The position numbers and the translations under genes are program-made. A stretch of DNA of 64,000 nucleotides from Shewanella aestuarii. Its GTDB lineage: Bacteria > Pseudomonadota > Gammaproteobacteria > Enterobacterales > Shewanellaceae. The stretch is taken from assembly GCF_011765625.1 (NCBI RefSeq), contig NZ_CP050313.1, positions 306,501 to 370,500 on the forward strand. The letters run 5' to 3'. The notes below the pieces were generated by a model. The model was not told the origin of the DNA. It ran no database searches and saw only the letters and a program-made list of their open reading frames with translations. How positions within the stretch are numbered: the stretch's first letter is position 1; every line of letters begins with the position of its first letter. Positions 1 through 64,000 of this stretch are shown here, one piece after another.

Positions 1-17
1 TGATTGATACCTTTCAT
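1..17 (-). CDS. Probable start of type IV pilin gene pilA (truncated at window edge)
   Basis: On the minus strand bases 17 to 1 read ATG followed by codons for Lys-Gly-Ile-Asn and part of a sixth residue, and then leave the window. A GGAGAG-type ribosome-binding site lies about eight bases upstream (complement of roughly 23-30). I infer pilA because Met-Lys-Gly-Ile is a plausible leader start for a type IV prepilin and because pilABCD lies beside nadC and ampD in Vibrio, Pseudomonas and relatives. If right, the PilD prepilin peptidase needed by the MSHA pilins may be encoded just outside. Only six codons are visible, so the call rests mostly on context. Confidence 0.4.
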
Positions 18-121
18 TTTTTCTCTCTCCGTAAATGTGCGTGGGCTTATCAATCCTCGATGCTGCGCTGCAGTGGGCGAGTTAGCAGTGGTAACTGTGA
101 CATCGCATTGTACAGTGCAGT

Positions 122-136
122 GGCTCCATTGTTGCC
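122..136 (-). promoter_or_regulatory. Weak sigma-54-like promoter candidate for the putative pilA
   Basis: On the minus strand the sequence TGGCAACAATGGAGC has GG and GC separated by ten bases, the -24/-12 spacing of RpoN promoters, and matches TGGCA of the -24 element. The -12 element (GAGC against TTGC) is poor. Type IV pilin pilA genes are often RpoN-dependent. It would give a leader of about 95 bases before the start codon at 17. Confidence 0.22.
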
Positions 137-689
137 ACAGCCTTACGGGCACACATAAATTGTTATTTGCTGTTTTTAACCAATCCAAACGAAAAATTGG
201 TCAGTTAAGTTATCATTTTAGTTGAAGGTTAAAATTTGTACTGATTATTTTTATAAACAGGTTTAAAAAAAGGTTCAGTAAAATTTTACCTCAGCTTATT
301 CATGACATTTCGGCTGAGTTGTCACATTCTAGAGTATTTATTTCAGTAAACACAATTTTGTAACAAGTAAGGCGGCGTTACAAAATTTATGCTAGTGAGC
401 AAACTTCTAAGTTAATGTTACAGATTCTGACCGAAAGGTCACTCGCCTACTGTAAACGTTAGTATAAAGTTACCTAAAATGGAATACTTTTGTGGGCTGA
501 AATGAAAATAAATGTAGAAATTTTCAATACTTGGCTTTTTTGTATGGTTATAAAGGCGTATTTTTTTTGACAAGTAGACAGTTAGATTTATTTGTTGACT
601 ATTAAATGTTCTGTGTCATTTTTTTGGCATGAAAAGTGGGTGTTTGTGTTGTACATTTTTTTAACAATTGTTATGTGGGAGCATGGTTG

Positions 690-739
690 AGAGACGAGTT
701 GCGAACGAGTAAACCTGTCACTTAGTTCTTCTCGTCTCT
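690..739. repeat. 9-bp inverted repeat downstream of nadC
   Basis: AGAGACGAG at 690-698 is the exact reverse complement of CTCGTCTCT at 731-739, with 32 bases between. No T-run follows on the minus strand, so it is not a typical intrinsic terminator. It could be an RNA stem, a Rho-region structure or the end of a small repeat element. Confidence 0.5.
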
Positions 740-757
740 GGCTGTTAATCGCTTTTA

Positions 758-1657
<900 letters not shown>

Positions 1658-1809
1658 TCAGGCGTGAAGAACAAAATTTATGACTGTAGATTATCATAGA
1701 TGTATTTTTTGTTTTATAGCCCGTCAGGTTTTGTTTTATCGTTTAAGCCATTTTTGTTGTTTAACGCTAGGTAGATAGCTGTTACATTGGCTCACTTAAG
1801 ATGTTTATT

Positions 1810-1969
1810 TAACCTGAGCTGCGCATAACAACTTGCTTTCTAGAGCCTATTTTTACTGATAACTGCGTTAAATTTGTTCTAAGCAAAAATACCTCTCTAG
1901 AAATGTACTTGCAAGTAAAAATCTTATGAATCAGTATATTAGCTAATCTCTTATACGCAGCTCAGGTTA
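1810..1969. mobile_element. MITE-like palindromic element, about 160 bp
   Basis: The ends are inverted repeats of 19 bases with one mismatch (TAACCTGAGCTGCG then CATAA on the left, 1810-1828; its complement at 1951-1969). A second inverted pair lies inside (TTTCTAGAG/CTCTAGAAA with flanking ATTTTT/AAAAAT, about 1836-1853 and 1885-1903), so the whole element could fold into one long imperfect hairpin. If the element proper begins at ACCTGAGC, TATTTA occurs directly on both sides, resembling a 6-bp target duplication, although the region is AT-rich. It has no coding capacity. It sits in the nadC-ampD divergent gap, where the rest of the sequence shows nothing else clear. Confidence 0.6.
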
Positions 1970-2000
1970 TTTAGTTAAATTTTAGTATTTAGAAATTGTT

Positions 2001-2564
2001 ATGAAAACACCTTCTAGCTTTACACAAGGATGGCTGCCTCGAGCGCGGCGGTGTCCGTCAGCGCATTTTAATGCTCGGCCGAATAATGAAGTGAGTTTGC
2101 TGGTGATCCATAACATCAGTTTACCCGCGGGGTGTTTTGGTTTGCCACACATTGATGCGTTATTTCAAGGTCAGTTAGACATTAACGCTGATAGCAGTTT
2201 TGAGCCGTTAGCAGGCTTGCAGGTGTCTGCGCATTTTTTAATTCGTCGTGATGGTGAATTAGTCCAATATGTCAGTTGTTTAGACCGAGCTTGGCATGCT
2301 GGTGTGTCAGTGTTTGAAGGTCGCCAAGGTTGTAATGACTTCTCAGTTGGGATTGAATTGGAAGGTACTGATACCCATGCTTATACCGATGCGCAGTATC
2401 AAAATCTTATCGAGTTAACATTTGAGTTAATGGCGCAGTATCCTATGATTAACCCAACCCGAATCGTGGGGCATTGTGATATTGCACCCGGTCGTAAAAC
2501 GGATCCTGGGCAAAGTTTTGATTGGGCAAGATATAAACAAGCGTTAGTAAACAATACTATTTAA
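2001..2564 (+). CDS. ampD: 1,6-anhydro-N-acetylmuramyl-L-alanine amidase AmpD
   Basis: AmpD is a cytoplasmic zinc amidase that removes the peptide from 1,6-anhydro-MurNAc-peptides during cell-wall recycling. Its loss raises the muropeptide signal for AmpR-driven beta-lactamase where that system exists. The 187-residue protein starts with the family pattern GWLPRARRCPS, then LLVIHNISLP (zinc-binding His in VIHN), SAHFLIRRDGELVQYVS, a GIELEGTD strand, and the C-terminal zinc site VGHCDIAPGRKTDPG with second His, Asp and Lys. It is followed 28 bases later by ampE in the same direction, the usual ampDE operon. No good ribosome-binding site precedes the ATG, but the N-terminus aligns with the family. 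Confidence 0.96.
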   Translation: MKTPSSFTQGWLPRARRCPSAHFNARPNNEVSLLVIHNISLPAGCFGLPHIDALFQGQLDINADSSFEPLAGLQVSAHFLIRRDGELVQYVSCLDRAWHAGVSVFEGRQGCNDFSVGIELEGTDTHAYTDAQYQNLIELTFELMAQYPMINPTRIVGHCDIAPGRKTDPGQSFDWARYKQALVNNTI

Positions 2565-2592
2565 TCATACTCATCATTCATCGAGGTTTCAC

Positions 2593-3444
2593 ATGGCTTT
2601 ATTTTCGTTGTTGGTCGCCATTATGGTGGAGCGGTTAAAGTTGCTGCCGGTTAACTGGCAGTTTGATTACCTTATGCGAGGCTATCACAAACAGTTTTGG
2701 GATAAGTCGTCGTTGTCTACTGAGTTGGGTGTGGCGATTGCGGTGATTATTCCGTCAATTGTGATATTTGCCTTGGGTATGTTGGTTGATGGTATTTTAT
2801 TTGAACTACTCAGCTTAGGCTTGTGGGTGATTGTGGCCTTGGTGTGTTTTAGTCATCAAGATTTGCGTCTTACGTTTAAAAAGTATGTTCAAGCAGCTTG
2901 TCGAGGTGATGTGCAAGCCTGTTATCGTTATGCCGGTGAGTTAGATTGCAGTGAATGTATTGATGCGGTTGATGAGCAAGATTTAGGCGTAAAAGTAGGC
3001 CAAAGTGTGGCGTGGATTAACTATCGCTATTATGGCGCTGTGGCATTGTACTTAGTGTGCTTTGGCCCTGTTGGGGCAGTGCTTTATTGCAGCATTCGTT
3101 TTTACTACGATTTAAACATCAAGCAAGATTTATCCTTACCGTTAATTGATCATCTGCAAAAATTATTTGATTGGCTACCCAGTCGGGTGTTTAGTTTTGG
3201 TTATGTATTAAGTGGCCAGTTTTCACAAGGGCTACATGCATGGCGAAAGCGCGCGTTAGATTTTCATTGTCATGCAAAAACCGTGGTCACTGATACCGCA
3301 TTAGCTGCCGAATCATTACCAGAAGCAGGCGCTGCACCTGTTAGTGTGCAGCCCACATTGGCATTGTTGGCGTTAACTAAACGCAATTTTATTTTACTAG
3401 TGACCTTTGTATCGGTACTGACTATTTTTGGTGTTGTTAGTTAA
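2593..3444 (+). CDS. ampE: AmpE-like inner-membrane regulatory protein
   Basis: This 283-residue membrane protein is the usual second gene of ampDE. The N-terminus MALFSLLVAIMVERLKLLPVNWQ is characteristic. Hydrophobic segments are visible near residues 1-20, 48-85, 145-170 and at the C-terminus (about 258-282), consistent with AmpE/CobD-like topology. AmpE has been proposed as a sensor or transducer in the beta-lactamase induction pathway, but its biochemical role is not settled. The ATG follows a GAGG ribosome-binding site. After its stop comes a 237-base gap leading to pdhR, with a TCTGACCCCA motif at 3505-3514 and the PdhR operator. Confidence 0.9.
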   Translation: MALFSLLVAIMVERLKLLPVNWQFDYLMRGYHKQFWDKSSLSTELGVAIAVIIPSIVIFALGMLVDGILFELLSLGLWVIVALVCFSHQDLRLTFKKYVQAACRGDVQACYRYAGELDCSECIDAVDEQDLGVKVGQSVAWINYRYYGAVALYLVCFGPVGAVLYCSIRFYYDLNIKQDLSLPLIDHLQKLFDWLPSRVFSFGYVLSGQFSQGLHAWRKRALDFHCHAKTVVTDTALAAESLPEAGAAPVSVQPTLALLALTKRNFILLVTFVSVLTIFGVVS

Positions 3445-3504
3445 GCTGGGTTTTTACCTTTAGTTAGTAAAAAATTAAAACAAAAAGTGGTTTTTGTTAA
3501 ATGG

Positions 3505-3514
3505 TCTGACCCCA
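3505..3514 (+). repeat. TCTGACCCCA motif (copy 1 of 2 in the window)
   Basis: The same ten bases occur at 24444-24453, also intergenic and just upstream of a gene. From memory, similar GGGGTCAGA tails are scattered in gammaproteobacterial genomes near transposase remnants. Two ten-base matches in 64 kb is only weak evidence of a repeat family. Confidence 0.25.
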
Positions 3515-3631
3515 TTCCTGTGGTTATAGTTTATGATTGTTTTCTGAGCGTTTTAAACTGTTAAATAGTCGACAATATCCTTATAAGCTAGACATGGGTC
3601 ACACGATTTGTTAAAGTGCGCTCTCTCACGC

Positions 3632-3650
3632 CAATTGGTAAGACCAATTG
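3632..3650. promoter_or_regulatory. PdhR operator upstream of pdhR
   Basis: A perfect 8+3+8 palindrome, CAATTGGT-AAG-ACCAATTG, lies 31 bases before the pdhR start. It contains the known PdhR consensus ATTGGTnnnACCAAT. In E. coli PdhR binds such a site downstream of its own transcription start and represses pdhR-aceEF-lpd until pyruvate releases it. The position here suggests the same autorepression. I saw no second site before aceE or lpdA. Confidence 0.88.
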
Positions 3651-3681
3651 ACAATAAGTGTTTTATGGAGCAGAGCGCTAA

Positions 3682-4434
3682 ATGGCTTATAGTAAAATCA
3701 CCCAGCCAAAAATTTCTGATGTGATCATGGAGCAGCTTGAGCGCATGATCCTTGAAGGCAGTTTACAGCCTGGGCAGAAATTACCTCCTGAACGTGAATT
3801 AGCGGTTCAGTTTGAAGTGTCACGTCCTTCACTGCGCGAAGCCATTCAAAAGCTTGAAGCAAAAGGTTTACTGATGCGCCGTCAGGGCGGTGGTACCTAT
3901 GTTAAAGAGCAACTCTGGCAAAGCCTTGCCGATCCTATTGTTGAATTAATGCACAATGACTCTGAAAGCCAATATGACTTGTTAGAGTTCCGTCATGCCA
4001 CAGAGGGCATGATGGCTTATTTTGCTGCGCTTCGGGGAACCGATGCTGACATGCAAAATATTAAAAATAGCATTAATGAAGTTGAAGCCGCAGAAAGCAT
4101 TGAGGCTCAGGCTGATGCCATTGTGCGCTTTTATCGCGCAGTGGCGGAAGCGTCTCATAATGTGGCTATACTGCATTTAGTTTTAAGTTTGACCCCTGTG
4201 CTACATAAAAATGTCGCACAAAATTTGGAGCTTCTAAGCCGACGCGAAGAAGCTTCCACAATGGCAAACGATCATCGCCGAGATTTACTGGCTGCGATTG
4301 TTCGCCGGGACCCCGACGCTGCACGTGAAGCTTCGAATGAGCATTTGAGCTATATCGAAGAAGTCATGTTGTCGGTTAGGGAAGAAGACAGCCGGTTGCA
4401 GCGTAGCTTGCGCCGTTTAAAGAGCGGCGCATAG
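3682..4434 (+). CDS. pdhR: GntR-family pyruvate dehydrogenase repressor PdhR
   Basis: PdhR is a pyruvate-responsive repressor of the pyruvate dehydrogenase operon. The 250-residue protein has a GntR winged helix at about residues 8-75 (PPERELAVQFEVSRPSLREAIQKLEAKGLL, ending in GGGTYV) and an all-helical FCD effector domain (about 90-235) containing EFRHATEGM and the metal-binding-type histidines NDHRRDLL and ASNEHL. It is the first gene of the pdhR-aceE-aceF cluster and a perfect PdhR operator lies just upstream. The ATG at 3682 has a GGAG ribosome-binding site at 3667-3670. Family and regulon assignment are both strong. Confidence 0.95.
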   Translation: MAYSKITQPKISDVIMEQLERMILEGSLQPGQKLPPERELAVQFEVSRPSLREAIQKLEAKGLLMRRQGGGTYVKEQLWQSLADPIVELMHNDSESQYDLLEFRHATEGMMAYFAALRGTDADMQNIKNSINEVEAAESIEAQADAIVRFYRAVAEASHNVAILHLVLSLTPVLHKNVAQNLELLSRREEASTMANDHRRDLLAAIVRRDPDAAREASNEHLSYIEEVMLSVREEDSRLQRSLRRLKSGA

Positions 4435-4526
4435 TCCTCAGTTAAGAATTACTGAGCTATGCAGGTGTTGTGTCAACAAGCAGCATTAGCCGAAATATAA
4501 CCCTCGTATATAGGAAGGACAGCGAA

Positions 4527-7193
4527 ATGTCTGAAGATATGCTAAACGATTTAGACCCATCAGAAACCCAAGAATGGGTTGATGCCCTACAAGCTGTATT
4601 AGAGCAAGAAGGGCCTGAACGTGCACATTATTTATTAGAAAAATTGATCGATAAAGCGCGTCGTAATGGTACTCACTTACCTTATACCGCCACCACAGCG
4701 TACTTAAATACCATTCCTGCTGGTCAAGAGCCACGCATGCCTGGCAACCAAGAGATGGAACATCGCATTCGCGCTATCATCCGTTGGAATGCTTTAGCAA
4801 TGGTATTACGTGGATCTAAGAAAGACTTAGAGCTTGGTGGTCATATCTCAAGTTTCGCTTCTAGTGCAACTATTTACGATGTGTGCTTTAACCACTTTTT
4901 CCGTGCGCCAAACGAAAAAGACGGTGGTGATTTAGTTTACTTCCAAGGTCATATCGCGCCTGGTATTTACTCTCGTTCATTCTTAGAAGGCCGTATCACT
5001 GAAGAGCAGATGAACAACTTCCGTCAAGAAGTCGATGGCAAAGGTTTATCTTCATACCCACATCCTAAGTTAATGCCAACATACTGGCAGTTCCCTACGG
5101 TTTCTATGGGTCTTGGTCCTATCCAAGCCATTTACCAAGCACGTTATTTAAAGTACTTAACTGACCGTGGCTTGAAAGATTGTTCAGAGCAAACTGTTTA
5201 CTGTTTCTTAGGTGACGGTGAGTGTGATGAGCCAGAAGCATTAGGTGCAATTGGTTTAGCTGCTCGTGAAGAATTAGATAACTTAGTGTTTATCATTAAC
5301 TGTAACTTACAACGTCTTGATGGCCCTGTTCGTGGTAACGGTAAGATCATTCAAGAGTTAGAAGGTGAGTTCCGCGGCGCAGGCTGGGAAGTAGTTAAAG
5401 TGATTTGGGGCCGTTACTGGGACCCATTATTAGCGCGCGACACTAGCGGTAAGTTATTACAGTTAATGGAAGAAACCGTAGACGGTGAATACCAAAACTG
5501 TAAAGCCAAAGGCGGCGCATACACCCGTGAGCATTTCTTTGGTAAGTACCCAGAAACAGCAGCGATGGTGGCTAACATGTCAGATGATGACATTTGGCGC
5601 TTAAACCGTGGTGGTCATGACCCAGTTAAAATTTATGCTGCATTAGATCATGCTAAGAAAACTAAAGGACGTCCTACGGTTATTTTAGCTAAAACCGTAA
5701 AAGGTTATGGTTTAGGTGATGCGGGCGAAGGTAAAAACATTGCTCATAACGTGAAAAAAATGGATACCGATGCTATCCGTTACTTCCGTGACCGTTTCAA
5801 TATCCCGATCCCTGATGACAAGTTAGAAGAGATCCCTTTCTATCACCCAGGCCCAGATTCGGAAGAAGTGAAGTACCTAAAAGAGCGCCGTGAAGCGTTA
5901 AAAGGTTTCTTACCGCAACGCCGCGAGAAGTTTACTGAAGAACTTGAAGTTCCTTCATTAAAGATTTTTGATGCCGTATTAAAAGGCTCAAATGGCCGTG
6001 AAATCTCATCAACAATGGCTTTTGTGCGTGTATTAACCGCACTACTAAAAGACAAGAAAATTGGTAAGCGTATTGTGCCAATTATTCCTGATGAAGCGCG
6101 TACATTTGGTATGGAAGGTTTATTCCGTCAAGTGGGTATTTATGCTCATGAAGGCCAAAAATACGTACCGCAAGATTCTGATCAAGTTGCTTATTACCGC
6201 GAAGATAAAAGTGGTCAGGTGTTACAAGAAGGCATTAACGAGCTAGGTGCAATGTCATCTTGGGTATCTGCGGCAACCAGTTATTCAGTGAACGATTTGC
6301 CTACGATTCCATTTTATATCTACTACTCAATGTTTGGTTTCCAACGTATTGGTGACATGGCTTGGGCTGCAGGTGATATGCGTGCGCGTGGTTTCTTGGT
6401 TGGTGGTACATCTGGCCGTACAACATTGAACGGCGAAGGTTTACAGCACCAAGACGGTCACAGCCATATTCTGGCTAACACTGTACCTAACTGTGTGTCA
6501 TATGACCCTACTTATGGTTATGAAATTGCAGTGATTGTACAAGACGGTATCCGTCGTATGTACGGTGAAAATCAAGAAGATGTGTTCTACTACTTAACCA
6601 CAATGAACGAAAACTACGTTCAACCTGAAATGCCAGAAGGCGCTGAAGAAGGTATTGTTAAAGGTATCTACAAGCTTGAAAGCGTAGCGGGTAGCGGTAA
6701 AGGTAAGGTTCAGCTAATGGGCTGTGGCACTATTCTTGAAGAAGTCCGTAAAGCGGCGCAAGCCCTTGCGAAAGATTTCGATGTGAGTGCAGATATATTC
6801 AGCGTTACTAGCTTTAACGAGCTAACGCGTGATGGCCAAGCGGTTGAGCGTTATAACATGCTTCACCCAACAGCTAAGCCGCAACAAGCTTATATCAGCC
6901 AAGTATTAGCTGCTGATATCCCTGCTATTGCAGCAACTGACTACATGAAAGTGTATGCAGAGCAATTACGCGCTTATGTACCAACAGATTACAAAGTGTT
7001 AGGTACAGACGGTTTTGGTCGCAGTGACAGCCGTGCAAACCTACGTCATCACTTTGAAGTTGATGCTAAGTTTATTGTGATTGCGGCATTGAAATCATTA
7101 GTTGAGCGTAACGAAATGCCTGTCGACGTGCTAAGTAAAGCTATCGCTGAATACGGCATCGACGTTGACAAGATCAACCCACAGTACGCGTAA
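4527..7193 (+). CDS. aceE: Pyruvate dehydrogenase E1 component (homodimeric type)
   Basis: AceE is the thiamine-diphosphate enzyme that decarboxylates pyruvate and passes the acetyl group to the lipoyl arms of AceF in the pyruvate dehydrogenase complex. I place the start at the ATG at 4527: AGGAAGGA at 4512-4519 is an excellent ribosome-binding site, and MSEDMLNDLDPSETQEW aligns with E. coli AceE. An open frame extends to 4470 but that part has no family similarity. The resulting 888 residues match the family (E. coli 887). The thiamine-diphosphate motif is visible as GDGECDEPEALGAIG through NCNLQRLDGPV, and the transketolase-like middle and C-terminal domains are complete. aceF follows after 12 bases. 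Confidence 0.97.
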   Translation: MSEDMLNDLDPSETQEWVDALQAVLEQEGPERAHYLLEKLIDKARRNGTHLPYTATTAYLNTIPAGQEPRMPGNQEMEHRIRAIIRWNALAMVLRGSKKDLELGGHISSFASSATIYDVCFNHFFRAPNEKDGGDLVYFQGHIAPGIYSRSFLEGRITEEQMNNFRQEVDGKGLSSYPHPKLMPTYWQFPTVSMGLGPIQAIYQARYLKYLTDRGLKDCSEQTVYCFLGDGECDEPEALGAIGLAAREELDNLVFIINCNLQRLDGPVRGNGKIIQELEGEFRGAGWEVVKVIWGRYWDPLLARDTSGKLLQLMEETVDGEYQNCKAKGGAYTREHFFGKYPETAAMVANMSDDDIWRLNRGGHDPVKIYAALDHAKKTKGRPTVILAKTVKGYGLGDAGEGKNIAHNVKKMDTDAIRYFRDRFNIPIPDDKLEEIPFYHPGPDSEEVKYLKERREALKGFLPQRREKFTEELEVPSLKIFDAVLKGSNGREISSTMAFVRVLTALLKDKKIGKRIVPIIPDEARTFGMEGLFRQVGIYAHEGQKYVPQDSDQVAYYREDKSGQVLQEGINELGAMSSWVSAATSYSVNDLPTIPFYIYYSMFGFQRIGDMAWAAGDMRARGFLVGGTSGRTTLNGEGLQHQDGHSHILANTVPNCVSYDPTYGYEIAVIVQDGIRRMYGENQEDVFYYLTTMNENYVQPEMPEGAEEGIVKGIYKLESVAGSGKGKVQLMGCGTILEEVRKAAQALAKDFDVSADIFSVTSFNELTRDGQAVERYNMLHPTAKPQQAYISQVLAADIPAIAATDYMKVYAEQLRAYVPTDYKVLGTDGFGRSDSRANLRHHFEVDAKFIVIAALKSLVERNEMPVDVLSKAIAEYGIDVDKINPQYA

Positions 7194-7205
7194 GAGGAAT
7201 TCAGA

Positions 7206-9170
7206 ATGGCTGATTTAAAAGAAGTTTTGGTTCCTAATATCGATACTGATGCTGTACAAGTTATTGAAATTTGTGCAGCTGTAGGTGATGAGCTTGAAAA
7301 AGAAGCATCAATCATTACCGTTGAAAGCGATAAAGCGACCATGGATATTCCAGCACCTTTTGCTGGTACCTTAGTTGAGCTAAAAGTAGCTGTAGGTGAT
7401 ACGGTTTCTGAAGGCACATTGATTGCAATGATGTCGGCTGCCGACGCGGCTTCTGCACCAGTTGAAAAAGCTGAGCCTGTGGCTGCTCAAGCCGCTGCGC
7501 CTGCACCTGTCGCACCAGTAGCGGCCCCTGCGGTTGCTGCAGCGCCAGCAGGCGTTCAAGTGATTGAAGTGAAAGTGCCTGATATTGGTGGCGATACAGA
7601 CGTCCCAATTATTGAAGTGCTAGTAGCTGTGGGTGAAACCATCGAAGCAGAAGCGGGCTTAATTACCCTTGAAACTGACAAGGCCACCATGGATGTACCT
7701 GCACCTGTAGGCGGTGTGGTTAAATCAATCAGCGTTAAAGTGGGAGACACGGTTTCTGAAGGTAGCTTAGTACTGATGTTAGAAGTAGCAGGTTCTGCAC
7801 CAGCAGCATCTGTAGAGTCAGCGCCAGTAGCTCAAGCGCCTCAGGCAGCAGCACCAGCAGCATCGCAAGTGATTGAAGTGAAAGTGCCTGATATTGGCGG
7901 TGACACTGATGTGCCGATTATTGAAGTGCTTGTCGCCGTGGGTGAAACCATTGAAGCTGAAGCGGGTTTAATTACCCTTGAAACTGACAAGGCAACAATG
8001 GATGTCCCTGCGCCAAAAGGCGGTGTGGTCAAGTCAATAAACGTAAAAGTTGGTGACACGGTTTCTGAAGGCTCACTTGTATTATTGCTCGAAGTCGCTG
8101 GTGAAGCGCCAGCGGTTGCTGAGCCTGTTGCACCCACGCCTGAGCCAGCCCAACAAGCAGCCCCAGCACCTATGGCCGCAAGTCGTCCATCAACTCCACC
8201 TGTGCCGCATCATCCAAGTGCTGCGGTTACGGCTTCTGGTGGTGTTGTGCATGCTTCACCGGCAGTTCGTCGTTTAGCGCGTGAGTTTGGTGCTGATTTA
8301 ACCTTGGTTAAGGGGACAGGCCGTAAAGGTCGTATTCTTAAAGAAGACGTACAAGCATTTATCAAATATGAGTTATCACGTCCTAAAGCGACAGCTGCAA
8401 CAGCTGTTGCAGGTGGTGCTGGTGGCTTAAATGTGATTGCTGCACCTAAAGTTGACTTTAGTAAGTTTGGTGAGGTGGAAGAAGTTCCATTAAGCCGTAT
8501 TCAGAAGATTTCTGGTCCTAACTTACATCGCAACTGGGTCACTATTCCTCACGTTACTCAATTTGATGAAGCTGACATTACTGAATTAGAAGCTTTCCGT
8601 AAGCAGCAAAATGATATTGCGGCCAAAAAGAAAGCCGATTACAAGATCACGCCGCTGGTATTTATGATGAAAGCGGTGGCTAAAACATTGGCTGAGTTCC
8701 CTGTGTTTAACTCTAGTCTCAGTGAAGATGGCGAGTCATTAATTCAGAAGAAATATTTCCATATTGGTGTGGCGGTTGATACGCCAAATGGTTTGATGGT
8801 GCCAGTGGTGCGCGATGTTGACCAAAAAGGCATTGTTGAGCTGTCACGCGAATTAACGGATATTTCAATTCGTGCCCGTGATGGCAAATTGAAAGCCGCT
8901 GATATGCAAGGTAGCTGTTTTACGATTTCAAGTTTAGGTGGCATTGGTGGTACGGCATTTACACCAATTGTTAACTATCCTGATGTGGCCATTTTAGGCG
9001 TGTCAAAGTCTGAAATTAAGCCTAAGTGGAATGGTAAAGAGTTTGAGCCTAAGTTGATGTTACCATTGTCATTATCTTATGACCATCGTGTCATTGATGG
9101 GGCGATGGCCGCGCGCTTTAGCGTCACTTTGTCAGGTATCTTATCTGACATTCGTACCTTGATATTGTAA
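7206..9170 (+). CDS. aceF: Dihydrolipoyllysine acetyltransferase, pyruvate dehydrogenase E2, three lipoyl domains
   Basis: AceF forms the core of the pyruvate dehydrogenase complex and transfers acetyl groups to CoA. In 654 residues it has three lipoyl domains with the modified Lys in DKATMD at about residues 43, 159 and 262, joined by Ala/Pro/Val-rich swinging linkers. Next come a peripheral-subunit-binding domain (about 351-390, [13 protein letters not shown]) and the catalytic domain with the active-site HRVIDG (His627, Asp631). Domains 2 and 3 are almost identical in protein and very similar in DNA, a recent or gene-converted duplication. It starts 12 bases after aceE with AGAGGA as ribosome-binding site. 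A terminator at 9179 separates it from lpdA. Confidence 0.97.
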
Positions 9171-9178
9171 ACAAATCT

Positions 9179-9206
9179 GGCCGCTCTTTTAGAGTGGCCT
9201 TTTTTA
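9179..9206 (+). terminator. Intrinsic terminator after aceF
   Basis: GGCCGCTCT and AGAGTGGCC form a nine-pair stem (one G-T wobble) with a TTTA loop, followed by a run of Ts. It would end or attenuate the pdhR-aceE-aceF transcript, so lpdA probably also has its own promoter. Confidence 0.85.
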
Positions 9207-9228
9207 TGTCTTTGATTATCGCCATTGT

Positions 9229-9242
9229 TTGATTGTGATCAA
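9229..9242. promoter_or_regulatory. FNR/EtrA-type binding site upstream of lpdA
   Basis: TTGAT-TGTG-ATCAA matches the FNR consensus TTGATnnnnATCAA exactly. It lies 101 bases before the chosen lpdA start, in the gap after the aceF terminator. In Shewanella the FNR homologue is EtrA. The partial TGTGA half-site inside it could also attract CRP. Oxygen-linked control of a separate lpdA promoter is an inference; E. coli lpd is known to respond to ArcA and FNR. Confidence 0.65.
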
Positions 9243-9343
9243 CATCAAACAAAGGGTAAAATGCAGTCAGCTAACATCATCTGGCCACATTGATTGTTGG
9301 AAAGGATTTCACCGCCAACACTTGCAAAAGAATAGAGGAAAAC

Positions 9344-10771
9344 ATGAGTAACGAAATTAAAACTCAGGTAGTTGTATTAGGATCGGGCCCTGCAGGTTAT
9401 TCAGCTGCGTTTCGTGCTGCTGATTTAGGTTTAGAAACGGTTATCGTTGAACGTTTTAGCACCCTAGGTGGTGTTTGTTTAAACGTTGGTTGTATCCCAT
9501 CTAAAGCACTTTTACATATTGCTAAAGTGATTGAAGAAGCCAAAGCTGCGGCCAATCACGGTGTGGTATTTGGTGAGCCAACAATCGATTTAGATAAATT
9601 ACGTGGCTTTAAAGAAAAAGTCGTTAGCCAATTAACTGGCGGATTAGGCGGCATGTCTAAAATGCGTAAAGTGAATGTGGTTAATGGCTTTGGTAAGTTC
9701 ACCGGCCCTAACACTATCGAAGTGCAGGCTGAAGACGGCGTTAAAGTGGTTCACTTTGAACATGCCATTATTGCAGCGGGTTCTCGTCCAATTCAATTGC
9801 CATTTATTCCTCATGAAGATCCACGTATTTGGGATTCGACTGATGCATTAGAATTAAAAGAAGTTCCTGGTAAGTTATTAGTGATGGGTGGCGGTATTAT
9901 CGGCCTAGAAATGGGCACAGTTTACTCATCACTTGGCAGTGAGATTGACGTGGTTGAAATGTTCGACCAAGTTATCCCAGCTGCAGATAAAGACATTGTG
10001 CGCGTGTTCACTAAGCAAATTAAGAAGAAGTTTAACTTAATTCTTGAAACCAAAGTGACCGCAGTCGAAGCGAAAGAAGACGGCATTTACGTGACAATGG
10101 AAGGCAAAAAAGCGCCTACAGAGCCCGTACGTTACGATGCAGTATTGGTGGCGATTGGTCGTACACCAAATGGTAAGACTATTGCTGCTGAAAAAGCGGG
10201 TGTTAATGTTGATGAGCGTGGCTTTATCAATGTTGATAAGCAATTACGCACAAACGTGCCGCATATTTTTGCAATTGGTGACATTGTTGGTCAGCCAATG
10301 TTGGCGCACAAAGGTGTGCATGAAGGTCATGTTGCCGCTGAGGTTATCTCTGGTCTTAAGCATTTCTTCGATCCAAAAGTTATTCCATCAATTGCCTACA
10401 CTGACCCAGAAGTTGCATGGGTTGGCTTAACTGAGAAAGAAGCTAAAGAGCAAGGTATTGCTTACGAAACCGCTACCTTCCCATGGGCAGCAAGTGGCCG
10501 TGCGATTGCATCGGATTGTAGTGAAGGTATGACCAAGTTAATTTTCGACAAAGAATCACACCGTGTTATTGGTGGTGCTATTGTGGGTGTTAACGGTGGT
10601 GAGCTATTAGGTGAAATTGGCCTAGCTATTGAAATGGGTTGTGATGCTGAAGACTTAGCATTAACGATTCATGCTCACCCAACCTTACATGAGTCAGTTG
10701 GTCTTGCTGCTGAGGTTTATGAAGGTTCAATTACCGATTTGCCAAACCCAAAAGCAGTTAAAAAGAAGTAG
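9344..10771 (+). CDS. lpdA: Dihydrolipoamide dehydrogenase (E3)
   Basis: LpdA is the FAD flavoprotein that reoxidises dihydrolipoyl groups with NAD+ in the pyruvate and 2-oxoglutarate dehydrogenase complexes and the glycine cleavage system. The start is put at 9344: AGAGGAA precedes it and MSNEIKTQVVVLGSGPAGYS matches the family, giving 475 residues (E. coli 474). The frame is open upstream to 9290 but without similarity. Motifs seen are the FAD-binding GSGPAGY, the redox disulfide GGVCLNVGCIPSK, the NAD-binding GGGIIGLEMG, the second FAD motif IFAIGDIVGQPMLAHKG, and the C-terminal catalytic HAHPTLHES. It sits apart from aceF by a terminator and its own control region. Confidence 0.97.
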   Translation: MSNEIKTQVVVLGSGPAGYSAAFRAADLGLETVIVERFSTLGGVCLNVGCIPSKALLHIAKVIEEAKAAANHGVVFGEPTIDLDKLRGFKEKVVSQLTGGLGGMSKMRKVNVVNGFGKFTGPNTIEVQAEDGVKVVHFEHAIIAAGSRPIQLPFIPHEDPRIWDSTDALELKEVPGKLLVMGGGIIGLEMGTVYSSLGSEIDVVEMFDQVIPAADKDIVRVFTKQIKKKFNLILETKVTAVEAKEDGIYVTMEGKKAPTEPVRYDAVLVAIGRTPNGKTIAAEKAGVNVDERGFINVDKQLRTNVPHIFAIGDIVGQPMLAHKGVHEGHVAAEVISGLKHFFDPKVIPSIAYTDPEVAWVGLTEKEAKEQGIAYETATFPWAASGRAIASDCSEGMTKLIFDKESHRVIGGAIVGVNGGELLGEIGLAIEMGCDAEDLALTIHAHPTLHESVGLAAEVYEGSITDLPNPKAVKKK

Positions 10772-10795
10772 TTAACAGCTGTGACAAATTGTACT

Positions 10796-10822
10796 AAAGC
10801 ACCCTTATGGGTGCTTTTTTTT
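10796..10822 (+). terminator. Intrinsic terminator after lpdA
   Basis: AAAGCACCC, loop TTAT and GGGTGCTTT form a perfect nine-pair stem, followed by Ts. The 210 bases from here to the next gene show no other clear signal. Confidence 0.92.
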
Positions 10823-11032
10823 GGTCTACACTTAGCTGATGATGCTATATTGCTAGGCTCTGCTGGCAAGTCTATTGTTAATGACTTTTATCTTTGCTAG
10901 ATAGATAGGTTGGTGGTTATTGGTTTTTCTGAATATTAAGTAGAAATGAAACACCTTATCATTTCTAGATTGCGACTTTAGCATTGTCAGTGTGTTCTGA
11001 CTAAGATGTTAGTATTGGGGTTTTATTTCAGC

Positions 11033-14000
11033 ATGCATCGAATTGTTTGTCTTTTTTTAATTGTCTTTAGTTATCTTTTACCTGTTTCGCCAGTTATCGG
11101 TGCAGATTTTATTCAGCGTGTTTTCAATGCTAGAGATGGTTTAGCCAATACGGTGATCCACGATATTTATTTTGATCGGTATGGCTACACTTGGCTTGCG
11201 ACTGCAGAAGGCTTATATCGTGTTTCTAATAACTCAATTCGTCGTATTGATAAAATGGGGCGCGAATCAGTTTTAACTGAGCAAAGGGTGTATAGCATTG
11301 CTTCTGTAAACGATGATTATCTGTTACTGACTTCAGATAATCGTTTGTATTTATACAATATCCCACAACATGTTTTTACTGAAATATTTCAACCTTACTC
11401 GTCAGAGCATGCCAATGAGCATTGGGACCAAGATACGCCTGTAGGGGTTGCTTCTATTGTTAAATATGATGAAAACTACCTTGCTATTTTGGGGAAAGAT
11501 GGCACACGTTATTTATTTAATATTCAAACCTTAGCGTTAACATTTCAGCCATTACAAGATCTAACCTCTGATATTGAATGGGTGTCGCAACTTGTGTTGC
11601 CAAATAATGACATGTTATTCGCCGCCGTCAATCGCTTAGAGCTTCATACATCTTCAGGGCAAGTTGTTGACTTTAAATGGCATGATGATTATGGCGTGAT
11701 TAAAGGGATGCTTTACGACTCTCAACAACGCTTGTGGTTATATGCAACCAAAGGCCTATTTCAACTTGATGTTGCACTGAGACAAATTATCCCAATTAGC
11801 GATAAAAATTTTTATATTGAATCAATGGTTGCAGATGACGATGGCTTGTTATGGCTTGGGAGTCGCTCAGGGCTTTTTTCTTGGAATGTGGCAACCAATG
11901 AAACCATTAACTACAAAGCGGATTTAAAACTACAGGCCAATATTGATTACATTCATGCTCTGGCTATTGATAGCAATCAATTAATTTGGGTTGGTGGTTC
12001 AGGTGACGGTTTAGCGCTGGCGGCAACAAAGCCTGATTTTCTGCTTGATGTTTATTCACAAGACTCTCCTTATTACCTCAAAAATGAAATGATTTGGGCT
12101 ATTCACCAGCATGGTGAACAACTTTGGCTTGGTACCGATGGTAGCCTAGAAATGATTGAAGCCAAAAATCAGCCAGCGAAAGTGATTGTGGTTAAGGGGC
12201 TGGAGGTAAATGACAGTATTTATCAAATTGATACCTTGGATGACAGCCATATTTCATTGAGCACCACCAATGGGATATTTGTGGTTAATACTGAAACCTT
12301 TGAATCAGGTCGGTTTGCTTGGTGGAGTGGTGGGGAAAAATCATTAAGAAATAAAGTCATTTACATGAGTTATAAAGACCCACTGTTAAAAGGTCGAATA
12401 TGGTTTGTGACCAACCAAGGCATTTATTTTTGGGAACCAGGTGCAGCAGACATCACGCAATTAATTTTTAGTCAAACAGAAACCAGTCTAAATAACATCG
12501 AATATCGAGTGATTTTAAGAGATAAAGGTGGTCGTTTATGGACTGGAGGAGTGGAAAGTTTTGGCTACTTTGATGTTGATGGTCGTTATATAACACGAGA
12601 TTCTTTATTCAAAAATATTGATGTTATACCGCGTTTTTTTAATTTTACAGAGGTTGGTGACGGAATACTTTGGTTGGGTACGTCTCAGCATGGTTTGTTT
12701 GAATATAATTTTTTGACCGGTGAATTATTGGATCTTGATAAAAAGTTAAATATTGATTGCTCTTCCACGTTGTTTTTTCAAGTTATGGATGAGTCGTATT
12801 TAATTGGCTGCTCAAGTTCAATTATCGAAATTAATAAACAAACCAATGAACGACGCTCATATACCCATAAAGATGGTTTTATTTCCCATGAGCTCAATGA
12901 GGCGGCGATTTTTTATCAAACTGACAAAGGGTTATATATTGGTACCCCAGACGGTGCAATGTTAATTGACCCTTATAAATTGTCTAATCGCATTAATAAC
13001 GATCAAGCTTTCCTTGAGTCGGTATCGGTTTATTATGATGACAAGACAGATTTGTTTCTGCTTCCTGAAAATTTAAAAGTGATACAGCCAGGGGCTAGCT
13101 TGGTAAGTTTTCAAATATCCGATCTTGATTATCTTGATGACAGCCCAATGGGATTGCAGTATCGGTTATTAAGACAAGGCGAAGAACCAAGCGGTTTTGT
13201 ATTGTTAGAAGGGCAGTCACAAATCAATATTTCTGGCCTAAGAGCAGGAGAATATACCCTCGAGTTATTGTATAAAAATCGCAGTGTTTGGTCTGATAAA
13301 CCGTTGCAGTTTAGCTTTACCGTAGCAGAGTTTTGGTGGCAGTCGCAGTTATTTAGAAGCATGATCATTTTTATGTTTTTACTGGTTGCCTTTAGCGTGT
13401 CTTTTTATCACCACCGCCAAGTAAAAAGGTTTAAACGTGTCAACGAAGCGCTGATTAAAAGTGATGACAGATTGTCACAAGCTTTAAAAGGCAGTGATTC
13501 GGATTTATGGGAGTGGCGCGATAATACCCAAAAATTAACTTTAGATAACCGTAGTGGTTTATTGGGTTCGCAAACAAAAATTGTTTATCGATTTGATGAT
13601 TTCCCAATCCATCCGGAAGATGTGGCCAGGGTCACTAAAGCTTGGTTAGGCTTTTTAAAATCGGAAACAAACATGATAGATGTCGAGCATCGTTACTTGC
13701 ATGACTCAGGTAGTTGGCGTTGGTTTAGGGTTCGAGGTCGAGCTACTGCCATTAATCCGATGACGAATCGCATAATCTCGGTAGCGGGTATTTATACCGA
13801 TATTACCAGTAAACGAGAGCTTGAAAGTGAAGTTCATTTATTTGCTGAGGCATTTAAAAATACCTCAGAAGGCATGCTCATTCTTGATGCTGAGCAAAAT
13901 ATCAAAGTGAGTAATCAGGCGGCAAATAAGATTTTGGGTTTATCGGATCAGGCGGTTAACGGCAAAGCCTTTACCGATATTGTGATTTCTAGCCAAGTGC

Positions 14001-15508
14001 CGCTTAATATTGATAAGTTATTTACTAAAGCGACATTCTGGAGTGGCGAAAGAGCCTTGTTGAGGGCCGATGAAATGCCTTGTCCTGTGTGGTTGAATAT
14101 TTCAAAAATGCAGGATATCTCAGAAAATATTTTACATTATGTGGTTGTTTTTTCTGATATAACCGATCGTAAACAAAATGAAATCAAGCTGCAAAGGCTT
14201 GCCAATACCGATGCGTTAACTGGGGTTGCTAATCGCTCACAATTTTTAACGACCTTAAATAAAATCATTAAAGAAGCGAGTGACACTAATGAAAAGTTGG
14301 CTTTGCTATTTTTAGATTTAGACCGATTTAAATCAGTCAATGACTCATATGGTCACTCAATGGGAGATGCTTTGCTGGTTGAGGCATCTAATCGGTTACA
14401 GTCTTGTTTAAGTTCTGAACATATTTTATGTCGTTTTGGCGGCGATGAGTTTGTCATATTACTCAGAAAAATAGAAAGTTTAGATGCTATTAATCATATA
14501 GCTAACAAACTACTGCAGCAGATACAAAAGCCTTTCAGGTTATATGGTCGAGAGTTCTTTATTTCTACCAGTATTGGTATTTGTTGTTGGCCTGATGATT
14601 GTCGCGACCCTGAAACCCTGATTAAAAATGCTGACTTAGCTATGTATCATGCAAAAGACGAAGGTCGAGGTAATTTTCAATATTATTCAGCAGAAAGAAA
14701 TACTGAGGCCTTATACCATCTTCGCTTAGAGTCTGACTTGCGCAAAGCTATAGAGCGCAATGAATTTGAACTTTATTACCAACCGCAAATAGATATTTTG
14801 CATAACGATCGTTTTATTGGAATGGAGGCGTTAATTCGCTGGCAACATCCGATTGACGGCTTTATCCGTCCTGATGTTTTTATTCAGGTGGCAGAGTCGT
14901 GTGGTTTAATTATCGATATCGATAGCTGGGTGTTAAAGCAAGCTTGCCTTGATGGAATGCGATGGCATCAGCATTATGATGCAAACTTCAAGTTGTCTGT
15001 GAATGTATCTGCAGTGCATTTTGGTCAAAATGATTTTATCCGTCATGTGAAAAATATATTAGATGAAACTGGTTTTCCCGCTGCAAAGCTTTGCCTTGAA
15101 ATCACCGAAGGCGTGTTAATGAAAGAGCTCCATGTTGCTACTCAACACCTCTCAAACTTAAAAGCGTTAGGTGTTCAAGTTGCAATTGATGATTTTGGTA
15201 CGGGTTATTCTTCTTTGGCTTACTTGCGAAGCTTTGAAGTGAATACATTAAAAATTGATCGTTCATTCTTAATCGATATTGCCGAAAATCAAGCAGACCA
15301 AGCTATCGTATCGAGTATTATTGAGCTTGCTCGTAACCTGAAATTACAAGTGGTTGCAGAAGGCATAGAGACACATCAGCAATTGGAGCAAGTGTTCAGT
15401 CGTGGGTGTTACATTATTCAGGGGTATTACTTTGCTAAACCAATGCCCAGACATGAATTAGATAAGTTTATGGGGTTGGATGAGTCAACAATGAGTTTGA
15501 CTGAATAA
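11033..15508 (+). CDS. Membrane sensor with beta-propeller/Y_Y_Y periplasmic part and PAS-GGDEF-EAL cytoplasmic part
   Basis: A predicted c-di-GMP-metabolising receptor of about 1491 residues. After a signal peptide (start chosen at 11033, MHRIVCLFLIVFSYLL...) comes a long periplasmic region with repeated W-L-G or W-x-A-T blades (for example GYTWLATAEGLYR, LLWLGSRSGLF) typical of two-component-regulator propellers, then a Y_Y_Y-like beta domain, a transmembrane helix (about 775-797), two PAS-like domains, GGDEF (intact FGGDEF at about 1136) and EAL (intact EALIRW at about 1265, DDFGTGYSSL later). Both catalytic motifs look complete, so it could make or break c-di-GMP; no RxxD inhibitory site is visible just before GGDEF. 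Such propellers sense sugars or polymers in other families; the ligand here is unknown. It is flanked by lpdA and the patatin gene. Confidence 0.88.
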   Translation: MHRIVCLFLIVFSYLLPVSPVIGADFIQRVFNARDGLANTVIHDIYFDRYGYTWLATAEGLYRVSNNSIRRIDKMGRESVLTEQRVYSIASVNDDYLLLTSDNRLYLYNIPQHVFTEIFQPYSSEHANEHWDQDTPVGVASIVKYDENYLAILGKDGTRYLFNIQTLALTFQPLQDLTSDIEWVSQLVLPNNDMLFAAVNRLELHTSSGQVVDFKWHDDYGVIKGMLYDSQQRLWLYATKGLFQLDVALRQIIPISDKNFYIESMVADDDGLLWLGSRSGLFSWNVATNETINYKADLKLQANIDYIHALAIDSNQLIWVGGSGDGLALAATKPDFLLDVYSQDSPYYLKNEMIWAIHQHGEQLWLGTDGSLEMIEAKNQPAKVIVVKGLEVNDSIYQIDTLDDSHISLSTTNGIFVVNTETFESGRFAWWSGGEKSLRNKVIYMSYKDPLLKGRIWFVTNQGIYFWEPGAADITQLIFSQTETSLNNIEYRVILRDKGGRLWTGGVESFGYFDVDGRYITRDSLFKNIDVIPRFFNFTEVGDGILWLGTSQHGLFEYNFLTGELLDLDKKLNIDCSSTLFFQVMDESYLIGCSSSIIEINKQTNERRSYTHKDGFISHELNEAAIFYQTDKGLYIGTPDGAMLIDPYKLSNRINNDQAFLESVSVYYDDKTDLFLLPENLKVIQPGASLVSFQISDLDYLDDSPMGLQYRLLRQGEEPSGFVLLEGQSQINISGLRAGEYTLELLYKNRSVWSDKPLQFSFTVAEFWWQSQLFRSMIIFMFLLVAFSVSFYHHRQVKRFKRVNEALIKSDDRLSQALKGSDSDLWEWRDNTQKLTLDNRSGLLGSQTKIVYRFDDFPIHPEDVARVTKAWLGFLKSETNMIDVEHRYLHDSGSWRWFRVRGRATAINPMTNRIISVAGIYTDITSKRELESEVHLFAEAFKNTSEGMLILDAEQNIKVSNQAANKILGLSDQAVNGKAFTDIVISSQVPLNIDKLFTKATFWSGERALLRADEMPCPVWLNISKMQDISENILHYVVVFSDITDRKQNEIKLQRLANTDALTGVANRSQFLTTLNKIIKEASDTNEKLALLFLDLDRFKSVNDSYGHSMGDALLVEASNRLQSCLSSEHILCRFGGDEFVILLRKIESLDAINHIANKLLQQIQKPFRLYGREFFISTSIGICCWPDDCRDPETLIKNADLAMYHAKDEGRGNFQYYSAERNTEALYHLRLESDLRKAIERNEFELYYQPQIDILHNDRFIGMEALIRWQHPIDGFIRPDVFIQVAESCGLIIDIDSWVLKQACLDGMRWHQHYDANFKLSVNVSAVHFGQNDFIRHVKNILDETGFPAAKLCLEITEGVLMKELHVATQHLSNLKALGVQVAIDDFGTGYSSLAYLRSFEVNTLKIDRSFLIDIAENQADQAIVSSIIELARNLKLQVVAEGIETHQQLEQVFSRGCYIIQGYYFAKPMPRHELDKFMGLDESTMSLTE

Positions 15509-15570
15509 ATAATTTTACTTTGTTGAGTATTTGTTAGAATGCACTTGTTTTTATTCACGTTGAGGCAATC

Positions 15571-17868
15571 ATGCTGAGTTTCGTCCAGACTAAATTAGGT
15601 AATAAATTAATTAGCCGTTTGCTGACATGGGGTTTATTTATTGTTCCAATAGCGGCAGTGGCTAATGCTGATGTAGTCAGCTCTCTTGCTAAAGACGCTA
15701 GCGAAAATCCCAACGTTGAACGACCAACCATAGGGTTAGTGTTAAGTGGTGGCGGAGCTAAAGGGGCAGCACATATTGGCGTACTACAAGTACTTGAAGC
15801 CAATAATATTCCTGTTGATTATATTGCCGGAACCAGTATTGGGGCCTATGTAGCAGGTATGTATGCATTGGGATTTAGTGCTAATGAAATTGAAACCATT
15901 ATGCTTGAAGGTGACTGGGATAAAGGGTATTCAGATACCATCCCACGTGAAAACCTGTCTTACCGCGATAAGCAATTACGTGACAAATATAATATCCCAA
16001 TTGACGTAGGTTTTAAAAACCGTGAGATCACTGCGCCATCAGGTTTGCTTCAAGGGCAAACCATGTCTCATCTTCTTCGTCATTCAACGGATTTAGTTGA
16101 GCAGTTTGGTGACTTCGACGACCTTGCTATTCCGTTTCGTGCGGTTTCAACCGATCTTGCCACTAGTGAACCCGTAATATTGTCAAAAGGCAGCATTGTG
16201 CAAGCGATGCAGGCATCAGCCACTGTACCAGGCGCATTACAACCCGCTTTAATTGATGGAAAGTTACTTGTTGATGGGGGTATCGCCAATAATATGCCCG
16301 TTGACGTGGTAAAAGCGATGGGCGCAGATATTATTATTGCGGTCGATATTGGGTCACCACTTGTGGGCCAAAATCAGCTTAATTCAACAATTGCGGTATT
16401 AGAGCAATTATCAACCATGCTAACGGCTGCTAGCACTGAAAGACAAAAACTATTGTTAAATGAAAGGGATATATTAATCCGCCCGTGGATTGATAACTTA
16501 AGTACCACTGATTTTAGCATCATGCCACAAGCATTAGTTATTGGTGAGCAAGCAGCGCAATTAAAATATGAAAAGTTAGCAAAGTTATCTATTTCAGATG
16601 AGGCTTATCAAAATTATGTGCGTGCCAAAATGCAAAAACGCACCGCATGGGTTGATCCTATTAAGCAACCTATTTATCAGGTGGTATTGAATAATCAATC
16701 TGCGATTAACGATAAATTAATTACCGATCGTTTGGGCATTAAAAAAGGTCAAGTGGTTTCAAAAGAAGATTTAGAAGCGGCATTACAACGAGTTTATTCG
16801 CTCAATAAGTTTGAACGAGTGGATGCCGAATTTACAGATTCTGAAGATGGACGTATTTTAACCGTCACTTCTAAGGCGAAATCTTGGGGACCAAACTACT
16901 TTAATGCAGGTTTTAATTGGGAAGATGATTTGAGTTTAGACTCTGCTGTTTCCCTAAATCTTGCCTATACCATGACCAATTTAACTGACAATGGTGGTGA
17001 GTGGCATAATGAATTAGAGATGGGGATTCAAAAGCGTATCGCGACGGAATTTTATCAACCTTTAGATAGAGACCAAGACTTTTACAATTTAAGTCGCTTA
17101 GAGTACGAAATCAATAAATGGGATATTTTTGACCAAAATGAGCGCGTGTTTGAATTGAAAAAACACGTTGCCACCCTTGCAACTGGGCTAGGGTATAACC
17201 TGTCGGCCAATGGTATTTTTGAGCTTGGTTTTATTACTGAGCGTGGCAAACTGGCTAATGAAGTCGCATTAAGCAGTGATTTTGACTACACCACTTACGG
17301 AGGCTATGTCAAACTGGCTTATGATAGTTTAAATAGCATTAGCTTTCCGACAGAAGGTAATCGTTTTACCGTGACTTGGTTTATGCGTGATGAAAAATAT
17401 CATGGCGCAGATATCGTAGATACTCATGATAAAACCTGGCAGATTGAAGCCGATTGGAAAGGCGCCTTAAGAATAGGTAATCATGCCTTTGTGGGTAAAG
17501 TGGCGGCCTCTACAGTGGAAAGTGACGGTGATTTTACTATTCACTTTAGTAGTTTGGGTGGGTTTTTAAACTTATCTGGTTACCATAAAAATGCGTTGGC
17601 TGGACCTCATAAATTATTTGGTGCGGGAATTTATCAATATGATTTAGGCCGCGACATGTTGATTACTGATGTGCCATTGTATGTGGGTATCAGTCTTGAG
17701 GCGGGTAATGTGTGGTATGAGCGTGATGATGTCGATTTAGATGATTTAATTTACGCAAGTAGTATCTATCTTGGTACTGATACATCTTGGGGGCCTGCGG
17801 CATTAGGCTTTGGTTTTACTGACTTGGGTGATAAGTCAGTTTACTTATTTATTGGTAAAAATTTCTAA
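15571..17868 (+). CDS. Patatin-like phospholipase fused to an outer-membrane beta-barrel (type Vd autotransporter, PlpD-like)
   Basis: A predicted secreted or surface lipase of 765 residues. A signal peptide (about 1-33, ending AVANA) precedes a patatin domain (about 53-340) with oxyanion motif GGGAKGAAH (60-68), nucleophile Ser89 in GTSIG, and the dyad Asp235 in DGG. A POTRA-like segment follows (about 370-430, ITDRLGIKKGQVVSKEDLEAAL), then a BamA/surface-antigen-type 16-strand barrel to the C-terminal Phe (VYLFIGKNF). This order is that of the type Vd family founded by Pseudomonas PlpD. It is probably transcribed alone; a terminator follows. Substrate and release of the passenger are not evident from sequence. 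Confidence 0.92.
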   Translation: MLSFVQTKLGNKLISRLLTWGLFIVPIAAVANADVVSSLAKDASENPNVERPTIGLVLSGGGAKGAAHIGVLQVLEANNIPVDYIAGTSIGAYVAGMYALGFSANEIETIMLEGDWDKGYSDTIPRENLSYRDKQLRDKYNIPIDVGFKNREITAPSGLLQGQTMSHLLRHSTDLVEQFGDFDDLAIPFRAVSTDLATSEPVILSKGSIVQAMQASATVPGALQPALIDGKLLVDGGIANNMPVDVVKAMGADIIIAVDIGSPLVGQNQLNSTIAVLEQLSTMLTAASTERQKLLLNERDILIRPWIDNLSTTDFSIMPQALVIGEQAAQLKYEKLAKLSISDEAYQNYVRAKMQKRTAWVDPIKQPIYQVVLNNQSAINDKLITDRLGIKKGQVVSKEDLEAALQRVYSLNKFERVDAEFTDSEDGRILTVTSKAKSWGPNYFNAGFNWEDDLSLDSAVSLNLAYTMTNLTDNGGEWHNELEMGIQKRIATEFYQPLDRDQDFYNLSRLEYEINKWDIFDQNERVFELKKHVATLATGLGYNLSANGIFELGFITERGKLANEVALSSDFDYTTYGGYVKLAYDSLNSISFPTEGNRFTVTWFMRDEKYHGADIVDTHDKTWQIEADWKGALRIGNHAFVGKVAASTVESDGDFTIHFSSLGGFLNLSGYHKNALAGPHKLFGAGIYQYDLGRDMLITDVPLYVGISLEAGNVWYERDDVDLDDLIYASSIYLGTDTSWGPAALGFGFTDLGDKSVYLFIGKNF

Positions 17869-17893
17869 AGAGCTTAAATACAGTAAGGCATCT

Positions 17894-17924
17894 AAAAATG
17901 GCACCGATGAGAGGTGCCATTTTT
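17894..17924. terminator. Bidirectional terminator between the patatin gene and the HAD gene
   Basis: AAAAATGGCACC, a six-base loop, then AGGTGCCATTTTT. The A and T tails make it usable by both convergent genes. Confidence 0.9.
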
Positions 17925-17950
17925 ATTGGATGAGACTCTTTTAGTCGCAT

Positions 17951-18634
17951 TTATTTTAACGTTTGTGTTTGTTTGAGCGCAGCCAATAGCGACGGTATCT
18001 CAGCTGCGCTGTTTAGCTGATGATGTGCCACTATCCACTTGTTTTGTGTGGCATCAATCGGCGCAGGAATGGCAACTGTTTGCATGTTGGCGGCTCTTGC
18101 TGCAATCAACCCTGTAAAAGAGTCCTCAATGGCTAAGCAGTTTTCAGCTTTAACCTGCAGTTTTGCGGCGCAGTTTAAATACACTTCAGGATGAGGCTTG
18201 CCCAAGGTTAAATGTTCTGCAGAGCAAATTGCATCAAAATAATGGCCGATGCTCAGTTTAGTTAATACTGCATCAATGATCAGCGATGACGATGAGGTGG
18301 CTAAGCCAATTTTTAAACCTTGTTGACTGCAAAAAGCTAAACTTTCTATCACGCCATTCATTGCTGCACCTTGTTGGTGAATTTGCGCTACAACCTCTTG
18401 CACAATGGCTTGTGACGTTGCGTGATTATCGTAATTTATCCAAGGAGATCGTTGATACCAATACTGGACAACCTGATCGATGCGATAGCCTGTGGTTTGA
18501 AGAGTATCTGCTAAACATAGGTTTAACCCTAGTTTATTAAATACTTTAATTTCAGCTTGTTGCCATGCTGGTTCTGAATCAATCAGTACGCCATCCATAT
18601 CAAATATGATGGCCTTGATGTGAGGTGTTGTCAT
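17951..18634 (-). CDS. hxpB: HAD-superfamily sugar-phosphate phosphatase, YniC/HxpB-like
   Basis: A cytoplasmic phosphatase of about 227 residues. It has the HAD motif I FDMDGVLIDSEPAW with nucleophile Asp, motif II LATSSS, the lysine region GKPHPEVYL, and acid motif AIEDSFTGLIAARAANM. The sequence around DSEPAWQQAEIKVFNKLGL resembles E. coli YniC (HxpB), which removes phosphate from 2-deoxyglucose-6-phosphate and other hexitol or hexose phosphates. The start could be 18646 (MSRRM...) or the Met four codons in at 18634 (MTTPHIKAIIF), which fits the family better. The exact substrate cannot be told from the sequence. It is divergent from acnB. Confidence 0.8.
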   Translation of the reverse strand: MTTPHIKAIIFDMDGVLIDSEPAWQQAEIKVFNKLGLNLCLADTLQTTGYRIDQVVQYWYQRSPWINYDNHATSQAIVQEVVAQIHQQGAAMNGVIESLAFCSQQGLKIGLATSSSSLIIDAVLTKLSIGHYFDAICSAEHLTLGKPHPEVYLNCAAKLQVKAENCLAIEDSFTGLIAARAANMQTVAIPAPIDATQNKWIVAHHQLNSAAEIPSLLAALKQTQTLK

Positions 18635-18907
18635 TCTTCTGCTCATAAACGACTGACTTTAGAAATAGATTATCGTTATCTGACACATTGTTCACCATTA
18701 ATCGATTTTTAATCAATTTTTTTTGCATAAGTTAAATGTAAGTCTGCAGTTTGCTTTAAATGTGGCTAAATAATTAACTCAATGAAATTAAGGTCTTTTT
18801 TTCTTGTTTCAAACTATTGTCTAATTTTCTTTGTTTAAATCAGACTTTACATTGTTAATCGGACAAAAAAATCCCGTAGATTTCATCTATGTAAGACTGT
18901 GATCTGA

Positions 18908-18936
18908 TTCATACTTTTTTAAAGCTGTAGTATACT
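18908..18936 (+). promoter_or_regulatory. Candidate acnB promoter and leader start
   Basis: TATACT at 18931-18936 is a fair -10 element with a weak TTCATA -35 at 18908-18913 and a 17-base spacer. It would leave a leader of about 90 bases before acnB containing small inverted repeats (GGTCGG/CCGAACC near 18940-18961; CAACGT/ACGTTG near 18973-18995). The rest of the 18647-18907 gap is AT-rich, with TTAATCGATTTTTAATCAA-like symmetry near 18700 that may be a regulator site. Confidence 0.4.
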
Positions 18937-19034
18937 GGGGGTCGGATTTCAAGCCCGAACCTGTGGAATTATCAACGTTAACAAAACAGACGTTGAGTTT
19001 CGCCGTAAGGCGCCAAACAAAGAGGAATGTTGCC

Positions 19035-21632
19035 GTGCTAGAAGCATATCGTAAACACGTCGCAGAACGTGCTGCAGAGGGGGTTGTCCCTAAGCCATTA
19101 GATGCACAACAAGTGGCTGAGTTAGTGAAATTAGTTGAGACCCCACCTGCTGGTGAAGAGGCCGTGATCCTCGACTTATTAGAAAACCGTATTCCACCAG
19201 GCGTTGATGAAGCTGCTTATGTTAAAGCAGCATTCTTAGATGCAGTCGCTAAAGGTACTGTATCGTCACCAATCCTTTCGGCAGAACGTGCTGTTGAGTT
19301 ACTTGGTACCATGCAAGGCGGTTATAACATTGAGCCATTGATTGCTCAGTTAGATACCCCAGCTTTAGCGCCTTTAGCTGTTAAAGCATTATCAAACACC
19401 TTATTGATGTTTGATGCTTACCACGATGTGGTAGAAAAAATGCAAGCAGGTAATGAGTTTGCTAAGCAAGTTGTTGAGTCTTGGGCCAATGCTGACTGGT
19501 TCTTGAACCGTCCTAAATTGGCTGAAAAAATCACCTTAACCGTATTTAAAGTAACGGGTGAAACCAACACTGATGACTTGTCGCCTGCACCTGATGCATG
19601 GTCTCGTCCTGATATTCCGTTGCACGCATTAGCTATGCTAAAAAATGCCCGTGACGGTATTGTTCCTGATGAAGCTGGCGTTGTTGGCCCAATTAAAGAA
19701 ATTGCCTCTCTTAAAGAAAAAGGTCATCCATTAGTTTATGTCGGTGATGTTGTTGGTACCGGCTCTTCTCGTAAATCAGCTACTAACTCAGTGCTATGGT
19801 TTATGGGAGATGATATTCCTTATGTGCCAAATAAGCGTGCTGGTGGTTTCTGTTTAGGTGGCAAAATTGCGCCTATTTTCTTCAACACCATGGAAGATGC
19901 TGGTGCATTACCTATTGAGCTAGATGTTAGCAAGATGAATATGGGCGATGTTATCGATATCTACCCATATGAAGGCGTTGTTAAGCTACATGATACTGAT
20001 GAAGTTATTTCTACGTTCGAATTAAAAACCGAAGTACTTCTAGATGAAGTTCGTGCTGGTGGTCGTATTCCATTAATCATTGGCCGTGGTTTAACTGACC
20101 GTGCGCGTGAAACGTTAGGCTTAGCCGCTTCTGATGTTTTTGTACGCCCACAAGATGTGGCTGATTCTGGCAAGGGTTATACCTTAGTTCAGAAAATGGT
20201 TGGTAAAGCATGTGGTGTTGCGGGGGTTCGCCCTGGTCAATACTGTGAGCCTAAAATGACTTCTGTTGGTTCGCAAGATACCACAGGCCCAATGACCCGT
20301 GATGAGCTAAAAGATTTAGCCTGTTTAGGTTTCAGCGCTGATTTAACCATGCAGTCATTCTGCCATACAGCGGCTTATCCAAAGCCAGTTGACGTCAATA
20401 CTCACCACACATTACCTGATTTCATCATGAACCGTGGCGGCGTATCGCTTCGTCCTGGTGACGGTGTTATTCACTCATGGTTAAACCGTATGCTACTACC
20501 TGATACCGTCGGTACTGGTGGTGATTCACATACTCGTTTCCCAATTGGTGTATCTTTCCCTGCAGGTTCTGGTTTAGTTGCATTTGCTGCAGCAACAGGT
20601 GTTATGCCACTTGATATGCCTGAGTCGATTCTTGTTCGCTTTAAAGGTGAAATGCAGCCTGGTATCACCTTACGTGATCTAGTACATGCTATTCCATTAA
20701 AAGCGATTGAAATGGGTCTGCTAACGGTTGAGAAAAAAGGCAAAATCAATGCTTTCTCTGGCCGTGTATTAGAAATCGAAGGTCTTGAAAAACTGAAAGT
20801 TGAGCAAGCATTCGAGCTGTCTGACGCATCAGCAGAACGTAGTGCCGCAGGTTGTACTATCAAGCTAGATAAAGAACCAATCATTGAGTATCTAAACTCT
20901 AACATCGTGATGTTAAAGTGGATGATCAGCGAAGGTTATGGCGATCGTCGTACGATTGAACGTCGTATTACAGCAATGCAAGAATGGTTAGCAAATCCAG
21001 AATTAATGGAAGCCGATCCTGATGCAGAATATGCTGAAATTATCGAAATTGACTTAAACGAGATCAAAGAGCCAATTCTTTGTGCGCCTAACGATCCAGA
21101 TGATGCTGTGTTGTTATCAAGCGTTGCAAACACTAAGATTGACGAAGTGTTCGTCGGTTCTTGTATGACAAACATCGGTCACTTCCGTGCGACCGGTAAG
21201 ATGTTAGACAAGTTTGCTAAAACGCTGCCAACTCGTTTATGGATTGCGCCGCCAACTAAGATGGACAAAGATCAGTTAACTGAAGAAGGTTACTACTCAA
21301 TCTTTGGTCGTGTTGGAGCACGTATTGAGATCCCTGGTTGTTCATTATGTATGGGGAACCAAGCTCGTGTTGCTGAAGGTGCAACTGTTGTTTCAACATC
21401 AACACGTAACTTCCCTAATCGTTTAGGTACTGGCGCAAACGTTTATTTAGCATCAGCTGAGTTAGCGGCCGTAGCGGCGTTATTAGGTCGTTTACCTTCG
21501 GTTGAAGAGTATCAAGAATACGCGAAAGAGTTAGATGCAACGGCAGCTGACACTTATCGTTACTTGAACTTTGATCAAATTGACTCTTACACCAAAAAAG
21601 CAAACAGCGTGATTTTCCAAGCTGCTGTTTAA
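19035..21632 (+). CDS. acnB: Aconitate hydratase B (bifunctional aconitase/2-methylisocitrate dehydratase)
   Basis: AcnB is the main TCA-cycle aconitase, interconverting citrate and isocitrate with a [4Fe-4S] cluster. I choose the GTG at 19035: AGAGGA lies eight bases upstream, and the following [15 protein letters not shown] matches E. coli AcnB. This gives 865 residues, the same as E. coli. An open frame runs to 18963 but its extra 24 residues lack similarity. The N-terminal HEAT-like domain, swivel domain and catalytic core are complete. Cluster cysteines appear in [13 protein letters not shown] and [15 protein letters not shown] structured leader and a nearby promoter suggest control in its own right; a terminator follows. 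Confidence 0.97.
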
Positions 21633-21656
21633 TATTGTTATCGTAAGACGTTAATC

Positions 21657-21685
21657 AAAAATGCCAGCAGCAATGCTGGCATTTT
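21657..21685 (+). terminator. Intrinsic terminator after acnB
   Basis: ATGCCAGCA, loop GCAA and TGCTGGCAT form a perfect nine-pair stem, extended by A and T tails. Confidence 0.93.
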
Positions 21686-21701
21686 TATTTGATATTGTTG
21701 G

Positions 21702-21760
21702 CAGCTTTGCTTTAAAAAAGCAAAGCTGGATCCCTGATTAAAAGATCTCGAGGATGACGG
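21702..21760. repeat. Perfect 12-bp hairpin with adjoining GGATCCC...GGATGACGG motif
   Basis: CAGCTTTGCTTT (21702-21713) and AAAGCAAAGCTG (21717-21728) form a perfect stem with a three-base loop, followed by GGATCCCTG and, at 21751-21760, AGGATGACGG. No T-run follows, so it is not a plain terminator. The TGGATCCC...GGATGACG pattern resembles dispersed intergenic repeats known in several proteobacteria; membership in a family here is inferred. Confidence 0.5.
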
Positions 21761-21838
21761 TTTGAAAATTACTTCAAGTGACGCTAAATCGAAGAGATTG
21801 AATACCGTGTGCAAGCGTGGTTGAGGGCGTTAAAGTAC

Positions 21839-22225
21839 CTAAGAATATTTTATATTCATCGAAATTAACGCTTCACGCGAGCCTTTTTCAGCTCGCAGGC
21901 GGGCCAAATATCGCTCCCAAATCTCTACTTGATGACTGCCTAGCTCGTAGAGGATTTTCCAAGAAAATAAGCCGGTATCGTGGCCGTCGTCAAACACGAT
22001 TTTTACTGCATAATTACCTACTGGCTCAATGGCAGTGATATTAACCTCTTTTTTATGGGTCACTAAAATAGGGTTACCATGCTGCTGAACTTCTGCCGAC
22101 GGCGAGTGGACACGTAGCATTTCGCAACTGATGTTAAACACTTCACCATTATCAAAAGAGACTTCAAGTAGCTTGGATTTACGTTTTAGTTTCAGGCCAA
22201 TAACGTTTGGTGTGGTTTCTGACAT
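21839..22225 (-). CDS. DUF971 protein (gamma-butyrobetaine hydroxylase-like N-terminal domain)
   Basis: A 128-residue protein made of one DUF971 domain, visible from LKLKRKSKLLEVSFDNGEVF through LRVHSPSAEVQQHG, the central EPVGNYAVKIVFDDGHDTGLFSWK and YLYELG-type end (ILYELGSHQVEIWERYLARL). The domain also forms the N-terminus of gamma-butyrobetaine hydroxylases, where it binds zinc, but as a stand-alone protein its role is not established. It lies downstream of hslU on the same strand, a linkage common in gammaproteobacteria, with a 145-base gap containing a hairpin. I would not assign a reaction. Confidence 0.85.
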   Translation of the reverse strand: MSETTPNVIGLKLKRKSKLLEVSFDNGEVFNISCEMLRVHSPSAEVQQHGNPILVTHKKEVNITAIEPVGNYAVKIVFDDGHDTGLFSWKILYELGSHQVEIWERYLARLRAEKGSREALISMNIKYS

Positions 22226-22253
22226 GTTATTACCTATATAAAAGTGGTTGTAA

Positions 22254-22319
22254 TAAAAAGGGATTAACGTTCAATCGAAGATTTTCATCATACTCGATTT
22301 TAGCATTAATCCCATTTTT
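22254..22319 (-). terminator. Long hairpin between hslU and the DUF971 gene
   Basis: GGGATTAA (22260-22267) pairs with TTAATCCC (22306-22313), and inside it TCGAA/ATCGA-type arms pair again. On the minus strand the outer stem is followed by TTTTTA. It could end most hslVU transcripts or attenuate into the DUF971 gene. The near symmetry also suits a small palindromic repeat. Confidence 0.5.
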
Positions 22320-22370
22320 ATCATGCTTAAACGTGATGCATAAACGCATCATTGCAGCCAGAGTCTGTGA

Positions 22371-23696
22371 TTATAAAATGAAGCGGCTTAAATCTTCATC
22401 TTGTACAAAAGTATCTAAATGCGCATTGACGTATTCGGCATCAATCACAAAGGTCGAGCCTGATTTGTCAGAGGCATCGTAGGATATCTCTTCCATAAGC
22501 TTTTCCATCACTGTGTGCAAGCGGCGCGCTCCGATATTTTCAGTTCGCTCGTTAACTTGCCAAGCGGCTTCTGCAATGCGCTCAATACCTGATTCGGTAA
22601 ACTCAATAGTTACGCCTTCGGTTCCCATTAATGCAATGTACTGCTCAGTTAATGAGGCGTGTGGCTCGGTTAAAATACGTTTGAAGTCATTGGCCGATAA
22701 CGCATCTAACTCTACACGAATAGGTAAACGACCTTGCAACTCAGGAATTAAGTCAGATGGTTTTGACATCTGGAACGCGCCTGAGGCTATAAATAAGATA
22801 TGGTCAGTTTTAACCATGCCGTGTTTGGTGGTCACGGTGCAGCCTTCGACTAATGGCAGTAAATCACGTTGTACACCTTCGCGAGATACATCAGGGCCTG
22901 AGGTTTCACCGCGTTTACAAATTTTGTCGATTTCATCTAAAAATACAATGCCATGCTGCTCTACTAGCTCGATAGCTTGTTCTTTTAAATCTTCTTGGTT
23001 AACTAATTTGCTGGCTTCATCTTCAATTAGCTGTTTATAAGCGTCTTTGATTTTCATCTTTTTACGCTTAGAGGTGCTTTGCCCAAGGTTTTGGAATAAC
23101 CCTTGAAGCTGATTGGTCATTTCTTCCATGCCGGGTGGCGACATAATTTCTACACCAATTTGAGGCGCGGCAACATCAATTTCAATTTCTTTATCGTCTA
23201 ATTGGCCTTCGCGTAATTTTTTACGGAAAATTTGACGAGTATTTGAGGTGTCCTTGTTGTCGGTATCCCAGTCATCTTTCGGTTTAGGTAACAGGGCATC
23301 TAAGATACGTTCTTCAGCCAATTCTTCTGCGCGAAAACGGCATTTTTTCATTTGTTGTTCGCGGGTCATTTTAACTGCTGAGTCAGTTAAATCACGAATG
23401 ATTTGCTCAACTTCTTTCCCCACATAACCCACTTCAGTGAACTTAGTGGCCTCAACTTTAATGAAGGGTGCGTTAGCCAATTTGGCTAAGCGGCGGGCGA
23501 TTTCAGTTTTACCTACACCGGTTGGGCCAATCATTAAGATATTTTTGGGCGTGACTTCTTGGCGCAAAGTGGCTTCAAGTTGCATACGACGCCAGCGATT
23601 ACGAAGGGCGACAGCCACTGAACGTTTAGCATTTTTTTGGCCGATAATATGCGAATCAAGTTCATGGACAATTTCGCGAGGGGTCATTTCAGACAT
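22371..23696 (-). CDS. hslU: ATP-dependent protease ATPase subunit HslU
   Basis: HslU is the AAA+ unfoldase that feeds substrates into the HslV peptidase. The 441-residue protein opens with [37 protein letters not shown] (given in part), has Walker [14 protein letters not shown] at about residues 57-69 and Walker B FLDEIDKI, then the family-specific I-domain (about 110-240) and the sensor region [17 protein letters not shown]. It ends in DLSRFIL, the conserved C-terminal tail that inserts into HslV. It starts 20 bases after the hslV stop, so hslV-hslU form one heat-shock operon driven from the sigma-32 promoter at 24300-24328. Confidence 0.98.
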
Positions 23697-23716
23697 AAAG
23701 ATTCCTTACGCTCGAA

Positions 23717-24241
23717 CTAGTAGTTTAGCTCTTCGATGGTTTTAAATTGGTTGGTGAATACGCAAATGTCGCCAGCAATCGTTAACGACTTTTCTGCAAT
23801 TTCACGGGCGCTTAATTCGGTATTTTGCAATAAGGCTAATGCCGATGCGTGGGCATAGTTGCCGCCCGAACCAATCGCAATTAAATCATGTTCAGGTTGT
23901 ACCACATCACCGTTACCAGTAATGATTAAAGACTCTTCAGTGTCAGCAACCACTAGCATGGCTTCAAGTTTGCGCAGCATTTTGTCGGTACGCCAATCTT
24001 TAGCTAATTCAACGGCTGATTTTAGTAAGTGACCTTGATGCATTTCGAGCTTGGTTTCAAAACGCTCAAATAAAGTGAAAGCATCGGCAGTACCACCGGC
24101 AAACCCAGCTAACACCTTGTTATGATACAAGCGACGCACTTTACGCGCGTTACCTTTCATGACTGTGTTGCCTAAAGAGACTTGGCCATCACCAGCGATG
24201 ACAACTTGGTTATTGCGGCGAACAGATACGATAGTAGTCAC
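23717..24241 (-). CDS. hslV: ATP-dependent protease peptidase subunit HslV
   Basis: HslV is the proteasome-beta-like peptidase of the HslUV protease. The 174-residue protein begins [20 protein letters not shown]; after Met removal the N-terminal Thr is the nucleophile. [22 protein letters not shown] and [17 protein letters not shown] are classic family segments. It is the first gene of hslVU and has a consensus heat-shock promoter and a leader hairpin. ftsN and argS lie further upstream on the same strand, beyond the convergently placed permease gene; in E. coli ftsN is directly followed by hslVU. Confidence 0.98.
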
Positions 24242-24266
24242 GGTAGATCCTCTTTACAGATACGGT

Positions 24267-24288
24267 ATCAGCTATGACTGTAGCTGAT
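24267..24288 (-). promoter_or_regulatory. Stem-loop in the hslVU mRNA leader
   Basis: ATCAGCTA and TAGCTGAT form a perfect eight-pair stem with a six-base loop, about 26 bases before the hslV start and inside the predicted 5' leader. E. coli hslVU also has a leader stem-loop reported to stabilise the mRNA; equivalence here is inferred from position. Confidence 0.6.
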
Positions 24289-24299
24289 GGATAAACAGG

Positions 24300-24328
24300 A
24301 TATGGGGATAGTATGAAAGGTTTTCAAG
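24300..24328 (-). promoter_or_regulatory. Sigma-32 heat-shock promoter of hslVU
   Basis: On the minus strand CTTGAAA (24328-24322), a 14-base spacer and CCCCATAT (24307-24300) match the RpoH consensus CTTGAAA-N(11-16)-CCCCATnT without a mismatch. Transcription would start near 24293, leaving a leader of about 50 bases. Confidence 0.92.
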
Positions 24329-24443
24329 AGTTTTTGGTAATAGCGCCTATAATCAAAGGCATCAATGCATAATATAGTATGATGATACAGCAAGTTACAG
24401 TTATGATACTAGCTGAGTATTTTTAAGCTAATTCAGAAAAGAT

Positions 24444-24453
24444 TCTGACCCCA
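24444..24453 (+). repeat. TCTGACCCCA motif (copy 2 of 2)
   Basis: Identical to the ten bases at 3505-3514. It lies 46 bases before the permease start. Possible scar of a dispersed element; weak on its own. Confidence 0.25.
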
Positions 24454-24499
24454 AAATATAAATTATCAAATGGATGACCATTTAAAAACTGGAGTGAGT

Positions 24500-25600
24500 A
24501 TGGAAGGTGGTACAAATAATCATTCAATAATTAGCCGAGAGGCATTGGATGTAGCAATTAAAATTGCTTTGATGTTTGCTGTTATTGGTTATTGTTTTCA
24601 AATTGTGCGTCCCTTTGTGTTGCCTATTTTATGGGGAGCCATTATTGCTATAGCACTGACACCTGTAGCGAGTGCTATAGCTAACAGGACTGGTTTGAAA
24701 ATGGGTAAAGCCAGCGCCTTGTTGACCGTGTTGATTGTGGCGTTATTGATTGTGCCCACGGTGAGTTTTTCGGGATCATTGATTAGCGGTGGCCAAATGA
24801 TTTATGAAAAGCTTCAATCTGGCTCTTTGACGATTCCCCCGCCAAATGAGGCTGTGGCAGGCTGGCCATTGATTGGTGAGCATCTATTTCAGCTTTGGTC
24901 TAGTGCATCATCAAATCTTCAACAATTTACGACAGAGCATAACGAGCAAATCAATAGCTTATTAACCAAAGGAGCAACCACATTAGGGGGTATTGGTTTA
25001 ACCTTGTTGCAGTTTGTTGTATCTACCATTATTGCAGGGGTATTTATGAGCCATACACCAGCAATGAACGCCTTTTTTCAGCGTTTAATTAACCGGGTTA
25101 ACCATGGTCAAGGTGAAGAATACGTTAAGTTGATTGTGGCCACGGTTCGTAGTGTTGTTCAAGGTGTGCTTGGGGTCGCGGTTATTCAATCAATTTTTGC
25201 GGGCTTAGGTATGGCTGTCGTCGGTGTGCCTGCGACAGGAATTTGGATGATGGCTGTATTGTTTTTAGCCATTATCCAGTTACCACCAATTTTAATTTTG
25301 GGCCCCGTTGCCGCTTATGTATTTACCGTTGAAAGCTCAACAGTGTCAGTTATTTTTTTAATCTGGTGTCTGGCTGTCAGCGGTAGTGATGCGATATTAA
25401 AACCCATGCTAATGGGTCGTGGTGTTGATATTCCGATGCTAGTTATTTTACTTGGCGCGATTGGTGGCATGTTGTTATCAGGTATTGTGGGTTTATTTGT
25501 TGGTGCCGTGGTACTCGCCCTAGGCTATAAGCTGTTAATGGCGTGGTTAGGGCAAGATATTGCACAAAACGAGTCAGATAAAGTAGAACAGCGATCATAA
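24500..25600 (+). CDS. AI-2E family (PerM/YdiK-like) inner-membrane transporter
   Basis: A polytopic membrane protein of 366 residues. The start is put at the ATG at 24500, preceded by GGAG with five bases spacing; an ATG at 24470 in frame lacks a ribosome-binding site. Hydrophobic segments fit the family layout: two near the N-terminus (about 22-75), a loop with GWPLIGEHLFQLW, then five or so helices ending GIVGLFVGAVVLALGYKLLMAWL, and the conserved region LPPILILGPVAAYVF. Members include TqsA (AI-2 export), YdiK and PerM, but substrates differ widely, so I do not claim AI-2. It is convergent with ftsN. Confidence 0.88.
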   Translation: MEGGTNNHSIISREALDVAIKIALMFAVIGYCFQIVRPFVLPILWGAIIAIALTPVASAIANRTGLKMGKASALLTVLIVALLIVPTVSFSGSLISGGQMIYEKLQSGSLTIPPPNEAVAGWPLIGEHLFQLWSSASSNLQQFTTEHNEQINSLLTKGATTLGGIGLTLLQFVVSTIIAGVFMSHTPAMNAFFQRLINRVNHGQGEEYVKLIVATVRSVVQGVLGVAVIQSIFAGLGMAVVGVPATGIWMMAVLFLAIIQLPPILILGPVAAYVFTVESSTVSVIFLIWCLAVSGSDAILKPMLMGRGVDIPMLVILLGAIGGMLLSGIVGLFVGAVVLALGYKLLMAWLGQDIAQNESDKVEQRS

Positions 25601-25682
25601 ATGCTTGCCATGATGGCGAGTAGAATCGTGGCATAGGTAATCACACTATTTTGTTACCATATCTATAAAGATAAGTTGTCAC

Positions 25683-25728
25683 AAAAAAGCCTCAAAGCAA
25701 CTTTTATAATATCGCTTTGAGGCTTTTT
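25683..25728. terminator. Bidirectional terminator between the permease gene and ftsN
   Basis: AAAAAAGCCTCAAAGC and GCTTTGAGGCTTTTT form a long stem with a 15-base loop. The tails serve both convergent transcripts. Confidence 0.88.
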
Positions 25729-25759
25729 GCTTTTTAGCCGATGAGGGTTAACCGCTTAT

Positions 25760-26356
25760 TTACTGCCATAACCAAATTTTACAGGTATTGATGCCGCCAT
25801 TTTGAATGGTATGACGACCTCTTTCGGCATCGCGTTTACTTTTAAATGGCCCTAAAACCACCCGGTACCAAATACCATTTGTTCCTTCAGAGCGGCGAAC
25901 CTGCGCCTCCATGCCCATAAAGGCTATACGAGCTTTCATTTGATTCGCTTGGCTTTCTTGACGGAACGAACCACATTGCATTTGATACAATCCACTGGAT
26001 ACGACACCTGAGTTAGGTACATCTACTTCTACATTTTTGTTTTCAAGCTCTTCCAGATAGGTCCATTCTTCCGTTGGTTTTGGCGGCAGGGCATTAGGAT
26101 CTTTTGGTGCTTGCGGCGTTTCTTTAACTGGCTGGCTGGTAGTTGGCTTATTGGTTACTGGCACCAAAGCATCAGAACTCTCAGAGCTGCCATTAATGAG
26201 CCATAAAAAATAGCCAAAGCTAGAAATCAATCCAATGGCTAGTAACCAAGGCAAAATAGGCAGGCGACGCTTTGGTGCGCTTCGTTTGGTTGAGCGGGAG
26301 GTTTTTCCCGCTTTTGCCGCTGATTTCGGTTTACGGTTGGCGTAATCACGACTCAT
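25760..26356 (-). CDS. ftsN: Cell division protein FtsN
   Basis: FtsN activates septal peptidoglycan synthesis at the divisome. The 198-residue protein has a basic cytoplasmic N-terminus, one transmembrane helix (about 34-54), a Pro/Thr-rich linker, and a short segment TEEWTYLEELENKN (96-109) that matches the essential E domain of E. coli FtsN (W-x-Y-x-x-E-L-E). A C-terminal SPOR domain (about 121-198) with Cys128 and Cys192 corresponds to its disulfide pair. It is shorter than E. coli FtsN (319), mainly in the linker. It starts two bases after the argS stop, so argS-ftsN are co-transcribed. The E domain makes FtsN much likelier than a generic SPOR protein. Confidence 0.9.
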   Translation of the reverse strand: MSRDYANRKPKSAAKAGKTSRSTKRSAPKRRLPILPWLLAIGLISSFGYFLWLINGSSESSDALVPVTNKPTTSQPVKETPQAPKDPNALPPKPTEEWTYLEELENKNVEVDVPNSGVVSSGLYQMQCGSFRQESQANQMKARIAFMGMEAQVRRSEGTNGIWYRVVLGPFKSKRDAERGRHTIQNGGINTCKIWLWQ

Positions 26357-26358
26357 AG

Positions 26359-28104
26359 TTACATGCGCTCTAAAGTTTCGATACCAAGTAACGATAAGCC
26401 TGTTTTTAAAGTGTTTGCAGTAAGTTTAGCCAGTAGCAAGCGACTCTCTTTTTGGGCTTGCGTGTCGGCAGCTAATACTGGGCAGGCCTCATAGAAGCTT
26501 GAGAACTGGCTAGCAAGCTCGTATAAATAAGCGCATAACACATGTGGCTGCCCTTTGTCGGTCATGCGTATTAGCACTTCATTAAACTGGGCAAGCTTAG
26601 TGCCTAGGTCTTTTTCTTTTTCATGCTCAAGTACAATTTTGGCTTGGCTTAGGTCAATATCTTCAGCACGCTTGAAAATACCAGCAACACGGGTGTAGGC
26701 ATAAAGTAGGTAGGGTGCTGTGTTGCCTTCAAAGCTCAGCATTTGTTCAAAACTGAATATATAGTCGCTGGCACGGTTTTTAGATAAATCTGCGTATTTA
26801 ACCGCGCTAATACCCACCACGCGAGCAATTTCAATTAAGGTTGCTTCGTCCATATCTGGGTTTTTACTGCGAACTAAATCTAGGGCGCGCACATTGGCTT
26901 CTTCAAGTAGATCAACCAATTTCACTACGCCACCACTACGGGTTTTAAATGGGCGGCCATCTTCACCGTTCATGGTGCCAAAACCTGTGTGTTCTAGGCT
27001 CATTTCTGGGTGAACAAATTTAGCAAGACGAGCCAGGTTAAATACTTGCTGGAAATGTAATGCTTGGCGTAAATCTACAAAGTACAGAGCGCGATCGGCT
27101 TTGAGTACATTTGAACGATAACGCATAGCGGCTAAGTCGGTGGTGGCATACAAATATCCGCCATCGGCTTTTTGAATGATAACCGGCAAAGGTTCACCTT
27201 CTTTGGTTTTGAATTCGTCTTGGAACACTACCTTTGCGCCGTTGCTTTCAGACAATAAGCCTTGGGCATCTAAGTCGGCAACCACTTGGTCTAGATCTGC
27301 GTTGTAAGCACTTTCGCCGCGCACATCCTCACGGGTTAAGCTTACACCTAAACGTTGATAAATATCTAAACAATGACTTAATGAGATATCGTTAAATTCA
27401 CGCCATAATTTATTGCAGTACTCATCACCGGATTGCAGTTTAACTACGAGTTGACGAGCGCGTGTGGCAAATTCTGCTGATTCATCAAAGCGTACTTTTG
27501 CTGCGCGGTAAAATATTTCTAAATCGGATAACTCAAGGGTTGCTTGCTCGCCATTGGCTGCTCGTAGCTCTTCCATATAAGCCAGTAACATACCAAACTG
27601 AGTTCCCCAATCGCCAACATGGTTTTGACGGATCACGTTATGGCCTAAAAATTCCAATGCGCGCACGACGCTGTCACCAATAATGGTTGAACGTAAATGA
27701 CCTACGTGCATCTCTTTGGCTAGGTTAGGCGATGAGTAGTCAACCACAATGGTTTGTTTAGTGGGTAAAGAAACTCCTAAATGCTCATCATTTAATGCTT
27801 GTTGTAGCTGATTAGCTAGCGCAGTGTCATCAATGAAAAAGTTGATAAAACCTGGGCCAGCAATTGCCACTTTAGCTACATGAGATGACGCGGGTAAGTT
27901 ATCAATAATCAACTGAGCCACATCACGAGGGGGCTTGCCAACCACTTTGGTTAGCATCATTGCTAGATTGGTTGCTAAGTCGCCATGACTCTTGTCTTTA
28001 GTTCGGTCAACCTGAATGCGGGCCTGAAAATCTGCCGGCACTAAGCCTTGTTGTTTAAAAGAGGCGATGGTTTGGTCTAATAAAGATTCAATATGTGATT
28101 TCAT
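26359..28104 (-). CDS. argS: Arginyl-tRNA synthetase
   Basis: ArgS charges tRNA-Arg in a class I reaction. The 581-residue length is typical. The N-terminal Add-1 domain is followed by the catalytic core with the HIGH-type motif HVGH at 133-136 in [17 protein letters not shown], the [10 protein letters not shown] segment, and the C-terminal DALR anticodon-binding domain starting near [16 protein letters not shown] and ending [10 protein letters not shown]. Like most ArgS it has no clear KMSKS. ftsN follows with a two-base gap. The 180 bases upstream, to the end of priA, show no clear promoter. Confidence 0.98.
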
Positions 28105-28283
28105 GGGCCTTTGCTTGCACTCAATTCGTTAATGGATAGGACACAACGGAACCGCATATTTTAGCCGCTTATGGGGGTAAATTGCTATCGGCTTAGGTTA
28201 AATATTTAGTCATTCGATTTTAAACGTGATTTTTAAGTATTTTATGGCTTGGCCAAGCAATTAAAGCCCCTTTACGATTGGAT

Positions 28284-30479
28284 TTACATCAGGTCTTGGG
28301 GATCACGGTCAACACTCCAGCGACACTTTTTTGCTTCAGGGAGTGTTTCAATTTGATTAAGAATGTTTTCAAATTCAATTTGAAGACGCTGACGTCTCTT
28401 GGCTTGAAATAATAACTGTCGACGATACTTGCCGGCTTTTCTGTCTAGTGGCGCGGGAATAGGACCAATAATTTCAAATTCTTTATCTTGTGGTAGTAGT
28501 TGGCTAACTAGCGATAAAAATTTATCGGCATCTTCGGCTAAATGTGCTTCGGCGCGGATCACCACCATATGCCAAGCGGGTGGCAACGATGCTAATTGGC
28601 GCTCTTTTAGCTGCTCTCTTGCAAACTCACCGTAACCCTTTTGTAGTAAGCTACGCAGTAATGGATTGTCACTTTGATGAGTTTGCAGCAAAACCTTTCC
28701 GGGTTTGTCAGCCCGCCCAGCTCGGCCAGATACTTGGGTATATAATTGGCCAAAACGTTCAGGGGCGCGAAAGTCAGCGCTGAATAATGCGCCATCTACA
28801 TCAAGTAAACCCACTAATGTTACATCCGGAAAATGATGCCCTTTTGCCAGCATTTGCGTACCGACTAAAATTTTATACTCGCCTTTATGAATGCCATGCA
28901 GTTGTTTTTCTAATGACCCCTTACGTCTGGTGGTATCGCGATCAATTCGAACCACTGGATAAGTGGGAAAGAGGGTGTTGAGTGCTTGTTCAAGTTGTTC
29001 TGTGCCTAAGCCATGTCCCATCAACATGGTGCTACCGCACTGGTGACATTGTTTAGGGATGGCATATTGATTACCACAATGGTGGCAGCAAATTTCGTTA
29101 AGCCCTTGATGTACAGTAAAGAATGCATCACAGCGATCGCATTCATGCAAATGGCCACATTCATGGCATAGTAGCGCAGGGGCAAAGCCTCTACGGTTTA
29201 AAAACAGTAACACTTGATTGCCTGCATCTAAATGCATGCGCATTTCATTGATGAGCGATGCTGACATGCCGTTTTTCAATGGCTGACTGGTGATATCAAT
29301 AATGCCTTGTTTGACCTTTTGCGCTGCGCCAGCGCGTTCAGACAAACTCAAATGATGATAGCGACCACTAATTGCATTTTGTAAGGTTTCGAGTGAGGGT
29401 GTCGCACTACCTAAAATCACTGGAATATCTTCATAATGGCCGCGCATTACGGCTAAGTCCCTTGCATGATAGCGCACGCCTTCTTGCTGCTTAAAGCTGG
29501 CATCGTGTTCTTCATCTAAAATAATCACTCCGGGATATAACATGGGCGTGAATAACGCTGAACGCGTGCCAATAATAATCGCCGCTTGGCCACTTCTTGC
29601 TTGTCGCCATGCATCAAGGCGTTGATTGTCGGTTAAGCCTGAATGGATCACCGCAATGGTGACTGAAAATCGGCGCTTAAAGCGATTAATCGTTTGTGGT
29701 GTTAGGCCAATTTCTGGCACTAAAATCAATGCTTGTTTACCTTGCTTTAATACCGTTTCAAGCAGTGATAGGTAAACCTCAGTTTTACCCGAACCTGTGA
29801 TGCCTTCAAGTAAACTACAATGAAACCCTTGCTGTTGATTTAGAATAGACACTGCTACCGCTTGCTGCTTATTGAGTTTGTGCGGTGTTTCGGTAACTTC
29901 AAGTTGTTGACGCCAGCTTAAATCGATTTTTACAGCTTGGTTTTGGCGCGCTACCCAGCCTTTATCTTCAAGGGCTTTTAATGCGGCCTTACTGTATTCA
30001 AGGTTAATAAATTCATCATGAGAAATTGATTGTTGCTGTAGTGCTTCAAATAGCTTTTTTTGCGCAGGAGCGCGATTTAATAAACTGACTTGAGCCTGTT
30101 TGCCACTATCCGTTAAACAATAAAGCACAATGGATTGTGGCGCGGTATCAGCTCCTTTTCTGAGGGCAACCGGTAAGGCTTGGCTAAGCATTTGACCTTG
30201 GGTGGTAAAGTAATATCTTGCCGCCCATAAGGTTAATTTATACAGTGAAGTTGGCAGTAGCGGATGCTCATCAAGTACTTGAGTGATGTTTTTAATCTGC
30301 TGCGGAGTTAAGTCACAACTGTCAGTTATTGCCGTTATTAGGCCAATAAGTTGCTGGCGACCAAAAGGGACCTTTACTCTTAAGCCGACAGCAACGTCCC
30401 CTTGAAGTTTTTCAGGCACGCAATAACTGAAATTTCTTCTTAGCGGGACGGGTAGGGCGACTTCAACAAACACTGACAT
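28284..30479 (-). CDS. priA: Primosomal replication restart helicase PriA
   Basis: PriA is the 3'-5' superfamily-2 helicase that recognises stalled forks and reloads DnaB. The frame is open to 30491 (735 residues), but the Met at 30479 gives MSVFVEVALPVPLRRNF, which aligns with the E. coli start. Walker A GITGSGKTEVY (about residue 230), DEEHD box LDEEHDASFKQQEG, and eight cysteines of the two zinc sites (CHECGHLHECDRC and CCHHCG...CHQCGS) are visible, as are GTQMLAKGHHFPDVTLV and SGRAGRADKPG of the helicase core. The usual neighbour rpmE lies divergently, 2 kb away. Function is secure; only the start is open. Confidence 0.96.
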   Translation of the reverse strand: MSVFVEVALPVPLRRNFSYCVPEKLQGDVAVGLRVKVPFGRQQLIGLITAITDSCDLTPQQIKNITQVLDEHPLLPTSLYKLTLWAARYYFTTQGQMLSQALPVALRKGADTAPQSIVLYCLTDSGKQAQVSLLNRAPAQKKLFEALQQQSISHDEFINLEYSKAALKALEDKGWVARQNQAVKIDLSWRQQLEVTETPHKLNKQQAVAVSILNQQQGFHCSLLEGITGSGKTEVYLSLLETVLKQGKQALILVPEIGLTPQTINRFKRRFSVTIAVIHSGLTDNQRLDAWRQARSGQAAIIIGTRSALFTPMLYPGVIILDEEHDASFKQQEGVRYHARDLAVMRGHYEDIPVILGSATPSLETLQNAISGRYHHLSLSERAGAAQKVKQGIIDITSQPLKNGMSASLINEMRMHLDAGNQVLLFLNRRGFAPALLCHECGHLHECDRCDAFFTVHQGLNEICCHHCGNQYAIPKQCHQCGSTMLMGHGLGTEQLEQALNTLFPTYPVVRIDRDTTRRKGSLEKQLHGIHKGEYKILVGTQMLAKGHHFPDVTLVGLLDVDGALFSADFRAPERFGQLYTQVSGRAGRADKPGKVLLQTHQSDNPLLRSLLQKGYGEFAREQLKERQLASLPPAWHMVVIRAEAHLAEDADKFLSLVSQLLPQDKEFEIIGPIPAPLDRKAGKYRRQLLFQAKRRQRLQIEFENILNQIETLPEAKKCRWSVDRDPQDLM

Positions 30480-30588
30480 AAATTTCATCATTTTGAGTAA
30501 TTAAGGTTAGTTTACCGTTTATTGCAGTTAAATATCTATGAGATACAAATAACAAACACCAAATCAGACGATTCTCGCTAATATTGAG

Positions 30589-30618
30589 TTGAACTTTCGC
30601 TGGGGTAATGGCTATAAT
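30589..30618 (+). promoter_or_regulatory. Strong sigma-70-like promoter in the priA/fimV-like gap
   Basis: TTGAAC at 30589-30594, an 18-base spacer and a perfect TATAAT at 30613-30618. Transcription would begin near 30625, just before a small open frame. It is about 250 bases upstream of the FimV-like gene, so it may serve that gene, a small protein or a small RNA. Confidence 0.6.
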
Positions 30619-30652
30619 TTAATCATTCATTAACACCATTTGGAGCTGATAA

Positions 30653-30748
30653 ATGAGTTCATTCATTAGTTCATTAATGGGTTGCACTAATGCTGATTCG
30701 CTATTCAGAATGATAATCGCTAAATCATCAGTATTTAGTTGCAGCTAG
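30653..30748 (+). CDS. Possible 31-residue small protein or leader peptide
   Basis: An ATG at 30653 is preceded by GGAG with seven bases spacing, and the frame runs 31 codons to TAG at 30748. The peptide begins MSSFISSLMGCTNADSLF and contains two Cys and many Ser. A good promoter lies just upstream. I do not recognise the sequence. A T-rich run follows at about 30751-30757, so a small RNA of about 130 nucleotides is an equal alternative. The remaining bases of this 380-base gap (30492-30588 and 30760-30872) show only AT-rich sequence and the FimV-like gene's ribosome-binding site. Confidence 0.35.
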   Translation: MSSFISSLMGCTNADSLFRMIIAKSSVFSCS

Positions 30749-30872
30749 TTGGTTTTTTTCTATATAGTTGCAAAGCTTTGTTAAAAAGTTGCATGAAAAA
30801 AACAACAAAAACCATAGATAAAAATAAAAACATAATATTGATATGTAACTAACGTTTGTGAAGGAAGAATAA

Positions 30873-32288
30873 ATGAAGGCCTTTCAGGTATGTTTCGCTT
30901 TGGCGAGTTTTGCGATGGGTGCATTAAGCTCATCTGTGAATGCTGATGTGAGCCATATTGGTATAGAAACCATGGATTTTGAGGCAGGCGAATTACCTAA
31001 ACTTAATGTCAATGTGGTCAGTGATCATAACGATTTAACCCTTCTTAGTTTTTATATCCGCCAAAAATATAAAAACACTGTCGTACTCGAAAAGTTATTG
31101 GTTGATGATCATAAACAAAATACGTTTATTCTGCGCGGCCAAGAAAAAATTATCGATCCCAATTCAACCTTGATTGTTTCTGAATTTAGAGAAGGGAAAT
31201 GGCAGCAGTATTCTCCTGTTACCTTGTTTAATAAGAAGTTTACCGTCCAAAATGATGGCACGCAGGCCAGTATGCCAGTGGCAATCAAAACATTAAAATC
31301 ATCACCTGCATACAAGCAACGTTATCAAGCCACAGCAAAAGAAGCGGCTAATCAACCCTCTTATTCTTCTAGCCAATCTTATTTCGACGATAAGGCTAGC
31401 AATCACCCGAAAAATCAAACGTATCCACAAGCGAATTATGCTTGTGCTATTAATAAGAGCAGCGAAGATACCTTGTGGACTGTCGCCTCTAACCATGCCA
31501 AAAAGTGGGGTACCAATGTTTTTGGTGCAATGTTAGCGATTTATGAGGCCAATCCGCAGGCGTTTGTCAAAAATAACATTCAAAAATTAAAGTCAGACAG
31601 TCAGCTAAATTGCCCAACAGAGGACGTGTTGGCGCAGTATCAAGATGCCAATCAAGATAAAGCCAAGTTTGATGCCGTTGTGGCTGGTGAGACGCTAACA
31701 TCAATAACTTATGCAGAACATGACGGACTTGTTCAGACAGATGATGACATGACTATGTCAGTTGAATCATCAGAATTAGAGTCACAAGTTGCTGATATAG
31801 AATATGTTGAAGAGTTGATTGAAGATAGTCAACAACAAACTGCTGCGGTAACTGCTTTGACAGAACAGCAGGTTATGAATGAAGTCGATAATCCAATTAA
31901 TTCATCTTCAGAGGTTGATACTGCAGTGAATGATAATGCGGAGTTGGCTATCCATATTCCTGATGAAGCCGAGGTGCCTGACGTTGCCGCTGATGATATT
32001 GAGTCGATTGCATATTCTTCTGAAGCATGTGAAATAAATAAGCTGCCTGATGATAGCCTGTGGCGCATTGCGATGAGAAAGCATGAGCAATGGCAAACCA
32101 ATGTATTTGGTGCCATGTTGGCGATTTATGATGCCAACCCAAATGCCTTTGCCAATGGCCAAATTATTAAGTTAAGAGCTGACAGTAATTTGGTGTGCCC
32201 TTCAAAAGACATTTTACAGCAATACGACAGCTTGCAAGCAGATAAACAGAAGTTTGATGACTTAGTTAATCGCTCTCAACAAGGCTAA
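30873..32288 (+). CDS. FimV-like secreted protein with two FimV-core modules
   Basis: A 471-residue exported protein. After a signal peptide (about 1-25, ending SSVNA) comes a FimV N-terminal-like beta domain (about 28-130), including the GELPKLNVNVVSDHNDL segment. Two copies of the FimV core motif follow: residues about 191-247 (DTLWTVA...WGTNVFGAMLAIYEANPQAF) and about 386-443 (DSLWRIA...WQTNVFGAMLAIYDANPNAF), each ended by a Cys and separated by an acidic low-complexity spacer. No transmembrane segment or C-terminal TPR domain of full FimV is seen. FimV proteins bind peptidoglycan and organise the pole and type IV pili (Pseudomonas FimV, Vibrio HubP). A periplasmic scaffold role here is inferred. 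The gene lies between priA and rpmE. Confidence 0.75.
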   Translation: MKAFQVCFALASFAMGALSSSVNADVSHIGIETMDFEAGELPKLNVNVVSDHNDLTLLSFYIRQKYKNTVVLEKLLVDDHKQNTFILRGQEKIIDPNSTLIVSEFREGKWQQYSPVTLFNKKFTVQNDGTQASMPVAIKTLKSSPAYKQRYQATAKEAANQPSYSSSQSYFDDKASNHPKNQTYPQANYACAINKSSEDTLWTVASNHAKKWGTNVFGAMLAIYEANPQAFVKNNIQKLKSDSQLNCPTEDVLAQYQDANQDKAKFDAVVAGETLTSITYAEHDGLVQTDDDMTMSVESSELESQVADIEYVEELIEDSQQQTAAVTALTEQQVMNEVDNPINSSSEVDTAVNDNAELAIHIPDEAEVPDVAADDIESIAYSSEACEINKLPDDSLWRIAMRKHEQWQTNVFGAMLAIYDANPNAFANGQIIKLRADSNLVCPSKDILQQYDSLQADKQKFDDLVNRSQQG

Positions 32289-32321
32289 TTTACCTCGGTG
32301 ATGAGTGGTTAAAATTACTGC

Positions 32322-32350
32322 TTGTATGCGCTGTGAAGAAACTGTATGAT
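32322..32350 (+). promoter_or_regulatory. rpmE promoter
   Basis: TTGTAT, a 17-base spacer and TATGAT at 32345-32350, followed by a GC-rich start region. It would give a leader of about 85 bases before rpmE. Confidence 0.6.
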
Positions 32351-32379
32351 CTCGCGCCTAAAACATATTGTTAATTAAC

Positions 32380-32441
32380 TGCATGTGGTGTCCAACTTCG
32401 GGTTGTGATAGCGACATGGCCTTCAAATTGAGGTATCCCCA
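32380..32441 (+). promoter_or_regulatory. Possible autoregulatory leader of rpmE (bL31)
   Basis: The leader holds a small hairpin, CAAC and GTTG closing a UUCGG loop (32393-32405), then GACATGGCC and AGGTATCC before the ATG. bL31 of E. coli is reported to repress its own translation through its mRNA leader, and an L31 leader motif is described in gammaproteobacteria. I cannot confirm that this sequence fits that model. Confidence 0.35.
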
Positions 32442-32654
32442 ATGAAACCAGGTATTCACCCAGAGTACGCAGAAATCACCGCAACTTGTACTTGTGGTAA
32501 CGTTATTAAAGTAAATTCAACTGTAGGTAAAAACTTACACTTGGACGTATGTGGTGCATGTCACCCATTCTACACTGGTACTCAGAAAATTGTTGATACT
32601 GGTGGTCGTATCGACAAGTTCAACAAGCGCTTTGGTGTACTTGGTAAAAAATAA
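32442..32654 (+). CDS. rpmE: Ribosomal protein bL31 (zinc-binding type)
   Basis: bL31 is the 70-residue large-subunit protein that bridges the two ribosomal subunits. The start [16 protein letters not shown] and the centre [13 protein letters not shown] are typical. The four cysteines (CTC near 16-18 and CGAC near 37-40) mark the zinc-containing form, whose paralogue YkgM replaces it under zinc shortage in many bacteria. Promoter, leader and terminator show it is a single-gene transcript. Codon use looks like that of a highly expressed gene. Confidence 0.97.
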
Positions 32655-32672
32655 TTGCATTTGCAATTGTTC

Positions 32673-32698
32673 AAAAAGGCGCTTTAGGCGCCTTTTTT
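32673..32698 (+). terminator. Intrinsic terminator after rpmE
   Basis: AAAAAGGCGC, loop TTTAG and GCGCCTTTTTT. Confidence 0.92.
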
Positions 32699-33095
32699 GT
32701 TTTTATCGTTTTATAAAGTTGTAAGCTAACAAAATAATTTAGCTTGAAATGCCTTTTAATCGTTATAAATAATCACTCTTCTATACTTGTTTTCATTTTG
32801 TTAACTTACCAACATTTTTGCATTCCACATTAGCTTAATTACGATATTCAAACTAAATTTTTGTTATTTTACTACATTATTAACTTGTTGATTTTTAAAA
32901 GCTCATAAATGATAAGTTGTAATAAACAAGCTTAAGTTGCTTAATCTTAATCTAAGCGTAAAAAGTCGTATTTTTTGATTTATCTCCTTTGTGTATTAGC
33001 GTATGGTTAGTTAATGCAACAGTAGTTATTTAAGTTGTTGTTCTGTTGTTTATCACACTTCATCAAACATCATTGCGCATTTCAGGATTGATAAT
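32699..33095. other. AT-rich non-coding stretch before the malic enzyme gene
   Basis: About 400 bases rich in A and T with no plausible open frame. It presumably contains the promoter of the malic enzyme gene, but I could not pick one with confidence. No long inverted repeats were seen. Confidence 0.6.
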
Positions 33096-34340
33096 ATGTC
33101 AGATATTCGCCAACAAGCTCTCGACTATCATGAATTTCCGGTTCCAGGTAAAACTGCCGTTTGTTTAACTAAGCCTGCACAAACAAGCCACGATTTAGCA
33201 TTAGCTTATAGTCCAGGTGTGGCCGAGCCTGTACGTGAAATTGCAGCCGATCCTGAAACGGCTTACCGCTATACCAATAAAGGAAATACAGTAGCAGTGA
33301 TTTCAAACGGCACTGCTATTTTGGGTTTAGGCAACTTAGGCCCGTTGGCGTCAAAACCTGTGATGGAAGGCAAATCACTACTGTTTAAGCGTTTTGCCAA
33401 TATCGATTCTATTGATATTGAAGTGAAGCACCGCACTACTGAAGATTTTATTAATACAGTGGAAGCAATTGCAGATACCTTTGGCGGCATCAATCTTGAA
33501 GATATTAAAGCACCAGAATGTTTTGAAATTGAGCGTGAATTAATTGCTCGTTGTCAAATTCCTGTGTTTCATGATGATCAACACGGCACCGCAATTGTCA
33601 CTGCAGCTGGCATGTTAAATGCACTTGAAATTCAAGGTAAAAATATCAAAGAGTGTGTTTTTGTCTGCTTAGGTGCAGGAGCAGCCGCTATTGCTTGTAT
33701 GACCATGATTGTCAAATGTGGTGCGCTGCGCGAGAACATTTACATGTTAGATCGACAAGGAGTACTTCATACCCGTCGAGATGATTTAAATGAATATAAA
33801 GCCTTATTTGCCAATAATACTGATAAGCGCACTTTGCTGGATGTGATTGAAGGGGCTGATGCATTTTTAGGTTTGTCTGGCGCTGATTTGTTAACTGAGG
33901 CGGAAGTTAACTTAATGGCACCTAATCCGGTTATTTTTGCCTGTTCGAACCCAGATCCTGAAATAAAACCTGAGGTTGCACATGCAATTCGAGCAGATTT
34001 AATTATGGGGACTGGGCGCAGTGATTACCCAAACCAAGTGAATAATGTATTGTGTTTTCCGTTTATTTTCCGAGGCGCACTAGATGTACGTGCTTCAGTC
34101 ATAAACGACGAAATGAAACTTGCTGCGGTTCGTGCCATAGCTGCGTTAGCCAAAGAGCCAGTACCTACAGATATTTTAGCAGCTTACCCTAATGTGACAT
34201 CCTTGGAATTTGGGCCCGAGTACGTATTACCTAAGCCAATGGATCCAAGATTATTGGTGAATGTCGCGCGTGCTGTTGCCCAAGCCGCTATTGATTCTGG
34301 GGTTGCTAAAATCACCACATTACCCGATTACAGCCTGTAA
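33096..34340 (+). CDS. NAD(P)-dependent malic enzyme, short form
   Basis: Oxidative decarboxylation of malate to pyruvate, supplying pyruvate and NAD(P)H. The 414-residue protein is the short bacterial type without the phosphotransacetylase-like domain of MaeB. Visible are the malic N-domain (DLALAYSPGVAEPV; GLGNLGPLASKPVMEGK; the metal and substrate segment FHDDQHGTAIVTAAGM) and the Rossmann domain with CLGAGAAAIACMTM, followed by SNPDPEIKPE and the FPFIFRGALDVRA signature. Whether NAD or NADP is preferred cannot be read safely. It is transcribed alone, between rpmE and the mshH gene, with a terminator after it. Confidence 0.93.
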   Translation: MSDIRQQALDYHEFPVPGKTAVCLTKPAQTSHDLALAYSPGVAEPVREIAADPETAYRYTNKGNTVAVISNGTAILGLGNLGPLASKPVMEGKSLLFKRFANIDSIDIEVKHRTTEDFINTVEAIADTFGGINLEDIKAPECFEIERELIARCQIPVFHDDQHGTAIVTAAGMLNALEIQGKNIKECVFVCLGAGAAAIACMTMIVKCGALRENIYMLDRQGVLHTRRDDLNEYKALFANNTDKRTLLDVIEGADAFLGLSGADLLTEAEVNLMAPNPVIFACSNPDPEIKPEVAHAIRADLIMGTGRSDYPNQVNNVLCFPFIFRGALDVRASVINDEMKLAAVRAIAALAKEPVPTDILAAYPNVTSLEFGPEYVLPKPMDPRLLVNVARAVAQAAIDSGVAKITTLPDYSL

Positions 34341-34386
34341 TTTATGGCTTAATACAAAATGTTGCAAAGATTAAGTGAGCATGATT

Positions 34387-34411
34387 AAAGGGGGCGTAAG
34401 CCCCTTTTTTA
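34387..34411 (+). terminator. Intrinsic terminator after the malic enzyme gene
   Basis: AAAGGGG and CCCCTTT closing a GCGTAAG loop, then Ts. Confidence 0.88.
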
Positions 34412-34511
34412 TTTGACAGTATAGGTTGAATGATATTTACAATATTTAATTGAGAGATTCTGTATACTTAAGAACCGCTAAAAATAATAAATCCATCAGG
34501 ATAGCTGATAA

Positions 34512-36419
34512 ATGAAGTTTACAAAAATCCTTACTAAAAAGATAACCAGCTTTTGGTTGCTCTCTTTGTCAGGCGTTGCATTTGTCTTTTTGCTATGTGC
34601 CGTAATGAGCTTTATTCAGTTAGCTTATCAATTTCAGCAAAACAAAATTTCAGAACTTGAGTCTATGGTGCTCAAGCATTATCAACACCAAGGGGTAAGA
34701 AATCTTGAAGCGTGGTTGCCTTCTGTACTGACTGCCTATCATGTGGATCAATATAGCCTTAGTGTTGATAATAAAATTTTATTTTCATTTCAAGCTCCAC
34801 AGCCATCGGAAAGCAATTTAAGGCATTATCAAAGAGTCATTGAGCCTCAAAGTGGCCTGACTATGACAATGGACGTTCAATCATTCTATTTACAGCATAG
34901 ACTGGGTTGGTATGAACTCATTATTTTATTCATTGGTTTACTTGCCATCGGCATATTTGTGCGTTTGAGCTTAAGTTGGCTCGCTAATGAGCTTGCGGGG
35001 ATTGAACAGTTAGCAGAACGAAGTCAGCTTATTTTAGAAGGTGACTTATCATCGGCAAAACAAGCGGTTGGTAAAGGTCGACCTAGAATGATTAACCGTG
35101 CATTGTCACGCTTGTTAGATGATTTAGAAGATGCCAAACAGGAACGTAGCAGACTTGATCAATTTATTCGTGCTAATACCTTTTTAGACCCCGTTACTCA
35201 AATTGGCAATCATCTTTATTTTGAGAACAGAATCGATGCGTTAACTCATGATAATAAAATGATCGCTTATGGAGTGATCTTCCTTCTTGAGTTTGACAAC
35301 GATGCATTACTTTATGAACCAACTGATATTGAAGCAAATAAGGTGTATTTGACTCAAATTGTTGAGGTGATCACTCCGTTGATTGCGGAGATTAATGATG
35401 TCATTTTTGCCCGCAGAACACCATCGCAACTGGTGATAGTTGCTCCGCAATTATCACTGGCAGAGGCGGATATTTTAGCCAGTAGAATACTCAAAAACTG
35501 TCTAGTGTTAGAACATAGGCAAATTGTTAATCATGATAATTATCTGCATTTGGGCGCCGCGTTTTATAAGGCAGAAGATGCGCAGTTGCAGATAATTGAA
35601 GAGGCCGAAATGGCGCTTCGCGCAGCGCAACTACAGCGATTTAATACCTGGTTTATGTACGATAAAGGTGCTGTAGATAAAGAAATTGCCAAAGGATCTG
35701 TCAGGTGGCGTAGCTTTTTAGAATACGCCTTAGTTAATAAGCGCTTTTTTGTTCTCACTCAACCCGTATTTGATAGTGACAACACGCAATTACATTATGA
35801 AGTGTTTAGCCGTGTGCGGGATAATCAAGACAATGAAATACGTGCAACCTTATTTATTCCTATGGCTAACAAATGTGGGTTAATGCCACAAATTGAACGC
35901 CAAGTTTTAGAGAGAGTGTTGTTCGAATTAATGCCTAACAACGAGTTGACTTACAGCATTAACTTAACCTTAGATTCGCTGACGAGCCGAGCATTTACTC
36001 GCTGGATCAGAACAAGCTTACTTGAGCACAGAAAACTCGCAGAGCGCTTGGTGTTTGAAGTGTCTGAAGAGGTTTTCATTAAGCGTGAGCATGACGAACA
36101 AGTCCGCAAAACGTTAGTTATGTTATCAGGAATGGGAGCTAAATTGAGTGTCGATCATGTGGGCAAGCAGGTAGTAGGCACTCATTACATTCAAAGCTTT
36201 GAGTTTGATTATGTTAAATTAGATCGCTCAATTGTTCGTCAAGTCCATCAACGCCCTGAAAATCAATTGTATATACGTAGTCTTATTGGCGGTATTTTTA
36301 GAACCAAAGCACAAGTGATGGCAGAAGGCATTGAGCTACTTGAAGAATGGCAAACACTTAAAATTTTAGGTGTGAGTGCCGGGCAAGGCCCGTTTTTGGG
36401 AGACACTTTAATTGTTTAG
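34512..36419 (+). CDS. mshH: CsrD/MshH-like membrane protein with degenerate GGDEF and EAL domains
   Basis: A 635-residue inner-membrane protein at the head of the MSHA locus. Two transmembrane helices (about 12-38 and 136-156) enclose a short periplasmic domain; then come a HAMP-like linker, a GGDEF-family domain (about 225-370) and an EAL-family domain (about 395-630). The GGDEF signature is replaced by RRTPSQLVIV and EAL by EVF in HYEVFSRVR, so neither catalysis of c-di-GMP synthesis nor breakdown is expected. This is the state of E. coli CsrD, which directs RNase E to CsrB/CsrC small RNAs, and of MshH in Vibrio MSHA clusters. A Csr-linked role here is inferred from that. A 380-base gap separates it from mshI. 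Confidence 0.88.
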   Translation: MKFTKILTKKITSFWLLSLSGVAFVFLLCAVMSFIQLAYQFQQNKISELESMVLKHYQHQGVRNLEAWLPSVLTAYHVDQYSLSVDNKILFSFQAPQPSESNLRHYQRVIEPQSGLTMTMDVQSFYLQHRLGWYELIILFIGLLAIGIFVRLSLSWLANELAGIEQLAERSQLILEGDLSSAKQAVGKGRPRMINRALSRLLDDLEDAKQERSRLDQFIRANTFLDPVTQIGNHLYFENRIDALTHDNKMIAYGVIFLLEFDNDALLYEPTDIEANKVYLTQIVEVITPLIAEINDVIFARRTPSQLVIVAPQLSLAEADILASRILKNCLVLEHRQIVNHDNYLHLGAAFYKAEDAQLQIIEEAEMALRAAQLQRFNTWFMYDKGAVDKEIAKGSVRWRSFLEYALVNKRFFVLTQPVFDSDNTQLHYEVFSRVRDNQDNEIRATLFIPMANKCGLMPQIERQVLERVLFELMPNNELTYSINLTLDSLTSRAFTRWIRTSLLEHRKLAERLVFEVSEEVFIKREHDEQVRKTLVMLSGMGAKLSVDHVGKQVVGTHYIQSFEFDYVKLDRSIVRQVHQRPENQLYIRSLIGGIFRTKAQVMAEGIELLEEWQTLKILGVSAGQGPFLGDTLIV

Positions 36420-36801
36420 TTAAGATTCGGTGGTGTTTTTTGTGTTTATGTTAAGTTGATAACTTGTTTATCTCCTATTAGCAATCTATCTTAATTAAGC
36501 AGGTGTTTTTTACGTATTTTTCTATAAAATTAAAACATTAGCAGTTAAAATGTTGTTCTCTAGCGGCTAATTTTTGTTACTTCATAATTTGGATGGTAAC
36601 AAAATTGCATATAATCTTCGGATATCAACAGACTTTATCTTAAATCGCCCAAAAAACATGCCTTTTGGCGTAAAATTTAACGATAAAGTCAAAAGCTTGA
36701 CTGACAATGTTATGCGCTATTGAATCTGTTACGCTAATGTGACGCATCGTGCGGCAAAGTCAGCAATAGAATCATCACTAAGTATGTGAATAGGCTTTTA
36801 A
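36420..36801. promoter_or_regulatory. Gap between mshH and mshI, presumed promoter region of the msh biogenesis operon
   Basis: About 380 AT-rich bases without a gene. TTGACT at 36697-36702 could be a -35 element with TATTGA at 36718 as a -10, but the 15-base spacer is short. No activator site could be recognised. The long operon from mshI onward must start here or upstream. Confidence 0.35.
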
Positions 36802-37683
36802 ATGAAGAATGGATTTTTAGGTAAATTAGCTTTTTGGCGTTCCGCGACTCGATCAGGTGAGTTAGGGGTGTTCATTGGCACTGCAAGCCTATGGGTATTT
36901 CAGCCTGCGACCGATACCAAAGCAGAATCTTTTGCTTCATTTGATGTAAATAGTAAAAATTGGTCAGTGGTATTTGAAACCATTAAAAATCATTACGGCA
37001 CGGCCAAACTGCAGATAGTGTTATCGACGGCATATTATCAATTGCTGCAAGCCGATAAGCCAACCGTCGATGAAAACGAAATTAGCCAAGCACTGATTTG
37101 GTCAGTTAAAGATATGGTGTCTGAACCCATCAGTAATATCCATCTTGATTATTTTGAATCTCCTATAGGTACTAACAACAAACTTAATGTCGTCATTGCG
37201 GCTCGCGATAAATTAGTTGCCTTGGCCGAAAACTGTATTCAAAGTGGTTTTGAGATTTCTGGTATCTCCATCGAAGAACTAGCACTGAGTCACTTATATT
37301 CGGCAGATAATATGGCGCACATGATAGTGACTCATATGCCAGAGCAAGAACTCTTACTCACAGTGGTCAAGTCTGGTGATTTATTAATGCAACGTCGAGT
37401 GCGAGGTTTTACTCAACTTGATAAGGCGAAAAAGGAAGACTTAAGTTATGGCATTGCCGATAACCTTAGCTTAGAAATTCAGCGTTCAATGGATTATTTT
37501 GAAAGCCAACTTCGCCAAGCTCCTGTATCAGCGATTAATTTATTGGTTGAGGGTGAATCACAGGCGCTTGCTGAGTTAGTTGCTGTTAACTTTAACCAAA
37601 CGGTGACAGCCATTGAGCATCAGAGTGTGCCTGCCTATTTAGCCAAGCTAGCCTACAGTGAATTACCAAGAGGTGAGGCGTGA
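36802..37683 (+). CDS. mshI: MSHA biogenesis protein MshI (PilM-like)
   Basis: A 293-residue cytoplasmic actin-fold protein similar in role to PilM of type IV pilus machines, which joins PilN on the inner face of the membrane. The sequence shows the PilM-like order: FIGTASLWVFQ phosphate-loop-like strand, ISQALIWSVKDMV, VVIAARDKLVALAENC and the C-terminal SLEIQRSMDYFESQLRQ, the last strongly characteristic of this family. Its stop overlaps the start of mshI2 by four bases, so translation is coupled. It is the first gene of the continuous mshI-to-mshG run. Confidence 0.88.
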   Translation: MKNGFLGKLAFWRSATRSGELGVFIGTASLWVFQPATDTKAESFASFDVNSKNWSVVFETIKNHYGTAKLQIVLSTAYYQLLQADKPTVDENEISQALIWSVKDMVSEPISNIHLDYFESPIGTNNKLNVVIAARDKLVALAENCIQSGFEISGISIEELALSHLYSADNMAHMIVTHMPEQELLLTVVKSGDLLMQRRVRGFTQLDKAKKEDLSYGIADNLSLEIQRSMDYFESQLRQAPVSAINLLVEGESQALAELVAVNFNQTVTAIEHQSVPAYLAKLAYSELPRGEA

Positions 37684-38291
37684 ATAAAACCAGAGTAAAC
37701 CTATTTTCAGCAAGCTTATTACCACCAAAGCAACGACTTACTTTTACTCATTTAGTTGCTGCTGTGGTTGCTGTTGTTGGGTTAAGTGTGCTGTTGTATG
37801 GTTTTTCTTGGTATCAGGTCAATCAGCTAAAACAGCAACATCGTCAAGCAAGTCAGGCAAAAGAGCAGCAATCTCAACTCAAGGAACAGCTTGAGATTCA
37901 GATAGCGCAAAGAATGCCCAATAGTGAGCTAGTGGCTCAAGTTGAATTACAAGCGCAACGACTTGAATTGAAAAAATTATTAAAAGATGAGTTAGCACAC
38001 CGCACGGCGCTCATTAGCCAAGGTTACTCACCAATTTTGACTGATTTGGCTGCCGTCTCTGACGGTTCTGTTTGGTTAAGCCGTATTTACTTCAACCAAC
38101 AACATATTGAGTTCGAAGGCTTTGGCCAACAGCCCTATAGCATTCCGTTATGGATTGATCGTTTAAAAACCGCAGACACCTTAAAGGGTTTTGCTTTCGC
38201 AGCGATGACCATGGATAGAGGTGAAGATCAGCCTCTTGCATTCAAATTAACCAGTACCCCAGCCCTTAGTGCTGCTAAGGGGATAAAATAA
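37680..38291 (+). CDS. mshI2: MSHA biogenesis protein MshI2 (PilN-like)
   Basis: A 203-residue bitopic inner-membrane protein with a short cytoplasmic N-terminus starting MNKTRVNLFSASLLPPKQRL, the NL-F pattern by which PilN binds PilM. One transmembrane helix (about 24-46) is followed by a coiled-coil segment rich in Gln (about 48-115) and a ferredoxin-like periplasmic domain. It overlaps mshI by four bases and its last base is the first base of mshJ. PilN-like assignment comes from order and topology; sequence identity in this family is low. Confidence 0.85.
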   Translation: MNKTRVNLFSASLLPPKQRLTFTHLVAAVVAVVGLSVLLYGFSWYQVNQLKQQHRQASQAKEQQSQLKEQLEIQIAQRMPNSELVAQVELQAQRLELKKLLKDELAHRTALISQGYSPILTDLAAVSDGSVWLSRIYFNQQHIEFEGFGQQPYSIPLWIDRLKTADTLKGFAFAAMTMDRGEDQPLAFKLTSTPALSAAKGIK

Positions 38292-38947
38292 TGGCTCAGC
38301 AATGGCAAGAATTAGGTTCTAAATTTAACGGATTGAGCCAGCGTGAACGCGTATTAGTTGCCGCCGCAACCTTGATATTACTTGGTTTTATTGCATTTTT
38401 ACCCCTTGAATCTATATGGAACGAGCAAAGTAAACTGACCAAGCAAGTACAAGGTTTGCAACAAGAGAGCAATATCTTAGAGCAACAAATTGCGCTTTAT
38501 CAGCAAAGGCTAACCTTAGATCCCGATGCAGATTATCAACAAAGATTAACCTTACTCAATCAGCAAATGGCTGATGTTGATGCTGAACTGGCTTTGCAAA
38601 TGGTTGATATGGTACCGGCAGATTATATGCCAACGGTACTGGCACAACTCTTATCTAAGGGGAAAGGGATTAAGCTGCTGTCGTTTGCATCTATTCCCCC
38701 TGTTGCTTTATTGCAGGTTGGCGAAGAAGACAAGATGAACCTTTATAGCCATGGGATTAAGCTTACGATTGAAGGTGATTACTTTTCAGTGCTCAACTTT
38801 GTTCAAGCCGTTGAAACCATGCCAGATAAGCTTTATTGGAAGCGTTTAGATTATCAAGTTATACAACATCCTAAAGCCAGTGTGGAATTGGAGTTGTATA
38901 CATTAAGCATAAATAAGGACTTTATCAGTGTTGCCAAACAAGATTAA
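38291..38947 (+). CDS. mshJ: MSHA biogenesis protein MshJ (PilO-like)
   Basis: A 218-residue bitopic protein with one transmembrane helix (about 24-41), a periplasmic coiled coil (about 48-105, many Gln and Leu) and a small alpha/beta domain that includes the PilO-like segment YSHGIKLTIEGDYFSVLNFVQAVETMP (in part). PilO and PilN form a dimer linking the inner-membrane platform to the secretin through PilP. It starts on the last base of mshI2 and overlaps mshK by 20 bases, showing a tightly packed operon. Confidence 0.88.
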   Translation: MAQQWQELGSKFNGLSQRERVLVAAATLILLGFIAFLPLESIWNEQSKLTKQVQGLQQESNILEQQIALYQQRLTLDPDADYQQRLTLLNQQMADVDAELALQMVDMVPADYMPTVLAQLLSKGKGIKLLSFASIPPVALLQVGEEDKMNLYSHGIKLTIEGDYFSVLNFVQAVETMPDKLYWKRLDYQVIQHPKASVELELYTLSINKDFISVAKQD

Positions 38948-39248
38948 TCCTTACCTCACCAGCAGTGTGTTATCACTGATATTGGTTGCTAGCGTGCACG
39001 CCCAGAGTTTGCGCGATCCTACGTTGCCAAGCCAAGGCTTTCAGCGTGCGGCAATGGTAAATGACCAACAAGGCTTAGTACTTAACAGCGTGGTCAATGG
39101 GGCTCACTCCTACGCAGTGATTAACAATAAAATTATGAAGGTGGGGGACAATGTCCAAGGTGTGCGAATTGTCGCTATTGGCAAAAGTCACGTCAGCTTG
39201 TCTGATGGTAGAAAACTTCAGCTATTCCAGTCGATAACAGAGAGATAG
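38928..39248 (+). CDS. mshK: MSHA biogenesis protein MshK (PilP-like)
   Basis: A 106-residue periplasmic protein starting at GTG 38928 inside the end of mshJ. The signal peptide runs to about residue 25 (SLILVASVHA). SLRDPTLPSQG and the short beta domain KIMKVGDNVQGVRIVAIGKSHVSLSDG (in part) match the C-terminal region of GspC/PilP proteins that contact the secretin. It lies directly before mshL. GTG and the overlap suggest translational coupling to mshJ. Confidence 0.85.
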   Translation: MLPNKINPYLTSSVLSLILVASVHAQSLRDPTLPSQGFQRAAMVNDQQGLVLNSVVNGAHSYAVINNKIMKVGDNVQGVRIVAIGKSHVSLSDGRKLQLFQSITER

Positions 39249-39261
39249 GACAATAATTAAA

Positions 39262-40934
39262 ATGAAAGCAATCAATTACATTACTCCTCTGTTGGCATTA
39301 AGTTTAATGGCATGTCAGACGACAAATCGTCCAGAACCGAGCGCATCAAGATCGGCACTTGATGAATCACTTGCTCAAGCCAATACACCGAAAGCGGTGA
39401 CACCTCCGCCAGCGCAAATGCCTGCTGATGTACAACGTGAGTTAAATAGCCAAAATAACGCAAGAATGATGGCGCAATTGCCAGCTGAACGTCGTTTTGA
39501 TGTATCTGCAAATGATGTGGATGCCAAGGTGTTTTTTGCGTCATTAGTGCAAGGTACCCCGCTGAGTGTCGCAGTGCACCCTGATGTAGAAGGTCGTATT
39601 TCGTTATCGCTCAAAGGAGTCACGTTAAACGAGGCCATCAAGGTTGTAGAAGATATTTTTGGTTATGAAGTAAGTCGTGATGGACGTATTTTGCGTATTT
39701 TCCCTGCAGGTATGCGTACCGAAACCTTCTCGCTAAATTATTTATACATGGAGCGTGAAGGATTATCTTTAACGTCAGTCAGTTCAGGCCGTATTTCTGA
39801 TAACAACAATAACTCCAATGGCAGTAATGGCAACAACGGTAATAGCTCAAATAATAACAGCAGCAATAACACCAGCGGTAGTAATAGCAACAATAATGGT
39901 GATAACACTAACGGCACCTTTATTCGCTCAAAAACTAAAACCGATTTTTGGGGGAATTACAAGAAACCTTAACATCCATTATTGGTGAAACTGGTGGCGG
40001 CCGGCAGGTGGTGGTAACACCGCAAGCAGGACTTGTTACCATTCGTGCCCTGCCAAATGAATTACGTCAAGTGCGTGATTTCCTCAATACTGCGGAAACG
40101 CATTTACAGCGCCAAGTTATTTTAGAAGCCAAAATTATTGAAGTAACCTTATCCGACGGGTATCAGCAAGGTATCCAGTGGGAAAGAATGCTAGGGCAAC
40201 CCACTGATAGCACCAGTATCGACTTTGGCACCTCGCCAGGACAAGGATTAAGTAATGCCATTACTAGTGTGATTGGTGGTGTCACGACAATCAATGTGCA
40301 AGGTAAAGACTTTGCAACCATGATCAGTTTGTTAGATACCCAAGGTGATGTGGACGTGCTATCAAGCCCACGTGTTACCGCATCTAACAACCAAAAAGCC
40401 GTGATTAAAGTTGGTAACGATGAGTATTTTGTGACTAACGTGTCATCCACAACGGTAGCTGGTACTACGCCTGTGACCACACCTGAAGTTGAATTAACAC
40501 CGTTTTTCTCGGGTATTGCGCTAGACGTAACGCCACAAATTGATGAAGAAGGCAACGTATTGCTTCATGTGCATCCATCGGTGATCGATGTTCAAGAGCA
40601 AACTAAGTTAATTAAAATCAGCGATTCCACCCTTGAGTTGCCCTTGGCGCAAAGCGAAATTCGCGAGTCTGATACTGTCATTAAAGCCGTATCAGGAGAT
40701 GTGGTGGTTATTGGTGGTTTGATGAAAAGTGATAATGTTGAAATTGTTTCAAAAGTGCCGCTACTCGGAAGCATCCCATTTATTGGTGAAGCCTTTACCA
40801 ACCGTAGTCGCTCGAAAACTAAAACCGAATTGATAATCTTGCTAAAGCCAACGGTAGTGGGTGCAGACACCTGGAAAAATGAGCTTAAACGCTCGCAAGA
40901 TTTAATTGACGGTTGGTATCCATCTCAACAGTAA
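39262..40934 (+). pseudogene. mshL: MSHA outer-membrane secretin MshL, frameshifted
   Basis: MshL should form the outer-membrane gate through which the pilus passes. The frame from 39262 starts with a lipoprotein signal (LLALSLMAC) and holds the secretin N-terminal domain, but it stops at 39972. The remaining secretin core (VVVTPQAGLVTIRALP, then VDVLSSPRVTASNNQKAVIKVG and VVVIGGLM) is in another frame from about 39955 to 40934. Adding one G to the run at 39950-39954 joins both parts (DFWGELQETL) into 557 residues, a normal MshL. A Ser/Asn/Gly tract of about 45 residues lies just before the break. It may be a sequencing error, a true knockout or a switchable tract. Without full MshL no pilus should be exported. 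Confidence 0.88.
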
Positions 40935-40958
40935 AATATTGCTGAGAGAGCAAAAAAT

Positions 40959-41915
40959 ATGTATTTGCCGCATTTTGGACTAACGCAGCTGCCGTTTACT
41001 TTGACACCTAACACTGGATTTTTTTTCGGTTTAGAGCCTCATGTCGAAGCATTACAAGTGCTGCAAATGGCCCTAGAAACTGGCGAAGGTTTTATTAAGG
41101 TCACTGGTGAAGTTGGCACAGGTAAAACCTTAGTCTGTCGTAAATTATTAAATGATTTACCGTCACAGTTTCAATGCGCATATATTCCTAACCCCTATTT
41201 GACGCCTGCAGAATTACGTTGGGCTGTTGCCGCTGATTTAGGTATTGAAATCAATGAGTCACTCGACCAACAGCAATTAACCCGTTTAATTTATGAAAGA
41301 TTATTAGATTTAAATGAGCGGGGCTATCAGGTGGTACTGGTGATTGATGAAGCCCAAGCTTTACCCGATGAGAGTCTAGAGGCGTTACGCCTCTTTACTA
41401 ATTTAGAAACTGAAAGCCGAAAATTATTACAAGTGGTTCTGTTTGGCCAGCAAGAGTTAGACGAAAGACTGAACCAAGTAAAACTTCGCCAGCTAAGGCA
41501 ACGCATTACCTTTAGTTATCATTTAAGACCATTAAATTGGGATGAAGTACAGGCTTACATGAATCATCGCTTAAAGGTTGCAGGGGCACAAACTGATCCC
41601 ATTTTTGCTGAGAAAGAATCTAAACTTATCGCCACCGCAGCCAGAGGGATCCCAAGGTTAGTAAACATTCTGGCCCATAAAAGTTTATTGCTGTGTTATG
41701 GCGAAGGCCTAAAACGGGTTAGCGCAACTCATTGCAAACAAGCAATAGATGATACCGAGGATGCCAGCAAGCCAGATTTATCGGTTATGAATGTTAAACC
41801 TAAAGCAGGAATGATTGTTTTAGTTGGTTTGGTTATTACTATTATTGTTGGGCTTAATTTCAGTTCAGCGGCATGTTGCAGCAACTGGTTTGCACGTATA
41901 GGTGAGCTGTTATGA
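40959..41915 (+). CDS. mshM: MSHA biogenesis ATPase MshM (ExeA/GspA-like)
   Basis: A 318-residue AAA+ ATPase. The N-terminus MYLPHFGLTQLPFTLTPNTG is typical of ExeA-like proteins. Walker A GEVGTGKT begins at about residue 50 and Walker B VVLVIDEAQALPDE near 130, followed by the arginine-containing RQRITFSYHLRPL. A hydrophobic segment near the C-terminus (about 285-303) would anchor it in the inner membrane, unlike longer GspA proteins that carry a peptidoglycan-binding domain. ExeA relatives help place secretins in the wall, which fits its position after mshL. It overlaps mshN by four bases. Confidence 0.92.
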   Translation: MYLPHFGLTQLPFTLTPNTGFFFGLEPHVEALQVLQMALETGEGFIKVTGEVGTGKTLVCRKLLNDLPSQFQCAYIPNPYLTPAELRWAVAADLGIEINESLDQQQLTRLIYERLLDLNERGYQVVLVIDEAQALPDESLEALRLFTNLETESRKLLQVVLFGQQELDERLNQVKLRQLRQRITFSYHLRPLNWDEVQAYMNHRLKVAGAQTDPIFAEKESKLIATAARGIPRLVNILAHKSLLLCYGEGLKRVSATHCKQAIDDTEDASKPDLSVMNVKPKAGMIVLVGLVITIIVGLNFSSAACCSNWFARIGELL

Positions 41916-43147
41916 GCGTGATAAATAAAATGCTGCAAGACTTAGAAAAGCGCCAACAGTCAGATAGTGCTGACAATAAAGTTGAGCCTGCCAGCTTTGT
42001 TCGGCCTGAACTGCAATTTACTACCAAGGCAAAACCGCCTACAAAATCCCGCTTACCTTGGGTATTGGCCGCGCTAGTTGTGCTTATGGTTTGGTTGGGA
42101 TACAGCTTGTTTGAACAAGCTCAAAATATTCAACCTGTCAGTAAAGTCACGACGGTTAAACAGCCTACAGTAGATGAAACCAACATTGATCCAGTTAAAG
42201 CCGATGCACCCAATGCCAATAGTCAGACCAATCAAAGTCAAACTATTGCAAATACGAGTGTTGAAACAACTGTTCTGGTAGATGGGGCGGTTAACGAGGT
42301 GCAAGTAACAGATAAACAGGTGAGCGACGAACAGCTTACCGACATCGCCTTGGCAGATGCCCCTTCACCAGTTAAGGCACCAGCAATTGCAAGTGCTGAG
42401 TCAGTTTCATTGGCCTCAACTAGGCAAGACCATCCAGAGCAAACACTTGAAAAAGTAGTAAGTTCAGAATCAATTGATAACCCTGCGCCAGTTGCAGCAG
42501 TCACAGTAATTCAGCCTAAGCAAGCTGCACAGCCAGCAAACATGACAGTCACTGAAGTTAACATGACTAAACCCCAATTAGCCCAAGCACAATATCAAAA
42601 GGCGCAAGTGGCAGAAGGGGCTCAGCGCTTAAAAGAGGCCTCTAGTTTATATTTAAACGCCATCATTTTAGACCCCAGTTTGCATGCTGCTCGCAAGCAG
42701 TTAGTGATGATTTACTTTGGCCAAAATAACACCAATACTGCGATTCGATTACTTGAAAGTGGTATTAGCATGTTCCCAGCTTATTGGGAGTTTTATTTAA
42801 TGAAAGCCAATATTGAAAAATCATTGCAAGAATATCAAGACGCATTAATGACACTTAGCTTCATTGAAGATAAGCAACCCTTCGCTAAAGATAAATGGAT
42901 CGCCCAAAGTGAGATAGCCCAGCAAGTTGGTCAGTTTGCTATTGCAGAAAAAGCATACCGATCTTTATTAACACTCGAGTCGACGCAACCTCGTTGGTGG
43001 ATGGGGTTAGGTTATGCGCTAGACTCACAACAACAATATGCTCAAGCCGCCCTCGCTTACCGCTCAGCGTTGCAGTATCCCGGGTTATCGGATACTGCTA
43101 TTACCTTTATTGAGCAAAGATTAGTTCAACTAGGAGAAAGCCAATGA
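41912..43147 (+). CDS. mshN: MSHA biogenesis TPR protein MshN
   Basis: A 411-residue inner-membrane-anchored protein. The N-terminus MSVINKMLQDLEKRQ is shared with GspB/MshN-type partners of MshM. One transmembrane helix lies at about 49-66. A long acidic Val/Ala/Thr/Gln-rich linker (about 70-215) leads to TPR repeats (about 220-405; AEGAQRLKEASSLYLNAIILDP, AEKAYRSLL). The pair MshM-MshN resembles ExeA-ExeB. Overlaps of four bases with mshM and mshE point to one transcript. Confidence 0.88.
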   Translation: MSVINKMLQDLEKRQQSDSADNKVEPASFVRPELQFTTKAKPPTKSRLPWVLAALVVLMVWLGYSLFEQAQNIQPVSKVTTVKQPTVDETNIDPVKADAPNANSQTNQSQTIANTSVETTVLVDGAVNEVQVTDKQVSDEQLTDIALADAPSPVKAPAIASAESVSLASTRQDHPEQTLEKVVSSESIDNPAPVAAVTVIQPKQAAQPANMTVTEVNMTKPQLAQAQYQKAQVAEGAQRLKEASSLYLNAIILDPSLHAARKQLVMIYFGQNNTNTAIRLLESGISMFPAYWEFYLMKANIEKSLQEYQDALMTLSFIEDKQPFAKDKWIAQSEIAQQVGQFAIAEKAYRSLLTLESTQPRWWMGLGYALDSQQQYAQAALAYRSALQYPGLSDTAITFIEQRLVQLGESQ

Positions 43148-44904
43148 AACCTAAATTAAAGATGCGTTTAGGTGATCTTTTAGTTCAGGAACATATTATT
43201 TCTGATGTGCAGTTGCAGCAGGCGCTGTCAGAGCAGCGCAATACCGGTAAAAAGTTAGGCCGAACATTAATCGACCTAAATTGCATTACAGAAACTCAGT
43301 TACTGCAGTTTTTATCCCAGCAGCTTAACTTACCGTTTTTAGATATTAGTCGTCGTCCGATTACTCCTGAAGTGGTCAACCTATTATCAGAAGTGCAAGC
43401 TCGTCGTCATCGAGCATTAGTGGTCGAAAGCCATAGCGATCATGTGTTGGTTGCAATGAGCGATCCCGCCGATTTACAAGCCATCGATACCATAGAAACC
43501 CTTGTGGCGCCAAAACGGTTAGAAATTGCTGTCGCACCAGAGCAGCAATTGCTTGATGCTTTTGACAACTTATATCGCCGTACAGATCAAATTGCTCAGA
43601 TTGCCGGAAAATTAGAAGAAGAATACGCCGCTGACGATATGTTCGACTTGGCCAATTTGACCCAAGGCGACAGTGATAATGAAACCACTGTGGTTAAATT
43701 ATTGCAGTCTATTTTTGAAGATGCGGTACAAATGCGTGCATCTGATATTCACATTGAGCCCGGTGAAAAGGTATTGCGTATTCGTCAGCGTGTGGATGGC
43801 CAATTACATGAAAACACATTGAATGAAGTTAATATTGCATCGGCGCTAGTATTGCGTTTGAAGCTGATGGCGGGCTTGGATATTTCTGAAAAACGTATGC
43901 CGCAAGATGGGCGTTTTCATATGGAAATTAAAGGCCATAAAATAGATGTGCGTATGTCTACCATGCCGATTTATCATGGTGAGTCAGTGGTGATGCGTTT
44001 GTTAGATCAAACCGCAGGCCTACGTACCTTAGATGAAACCGGTATGCCCCCGCATATCGTTGCCCGCATTCGTAAACAAATTAAACGTCCACATGGCATG
44101 TTGCTGGTAACAGGGCCAACAGGTAGCGGTAAAACCACCACCCTTTATGGTATTTTGAGCGAGTTAAACACCGCCGACCGTAAAATTATTACCGTTGAAG
44201 ACCCTGTAGAATATCAATTACCACGCATTAATCAGGTACAAGTTAACCATAAAATTGGTCTAAACTTTTCTAACGTACTGCGTACCACGTTACGACAAGA
44301 TCCCGACATCATCATGGTGGGCGAAATGCGTGACCAAGAAACCGTTGAAATTGGTTTAAGGGGTGCATTAACGGGTCACTTTGTATTATCTACCTTGCAT
44401 ACTAATGATGCGGTCACCAGTGCCCTGCGTTTATTAGACATGGGCGCAGCCAGTTATCTTGTGGCAAGTGCATTACGGGTGATCATTGCCCAGCGACTAG
44501 TGCGCCGTGTTTGTCATAATTGCAGTGTTGATTATCAGTTAACCGCAGCAGACAGTAGCTGGCTTAAAAGTGTTTCTAAGCATGATTTTAGTCAAGCGAC
44601 ATTTAAAGTCGGCACGGGCTGCCAAAGCTGTAATGGTTCAGGCTATCGTGGACGGATTGGTATTTTTGAAATTTTAGAATTAGATGAAAATATGATTGAT
44701 GCGATGCGCACAGGTAACCCACAAGATTTTGCGCGTGCTGCGGTAAAAAGCCCTAATTTTGTACCATTAGCTCACTCTGCCATGGAGTATTTATTTAAGG
44801 GCACAACAACCATTGAGGAAGTGGCTAAACTAGTAGAAGACGTGTCTGAGTCCGTAGTGCCACTTTCACAAGATGTGGTCAGCCAAAATACGCTAGAGAT
44901 GTAA
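43144..44904 (+). CDS. mshE: MSHA pilus extension ATPase MshE, with c-di-GMP-binding N-terminal domain
   Basis: MshE drives pilus polymerisation. The 586-residue protein starts with an MshEN domain (about 1-145) that has two RLG/KLG-type repeats, MRLGDLLVQEHIISDVQL and KKLGRTLIDLNCITETQL, the motif known from Vibrio cholerae MshE to bind c-di-GMP. The GspE-type ATPase follows with Walker A GPTGSGKTTT at about 324, Asp box, Walker B-like RTTLRQDPDIIMVGEMRD, His box, and a zinc site Cys457/460 with Cys493/496. It overlaps mshN by four bases and mshG follows after four. No retraction ATPase gene is in this locus; in Vibrio that role belongs to PilT elsewhere. Confidence 0.95.
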   Translation: MKPKLKMRLGDLLVQEHIISDVQLQQALSEQRNTGKKLGRTLIDLNCITETQLLQFLSQQLNLPFLDISRRPITPEVVNLLSEVQARRHRALVVESHSDHVLVAMSDPADLQAIDTIETLVAPKRLEIAVAPEQQLLDAFDNLYRRTDQIAQIAGKLEEEYAADDMFDLANLTQGDSDNETTVVKLLQSIFEDAVQMRASDIHIEPGEKVLRIRQRVDGQLHENTLNEVNIASALVLRLKLMAGLDISEKRMPQDGRFHMEIKGHKIDVRMSTMPIYHGESVVMRLLDQTAGLRTLDETGMPPHIVARIRKQIKRPHGMLLVTGPTGSGKTTTLYGILSELNTADRKIITVEDPVEYQLPRINQVQVNHKIGLNFSNVLRTTLRQDPDIIMVGEMRDQETVEIGLRGALTGHFVLSTLHTNDAVTSALRLLDMGAASYLVASALRVIIAQRLVRRVCHNCSVDYQLTAADSSWLKSVSKHDFSQATFKVGTGCQSCNGSGYRGRIGIFEILELDENMIDAMRTGNPQDFARAAVKSPNFVPLAHSAMEYLFKGTTTIEEVAKLVEDVSESVVPLSQDVVSQNTLEM

Positions 44905-44908
44905 TCAT

Positions 44909-46123
44909 ATGCCTATTTATCAATATCGAGGTCGAAATGCGCAAGGGCAGCCAGTGTCGGCGCAGCTTGAGTCAGCCAACGAAAGCGCTGCCGCAGATAC
45001 CTTGATGTCGCGCGGCATCATTCCGTTAGAATTAAGGGAAGTTAAACCCCGCAAAGACTTCAATCTAGGGCAATTATTTAGCAGTAAAGTGTCACTCGAA
45101 GAGTTGCAAATTTTTACTCGGCAAATGTATTCGCTAACCCGTTCAGGCATTCCTATTTTGCGGGCAATTGCAGGATTATCTGAAACCACTCATTCAGTCA
45201 GAATGAAACAAGCTTTAGATGATATTTCTACTCAGCTTACCTCTGGTCGACCGCTATCTTCAGCTATGAATCAGCACCAAGATGTATTTGATTCCTTGTT
45301 TGTGTCTATGGTGCATGTTGGTGAAAACACAGGTAAGTTAGAAGATGCCTTTATTCAGCTATCTGGTTACATTGAACGTGAACAAGAGACTCGTCGCCGA
45401 ATCAAATCGGCGATGCGTTATCCCATTTTTGTGTTAATTGCCATCGCCCTTGCCATGGTCATTTTAAACATTGCGGTTATCCCTAAATTTGCTGACATGT
45501 TCTCCCGCTTTGGTGCTGAACTGCCGTGGGCGACAAAATTATTAATTGCGACCTCTAATCTATTTGTTAACTTTTGGCCGCATATGTTGGTTGGCTTACT
45601 TGGCGTATTTATTGGCGTTCGGTATTGGCATCAAAGTGAAAAAGGTGAAAAGCAATGGGATAAATGGAAGTTACATATTCCTGCCGTTGGTTCAATTATT
45701 GAGCGCTCAACCTTATCACGATACTGTCGTAGTTTTTCGATGATGCTTAGCGCTGGCGTGCCAATGACACAAGCACTTAGCTTGGTTGCCGATGCCGTCG
45801 ATAACGCTTATATGCACGATAAAATTGTGAATATGCGTCATGGTATTGAGTCTGGTGAATCAATGCTTAGGGTGTCTAATAGCAGCAAATTGTTTACACC
45901 TTTGGTTTTGCAAATGGTGGCAGTCGGTGAAGAAACCGGCCAAATTGATCAGCTATTAACTGATGCCGCTGATTTTTATGAGGGAGAGGTTGATTACGAT
46001 TTGAAAAACCTCACCGCTAAGCTAGAGCCTATCTTGATAGGCTTTGTGGCGGGTATCGTATTAATTTTAGCTTTAGGCATTTATCTGCCAATGTGGGATA
46101 TGCTCAATGTTGTTAAAGGATAA
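44909..46123 (+). CDS. mshG: MSHA inner-membrane platform protein MshG (PilC/GspF-like)
   Basis: A 404-residue polytopic protein of the GspF family that converts ATPase movement into pilin insertion. The two GspF repeats are clear: LEELQIFTRQMYSLTRSGIPILRAI (in part) in the first and STLSRYCRSFSMMLSAGVPM in the second, each followed by GE-TG turns (VGENTGKLEDAF and VGEETGQIDQLL). Three transmembrane helices lie near 170-190, 220-240 and 375-395. It starts four bases after mshE and ends the tight biogenesis run; mshF follows after about 30 bases. Confidence 0.95.
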   Translation: MPIYQYRGRNAQGQPVSAQLESANESAAADTLMSRGIIPLELREVKPRKDFNLGQLFSSKVSLEELQIFTRQMYSLTRSGIPILRAIAGLSETTHSVRMKQALDDISTQLTSGRPLSSAMNQHQDVFDSLFVSMVHVGENTGKLEDAFIQLSGYIEREQETRRRIKSAMRYPIFVLIAIALAMVILNIAVIPKFADMFSRFGAELPWATKLLIATSNLFVNFWPHMLVGLLGVFIGVRYWHQSEKGEKQWDKWKLHIPAVGSIIERSTLSRYCRSFSMMLSAGVPMTQALSLVADAVDNAYMHDKIVNMRHGIESGESMLRVSNSSKLFTPLVLQMVAVGEETGQIDQLLTDAADFYEGEVDYDLKNLTAKLEPILIGFVAGIVLILALGIYLPMWDMLNVVKG

Positions 46124-46156
46124 AGGCAACATGAATATCAATGGACAGTGCGGGTT

Positions 46157-46759
46157 ATGTTAAGACAGCAAAAAGCCGATGATGATTTATTAAAAGTCTA
46201 TGGTCGCATACTTGCTTTGGTGGTACTGCTGTTGGTGCTAGGTGTTTTAGGGTTCCGTCACTTCAACACTGTTCCTACCCTTGTAGGCCAAAGCTTTGCG
46301 ATGGAGCACAACCGACTACTAAATATTTTAGCCATGGTGAAAAGCCAATGGTTATCCACCGGCAGGCCAGACAAAATATTACTTAATTGGCAAAGTATGG
46401 CACCAAATGTGCTTAAAACTTTAGATGAAGATATCAAAGCCAATAAAAAATCAAATGTGGGTGAAAGCGATACAAATAATGCGGTTAACTTGTCGCGAGA
46501 CTTTGACAGTCAGCTAGCTACAGGTAATTGGATTAGCTTATCTAAGCAAGGCTGGCCAGTTTTAGAAACCCTAGATGTAAAGGGGTGTGAGCGATTGTGG
46601 TATCAATTACTTGTCAGCCCGCTTAAGCAAGTAAATGTGAGTTACGATGCTGAAATTGGCGTGTGTCGATTCATTGCGCCAGACTCTACAACAATTAGTT
46701 ATCAAACAACGTCGGGTAGAGTCATTTTTTTGGCAAACACTCACAATTTAAGTAATTAA
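46157..46759 (+). CDS. mshF: MSHA biogenesis protein MshF
   Basis: A protein of about 200 residues with a single N-terminal transmembrane helix (about 18-38) and a periplasmic domain; it lacks a type III prepilin leader. Position after mshG and before mshB, with the closing part ERLWYQLLVSPLKQVN and CRFIAP, matches MshF of other MSHA clusters, whose function is not known. The start could be GTG 46148 or the ATG at 46157; neither has a strong ribosome-binding site. It is probably the last gene before the pilin-specific promoters. Confidence 0.8.
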   Translation: MLRQQKADDDLLKVYGRILALVVLLLVLGVLGFRHFNTVPTLVGQSFAMEHNRLLNILAMVKSQWLSTGRPDKILLNWQSMAPNVLKTLDEDIKANKKSNVGESDTNNAVNLSRDFDSQLATGNWISLSKQGWPVLETLDVKGCERLWYQLLVSPLKQVNVSYDAEIGVCRFIAPDSTTISYQTTSGRVIFLANTHNLSN

Positions 46760-46879
46760 TATTTTTGCAATATCCATTAAGCTGCTAATATTAGTGAAAA
46801 TCTTGTTAACATTTGTATGGCAATGTAAGCTTGGTTGTAAGGCTAATTTCAGCAATAAGTTATTGGGCAATTTAAGAGT

Positions 46880-47494
46880 ATGCAACTTATGAAATTGAGA
46901 CAAAGTGGTTTTTCGTTAATCGAGCTGGTCATTGTGATAGTGATCCTCGGTTTACTTGCGGCAACAGCTATCCCACGTTTTTTAAATGTGACCGAAGAAG
47001 CTGAAAATGCCAGTGTTGATGGGGTTTCTGGGGGATTATCGACCGCAGTAAGCTTTGTACGTGCACAATGGGAAGTTGACGGTCGTCGTAATAGCTCTGT
47101 TATTTTAGATGGTACCCCAGTTTCACTCGACACTCGTTTTGGCTTCCCTACTGGAGAAACTAATCTGGATGTCACCACGATGACAGATGCGACTTGCCAA
47201 GAAGTATTTAATACCGTACTGCAAAGTGCGCCTCGCAATGTACTATATACAGAAGATGCTAGAAAACAGCGTTATACCGTTAGAGTGCTTGACGGTGTTG
47301 GTGGTGACGCATTAAGCATTACTGGGGCAACCGTTACGGGTATCGATTTGTGTGTTTACCACCAAGTCGCGTCATTGAGTTTGAACCAAACCACAGGTAT
47401 TGCTAATCCTATACCAGCTTTAGATACCGCTGGGGCAAATGGCATTACCTACAACCCAGGCACAGGGCAAGTGCTCTCTTTTACTAACGACTAA
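46880..47494 (+). CDS. mshB: MSHA minor pilin MshB
   Basis: A type IV prepilin of 204 residues. The leader ends in Gly before FSLIELVIVIVILGLLAATA, with Glu5 of the mature protein present, so it needs a prepilin peptidase. A Met four codons in (46889) is an equally likely start. The rest forms a pilin globular domain with two Cys in the middle. In MSHA loci mshB precedes mshA and encodes a minor, probably priming, pilin. A decayed copy lies at 48190-48458. Confidence 0.92.
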   Translation: MQLMKLRQSGFSLIELVIVIVILGLLAATAIPRFLNVTEEAENASVDGVSGGLSTAVSFVRAQWEVDGRRNSSVILDGTPVSLDTRFGFPTGETNLDVTTMTDATCQEVFNTVLQSAPRNVLYTEDARKQRYTVRVLDGVGGDALSITGATVTGIDLCVYHQVASLSLNQTTGIANPIPALDTAGANGITYNPGTGQVLSFTND

Positions 47495-47547
47495 TTCAAT
47501 GATTGGTTAATTAATTAAGTTTTAAATTTAATATCCGAGGTCTGACA

Positions 47548-48060
47548 ATGAAAAAACAACAAGGTTTTACACTAATTGAATTAGTTGTAGTGATTATTAT
47601 TCTAGGTATTTTAGCGGTAACCGCAGCACCTAAGTTTATTAATTTACAAGGTGATGCGCGCGTATCTGCGTTATCGGGTATGAAAGCGGCAATTCAGGGT
47701 GCTAACACATTAGTTTATTCTAAAGCGGCATTAGCTGGAGAAGAGAAAAAAGCTGCTACTGCTACCCCTGCACCTTCTGTGGATATTGGCACAGGAACGC
47801 CAGCGGTGACTCAGTTTGGTTACTTGCAAGCGCTTCAAGCAGAGTTAGAGAATGCAATGGATGTTTCTTTTAATGTAGCAACAGCAGTTAATGACCCAAC
47901 CACAACTGGCACTGAAGACTGGACTATTTTTGTGGACGCTGGTGTGGCTACTATTTGGCAAGCTGGTGCTCCAGCAACTTGCACATTGGTATATACGCAA
48001 GCAGGATCTGCCACAACGCTTCCAACTTATGTTGCAGAAACGGATCCAGATAACTGTTAA
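47548..48060 (+). CDS. mshA: MSHA major pilin MshA, copy 1
   Basis: A 170-residue type IV prepilin with a six-residue leader (MKKQQG) and mature start [18 protein letters not shown], including Glu5. The helix ([26 protein letters not shown]...) is followed by a variable region and a C-terminal Cys pair (PATCTLVY and the last residue Cys170). It lies 53 bases after mshB and has its own terminator. It is the first of four mshA-type genes and is the most likely major subunit by position. The first 325 bases differ from copy 2 at about 17 places by eye; after that the two diverge. Confidence 0.95.
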
Positions 48061-48075
48061 TTAAAAAATAATTTA

Positions 48076-48101
48076 AAAAGCCTGCTTTATGCAGGTTTTT
48101 T
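48076..48101 (+). terminator. Terminator of mshA copy 1
   Basis: AAAAAG-CCTGC, loop TTTAT and GCAGG-TTTTTT. All four mshA copies carry the same stem with different loops. Confidence 0.9.
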
Positions 48102-48189
48102 ATTTTTGCTATATTGTATTGACGTTAAGTAAATGTAAACTCGGTTGTAAGGATAATTTCAGCAATAAGTTATTGGGCAATTTAAGAGT

Positions 48190-48458
48190 ATGCAACTTAT
48201 GAAATTGAGACAAAGTGGTTTTTCGTTAATCGAACTGGTCATTGTAATAGTGATCCTCGGTTTACTTGCAGCAACAGCTATCCCACGTTTTTTTTATGTG
48301 ACCTAAGAAGCTGAAAATGCCAGTGTTGGTGGTGATCATTAAGCTTGAACCAAACCACTGGTATTGCTAATCCAGTACCAGCTTTAGATACCGCTGGGGA
48401 AAATGGCATTACCTACAACCCAGGCACAGGGCAAGTGCTCTCTTTTAATAACGACTAA
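48190..48458 (+). pseudogene. Remnant of a duplicated mshB
   Basis: Nearly identical to mshB at both ends, but with TAA in frame at 48304-48306 (where mshB has GAA) and an internal deletion matching roughly 47020-47370 of mshB. The left end keeps the leader and the hydrophobic helix, so a truncated peptide of about 38 residues with an intact pilin-like N-terminus could still be made. The deletion may have used short repeats such as GTGTTG. It cannot give a working MshB. Confidence 0.93.
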
Positions 48459-48510
48459 TTCAATGATTGGTTAATTAATAAGTTTTAAATTTAATATCCG
48501 AGGTCTGACA

Positions 48511-49023
48511 ATGAAAAAACAACAAGGTTTTACACTAATTGAATTAGTTGTGGTGATTATTATTCTAGGTATTTTAGCGGTAACCGCAGCACCTAAATTT
48601 ATCAATTTACAAGGTGATGCGCGCGTATCTGCATTAGCGGGTATGAAAGCGGCAATTCAGGGTGCTAACACATTAGTTTATTCTAAAGCTGCGATAGCTG
48701 GAGAAGAAAAAAAAGCTGCTACTGCTACCCCTGCGCCTTCTGTGGATATTGGCACAGGAACGCCAGCGGTGACTCAATTTGGTTACCTGCAAGCAAATCA
48801 GGCACAGTTAGAGAATGCAATGGATGTGAAATTTAATACTGTAACAGATTTGGCCGTTAATCCTACTGGGACTGAGGATTGGAATATCTTTGTGGGTACA
48901 TCAGGTGTAGTAACTATATGGCAATCCGGCGCTCCAACAACTTGTTTCCTGTCTTATAAACAGGCTGAATCTTCGTCAATTCTTCCAACTTATGTCGCAG
49001 AAACGGATCCCGATGACTGTTAA
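48511..49023 (+). CDS. MSHA pilin MshA, copy 2
   Basis: A 170-residue prepilin with the same leader, helix and Cys pair as copy 1. The first 110 or so residues are almost the same; the segment from about residue 95 to 160 differs (for example [26 protein letters not shown] against [19 protein letters not shown]), then [11 protein letters not shown] matches again. Leader sequence and ribosome-binding region (GAGGTCTGACA) are identical to copy 1, so it may be expressed equally. It could be an alternative major pilin, a mixed-fibre subunit or a donor for gene conversion. Confidence 0.95.
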
Positions 49024-49037
49024 TTAATTTTTTTTCT

Positions 49038-49064
49038 AAAAGCCTGCTTCATGCAGGTTTTTTT
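49038..49064 (+). terminator. Terminator of mshA copy 2
   Basis: AAAAG-CCTGC, loop TTCAT and GCAGG-TTTTTTT. Confidence 0.9.
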
Positions 49065-49149
49065 ATGTTTGCTATATTGTAATGACATTAAGTAAATTCT
49101 ACTTTTAATGATGTAAAGAGTAGCTGGTCGAATTAATAGGGTGGTATTT

Positions 49150-49674
49150 ATGAAAGCTCAACAAGGCTTTACCTTAATTGAATTGGTTGTGGTGATAATT
49201 ATTTTAGGGATTCTGGCCGTTACTGCTGCCCCCAAATTTATTAACCTTCAAGGCGATGCAAGAGTGTCTGCACTAGCAGGAATGCAGGCTGCACTGAAAG
49301 GTGCTAATTCTCTAGTTTATTCTAAGGCGGCAATCGCAGGTAAAGAAAAAGCTGCTACAGAAACGGTAGATATTGGTGCTGCAAATGATGTAAACATTGA
49401 GTTTGGATATATAAGTGCAGACATTCAATCTTTGGTTGATGCCTTGGGGGCTGAATTTGATGATTTTAATAATCAGACTGGCAATGGAGATTGGCTTATT
49501 GTGCAGTTTGGAACAATACAAGGATCAGCAGCTTCTGTTGCAATTTGGCAGCGAGGTGCCCCTTCCCCATTTGACGGAGAGCCAACTGACTCTTGTGTAT
49601 TGATTTACAAAAGTGCATCAGAAGAGGGTAAACTACCCTCCTATGACATAGAGACAGACCCAAGTAAATGTTAA
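49150..49674 (+). CDS. MSHA pilin MshA, copy 3
   Basis: A prepilin of about 174 residues. The ATG at 49150 ([12 protein letters not shown]...) is preferred to the GTG at 49141. The helix to about residue 65 matches the other copies, although its codons differ more from copies 1, 2 and 4 than those do from each other. The globular region is largely its own: VDIGAANDVNIEFGY, then GNGDWLIVQFGTIQGSAAS. The ending YDIETDPSKC keeps the final Cys. It is an older paralogue in the same array, with its own terminator and no mshB remnant before it. Confidence 0.93.
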   Translation: MKAQQGFTLIELVVVIIILGILAVTAAPKFINLQGDARVSALAGMQAALKGANSLVYSKAAIAGKEKAATETVDIGAANDVNIEFGYISADIQSLVDALGAEFDDFNNQTGNGDWLIVQFGTIQGSAASVAIWQRGAPSPFDGEPTDSCVLIYKSASEEGKLPSYDIETDPSKC

Positions 49675-49703
49675 TAATCATTAGCCAGTCACCTTCACCT
49701 AAG

Positions 49704-49724
49704 CCTGCATCTTGCAGGTTTTTT
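49704..49724 (+). terminator. Terminator of mshA copy 3
   Basis: CCTGCA, loop TCT and TGCAGG, then TTTTTT. Confidence 0.88.
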
Positions 49725-50046
49725 CGTAATTAAGCCCTTATCTGCCACTATTTACAAATAACCTTAGCTAGAAGCTCAGAACAGCTAATTTGTAGCAAAC
49801 ATGATGTTGTTAAATATCTGTTTTAAATATGATTGATACAAACTGATACCGAGTTATGCAAGACAGAAAATTGACTAAGTGAGATAATTGACGCCCTTGT
49901 TAGGTAAAGGTTGTTTATTTAACAAATCTCGCCGTTAAGGATTAACGCGAGAACATTGCTTAGCCACTTACCTTGCTTTACTAAAATGCAGCAAGTTTGG
50001 AAAAAAGCATCCATATTTTATATTGTCGTATCTATAGGTCGTATTT
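49725..50046. promoter_or_regulatory. Spacer before mshA copy 4, with a hairpin
   Basis: About 320 bases without a gene. CTCG-C-CGTTAA, GGA, TTAACG-CGAG at 49928-49951 is a near-perfect hairpin with one bulged base and no T-run. It is unlike the short leaders of copies 1 to 3 and may be a regulator site or RNA structure. No mshB remnant could be recognised here. Confidence 0.5.
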
Positions 50047-50552
50047 ATGCAAAAACAACAAGGTTTCACCTTAATCGAATTAGTTGTGGTGATTATTATT
50101 CTAGGTATTTTAGCGGTTACCGCAGCGCCTAAATTTATCAATTTACAAGGCGATGCACGTGTATCAACCTTGCAAGGTGTAAAGGGGCTATTCAGGGTGC
50201 GAATAGCTTGGTGTACTCTAAAGCGTCATTGGCAGGTAAAGAAAAAGATGCTTCAGAGACAGCCAATATTGGTATCGGTGATGGTGCTGCAACTCCGAGT
50301 ACATCAGTTGCCGTTGTCTATGGTTACTTAGCTGGCACAAGTGCTGCTATTTTGCATGCTACAGATTTATCTGCTGATGAATGGAATATAACGGATACTG
50401 GTGGTGTGGTAACTATTCAGCAAAAAGGTGCACCAGCAACGTGTAATATTAAGTATAATCAAGCGACCGCAACAAGTGTGTCGACTTTCACTTCAGATGC
50501 ACTAGATGAAAATGATGCTCCATTACCTTTTCCAACAGCCGCTAATTGCTAA
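50047..50552 (+). pseudogene. MSHA pilin MshA, copy 4, frameshifted
   Basis: The start [12 protein letters not shown]... and helix to about residue 46 match copies 1 and 2, but the frame then changes. Adding one G to GGGG at 50184-50187 restores [24 protein letters not shown] and gives a 168-residue pilin ending PTAANC, with the usual Cys pair (ATCNIKY and the last Cys). The globular part is unlike the other three. As read it makes a 94-residue hybrid with a nonsense tail. Sequencing error, true decay or slippage in the G-run are all possible. A terminator follows. Confidence 0.9.
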
Positions 50553-50570
50553 GCGGTAATTTAATGATAA

Positions 50571-50594
50571 AAACCTGCATTTGCAGGTTTTTTT
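50571..50594 (+). terminator. Terminator of mshA copy 4
   Basis: AAA-CCTGCA, loop TT and TGCAGG-TTTTTTT. Confidence 0.9.
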
Positions 50595-50746
50595 ATTCTT
50601 AATGACAAGCTTGGCTTGTAGCAGCACAAACTGGCCATTATTTCAGTAGACTTTCAAAGGATATTTGTTAAAGGATATCAAGACGTTTGTGATATATTTT
50701 GCCATACTCTAATAAGATTTTATTGCCAAAGGCATCAATACTCTAG

Positions 50747-51235
50747 ATGAAAAGCTGTCACTCAACCCAAATGCAAAATGGGTTTTCGTTAGTAGAACTT
50801 GTGACCACCATTTTACTGATTGGTATTTTGGCGGTAACAGTGTTGCCGCGGCTTTTTTCTGATTCAAGTTATAGTGCCTATGCGTTACGCAATGAGTTTA
50901 TTGCCGAGCTACGCCAAGGCCAGTTACGCGCCTTAAATAATACCGACCGTTGCTATGATATTAATGTGACTGTTGCGGGTTATCAGTTGCGGCATTACTC
51001 TGCACGTAATGGTAATGCCTGTAGTGGCACGCTGCTGCGAACCGAGCTATTACAAGAGTTTCAAGGTGGTGCTTATGTGAGTTTGCTTGCTGGAGGTAGT
51101 CAAAACTTTACCGTGACCTTTGATAGTTTAGGGCGCTTATTGCAGCCAATTTGCAGTGGAGCGTGTTTTAATATTATTGCCGATGACACCCTAGTGGTTG
51201 CCGTTGAGTCAGAGGGCTATATTCATGCCATGTAA
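50747..51235 (+). CDS. mshC: MSHA minor pilin MshC
   Basis: A 162-residue prepilin with leader MKSCHSTQMQNG and mature start FSLVELVTTILLIGILAVTV. GspH-like features are the segment YALRNEFIAELRQGQLRALNN and two Cys pairs in the globular part. It opens the minor-pilin run mshC-D-O-P-Q, whose genes overlap by 1 to 11 bases. The long leader and a Met nine codons in (MQNG) leave the exact start open. Its 194-base upstream gap follows the terminator of mshA4, so a separate promoter is likely. Confidence 0.92.
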   Translation: MKSCHSTQMQNGFSLVELVTTILLIGILAVTVLPRLFSDSSYSAYALRNEFIAELRQGQLRALNNTDRCYDINVTVAGYQLRHYSARNGNACSGTLLRTELLQEFQGGAYVSLLAGGSQNFTVTFDSLGRLLQPICSGACFNIIADDTLVVAVESEGYIHAM

Positions 51236-51752
51236 GCTTTTAACTCAACCTAGCTGCAAAATAAAGGGCTTTACCTTGATTGAGCTGGTGGTTGGCATGA
51301 TGGTTATTAGTATTGCAATCGTCATGTTAACCTCAATGTTTTTTCCCCAAGCTAATCGTGCGGTTGAGTCGCTACATCGTGTGCGTTCTGCTGAGCTTGC
51401 GCACTCAGTGATGAATGAAATTTGGGGTAAACGTTATGATCAAAATACTAATCCTAATGGCGGCGTACCTGCATGTAATAGTCCGTTAGGCTTGCCTTGC
51501 TCAACTGCATTAGGTCCTAATGGTGAAAGCCGTGACAATTTTAATGATGTTGATGATTATCATGGTCTGGGCATTAATGATTTGATGTTCAACTCCACTC
51601 AAACCTATGCCTCGGTATATCCTAATTTTGACTTAGAAGTGACGGTAGAATACCTCGATGTCACCACTAAGGCGGCCAAGCTCATTACTGTTAACGTCAC
51701 CACTCCAAGTAGCGAAGTGATCACTTACCAAGCGGTAAGGAGTAACTACTAA
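51225..51752 (+). CDS. mshD: MSHA minor pilin MshD
   Basis: A prepilin of about 175 residues, starting at ATG 51225 ([35 protein letters not shown]) and overlapping mshC by 11 bases. The frame is open to 51198, but the inner start fits a leader better. The globular part has GspI/PilV-like features and a Cys pair in PACNSPLGLPC. Minor pilins of this type are thought to form the tip or priming complex together with MshC, MshO and MshP. Confidence 0.9.
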   Translation: MPCKLLTQPSCKIKGFTLIELVVGMMVISIAIVMLTSMFFPQANRAVESLHRVRSAELAHSVMNEIWGKRYDQNTNPNGGVPACNSPLGLPCSTALGPNGESRDNFNDVDDYHGLGINDLMFNSTQTYASVYPNFDLEVTVEYLDVTTKAAKLITVNVTTPSSEVITYQAVRSNY

Positions 51753-52585
51753 TGGCTGCATTATTTCATCGCAAGCGCAAAGGTTTCACTTTAGTTGAAA
51801 TGGTCACCGTTATTCTAATCCTTGGGATTGTAGTGGTGGGTGTTAGCAGTTTTGTGATTTTTGGGACCCGTATTTTTGTTGAGTCGAGTGCAGTCGATCA
51901 GGTGCTCAGCCAAAGCCGATTTGGGGTTGAACGCATCACCCGAGATATTCGTGGCGCCTTACCTAATTCCGCAAGATTATCCACTGCCATTGATGGTAGT
52001 TATCAATGTATTGAATTTGTGCCTATTGCATCCAGTACCAGTTATATTCAGGCGCCAGTAGCGCCGGATCCTGTGGACACTCGAGCAAGTGTGATTAAAA
52101 CCAATCAAGATGTCATCGCAGGACAGTGGGCTTTTGTTTATCCGCTCACCGCAGCAGAAATTTATAATCCAATTGGTACAACCGCTAAACGCTTTGTTAT
52201 TGCTGCTGTAGATGTGGTGGGCGATCAAGTGAATGTAGATTTTAGCCCAGCAATCCGATTTACTGAGCAGTCGCCTTTGAAGCGAATGTTTTTTGCTGAG
52301 CAGCCGATTAGTTATTGTTTTGAAAAAACTGTTGATGGCAGTTCAGTCGATTTAAAACGTTATGCCAATTATGGTTATCAGGTAAGCCAGCCCACTCCCG
52401 CAACTATGGGGAATGGGGTATTAATGGCGCAAAATGTAGTGAATAACTTATTGATTGAACCAGCCATAACGTTAACACCATCAAGTTTGATCACCAATGC
52501 GATGATCCATATTGAACCTCGATTCAGGGTGAATGGTGAAACCTTTAAATATCAGCATCAAGTGCAGGTGATCAATGTCCCTTAA
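51752..52585 (+). CDS. mshO: MSHA minor pilin MshO
   Basis: A 277-residue prepilin, starting in the TAATG overlap with mshD. The leader ends KRKG before FTLVEMVTVILILGIVVVGV; Glu5 is present. The size and the GspJ/PilW-like region (ALDQVLSQSRFGVERITRDIRGALP in part: DQVLSQSRFGVERITRDIRG) fit MshO. A Cys pair appears at YQCIEF and SYCFEK. It overlaps mshP by 11 bases. Confidence 0.9.
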   Translation: MAALFHRKRKGFTLVEMVTVILILGIVVVGVSSFVIFGTRIFVESSAVDQVLSQSRFGVERITRDIRGALPNSARLSTAIDGSYQCIEFVPIASSTSYIQAPVAPDPVDTRASVIKTNQDVIAGQWAFVYPLTAAEIYNPIGTTAKRFVIAAVDVVGDQVNVDFSPAIRFTEQSPLKRMFFAEQPISYCFEKTVDGSSVDLKRYANYGYQVSQPTPATMGNGVLMAQNVVNNLLIEPAITLTPSSLITNAMIHIEPRFRVNGETFKYQHQVQVINVP

Positions 52586-53021
52586 TACAGTGCACTTTCG
52601 TCAGCAGCGCGGCAGCGCATTAGTTATTGGTATATTCGTACTGATAGTCATGTTTTTACTGGCGGCCAGTTTATTACGCATTGTGGAAGATGGTGATGAA
52701 GCCATTTCGATGGAAGTGTGGGGGGCAAGGGCATTGAATAGTGCTAATAGTGGCGCAGATGCGGCATTAGCCCAGTTATTTCCGCTTAATGGCAGTGTGG
52801 GAAATTGCACTAATGTAAGTAGCAGTTGGACGCCACCTGATACGGTTGGGTTTCATGGCTGCAGTGTTGCTATTAGTTGTAACTCAGCATCCGTAGGCGG
52901 CGTGATTCAGTTTAGAATAAACAGCAATGCGGTATGTGAAACCGGTGCTTGTGGCGCGGATGGCAGCACCAATTGTTTGCGAGTGAACCGACAAGTTGAG
53001 GTAGAAGCGCGTGGTGATTAA
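52575..53021 (+). CDS. mshP: MSHA biogenesis protein MshP
   Basis: A 148-residue protein with an N-terminal hydrophobic helix after RQQRGSALVIGIFVLIVMFLLAA, a PilX/GspK-like start in which the usual FTLIE is replaced by SALVI. Several Cys (in GNCTN, GCSV, SCNS, ETGACGADGSTNC) suggest disulfides. In MSHA clusters MshP lies between MshO and the adhesin MshQ and may help bring MshQ to the pilus tip, as PilX does for PilY1; that is inference. It overlaps mshO and mshQ by 11 bases each. Confidence 0.87.
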   Translation: MSLNTVHFRQQRGSALVIGIFVLIVMFLLAASLLRIVEDGDEAISMEVWGARALNSANSGADAALAQLFPLNGSVGNCTNVSSSWTPPDTVGFHGCSVAISCNSASVGGVIQFRINSNAVCETGACGADGSTNCLRVNRQVEVEARGD

Positions 53022-56000
53022 TGTTGTTAAAAAGTGCTCCTTATTATTTATACGAATCTTCAGTATTTTGTTATTTGTGTGCATGCCAATATATAGCGCC
53101 AATGCTGATTGGAGTTCTACTTTTATTGAAGGAGTTAATAATTATAGTCCCTCAGGGACTATTTCGTTGAATACCGCCACAATTACGAATGCGCCAATTA
53201 ATGGCCAACTTCCGACTTATAACTATATTCAAAATGGTGATAGTAAATTTAAAGGTTGTATTTCTACAAATGAGGCTGCTAAAAACTGTAAAGAAGGTAG
53301 ATATGTCTCAATTCTACCAGCAGATAGAATTGAGTTTTCACAATGTGAGTCATCTAGTTCTATCAATGTAAAGCCCCTTTGGGAAGAGACCTCTACAATT
53401 GTTACTGATGGAGAATACAAAGATATTGAACTTGATTTTGGGTCTACTCATACAATCGAGTTCACTTCTGATAATACTTCAGGAGTCTATAAGATAAAAA
53501 GTTTAAATATTGGTTCAGGAAAAATCAAATTGGCTGCAGGGCAGTATTGGATCGAAACTTTATTTTTAAAACATGGTGTAGAGCTTATCTTTCCCGATAC
53601 AGGAATAGTGAGTTTTTTTGTTAAAAATGATTATACTCATTTTAACTTAAGTTTGATTGATAATGCAGATCGCTTCCTTTTATATAACTACGGCAACTTT
53701 ACTTTAAATGATGGGGCAAAGTTAACAGGTCATGTTGTATCTGAGAATAAGGCTGTTATCTCAAGTAGTGCGAATTTAATAGGGGCTCTGACAGGTAAGA
53801 ATATTTTTTTAGAAGGTAATTCAAATGTAACTTTTTCAAATTCCGCTGCCAATATTAATGTTGTACCTAATTGCGATACTTCACCAAAGCCTGTCACGCC
53901 TTTCCATATTCAATACGGTAAAGCCACTTCAACCAATGTTGTATTTGATGCTCCGTTTCCAACAGGCTCCAATCCGTTGATCTTTATAATGCCAACGATT
54001 TCGCAAACCAATACTAACAGCGATGGTCCTGCATCTGCTTTTGTGGTGCCAAACAGTGTGAGTAAAAGCGGCTTTAGTTGGCAGCAGCAAGAACCGCCTT
54101 CCCCAACAAACCGTTATCTTGCCTCAAACACTATGCCAGAGGTGCATTGGATTGCCGTCACAGAGGGGACTCATGATCTGCCAAATGGTTCACAACTTAT
54201 TGCTGGTGCGGTGGATTATAGTCAGGCGTTGTTTGGTTCAAACTCCCCTTACATATCCGTGACCTTGCCTGCAAGTCAAAACGTTGTTTTAAATCAACTG
54301 CAAACTCGCAATAATAATTGTTGGTTTACCAGCACATCGCAGTTTACTTCAACAGGCATTCAATTTGCGTTAGATACTTCGGAGGTCAGAAGTAGTAATA
54401 ATCGCTGCCAACCGGGGAATTTAGCCAATGGTTCAATTCAAAATGAGACCATCGCTTATTTGTCTGTCGCAGCAGGCAGTGGGCCTATGGTGTTAAATGG
54501 CGAAAATACTAATTTTCATTTTGGTAATGCTCAAACCTTTGATTCTGATGGAACATTAGATCTAAGCAGCCAGTGTAATTTTACCACGCCCTTAACAGGC
54601 TTTAGTAATGCACCTGTTTTAGTGGCAGGCAAAACCAGTCGCCGTGGTGATGATGGTGGTTGGTTGCGCCGATGCCAATTGTCCAAAGACCGCGTGAGCA
54701 TGGTGGTTGATGAAGATACCTACGGCAACTCAGAGAGAAGACATTTTCGGGAAAACTATAGCTTTGTCGCCATTGAAAAAGCGGACAGAGTGTTAACTTG
54801 TTTTGCTGATAACTTTGATCGCACTAATGTTGGTGATAATTGGATTGCTGCCAGATCAAGTGGCCAGTTTACGCCTTCGATAGTGGCGAATCGCTTGAAA
54901 TTGACTGAGGCTAAAAATAATCAGGCAACATCAGTAACTTATCAGCGTCTATTCCCTGCTGAAAATAACTTTGTTGAGATAGAGTTCGACCACTTTGCTT
55001 ATGGTGGGAATGGTATAGGTGCTGATGGTATTGCATTTGTGCTGTCGGATGCATCTTTAACACCTCAACCTGGTGCTTTTGGGGGGCCTTTGGGTTATGG
55101 AGTTAAACCGGGGATTAATGGATTTGCTGGCGGTTGGTTAGGTTTTGGTATTGATGAATATGGTAACTATTCTGTTGAAGGTGGACCTGATGGACCTGGC
55201 CGTCGTCCTCAATCTGTTGCGATAAGAGGCTCTGGATCTGGCAGTGATGGTTATCGTTATTTAAAAGGGGCTTGTAACAATGGTACCGATAATACCAATA
55301 GTTGCCTTTCACCAACTATTGATAAAAATAACTCAGGTTCAGTTCATCGTTATCGCATTACCATTGACTCTAAAGTTGTAGGTCAATCTTGGGTAAAAGT
55401 TGAGCGTAATACCGGGGCTGGGTTTATTGATATTATTCCATCATTTGATGCTGCGGCAATTACATCTCAAGTAGCAATCCCTAAAGACTTTCTTTTATCG
55501 TTTACAGGATCTACAGGAGGATTAAATAATAATCATGAAATCGATAACATTGAAATCTGTGCTTTAGATTCAACCCCTGTGGGTGTGGTGATTGATCATT
55601 TCGAGTTTGACCATACTGGTTCAGGCTTAACTTGTAGCGCAGAAACCTTAACCCTCAAAGCTTGCGCTAATGCAGATTGTAGTCAGACAGTGCCCGATTT
55701 TATTACTGCTACCTTAAGCCCTGCCACTGTGACAGGCGGTGGTGGCTGGGTGGGAGGTAACACAGTGAGCTTCAGTGGTGGATCAACAACTGTTGATTTA
55801 CGCCGTAATACCCCAGGTGCGGTTACTGTTGATGTCATTGGTTCAACTCCAGGCGCCAAGCCGTTTAGTACTACCTTGTGTCGTATTGCAGGGGGAGCTG
55901 CGAGCAAAGCTAACTGTACCTTAACTTTTGCTGATAGCGGTTTTGTCTTTGATGTGCCAGATAAACTGGCGAATAAACCACAAACCGATGTGGTGGTTAG

Positions 56001-57639
56001 CGCTGTGCGCAAAGATGATAACAGTCAGCAATGTGTACCAAGTTTTGCTAATGTCAGCAAAAATGTCGCCTTTTGGAGTTCATACGTCAATCCAGTTTCT
56101 TCGGCAATGATTAATCCTCAATCGATGACAGTTAACGCAACCCCAATAGGGCGGTCTATCGCGGCAGCAACGACGATCCCCTTGGCTTTTAATGCTCAAG
56201 GTCAAGCCAATATTAGTGTTAATTATCCTGATGCAGGCCAATTACAGCTAGATGCACAATATACCGGCACGGGGGATGAGCAGGGCTTAGTCATGCAAGG
56301 TAATGATCAATTTGTTAGCTTCCCTGTAGGGTTATGTGTTACCCCAAAAGATAGCAATGGCTTATGTGCAGCGGGTAACAGTAGTTGTAATGTGTACAAA
56401 AAAGCGGGTGAATCCTTTGATTTACTCATTCAAGGTAAAGCATGGCAAGCCGATGGCGACAGTAATTATTGCGACAACAGCAATACGCCAAATTATGTCC
56501 ATGGAGGAATGACTCTTGGAAGTAATCTTGTTGCGCCTTCGGCCAGTGCAGGTGGTGTGCAAGGGGTGATATCTAATACCAGCTATAACCATGTGGCACA
56601 GACGACCAACACCAATACGGTGTCGCAATCCATTAGCGAAGTTGGGGTGTTTACCTTTAGCGCTAAAGCGCCAACAACATATTTAGGGTCAAGCTTTTAT
56701 AATATTCCTTTAGCACGCTCCGCTAACATTGGGCGTTTTGTGCCAGACCGATTTGTGGTTAGTGATGTAAGTGTTATTCCTGCATGTGGATCATTTAGCT
56801 ATATGGATCAAGCTTTTCCTATGGCAATGAAGCTTTCAGCATATAACCTCTTTACCAGCGTAACTCAAAACTATTTTGATGGTTTTGCTAAAGGTAGCGC
56901 TAGTTTAGTGGGTGAAAATAATAATGACGGGGTTGATCTAAGCACTCGCTTATCGAGCTTGCCAGTTAGCTCGGGATCATGGGTAGCAGGGGTCGCTACT
57001 GTGGATGCAAATTATCGAGCCAATTTCTCGCGCATCGCCGCCCCTAGCGTTGATGGTCCATTTGAACAGTTAAGCATTGGTGTGCAGGTTTTTGACAATG
57101 ATGGTAATTTTGCTGGCGTTGCCAATCCTGATATGCGCTCTGATACAGCGGGTGATTGCACGGCATCATCCGGGTGCAATGCAAAAAGAATCACTATTCA
57201 AGATGTTCGCCACGGCAGAGTGATGATGGATAACACCTATGGTCCTGAAAACGAAATCTTACGTATGCCGACATTTGCCCAATATTGGGATGGTAGTAGC
57301 TGGGTTGTTAATCCAAATGATAATTGTACCGTGGTAGCAGCGGCATTAGATGGCAGTGAAGTTTACACACCTGCTAAAACCATGAGTCAAACTGTGATCC
57401 GTAGCAATGGCGGCAATCAAATAGCATCAGGGAAAATGTTGCTACTTTGGCAAAATACAGGGACGAATAATTATCGAGGCCAAGTGAATGCACCCCTGGG
57501 TGTCGATACATGGTTACAATGGTATTGGAACTACGACACTAGCATGCCTAACTTGTTAGTGAATCCACAAGGTAGTGCTTTTTTTGGTCGATATCGCGGC
57601 CATGATAGAGTGATTTATTGGCAAGAGGTTCGCCAATAG
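53011..57639 (+). CDS. mshQ: MSHA adhesin-like protein MshQ with lectin-like and DUF6701 domains
   Basis: A 1542-residue secreted protein, starting at GTG 53011 (or GTG 53014). A signal peptide (about 1-33) is followed by an AT-rich part (about 35-290) predicted as beta-helix-like. Next come two related beta domains (about 295-600, each ending like a VAIEK strand), an L-type-lectin-like region (about 605-850; FDRTNVGDNW, FDHFAYGGNGIGADGIAFVLSD), a short Cys-bearing domain (DHFEFDHTGSGLTC, from about 864) and a DUF6701 region to the C-terminus. The size, lectin fold and position at the end of the pilin genes suggest a tip or surface adhesin. The first 290 residues look less GC-rich than the rest, as if exchanged. 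A terminator follows. Confidence 0.9.
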   Translation: MVINVVKKCSLLFIRIFSILLFVCMPIYSANADWSSTFIEGVNNYSPSGTISLNTATITNAPINGQLPTYNYIQNGDSKFKGCISTNEAAKNCKEGRYVSILPADRIEFSQCESSSSINVKPLWEETSTIVTDGEYKDIELDFGSTHTIEFTSDNTSGVYKIKSLNIGSGKIKLAAGQYWIETLFLKHGVELIFPDTGIVSFFVKNDYTHFNLSLIDNADRFLLYNYGNFTLNDGAKLTGHVVSENKAVISSSANLIGALTGKNIFLEGNSNVTFSNSAANINVVPNCDTSPKPVTPFHIQYGKATSTNVVFDAPFPTGSNPLIFIMPTISQTNTNSDGPASAFVVPNSVSKSGFSWQQQEPPSPTNRYLASNTMPEVHWIAVTEGTHDLPNGSQLIAGAVDYSQALFGSNSPYISVTLPASQNVVLNQLQTRNNNCWFTSTSQFTSTGIQFALDTSEVRSSNNRCQPGNLANGSIQNETIAYLSVAAGSGPMVLNGENTNFHFGNAQTFDSDGTLDLSSQCNFTTPLTGFSNAPVLVAGKTSRRGDDGGWLRRCQLSKDRVSMVVDEDTYGNSERRHFRENYSFVAIEKADRVLTCFADNFDRTNVGDNWIAARSSGQFTPSIVANRLKLTEAKNNQATSVTYQRLFPAENNFVEIEFDHFAYGGNGIGADGIAFVLSDASLTPQPGAFGGPLGYGVKPGINGFAGGWLGFGIDEYGNYSVEGGPDGPGRRPQSVAIRGSGSGSDGYRYLKGACNNGTDNTNSCLSPTIDKNNSGSVHRYRITIDSKVVGQSWVKVERNTGAGFIDIIPSFDAAAITSQVAIPKDFLLSFTGSTGGLNNNHEIDNIEICALDSTPVGVVIDHFEFDHTGSGLTCSAETLTLKACANADCSQTVPDFITATLSPATVTGGGGWVGGNTVSFSGGSTTVDLRRNTPGAVTVDVIGSTPGAKPFSTTLCRIAGGAASKANCTLTFADSGFVFDVPDKLANKPQTDVVVSAVRKDDNSQQCVPSFANVSKNVAFWSSYVNPVSSAMINPQSMTVNATPIGRSIAAATTIPLAFNAQGQANISVNYPDAGQLQLDAQYTGTGDEQGLVMQGNDQFVSFPVGLCVTPKDSNGLCAAGNSSCNVYKKAGESFDLLIQGKAWQADGDSNYCDNSNTPNYVHGGMTLGSNLVAPSASAGGVQGVISNTSYNHVAQTTNTNTVSQSISEVGVFTFSAKAPTTYLGSSFYNIPLARSANIGRFVPDRFVVSDVSVIPACGSFSYMDQAFPMAMKLSAYNLFTSVTQNYFDGFAKGSASLVGENNNDGVDLSTRLSSLPVSSGSWVAGVATVDANYRANFSRIAAPSVDGPFEQLSIGVQVFDNDGNFAGVANPDMRSDTAGDCTASSGCNAKRITIQDVRHGRVMMDNTYGPENEILRMPTFAQYWDGSSWVVNPNDNCTVVAAALDGSEVYTPAKTMSQTVIRSNGGNQIASGKMLLLWQNTGTNNYRGQVNAPLGVDTWLQWYWNYDTSMPNLLVNPQGSAFFGRYRGHDRVIYWQEVRQ

Positions 57640-57668
57640 CGTTTCCTAAATGTTGTTTAAAAGATATT

Positions 57669-57700
57669 CGGTCAGTGCTTAACTGGCCGTTTTTGTTTTT
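57669..57700 (+). terminator. Intrinsic terminator after mshQ
   Basis: CGGTCAG and CTGGCCG (one T-G wobble) with a seven-base loop, then Ts. It separates the msh locus from mreB, whose promoter should lie in 57700-57830. Confidence 0.85.
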
Positions 57701-57830
57701 TATGTAACCTTTTTGCAAAAATATCGTCAGATTAGCAATTGTTAACCCTCTCGGTCTTGTGGAACTGGGGAGTGATTGATAAAGTTAGCTGATTTTTCTT
57801 TTTCTGATACTTTCCTAACAGGCCTGATAA

Positions 57831-58880
<1,050 letters not shown>

Positions 58881-58961
58881 ATCATCTTCATTAGGCGGTG
58901 AAGTTTGCTAGCTCTTGGCCTTTGGCAATTGAGACTATCAGGCTTCGCCGCGTAATTTTTT

Positions 58962-59867
58962 ATGAAACCAATTTTTGTACGTGGAATATCCCATCAATTT
59001 CGTTTAACACTGGCAATTATATTGTCGGTGGTATTGTTTATTGCTAACGATCGCCTTGAACCTGTGCGTCAATCACTCTCTTCACTGTTAAGTCCTTTAC
59101 AATATTTAGCCAATGTCCCGGGTGTGATGCTGGACAAAGCAGCTGAAGCATTGGCGACTCGTAATATGCTCGCTGCGCAAAATAAAGTGTTAATGAATCA
59201 ACAGCTATTAATGTCTGAGCGCTTGCAGCGGTTTGAGCACTTACGCCAAGAAAACGTGCGTTTGCGGGCGTTACTCGGCTCGCCTGTGCATATGGACTCT
59301 CGCAAAGTTGTTGCTGAAGTCATGGAGGTGTCCAGTGATCCCTACCGTCAACTTGTGGTATTAAACCATGGGGCGCGCACAGGGGTATATGTAGGCCAAC
59401 CAGTGGTGGATGCCAAAGGGGTGGTCGGCCAAGTGGTTGAGGTAAACGAGCTAACGAGTCGAGTGTTATTAGTGTCAGATGCCAGTCATGGGATCCCTGT
59501 GCGTGTAACGCGTAATGATGTTCGCGCCATAGCCAATGGCACCGGCGATATTGATGCAATAGAGCTAAGGCATGTCGCCAAAAGTACCGATATTATAGCC
59601 GGTGATTTATTAGTGACCTCAGGTTTAGGCGATCGTTTCCCTGAGGGCTATCCCGTGGCCCGAGTCATGTCAGTATCAAGGGATGATGGGCAAAGTTATG
59701 CGGTGATTAGTGCGCAGCCATTAGCTGCATTAGACCGTATTCGTTATGTATTATTGATTTGGCCAGATGAGCCTGACGATACAGAATTTGTCCCCATTGA
59801 AGGTCTGTCTAGTGAGCCGATTGGATCGGATGCTGCATCTCCAATCAGTGACGAGGAAATCCAATGA
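58962..59867 (+). CDS. mreC: Rod-shape protein MreC
   Basis: MreC is a bitopic periplasmic scaffold linking MreB to the elongation enzymes RodA and PBP2. The 301-residue protein has an N-terminal transmembrane helix (about 13-30), a coiled coil (about 62-100; QNKVLMNQQLLMSERLQRFEHLRQ in part) and the beta-barrel pair (about 105-270) with YRQLVVLNHGARTGVYVGQPV. The acidic tail rich in Ser and Pro (about 270-301) is short. It overlaps mreD by four bases (ATGA). Confidence 0.96.
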   Translation: MKPIFVRGISHQFRLTLAIILSVVLFIANDRLEPVRQSLSSLLSPLQYLANVPGVMLDKAAEALATRNMLAAQNKVLMNQQLLMSERLQRFEHLRQENVRLRALLGSPVHMDSRKVVAEVMEVSSDPYRQLVVLNHGARTGVYVGQPVVDAKGVVGQVVEVNELTSRVLLVSDASHGIPVRVTRNDVRAIANGTGDIDAIELRHVAKSTDIIAGDLLVTSGLGDRFPEGYPVARVMSVSRDDGQSYAVISAQPLAALDRIRYVLLIWPDEPDDTEFVPIEGLSSEPIGSDAASPISDEEIQ

Positions 59868-60355
59868 GTTCGCATGTTGCCAATGGCCGACTAGTGGTTT
59901 GGATTACCCTATTTACGGCGATGATGTTTCAAATTATGCCATTGCCAAAAATTGTAGATGCTTGGCGGCCTGACTGGCTATTGATGGTCATGATCTATTG
60001 GGCGATGGCATTGCCACATAGATACAGTATTTTAACGGCTTGGCTGCTTGGCGTGCTGCTTGATGTCATGCTTGGGGCAACCTTAGGTATTCGGGCATTA
60101 GCATTTTCATTAGTGATCTACATTGTGGTATTGCAGTTTCAGCAATTGCGCAACTTTACCCGCTGGCAGCAAAGCATTTTAGTTGCTTGTTTTATTTGTA
60201 TTTATCATCTAGTTATCTATTGGGTTGAATATGTTGTTGCAGGCGCTTCGCCTTTTAATTCAGACATGTTTTTACCCGCAATATCAAGTATTGCGATTTG
60301 GTGGTGGGTGTTTTGGGTGCTGCGAAATATTCGCCGCCGATACAAAGTTAGGTAG
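59864..60355 (+). CDS. mreD: Rod-shape membrane protein MreD
   Basis: MreD is a small polytopic inner-membrane partner of MreC. The 163-residue protein has about five hydrophobic segments (near 11-28, 38-52, 60-90, 100-120 and 135-152) and the conserved RPDWLLMVMIYWAMALPHR loop followed by LLDVMLGATLGIRALAFSLV. It starts in the ATGA overlap with mreC. The 45-base gap to maf indicates the same transcript. Confidence 0.94.
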   Translation: MSSHVANGRLVVWITLFTAMMFQIMPLPKIVDAWRPDWLLMVMIYWAMALPHRYSILTAWLLGVLLDVMLGATLGIRALAFSLVIYIVVLQFQQLRNFTRWQQSILVACFICIYHLVIYWVEYVVAGASPFNSDMFLPAISSIAIWWWVFWVLRNIRRRYKVR

Positions 60356-60400
60356 GCCGCAATTTCGTTATCGGTTAAACAATTATTATAGGCATTGTTC

Positions 60401-60979
60401 ATGACTTGGGTTTTAGCTTCAACTTCACCTCGACGTAAACAGTTATTTGCGCAAGCCGGTTTTGCAACTGCAGGTTTTGAGTTTGAACAAGTGGCACCAG
60501 ATATTGATGAAACGCCATTAACCAATGAGGACGCAGCAGATTATGTGGTGCGTTTAGCGTTAGAAAAAGCCCAAGCAGGTTTAGCATTATCTCAGGCTTT
60601 TAGTCACCCTAAAGTGTTGGGCTCTGATACCTCGGTCGTATTAAATGGTGTTATTTTGGGTAAACCACAAGATGCACAAGATGCGATGCGTATTTTACGT
60701 CAGTTATCAGGAAACACTCACCAAGTAATGACTGCGGTCGCAATAACAGATGGTCATCAATCTTTCACGCGTTTATGTATTACCGATGTGACATTTTGTG
60801 CGTTAACTGATGCCGATATTTCGGCTTATATTGCCACTCAAGAACCCTTGGACAAAGCTGGTGCTTATGGGATTCAGGCAATTGGTGGCTGTTTTGTTGA
60901 ATCAATTCAAGGCAGTTACTCAGCGGTTGTCGGCTTACCTCTAGTTCAAACGCGACAGTTAATGCAATTATTCGAATAA
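60401..60979 (+). CDS. maf: Maf-family nucleoside triphosphate pyrophosphatase YhdE-like (dTTP/UTP)
   Basis: Maf proteins hydrolyse non-canonical and some canonical nucleoside triphosphates to monophosphates. The ATG at 60401 ([21 protein letters not shown]) is favoured over an upstream TTG. The 192-residue length is normal. The SxSPRR phosphate loop, [38 protein letters not shown] and the [27 protein letters not shown] segment (in part) place it with E. coli YhdE, whose substrates are dTTP and UTP. mreBCD-maf-rng is the conserved order. Confidence 0.93.
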
Positions 60980-61056
60980 ATGAATTTTAAAATTATCATG
61001 CCATTTAGTGAGTAACACTTCACTCAAGTGGGTGAAACCTTATATACAGGTGGCTT

Positions 61057-62547
61057 ATGAATAGCAAAGCTCAGCGTAAAAAAGGATCGGAATTACTAAT
61101 TAATGTCACGCCAACAGAGGCAAGAGTCGCCTTAGTTGAGCATGGTGTTTTGCAAGAAGTGCATATAGAACGTCGCATGAAACGCGGTTTAGTGGGTAAC
61201 ATTTATAAAGGTAAAATCAGCCGAGTGTTACCCGGCATGCAGGCAGCCTTTGTGGATATTGGTTTAGAAAAAGCCGCATTTTTACACGCCTCAGATATTG
61301 TGCCGCACACTGAATGTGTCGCCGATGTTGAAAAGGGCAACTTTGTGGTGCGTGATATTGCTGAGCTGGTGCGCCAAGGCCAAGACATCATGGTACAAGT
61401 GGTTAAAGATCCCTTGGGTACCAAAGGTGCACGTTTGACGACCGACATTACTTTGCCGTCACGTTATTTAGTGTTTATGCCGGGCTCAAGCCATGTTGGT
61501 GTATCGCAACGCATTGAGTTAGAAGAAGAACGCGCCCGCCTGAAAAATATCACTTTGCCATACGTTGATGAAGATGGTGGCTTTATTATTCGCACCGCAG
61601 CAGAAAACGTTGGCGAAGATGAATTAGCTCAAGATGCAGCATTTTTACGTCGAGTATGGGCAAAGGTCAGTGAGCGCCGCAAGCGCAAAGGCACCAGTTT
61701 GCTATATCAAGATTTAGCCTTACCGGTACGTATTATTCGTGATTTTGTTGGCACGCCTATCGATCACATTCAAGTTGATTCGCGTCGTACTTATAATGAG
61801 TTGCAAACATTCGCTCAAGAGTTCATGCCAGAAGCTGCTAGCAAAATAGAGCTATATGAAGGACCAGGGCCAATTTTTGAACTGTACGATGTTGAAAACG
61901 AAATTCAACGAGCTTTAAGTCGTAAAGTAGAATTGAAGTCGGGCGGCTATTTGATCATTGATCAAACCGAGGCCATGACCACTATCGATATCAACACCGG
62001 CGCATTTGTTGGTCATCGAAACTTAGAAGAAACCATTTTTAATACCAATTTAGAAGCTACTCAAGCGATTGCTCGCCAGTTAAGGTTACGTAATCTGGGC
62101 GGGATCATTATTATCGACTTTATCGATATGCAAAATAATGAGCATAAAACCCGCGTGCTTGAAAGCTTAAATGCCGCGTTATCCCTTGATCGAGTTAAAA
62201 CCAATGTCAGCGGTTTTTCTGGTTTAGGCTTAGTGGAAATGACCCGTAAACGCACCCGCGAAAGTCTTGAGCATGTGGTGTGTAGCGAGTGCCCGGCTTG
62301 TTTAGGGACCGGCACCATGAAAACCGTTGAAACGGTTTCCTATGAAATATTCCGTGAAATCATTCGCTTAGATAGAGCCTATAAAGCGGATGAATTTTTG
62401 CTTTACTGTTCGCCTGCGGTGTATAACAGTCTAAGCGGTGATGAAGGACATTTATTAGCTGAGCTTGAAGTTTATATTGGTAAGCGTATCCGCCTGCAAA
62501 ACGAAGCGATGTACGCGCAGAATAAATATGACGTGGTGATGATGTAG
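61057..62547 (+). CDS. rng: Ribonuclease G
   Basis: RNase G is an endoribonuclease related to RNase E that matures the 5' end of 16S rRNA and turns over some mRNAs. The 496-residue protein has the S1 domain (about 38-128; GNIYKGKISRVLPGMQAAFV), the 5'-sensor and RNase H-like parts, the DNase I-like catalytic part with metal Asp in TTIDINTGAF and IIIDFIDM, and the zinc-link motif CPACLGTG (about 412-419). It lacks the long C-terminal scaffold of RNase E. Its stop overlaps the GTG start of yhdP by one base. Confidence 0.96.
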   Translation: MNSKAQRKKGSELLINVTPTEARVALVEHGVLQEVHIERRMKRGLVGNIYKGKISRVLPGMQAAFVDIGLEKAAFLHASDIVPHTECVADVEKGNFVVRDIAELVRQGQDIMVQVVKDPLGTKGARLTTDITLPSRYLVFMPGSSHVGVSQRIELEEERARLKNITLPYVDEDGGFIIRTAAENVGEDELAQDAAFLRRVWAKVSERRKRKGTSLLYQDLALPVRIIRDFVGTPIDHIQVDSRRTYNELQTFAQEFMPEAASKIELYEGPGPIFELYDVENEIQRALSRKVELKSGGYLIIDQTEAMTTIDINTGAFVGHRNLEETIFNTNLEATQAIARQLRLRNLGGIIIIDFIDMQNNEHKTRVLESLNAALSLDRVKTNVSGFSGLGLVEMTRKRTRESLEHVVCSECPACLGTGTMKTVETVSYEIFREIIRLDRAYKADEFLLYCSPAVYNSLSGDEGHLLAELEVYIGKRIRLQNEAMYAQNKYDVVMM

Positions 62548-64000
62548 TGTCAGGGCAACGTTTAGCCACTTTAGGGCGAATTATCTGGCAAATACTGGCA
62601 ATATTGCTGGTGTTATTTGCCCTCGGTGTAAGCCTTATTCGAGGCTTACTACCGCATGTGCCTGAAGTGCGCCAAGAGTTGCTAAGCTATGTTCAGCAAA
62701 ATTATGGCGTTAAACTGCAAATTGGTAGCTTGTCTGCTAAATGGCAAGCTTATGGGCCTGCGCTAACGGTTGAAAACTTGGTTTTGCCTGTGCAAGATAA
62801 TCTGCCAATGACCTTGATCAGTAAGCAAGTGAGTATCAAGCTCGATTTTTGGCAGTCGTTACGCAACTTGTCTTTGCAAATTGAAAAAGTCAGCTTTGAT
62901 AAAGTTGATATTGCCATTCATTTCGATAAATTTCCTGATGGGTCATCAACTAGTAATCAGCCACAGAGTAGTGATTGGTTATATGCGCTGTTGCTGGAGC
63001 AGTTAGAACACTTTGAAATAAACGATGTGACTATTCAGCTACTTAGTACCGAGTATGACTTTAGTCCTATTTATATACAAACCTTAAATTGGTTGAACCA
63101 AGACAATCTACATCGTGCGCAAGGACTGCTTTATATTGATAATGATGCCTCCGAAAATGAGTCTTTATCATTACGCATAGCATTAGAAGGAAATGGTTAT
63201 CAGCCCGAATCAATCGCTGGTCAAATTTATCTCAATGCTGCGGCCTTAGACATTGGCGAGTGGGCATCAAGACGAACAAACCCCATGATCAATCAAGATC
63301 AAATTGACTTTGAAGGCGTGGTCAATTTTGATGCGTGGCTCACCTTTGCCAATAGAAATATTCAAGATGGTTTATTGCAATTTAAGCCGAGTTGGCTGCA
63401 ATGGGCTGATAGCCCGCCTGTAACGGGTCAACCCAGTGTCATTTCACCTATCGATACGGCTAAGGCGAGTACGAGCTTTCAGCGCTTTGAAATACGATCT
63501 GGTGCATTAACTTGGCAAGATATTGCCAACGGCTGGCATATTCAAAGTCACGAGTTAGTGATTGAATCCAATCAGCAGCAGTTGCCGGAGTTAGACGTAT
63601 CATTTGGTTATCAAAATGAGCAACTTTTTGGGCGCATGAATCTTATTAATGCGCAAATGCTGCAACCCTTATTGCCACTAATACCTAATTTGGGGCGCAA
63701 GCAGGTACAGCTTTGGCATGATATTAACTTGCAAGGGGATATTGGGCCGCTGCAAGTTTACAAAGCAAGCCATAAACCTTGGCAAGCCCGCGTTGAAGTC
63801 AGTCAATTTCAATGGCGACCCATTCAACATGTTCCAGGTTTAAAACCCATTGATATGCAGTTAGCTTGGAATGGCCAACAAGCGATATTAACCTTGCCAG
63901 CACAAGAGTACCACATTGATTTTGCTGGTGGTTTTAAAGCACCATTACAATTAAGCGGTGAAGGAATGCAGCTGCAATATGATGTTGCTGATAGACAATT
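62547..64000 (+). CDS. yhdP: AsmA-like envelope protein YhdP, 5' part (runs off the window)
   Basis: A GTG at 62547, overlapping the last base of rng, opens a frame without stops to the window end, at least 484 codons. The N-terminus has one hydrophobic helix (about 9-32; GRIIWQILAILLVLFALGVSL) then the AsmA-type start PHVPEVRQELLSYVQQNYGVKLQIGSL (in part) and KWQAYGPALTVENLVL, as in E. coli YhdP. YhdP spans the periplasm as a beta-groove rod and, with TamB and YdbH, moves phospholipids to the outer membrane. Full proteins have about 1270 residues, so most of it lies outside. Position after rng is the usual one. Confidence 0.93.
   Translation, partial: MSGQRLATLGRIIWQILAILLVLFALGVSLIRGLLPHVPEVRQELLSYVQQNYGVKLQIGSLSAKWQAYGPALTVENLVLPVQDNLPMTLISKQVSIKLDFWQSLRNLSLQIEKVSFDKVDIAIHFDKFPDGSSTSNQPQSSDWLYALLLEQLEHFEINDVTIQLLSTEYDFSPIYIQTLNWLNQDNLHRAQGLLYIDNDASENESLSLRIALEGNGYQPESIAGQIYLNAAALDIGEWASRRTNPMINQDQIDFEGVVNFDAWLTFANRNIQDGLLQFKPSWLQWADSPPVTGQPSVISPIDTAKASTSFQRFEIRSGALTWQDIANGWHIQSHELVIESNQQQLPELDVSFGYQNEQLFGRMNLINAQMLQPLLPLIPNLGRKQVQLWHDINLQGDIGPLQVYKASHKPWQARVEVSQFQWRPIQHVPGLKPIDMQLAWNGQQAILTLPAQEYHIDFAGGFKAPLQLSGEGMQLQYDVADRQ

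Follow-up and report, generated by a model that had tools for sequence, protein, structure and literature searches.

The closest described relatives of the locus reported here are the MSHA operons of Shewanella and Vibrio with their pilin MshA, which have the same neighbourhood of mshE, mshG, mshB, mshA, mshC, mshD and mshO; these are the gene names we take to be in use, and they were assigned through similarity to the frames of the window itself, i.e. the whole analysed stretch of 64,000 nucleotides from Shewanella aestuarii. Unlike the usual MSHA operons, this one contains three open mshA genes and a fourth that is frameshifted, a relic of mshB within the array and a junction inside a pilin gene. 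In group A Streptococcus, the pilus is built by sortase. Its subunit genes are exchanged horizontally, giving surface diversity, according to the available part of PMC11078000; that exchange takes place within one species, whereas here a type IV pilin is concerned and the swaps are intragenic and between species. The pilE/pilS system of Neisseria is alike in having a major pilin whose front is conserved and whose C-terminal part varies, and in its recombination mosaics, and exchange around pilE between Neisseria species is reported as well (excerpt of PMC4023411). There, pilS consists of partial-gene cassettes for a single pilE, and G4 and Sma/Cla motifs are present (same excerpt), while here the copies have 5' ends, exchange is seen between genomes, and G4 motifs with runs of three are absent from both strands of 43,001-54,000, where three weak motifs with runs of two are present. 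Streptococcus sanguinis has more than one very similar major pilin per genome, PilE1 and PilE2, which are shown to co-assemble and for which a mixed-filament model is given (excerpt of PMC10628169); the copies here are more numerous, mosaic and known from genes alone. Finally, one Legionella locus holds two related type IV pilins, pilA1 and pilA2, both predicted to be major pilins, though only PilA2 acted as such, and the abstract of PMC13170364, from which this is taken, does not mention mosaic relations.

Layout of the mshA array

On the basis of the open reading frame list and of similarity, four mshA copies are located in tandem between mshB and mshC (Table 1), the last of them at about 50047-50552. 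The initial annotation had read them as four tandem genes; the four copies are indeed there, but copy 4 is not one open gene, its frame being broken into a 94-aa frame that overlaps one of 114 aa. With copy 1 as query, PDB 9lab (the MSHA major pilin MshA) is matched at E 1.7e-44, and the Pfam motif N_methyl for prepilin N-terminal cleavage and methylation scores above the cut-off in copies 1 to 3 as well as in copy 4, there in the first frame. The cysteines C145 and C170, which frame the D-region, are invariant in 47 aligned sequences, copies 1-3 being among these and copy 4 outside the alignment. The locus is in all likelihood the mshA (major-pilin) position of the MSHA pilus operon, filled by tandem pilin alleles, a judgement of probability that we make jointly for the whole explanation preferred below. 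Each gene had also been credited with its own start and terminator. Terminator-like hairpins do follow all four copies (1, 2 and 4 by scan, 3 by eye), but the sequence does not indicate own promoters for the copies, since 7 sigma-70-like sites were counted over both strands, fewer than the 12.1 expected from shuffling. Known RNA elements have seven weak matches in 46,700-50,800, all of them short of the gathering score, and no tRNA is found in 40,000-60,000.

Table 1. Positions in the window of the mshA copies, their parts and their neighbours
Feature	Position	Strand	Remark
mshB	46880..47494	+	intact minor pilin gene; inside duplicated unit
Unit 1 of duplication	~46822-48131	+	contains mshB and mshA copy 1
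mshA copy 1	47548..48060	+	170 aa; constant 47548-47831, variable 47832-48020, constant 48021-48060
Hairpin 3' of copy 1	48074..48102	+	terminator-like; consensus match only
mshB relic	48190..48458	+	143 bases from the start and 123 from the end of mshB
mshA copy 2	48511..49023	+	170 aa; variable tract ~48795-48983 diverged from copy 1
Hairpin 3' of copy 2	49038..49062	+	terminator-like; scan
mshA copy 3	49150..49674	+	174 aa; corresponds in position to S. subflava copy 2
Copy 3-4 spacer	49675..50046	+	non-coding; 95.7% identity to S. subflava
5' constant part of mshA copy 4	50047..50165	+	115/119 bases as in S. subflava copy 3
Junction interval in copy 4	50166..50205	+	32/40 against S. subflava; reading frame shifts in about the same interval
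Second open frame, copy 4 3' part	50208..50552	+	ORF; globular part 41% aa against S. subflava counterpart
Hairpin 3' of copy 4	50569..50592	+	terminator-like; scan
mshC	50747..51235	+	minor pilin gene; borders the array downstream

Duplication and the variable tract in copies 1 and 2

Over 47516-47815, copies 1 and 2 have 96% identity; in the variable tract they agree at 125 of 186 aligned sites, and through [11 protein letters not shown] they match once more, which bears out the constant/variable/constant arrangement first noticed for them. Between them lies the mshB relic, which the first reading overlooked; it is 94-95% identical to mshB, carries an in-frame stop and has lost about 346 bp of the middle. 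Judged from the sequence, copies 1 and 2 are shown to be the products of a tandem mshB-mshA duplication in which the second mshB decayed. The differences in order along the unit are 11/203, 8/176, 12/284, 61/186 and 15/114 aligned sites, i.e. 46/777 outside the variable tract against 61/186 inside; upstream of the tract the unit is evenly 4-5% diverged, and the region 3' of it (the 15/114) is also above background. The cluster comprises 59 differences in 180 aligned sites, compared with a permutation maximum of 40, and 0 of 10,000 permutations reach it. Synonymous sites take part in it, with dS of 0.95 in the variable tract vs 0.17 in the constant part (Fisher p 1.8e-5 for synonymous differences) and a dN/dS of 0.24 in the tract.

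The clustering together with the raised dS points to recombination, rather than to selection alone. A plain duplication after which the exposed part came under diversifying (positive) selection, recombination playing no role, would fit the concentration of amino-acid change in the globular part after residue 95 and the nearly invariant helix, but it leaves the synonymous excess at a low dN/dS, as well as the stepwise fall in identity along copy 4 and the contrast of mshA with its flanks in the single-copy pair L078/L114 (both below), and we regard it as very improbable. Other sources of local variation were tried and rejected: a diversity-generating retroelement, as 26 of the tract's 61 mismatches are without A in either copy, and slipped-strand variation, for which Tandem Repeats Finder reports two weak two-copy repeats, the first beginning at the copy 1 stop codon and the second lying in the spacer between copies 3 and 4.

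Of the two variable tracts, it is most likely that of copy 2 whose divergence, also at synonymous sites, far exceeds that of its surroundings. In the C part, copy 1 has 68 of 80 aa in common with P0004 of another Shewanella vs 74% of 77 with copy 2, while in the N parts copy 1 is 98% like copy 2 and has 76/90 with P0004. The AU test on the 3' part keeps copies 1 and 2 as one clade (p 0.303), so the import into copy 2 is argued from the synonymous excess. A near-identical donor of the 3' part of copy 2 or copy 4 was not found in 128 other Shewanella genomes, with four or five candidate stretches scored per genome. One may also suppose that the array is old and that conversion later equalised its 5' ends, spacers and mshB segment but spared the 3' parts. 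This would produce what is seen in copies 1 and 2 and agrees with the even divergence of the unit upstream of the tract; however, conversion would have to span a decaying mshB relic, which none of the other 43 among the 44 examined multi-copy loci has (of 48 in all, four being without a called mshB), and copies seldom have their closest 5' relative in the same array (10/106, see below), so that we consider an old array unlikely.

Copies 3 and 4 and exchange between genomes

Copies 3 and 4 are the positional counterparts of copies 2 and 3 of S. subflava, in conserved order. Copy 3 is 80% identical in amino acids to its counterpart, with dN/dS 0.25 (0.105/0.42); in DNA, the stretch 49060-49310 is 92.8% identical and the 3' part of copy 3 78.4%. 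The next block is much closer to S. subflava than the rest of the operon: the spacer has 95.7% and the copy 4 start 96.0%, compared with 82.9% for mshE, 78.7% for mshG, 75.2% for mshD, 74.5% for mshB and 67.0% for mshC (466/489 bases aligned), the contrast of spacer and mshG having a Fisher p of 3.8e-17. Inside copy 4 the agreement then falls from 115/119 to 32/40 from 50,166, to 34/45 and to 49-54%. The 32/40 is the level of unrelated mshA copies, which share 84-91% over the 5' constant part of copy 4. Among the matches listed, the 498 bases of spacer and copy 4 start have a full-length match in 1 of 128 other genomes, and bases 141-497 of them are matched in 1 more of the 128; the spacer, over its main length, is matched in only 3 of 129 genomes. 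For one locus (L061) the spacer alone stands out, the mshA start being ordinary (89.6%). A joint clade of the copy 4 3' part and its S. subflava counterpart is rejected (AU p 0.0046). These identities show that the spacer and copy 4 start form a block recently common to the S. subflava lineage and ending in the constant end of copy 4, and by the same comparison the drop from about 50,166 is a recombination junction. The spacer itself could be conserved by function.

The frame of copy 4 is broken, and mshL (39,262-40,934) is also split into two frames in the assembly, while a single frame spans mshL in 80 of 80 relatives; either no MSHA pilus is made in this strain, or the assembly has base-run errors, and in the latter case the frame break of copy 4 is doubtful as well. 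By eye, both breaks are in or beside short base runs. Such runs are typical error sites in long-read assemblies. A decaying locus, in which MSHA pili are no longer made and the array is drifting, would account for the two breaks and the mshB relic; it has against it that copies 1-3 are open, that dN/dS is 0.24 in the copy 1/2 tract and 0.25 for copy 3 against its counterpart, and that the breaks sit at such error-prone sites, and we give it little probability.

Multi-copy arrays are shown to be widespread. With the window excluded, at least three full-length mshA copies are present in 12 of 75 bounded loci and four or five in 5 of 75, two being the commonest state (33/75); here 5 of 80 loci were dropped as not bounded downstream, and frames below 130 aa (in the window, L107 and L108) were counted apart. 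By these counts a four-member array is nothing exceptional, and the initial claim of novelty is weakened. On the literature side, multi-copy mshA arrays were not found described among the matches listed, which for several searches were the best 10-25 of many. Tandem mshA copies are not mentioned in the available parts of PMC2536512 and PMC3656152, that of PMC9100107 has one mshA in each of two strains, PMC4376143 is on a different pilin operon and does not mention MSHA, and the available part of PMC6296526 is on pilA divergence in Moraxella.

Swapping of the 3' part is also seen where there is one mshA. Pairs were compared for 68 of 81 loci, the window included (excluded were 11 loci that were distant or incomplete and 2 that lacked an mshA frame; mshC present for 1,891 of 2,278 pairs). 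Among the single-copy pairs with mshG of at least 0.89 (n=10, six of them drawn from the four genomes L055, L065, L078 and L114, and with the copy number of L071 uncertain because of a contig end at the locus), the mshA 3' part has amino-acid identity below 0.61 in 8 of 10, while mshB has at least 0.89 in 10 of 10. For L078/L114, mshB, mshC and mshG are 95-100% identical and the mshA 3' part 50% in amino acids. Joint clades in the 3' part are rejected for L051+L053 (p 0.007), L078+L114 (p 0.017) and L055+L065 (p 5e-62), in total 4 of 5 tested clades, which were picked after data inspection, so the segment trees conflict. Segment divergence is out of step with the flanks, synonymous sites included. 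(For L056 copy 1, one comparison used a longer, untrimmed start; this copy was excluded from later alignments.) On these comparisons, mshA 3' parts are shown to have been swapped between species against conserved 5' ends and flanks, in single-mshA genomes too. The array is thus not required for swapping, and from the same swapping with a single mshA we infer that the donors are mainly other cells.

This bears on a Neisseria-type process, i.e. programmed or frequent gene conversion within the cell, in which the expressed copy is overwritten by tracts of its neighbours as in pilE/pilS. Several copies are adjacent, copies 1 and 2 have the constant-variable-constant form, four further pilin genes of the MshA family are found elsewhere in the genome, and the median 5' likeness at third positions is slightly higher within arrays (0.54, 79 pairs) than between genomes (0.49, 8,966 pairs). 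However, when the own genome is searched with the whole gene of copy 1, its 3' part and that of copy 4, no silent partial copies lacking the 5' end are detected, all matches being in genes with a prepilin 5' end; G4 motifs with runs of three are missing as stated above; positional counterparts of copies 3 and 4 are kept in S. subflava; and swapping is seen equally in single-copy genomes. Moreover, the nearest 5' relative is in the same array for just 10 of 106 array copies (106 of 115 copies from 48 multi-copy loci, those with the common helix start), and general homogenisation within arrays is rejected on the same count. Such a conversion process is therefore highly unlikely here. What survives of the gene-conversion design once proposed for these genes is that the mosaic relations are real and need recombination with tracts common to copies, while a pilE/pilS-like system is unsupported.

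Origin and use of the pilin alleles

We think it probable that the array is a collection of pilin alleles built via duplication and exchange between relatives. The tandem duplication of mshB-mshA gave copies 1 and 2, with the second mshB decaying to the relic. DNA of a related strain would enter the cell and may recombine by homology at the near-invariant mshA 5' end, either swapping the head-coding part or adding a tandem copy, by which the array would grow and change. In the least certain step, the open copies would be expressed, giving mixed or alternative pili for changing surfaces or against phages and grazers; from the genes, mixing or switching of pilin variants is possible in principle. 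Tentatively, and with somewhat less than even confidence, we extend this to the genus: the mshA position may be a genus-wide exchange site for pilin heads in Shewanella, with the near-invariant 5' end as homology anchor, where foreign alleles are swapped in or captured as tandem copies (the mshB fragment being a scar) and several heads are kept, from which mixed or alternative pili are built.

MSHA pili aid marine bacteria in touching surfaces and settling there. Should the head of the major subunit pass between species without the remainder of the operon, the pilin type would be a shared, tradable trait. The O-antigen and the flagellin type are comparable tradable traits. If this is true, differences between strains in attachment or phage sensitivity may track the allele and not the species. 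The array also offers a testable natural case of multi-major-pilin filaments in a Gram-negative bacterium.

The mshA array and the split mshL

The region is crossed by the msh operon, in a three-contig genome of 4.47 Mb, of which the contig studied here makes up 4.03 Mb; its MshG is 90-91% identical to that of the nearest relatives, S. holmiensis, S. subflava and S. aestuarii. The array proposed in the initial annotation is real: four mshA copies stand between mshB and mshC, the fourth being split in two frames. All four carry the prepilin motif, and copy 1 matches the solved MSHA pilin 9lab. As to the suggestion that each gene has its own start and terminator, ribosome-binding-like sequences (by eye) are present 5' of each copy and hairpins (scan and by eye) 3' of each, but promoter-like sites are fewer than in shuffled sequence, and promoters for the single copies are thus not indicated. 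A further prepilin-type gene begins on the minus strand just before window position 1 (G000:C1:306419-306496 in contig coordinates).

Features of the msh region, in window coordinates
Feature	Position	Description
mshL (secretin), split	39,262-39,972 and 39,948-40,934	two overlapping frames
mshA copy 1	47548-48060	open frame, 170 aa
mshB relic	48190-48458	in-frame stop, middle lost (alignment)
mshA copy 2	48511-49023	open frame, 170 aa
mshA copy 3	49150-49674	open frame, 174 aa
mshA copy 4	50047 to about 50552	94-aa frame and overlapping 114-aa frame

In this assembly the secretin gene is split just after an Asn/Ser-rich stretch, while in each of the 80 related loci a single frame covers the two parts. 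The breaks of mshL and copy 4 both fall within or next to short base runs (by eye), and the split mshL reflects either loss of the pilus in this isolate or run-length errors in the assembly; the array itself is independent of this question.

Origin of copies 1 and 2

Alignment of 46822-48135 with 48132-49100 shows that copies 1 and 2 come from a tandem duplication of mshB-mshA. The decayed mshB relic between them is unique to the window among the loci examined, which were 44 of the 48 with several copies and had the window's among them; the other matches of the search are up to 96 bases long in mshA, mshC or mshO genes, or are weak hits to pilin genes at the protein level. Along the duplicated unit the differences amount to 11/203, 8/176, 12/284, 61/186 (the variable tract) and 15/114 aligned sites, that is, a background of about 4-5% in relic, spacer and constant part, with the stretch 3' of the variable tract above it at 13%. 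Stronger selection on protein change alone does not account for the variable tract, since dS rises from 0.17 in the constant part to 0.95 there. In its C part, copy 1 is identical to P0004, a protein of another Shewanella, at 68/80 residues and to copy 2 at 74%, in its N part at 76/90 and 98% respectively. Because the C part of copy 2 is far from every protein compared and has a long end branch in the tree, copy 2 is the likelier recipient of an imported variable tract. As the AU test on the 3' part does not reject a clade of copies 1 and 2 (p 0.303), this import is probable, not proven.

The junction inside copy 4

Compared with the S. subflava locus, DNA identity is 82.9% in mshE, 78.7% in mshG, 74.5% in mshB, 67.0% in mshC, 75.2% in mshD and 74.0% in mshO. 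Identity rises to 95.7% in the non-coding spacer that separates copies 3 and 4, to 96.0% in the first 126 bases of copy 4, and to 92.8% in 49060-49310, upstream of copy 3 with its 5' part; between these flanks the 3' part of copy 3 has 78.4% (Fisher p 3.7e-6 and 2.6e-11 vs its two flanks). At 50047-50165, 115 of 119 bases of copy 4 equal S. subflava copy 3, with which eight other copies share 84-91%. From 50,166 the matches are 32/40 and 34/45, the level of these eight copies, then 29/59 and 119/220, and the frame of copy 4 changes in about the same interval. The 5' part has a dS of 0.19 to S. subflava copy 3, the globular 3' part 41% protein identity, and a joint 3' clade of copy 4 and its S. 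subflava counterpart is rejected (AU p 0.0046). Homologous recombination would be expected to leave such a block, recently shared between lineages and breaking off in the constant end of a pilin gene.

Among the matches listed from 129 genomes (own included), one other genome has a match to the entire 498-base block of spacer and copy 4 start, and one further genome a match to its bases 141-497; the two are probably S. subflava and Shewanella sp. 10N.286.48.A6 (L061). The remaining listed matches are confined to an mshA start plus no more than about 30 bases. In L061 the spacer is 90.7% identical over 237 bases (window 49675-50046 with L061:13322-13558) vs 76.9% in mshG, and the mshA start is not outstanding. 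Either this spacer travels between genomes or it is a control region under conservation; an Rfam scan covering it gave no family at its gathering score.

Pilin-head exchange among relatives

From 80 loci fetched by MshG, including some of Parashewanella, Paraferrimonas, Ferrimonas or Alteromonadaceae, 75 bounded loci were used for array sizes: a single full-length mshA is present in 30, two in 33, three in seven, four in four and five in one. Multi-copy arrays are thus common in kind, and with three or more copies in 12 of the 75 the four-member array is not the exception it had been taken for. The largest array among the 80, in Shewanella marina (L108, about 12740-16426), has five full-length and one short mshA frame in a row.

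Across 351 single-copy genome pairs, correlation with mshG identity is 0.74 (rho) for the mshA 5' part, 0.47 for mshB and 0.535 for mshC (276 pairs), vs 0.20 (protein) and 0.36 (DNA) for the mshA 3' part. Ten pairs have mshG identity of at least 0.89, six of them from four genomes; here the mshA 3' part is below 0.61 in eight, whereas mshB stays at or above 0.89 in every pair and mshC at or above 0.81 in the eight pairs where it was measured. The reverse occurs in the locus pairs L065/L124 (dS 0.21 in the 3' part vs 0.49 in the 5' part) and L071/L085 (91% of the 3' part shared, mshG 80%). These discordant pairs show that 3' exchange proceeds without any array. Only 10 of 106 copies compared (of 115 array copies) have their nearest 5' relative within their own array, which means that arrays consist mostly of old separate lineages; the window's copies 1 and 2 are the most alike pair. 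Median third-position identity of the 5' part is 0.54 for paralogues vs 0.49 for copies of different genomes, leaving room for rare exchange within arrays, and low-rate gene conversion may occur within the cell.

The constant part holds the helix that packs in the filament. For copy 1, structure prediction (mean pLDDT 93.5) gives a long helix to residue 63 and then a strand-rich head, to which the variable tract maps, so alleles with the same helix might be exchanged without spoiling pilus assembly. By analogy with Streptococcus sanguinis, where two similar major pilins co-polymerise according to passages of PMC10628169, mixed pili from several mshA copies are plausible. The genome encodes a ComEC-type protein, but since E. 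coli and nine more of the 14 control genomes do so as well (10 of 14), it proves nothing on natural transformation here.

A conversion design like that of Neisseria, as first proposed, finds no support. There, as passages of PMC4023411 describe, partial pilS genes serve the expressed pilE, with G4 and Sma/Cla motifs; here, every gene hit in the own genome by the copy 1 gene, or by the 3' part of copy 1 or copy 4, has the 5' end as well, and the G4 motifs in 43,001-54,000 are three with runs of two and none with runs of three. The same genome has four solitary mshA-like pilin genes elsewhere (L128:7689-8210, L129:8658-9176, L130:8290-8835, L131:7345-7863), three close in the helix part and one more distant; one sits on a contig of 231 kb, with metal-efflux-like genes (named by eye) nearby.

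We found no paper on tandem mshA arrays or mshA 3' exchange between Shewanella species in searches whose listings were in several cases the best 10-25 of many, with subscription journals sparsely covered, which is weak evidence of novelty; pilin gene exchange as such is already known (PMC11078000, PMC4023411). On the whole, duplication and exchange between relatives explain the array better than a conversion system does, and the parts worth following are the junction inside copy 4 and the swapping of pilin heads throughout the genus.
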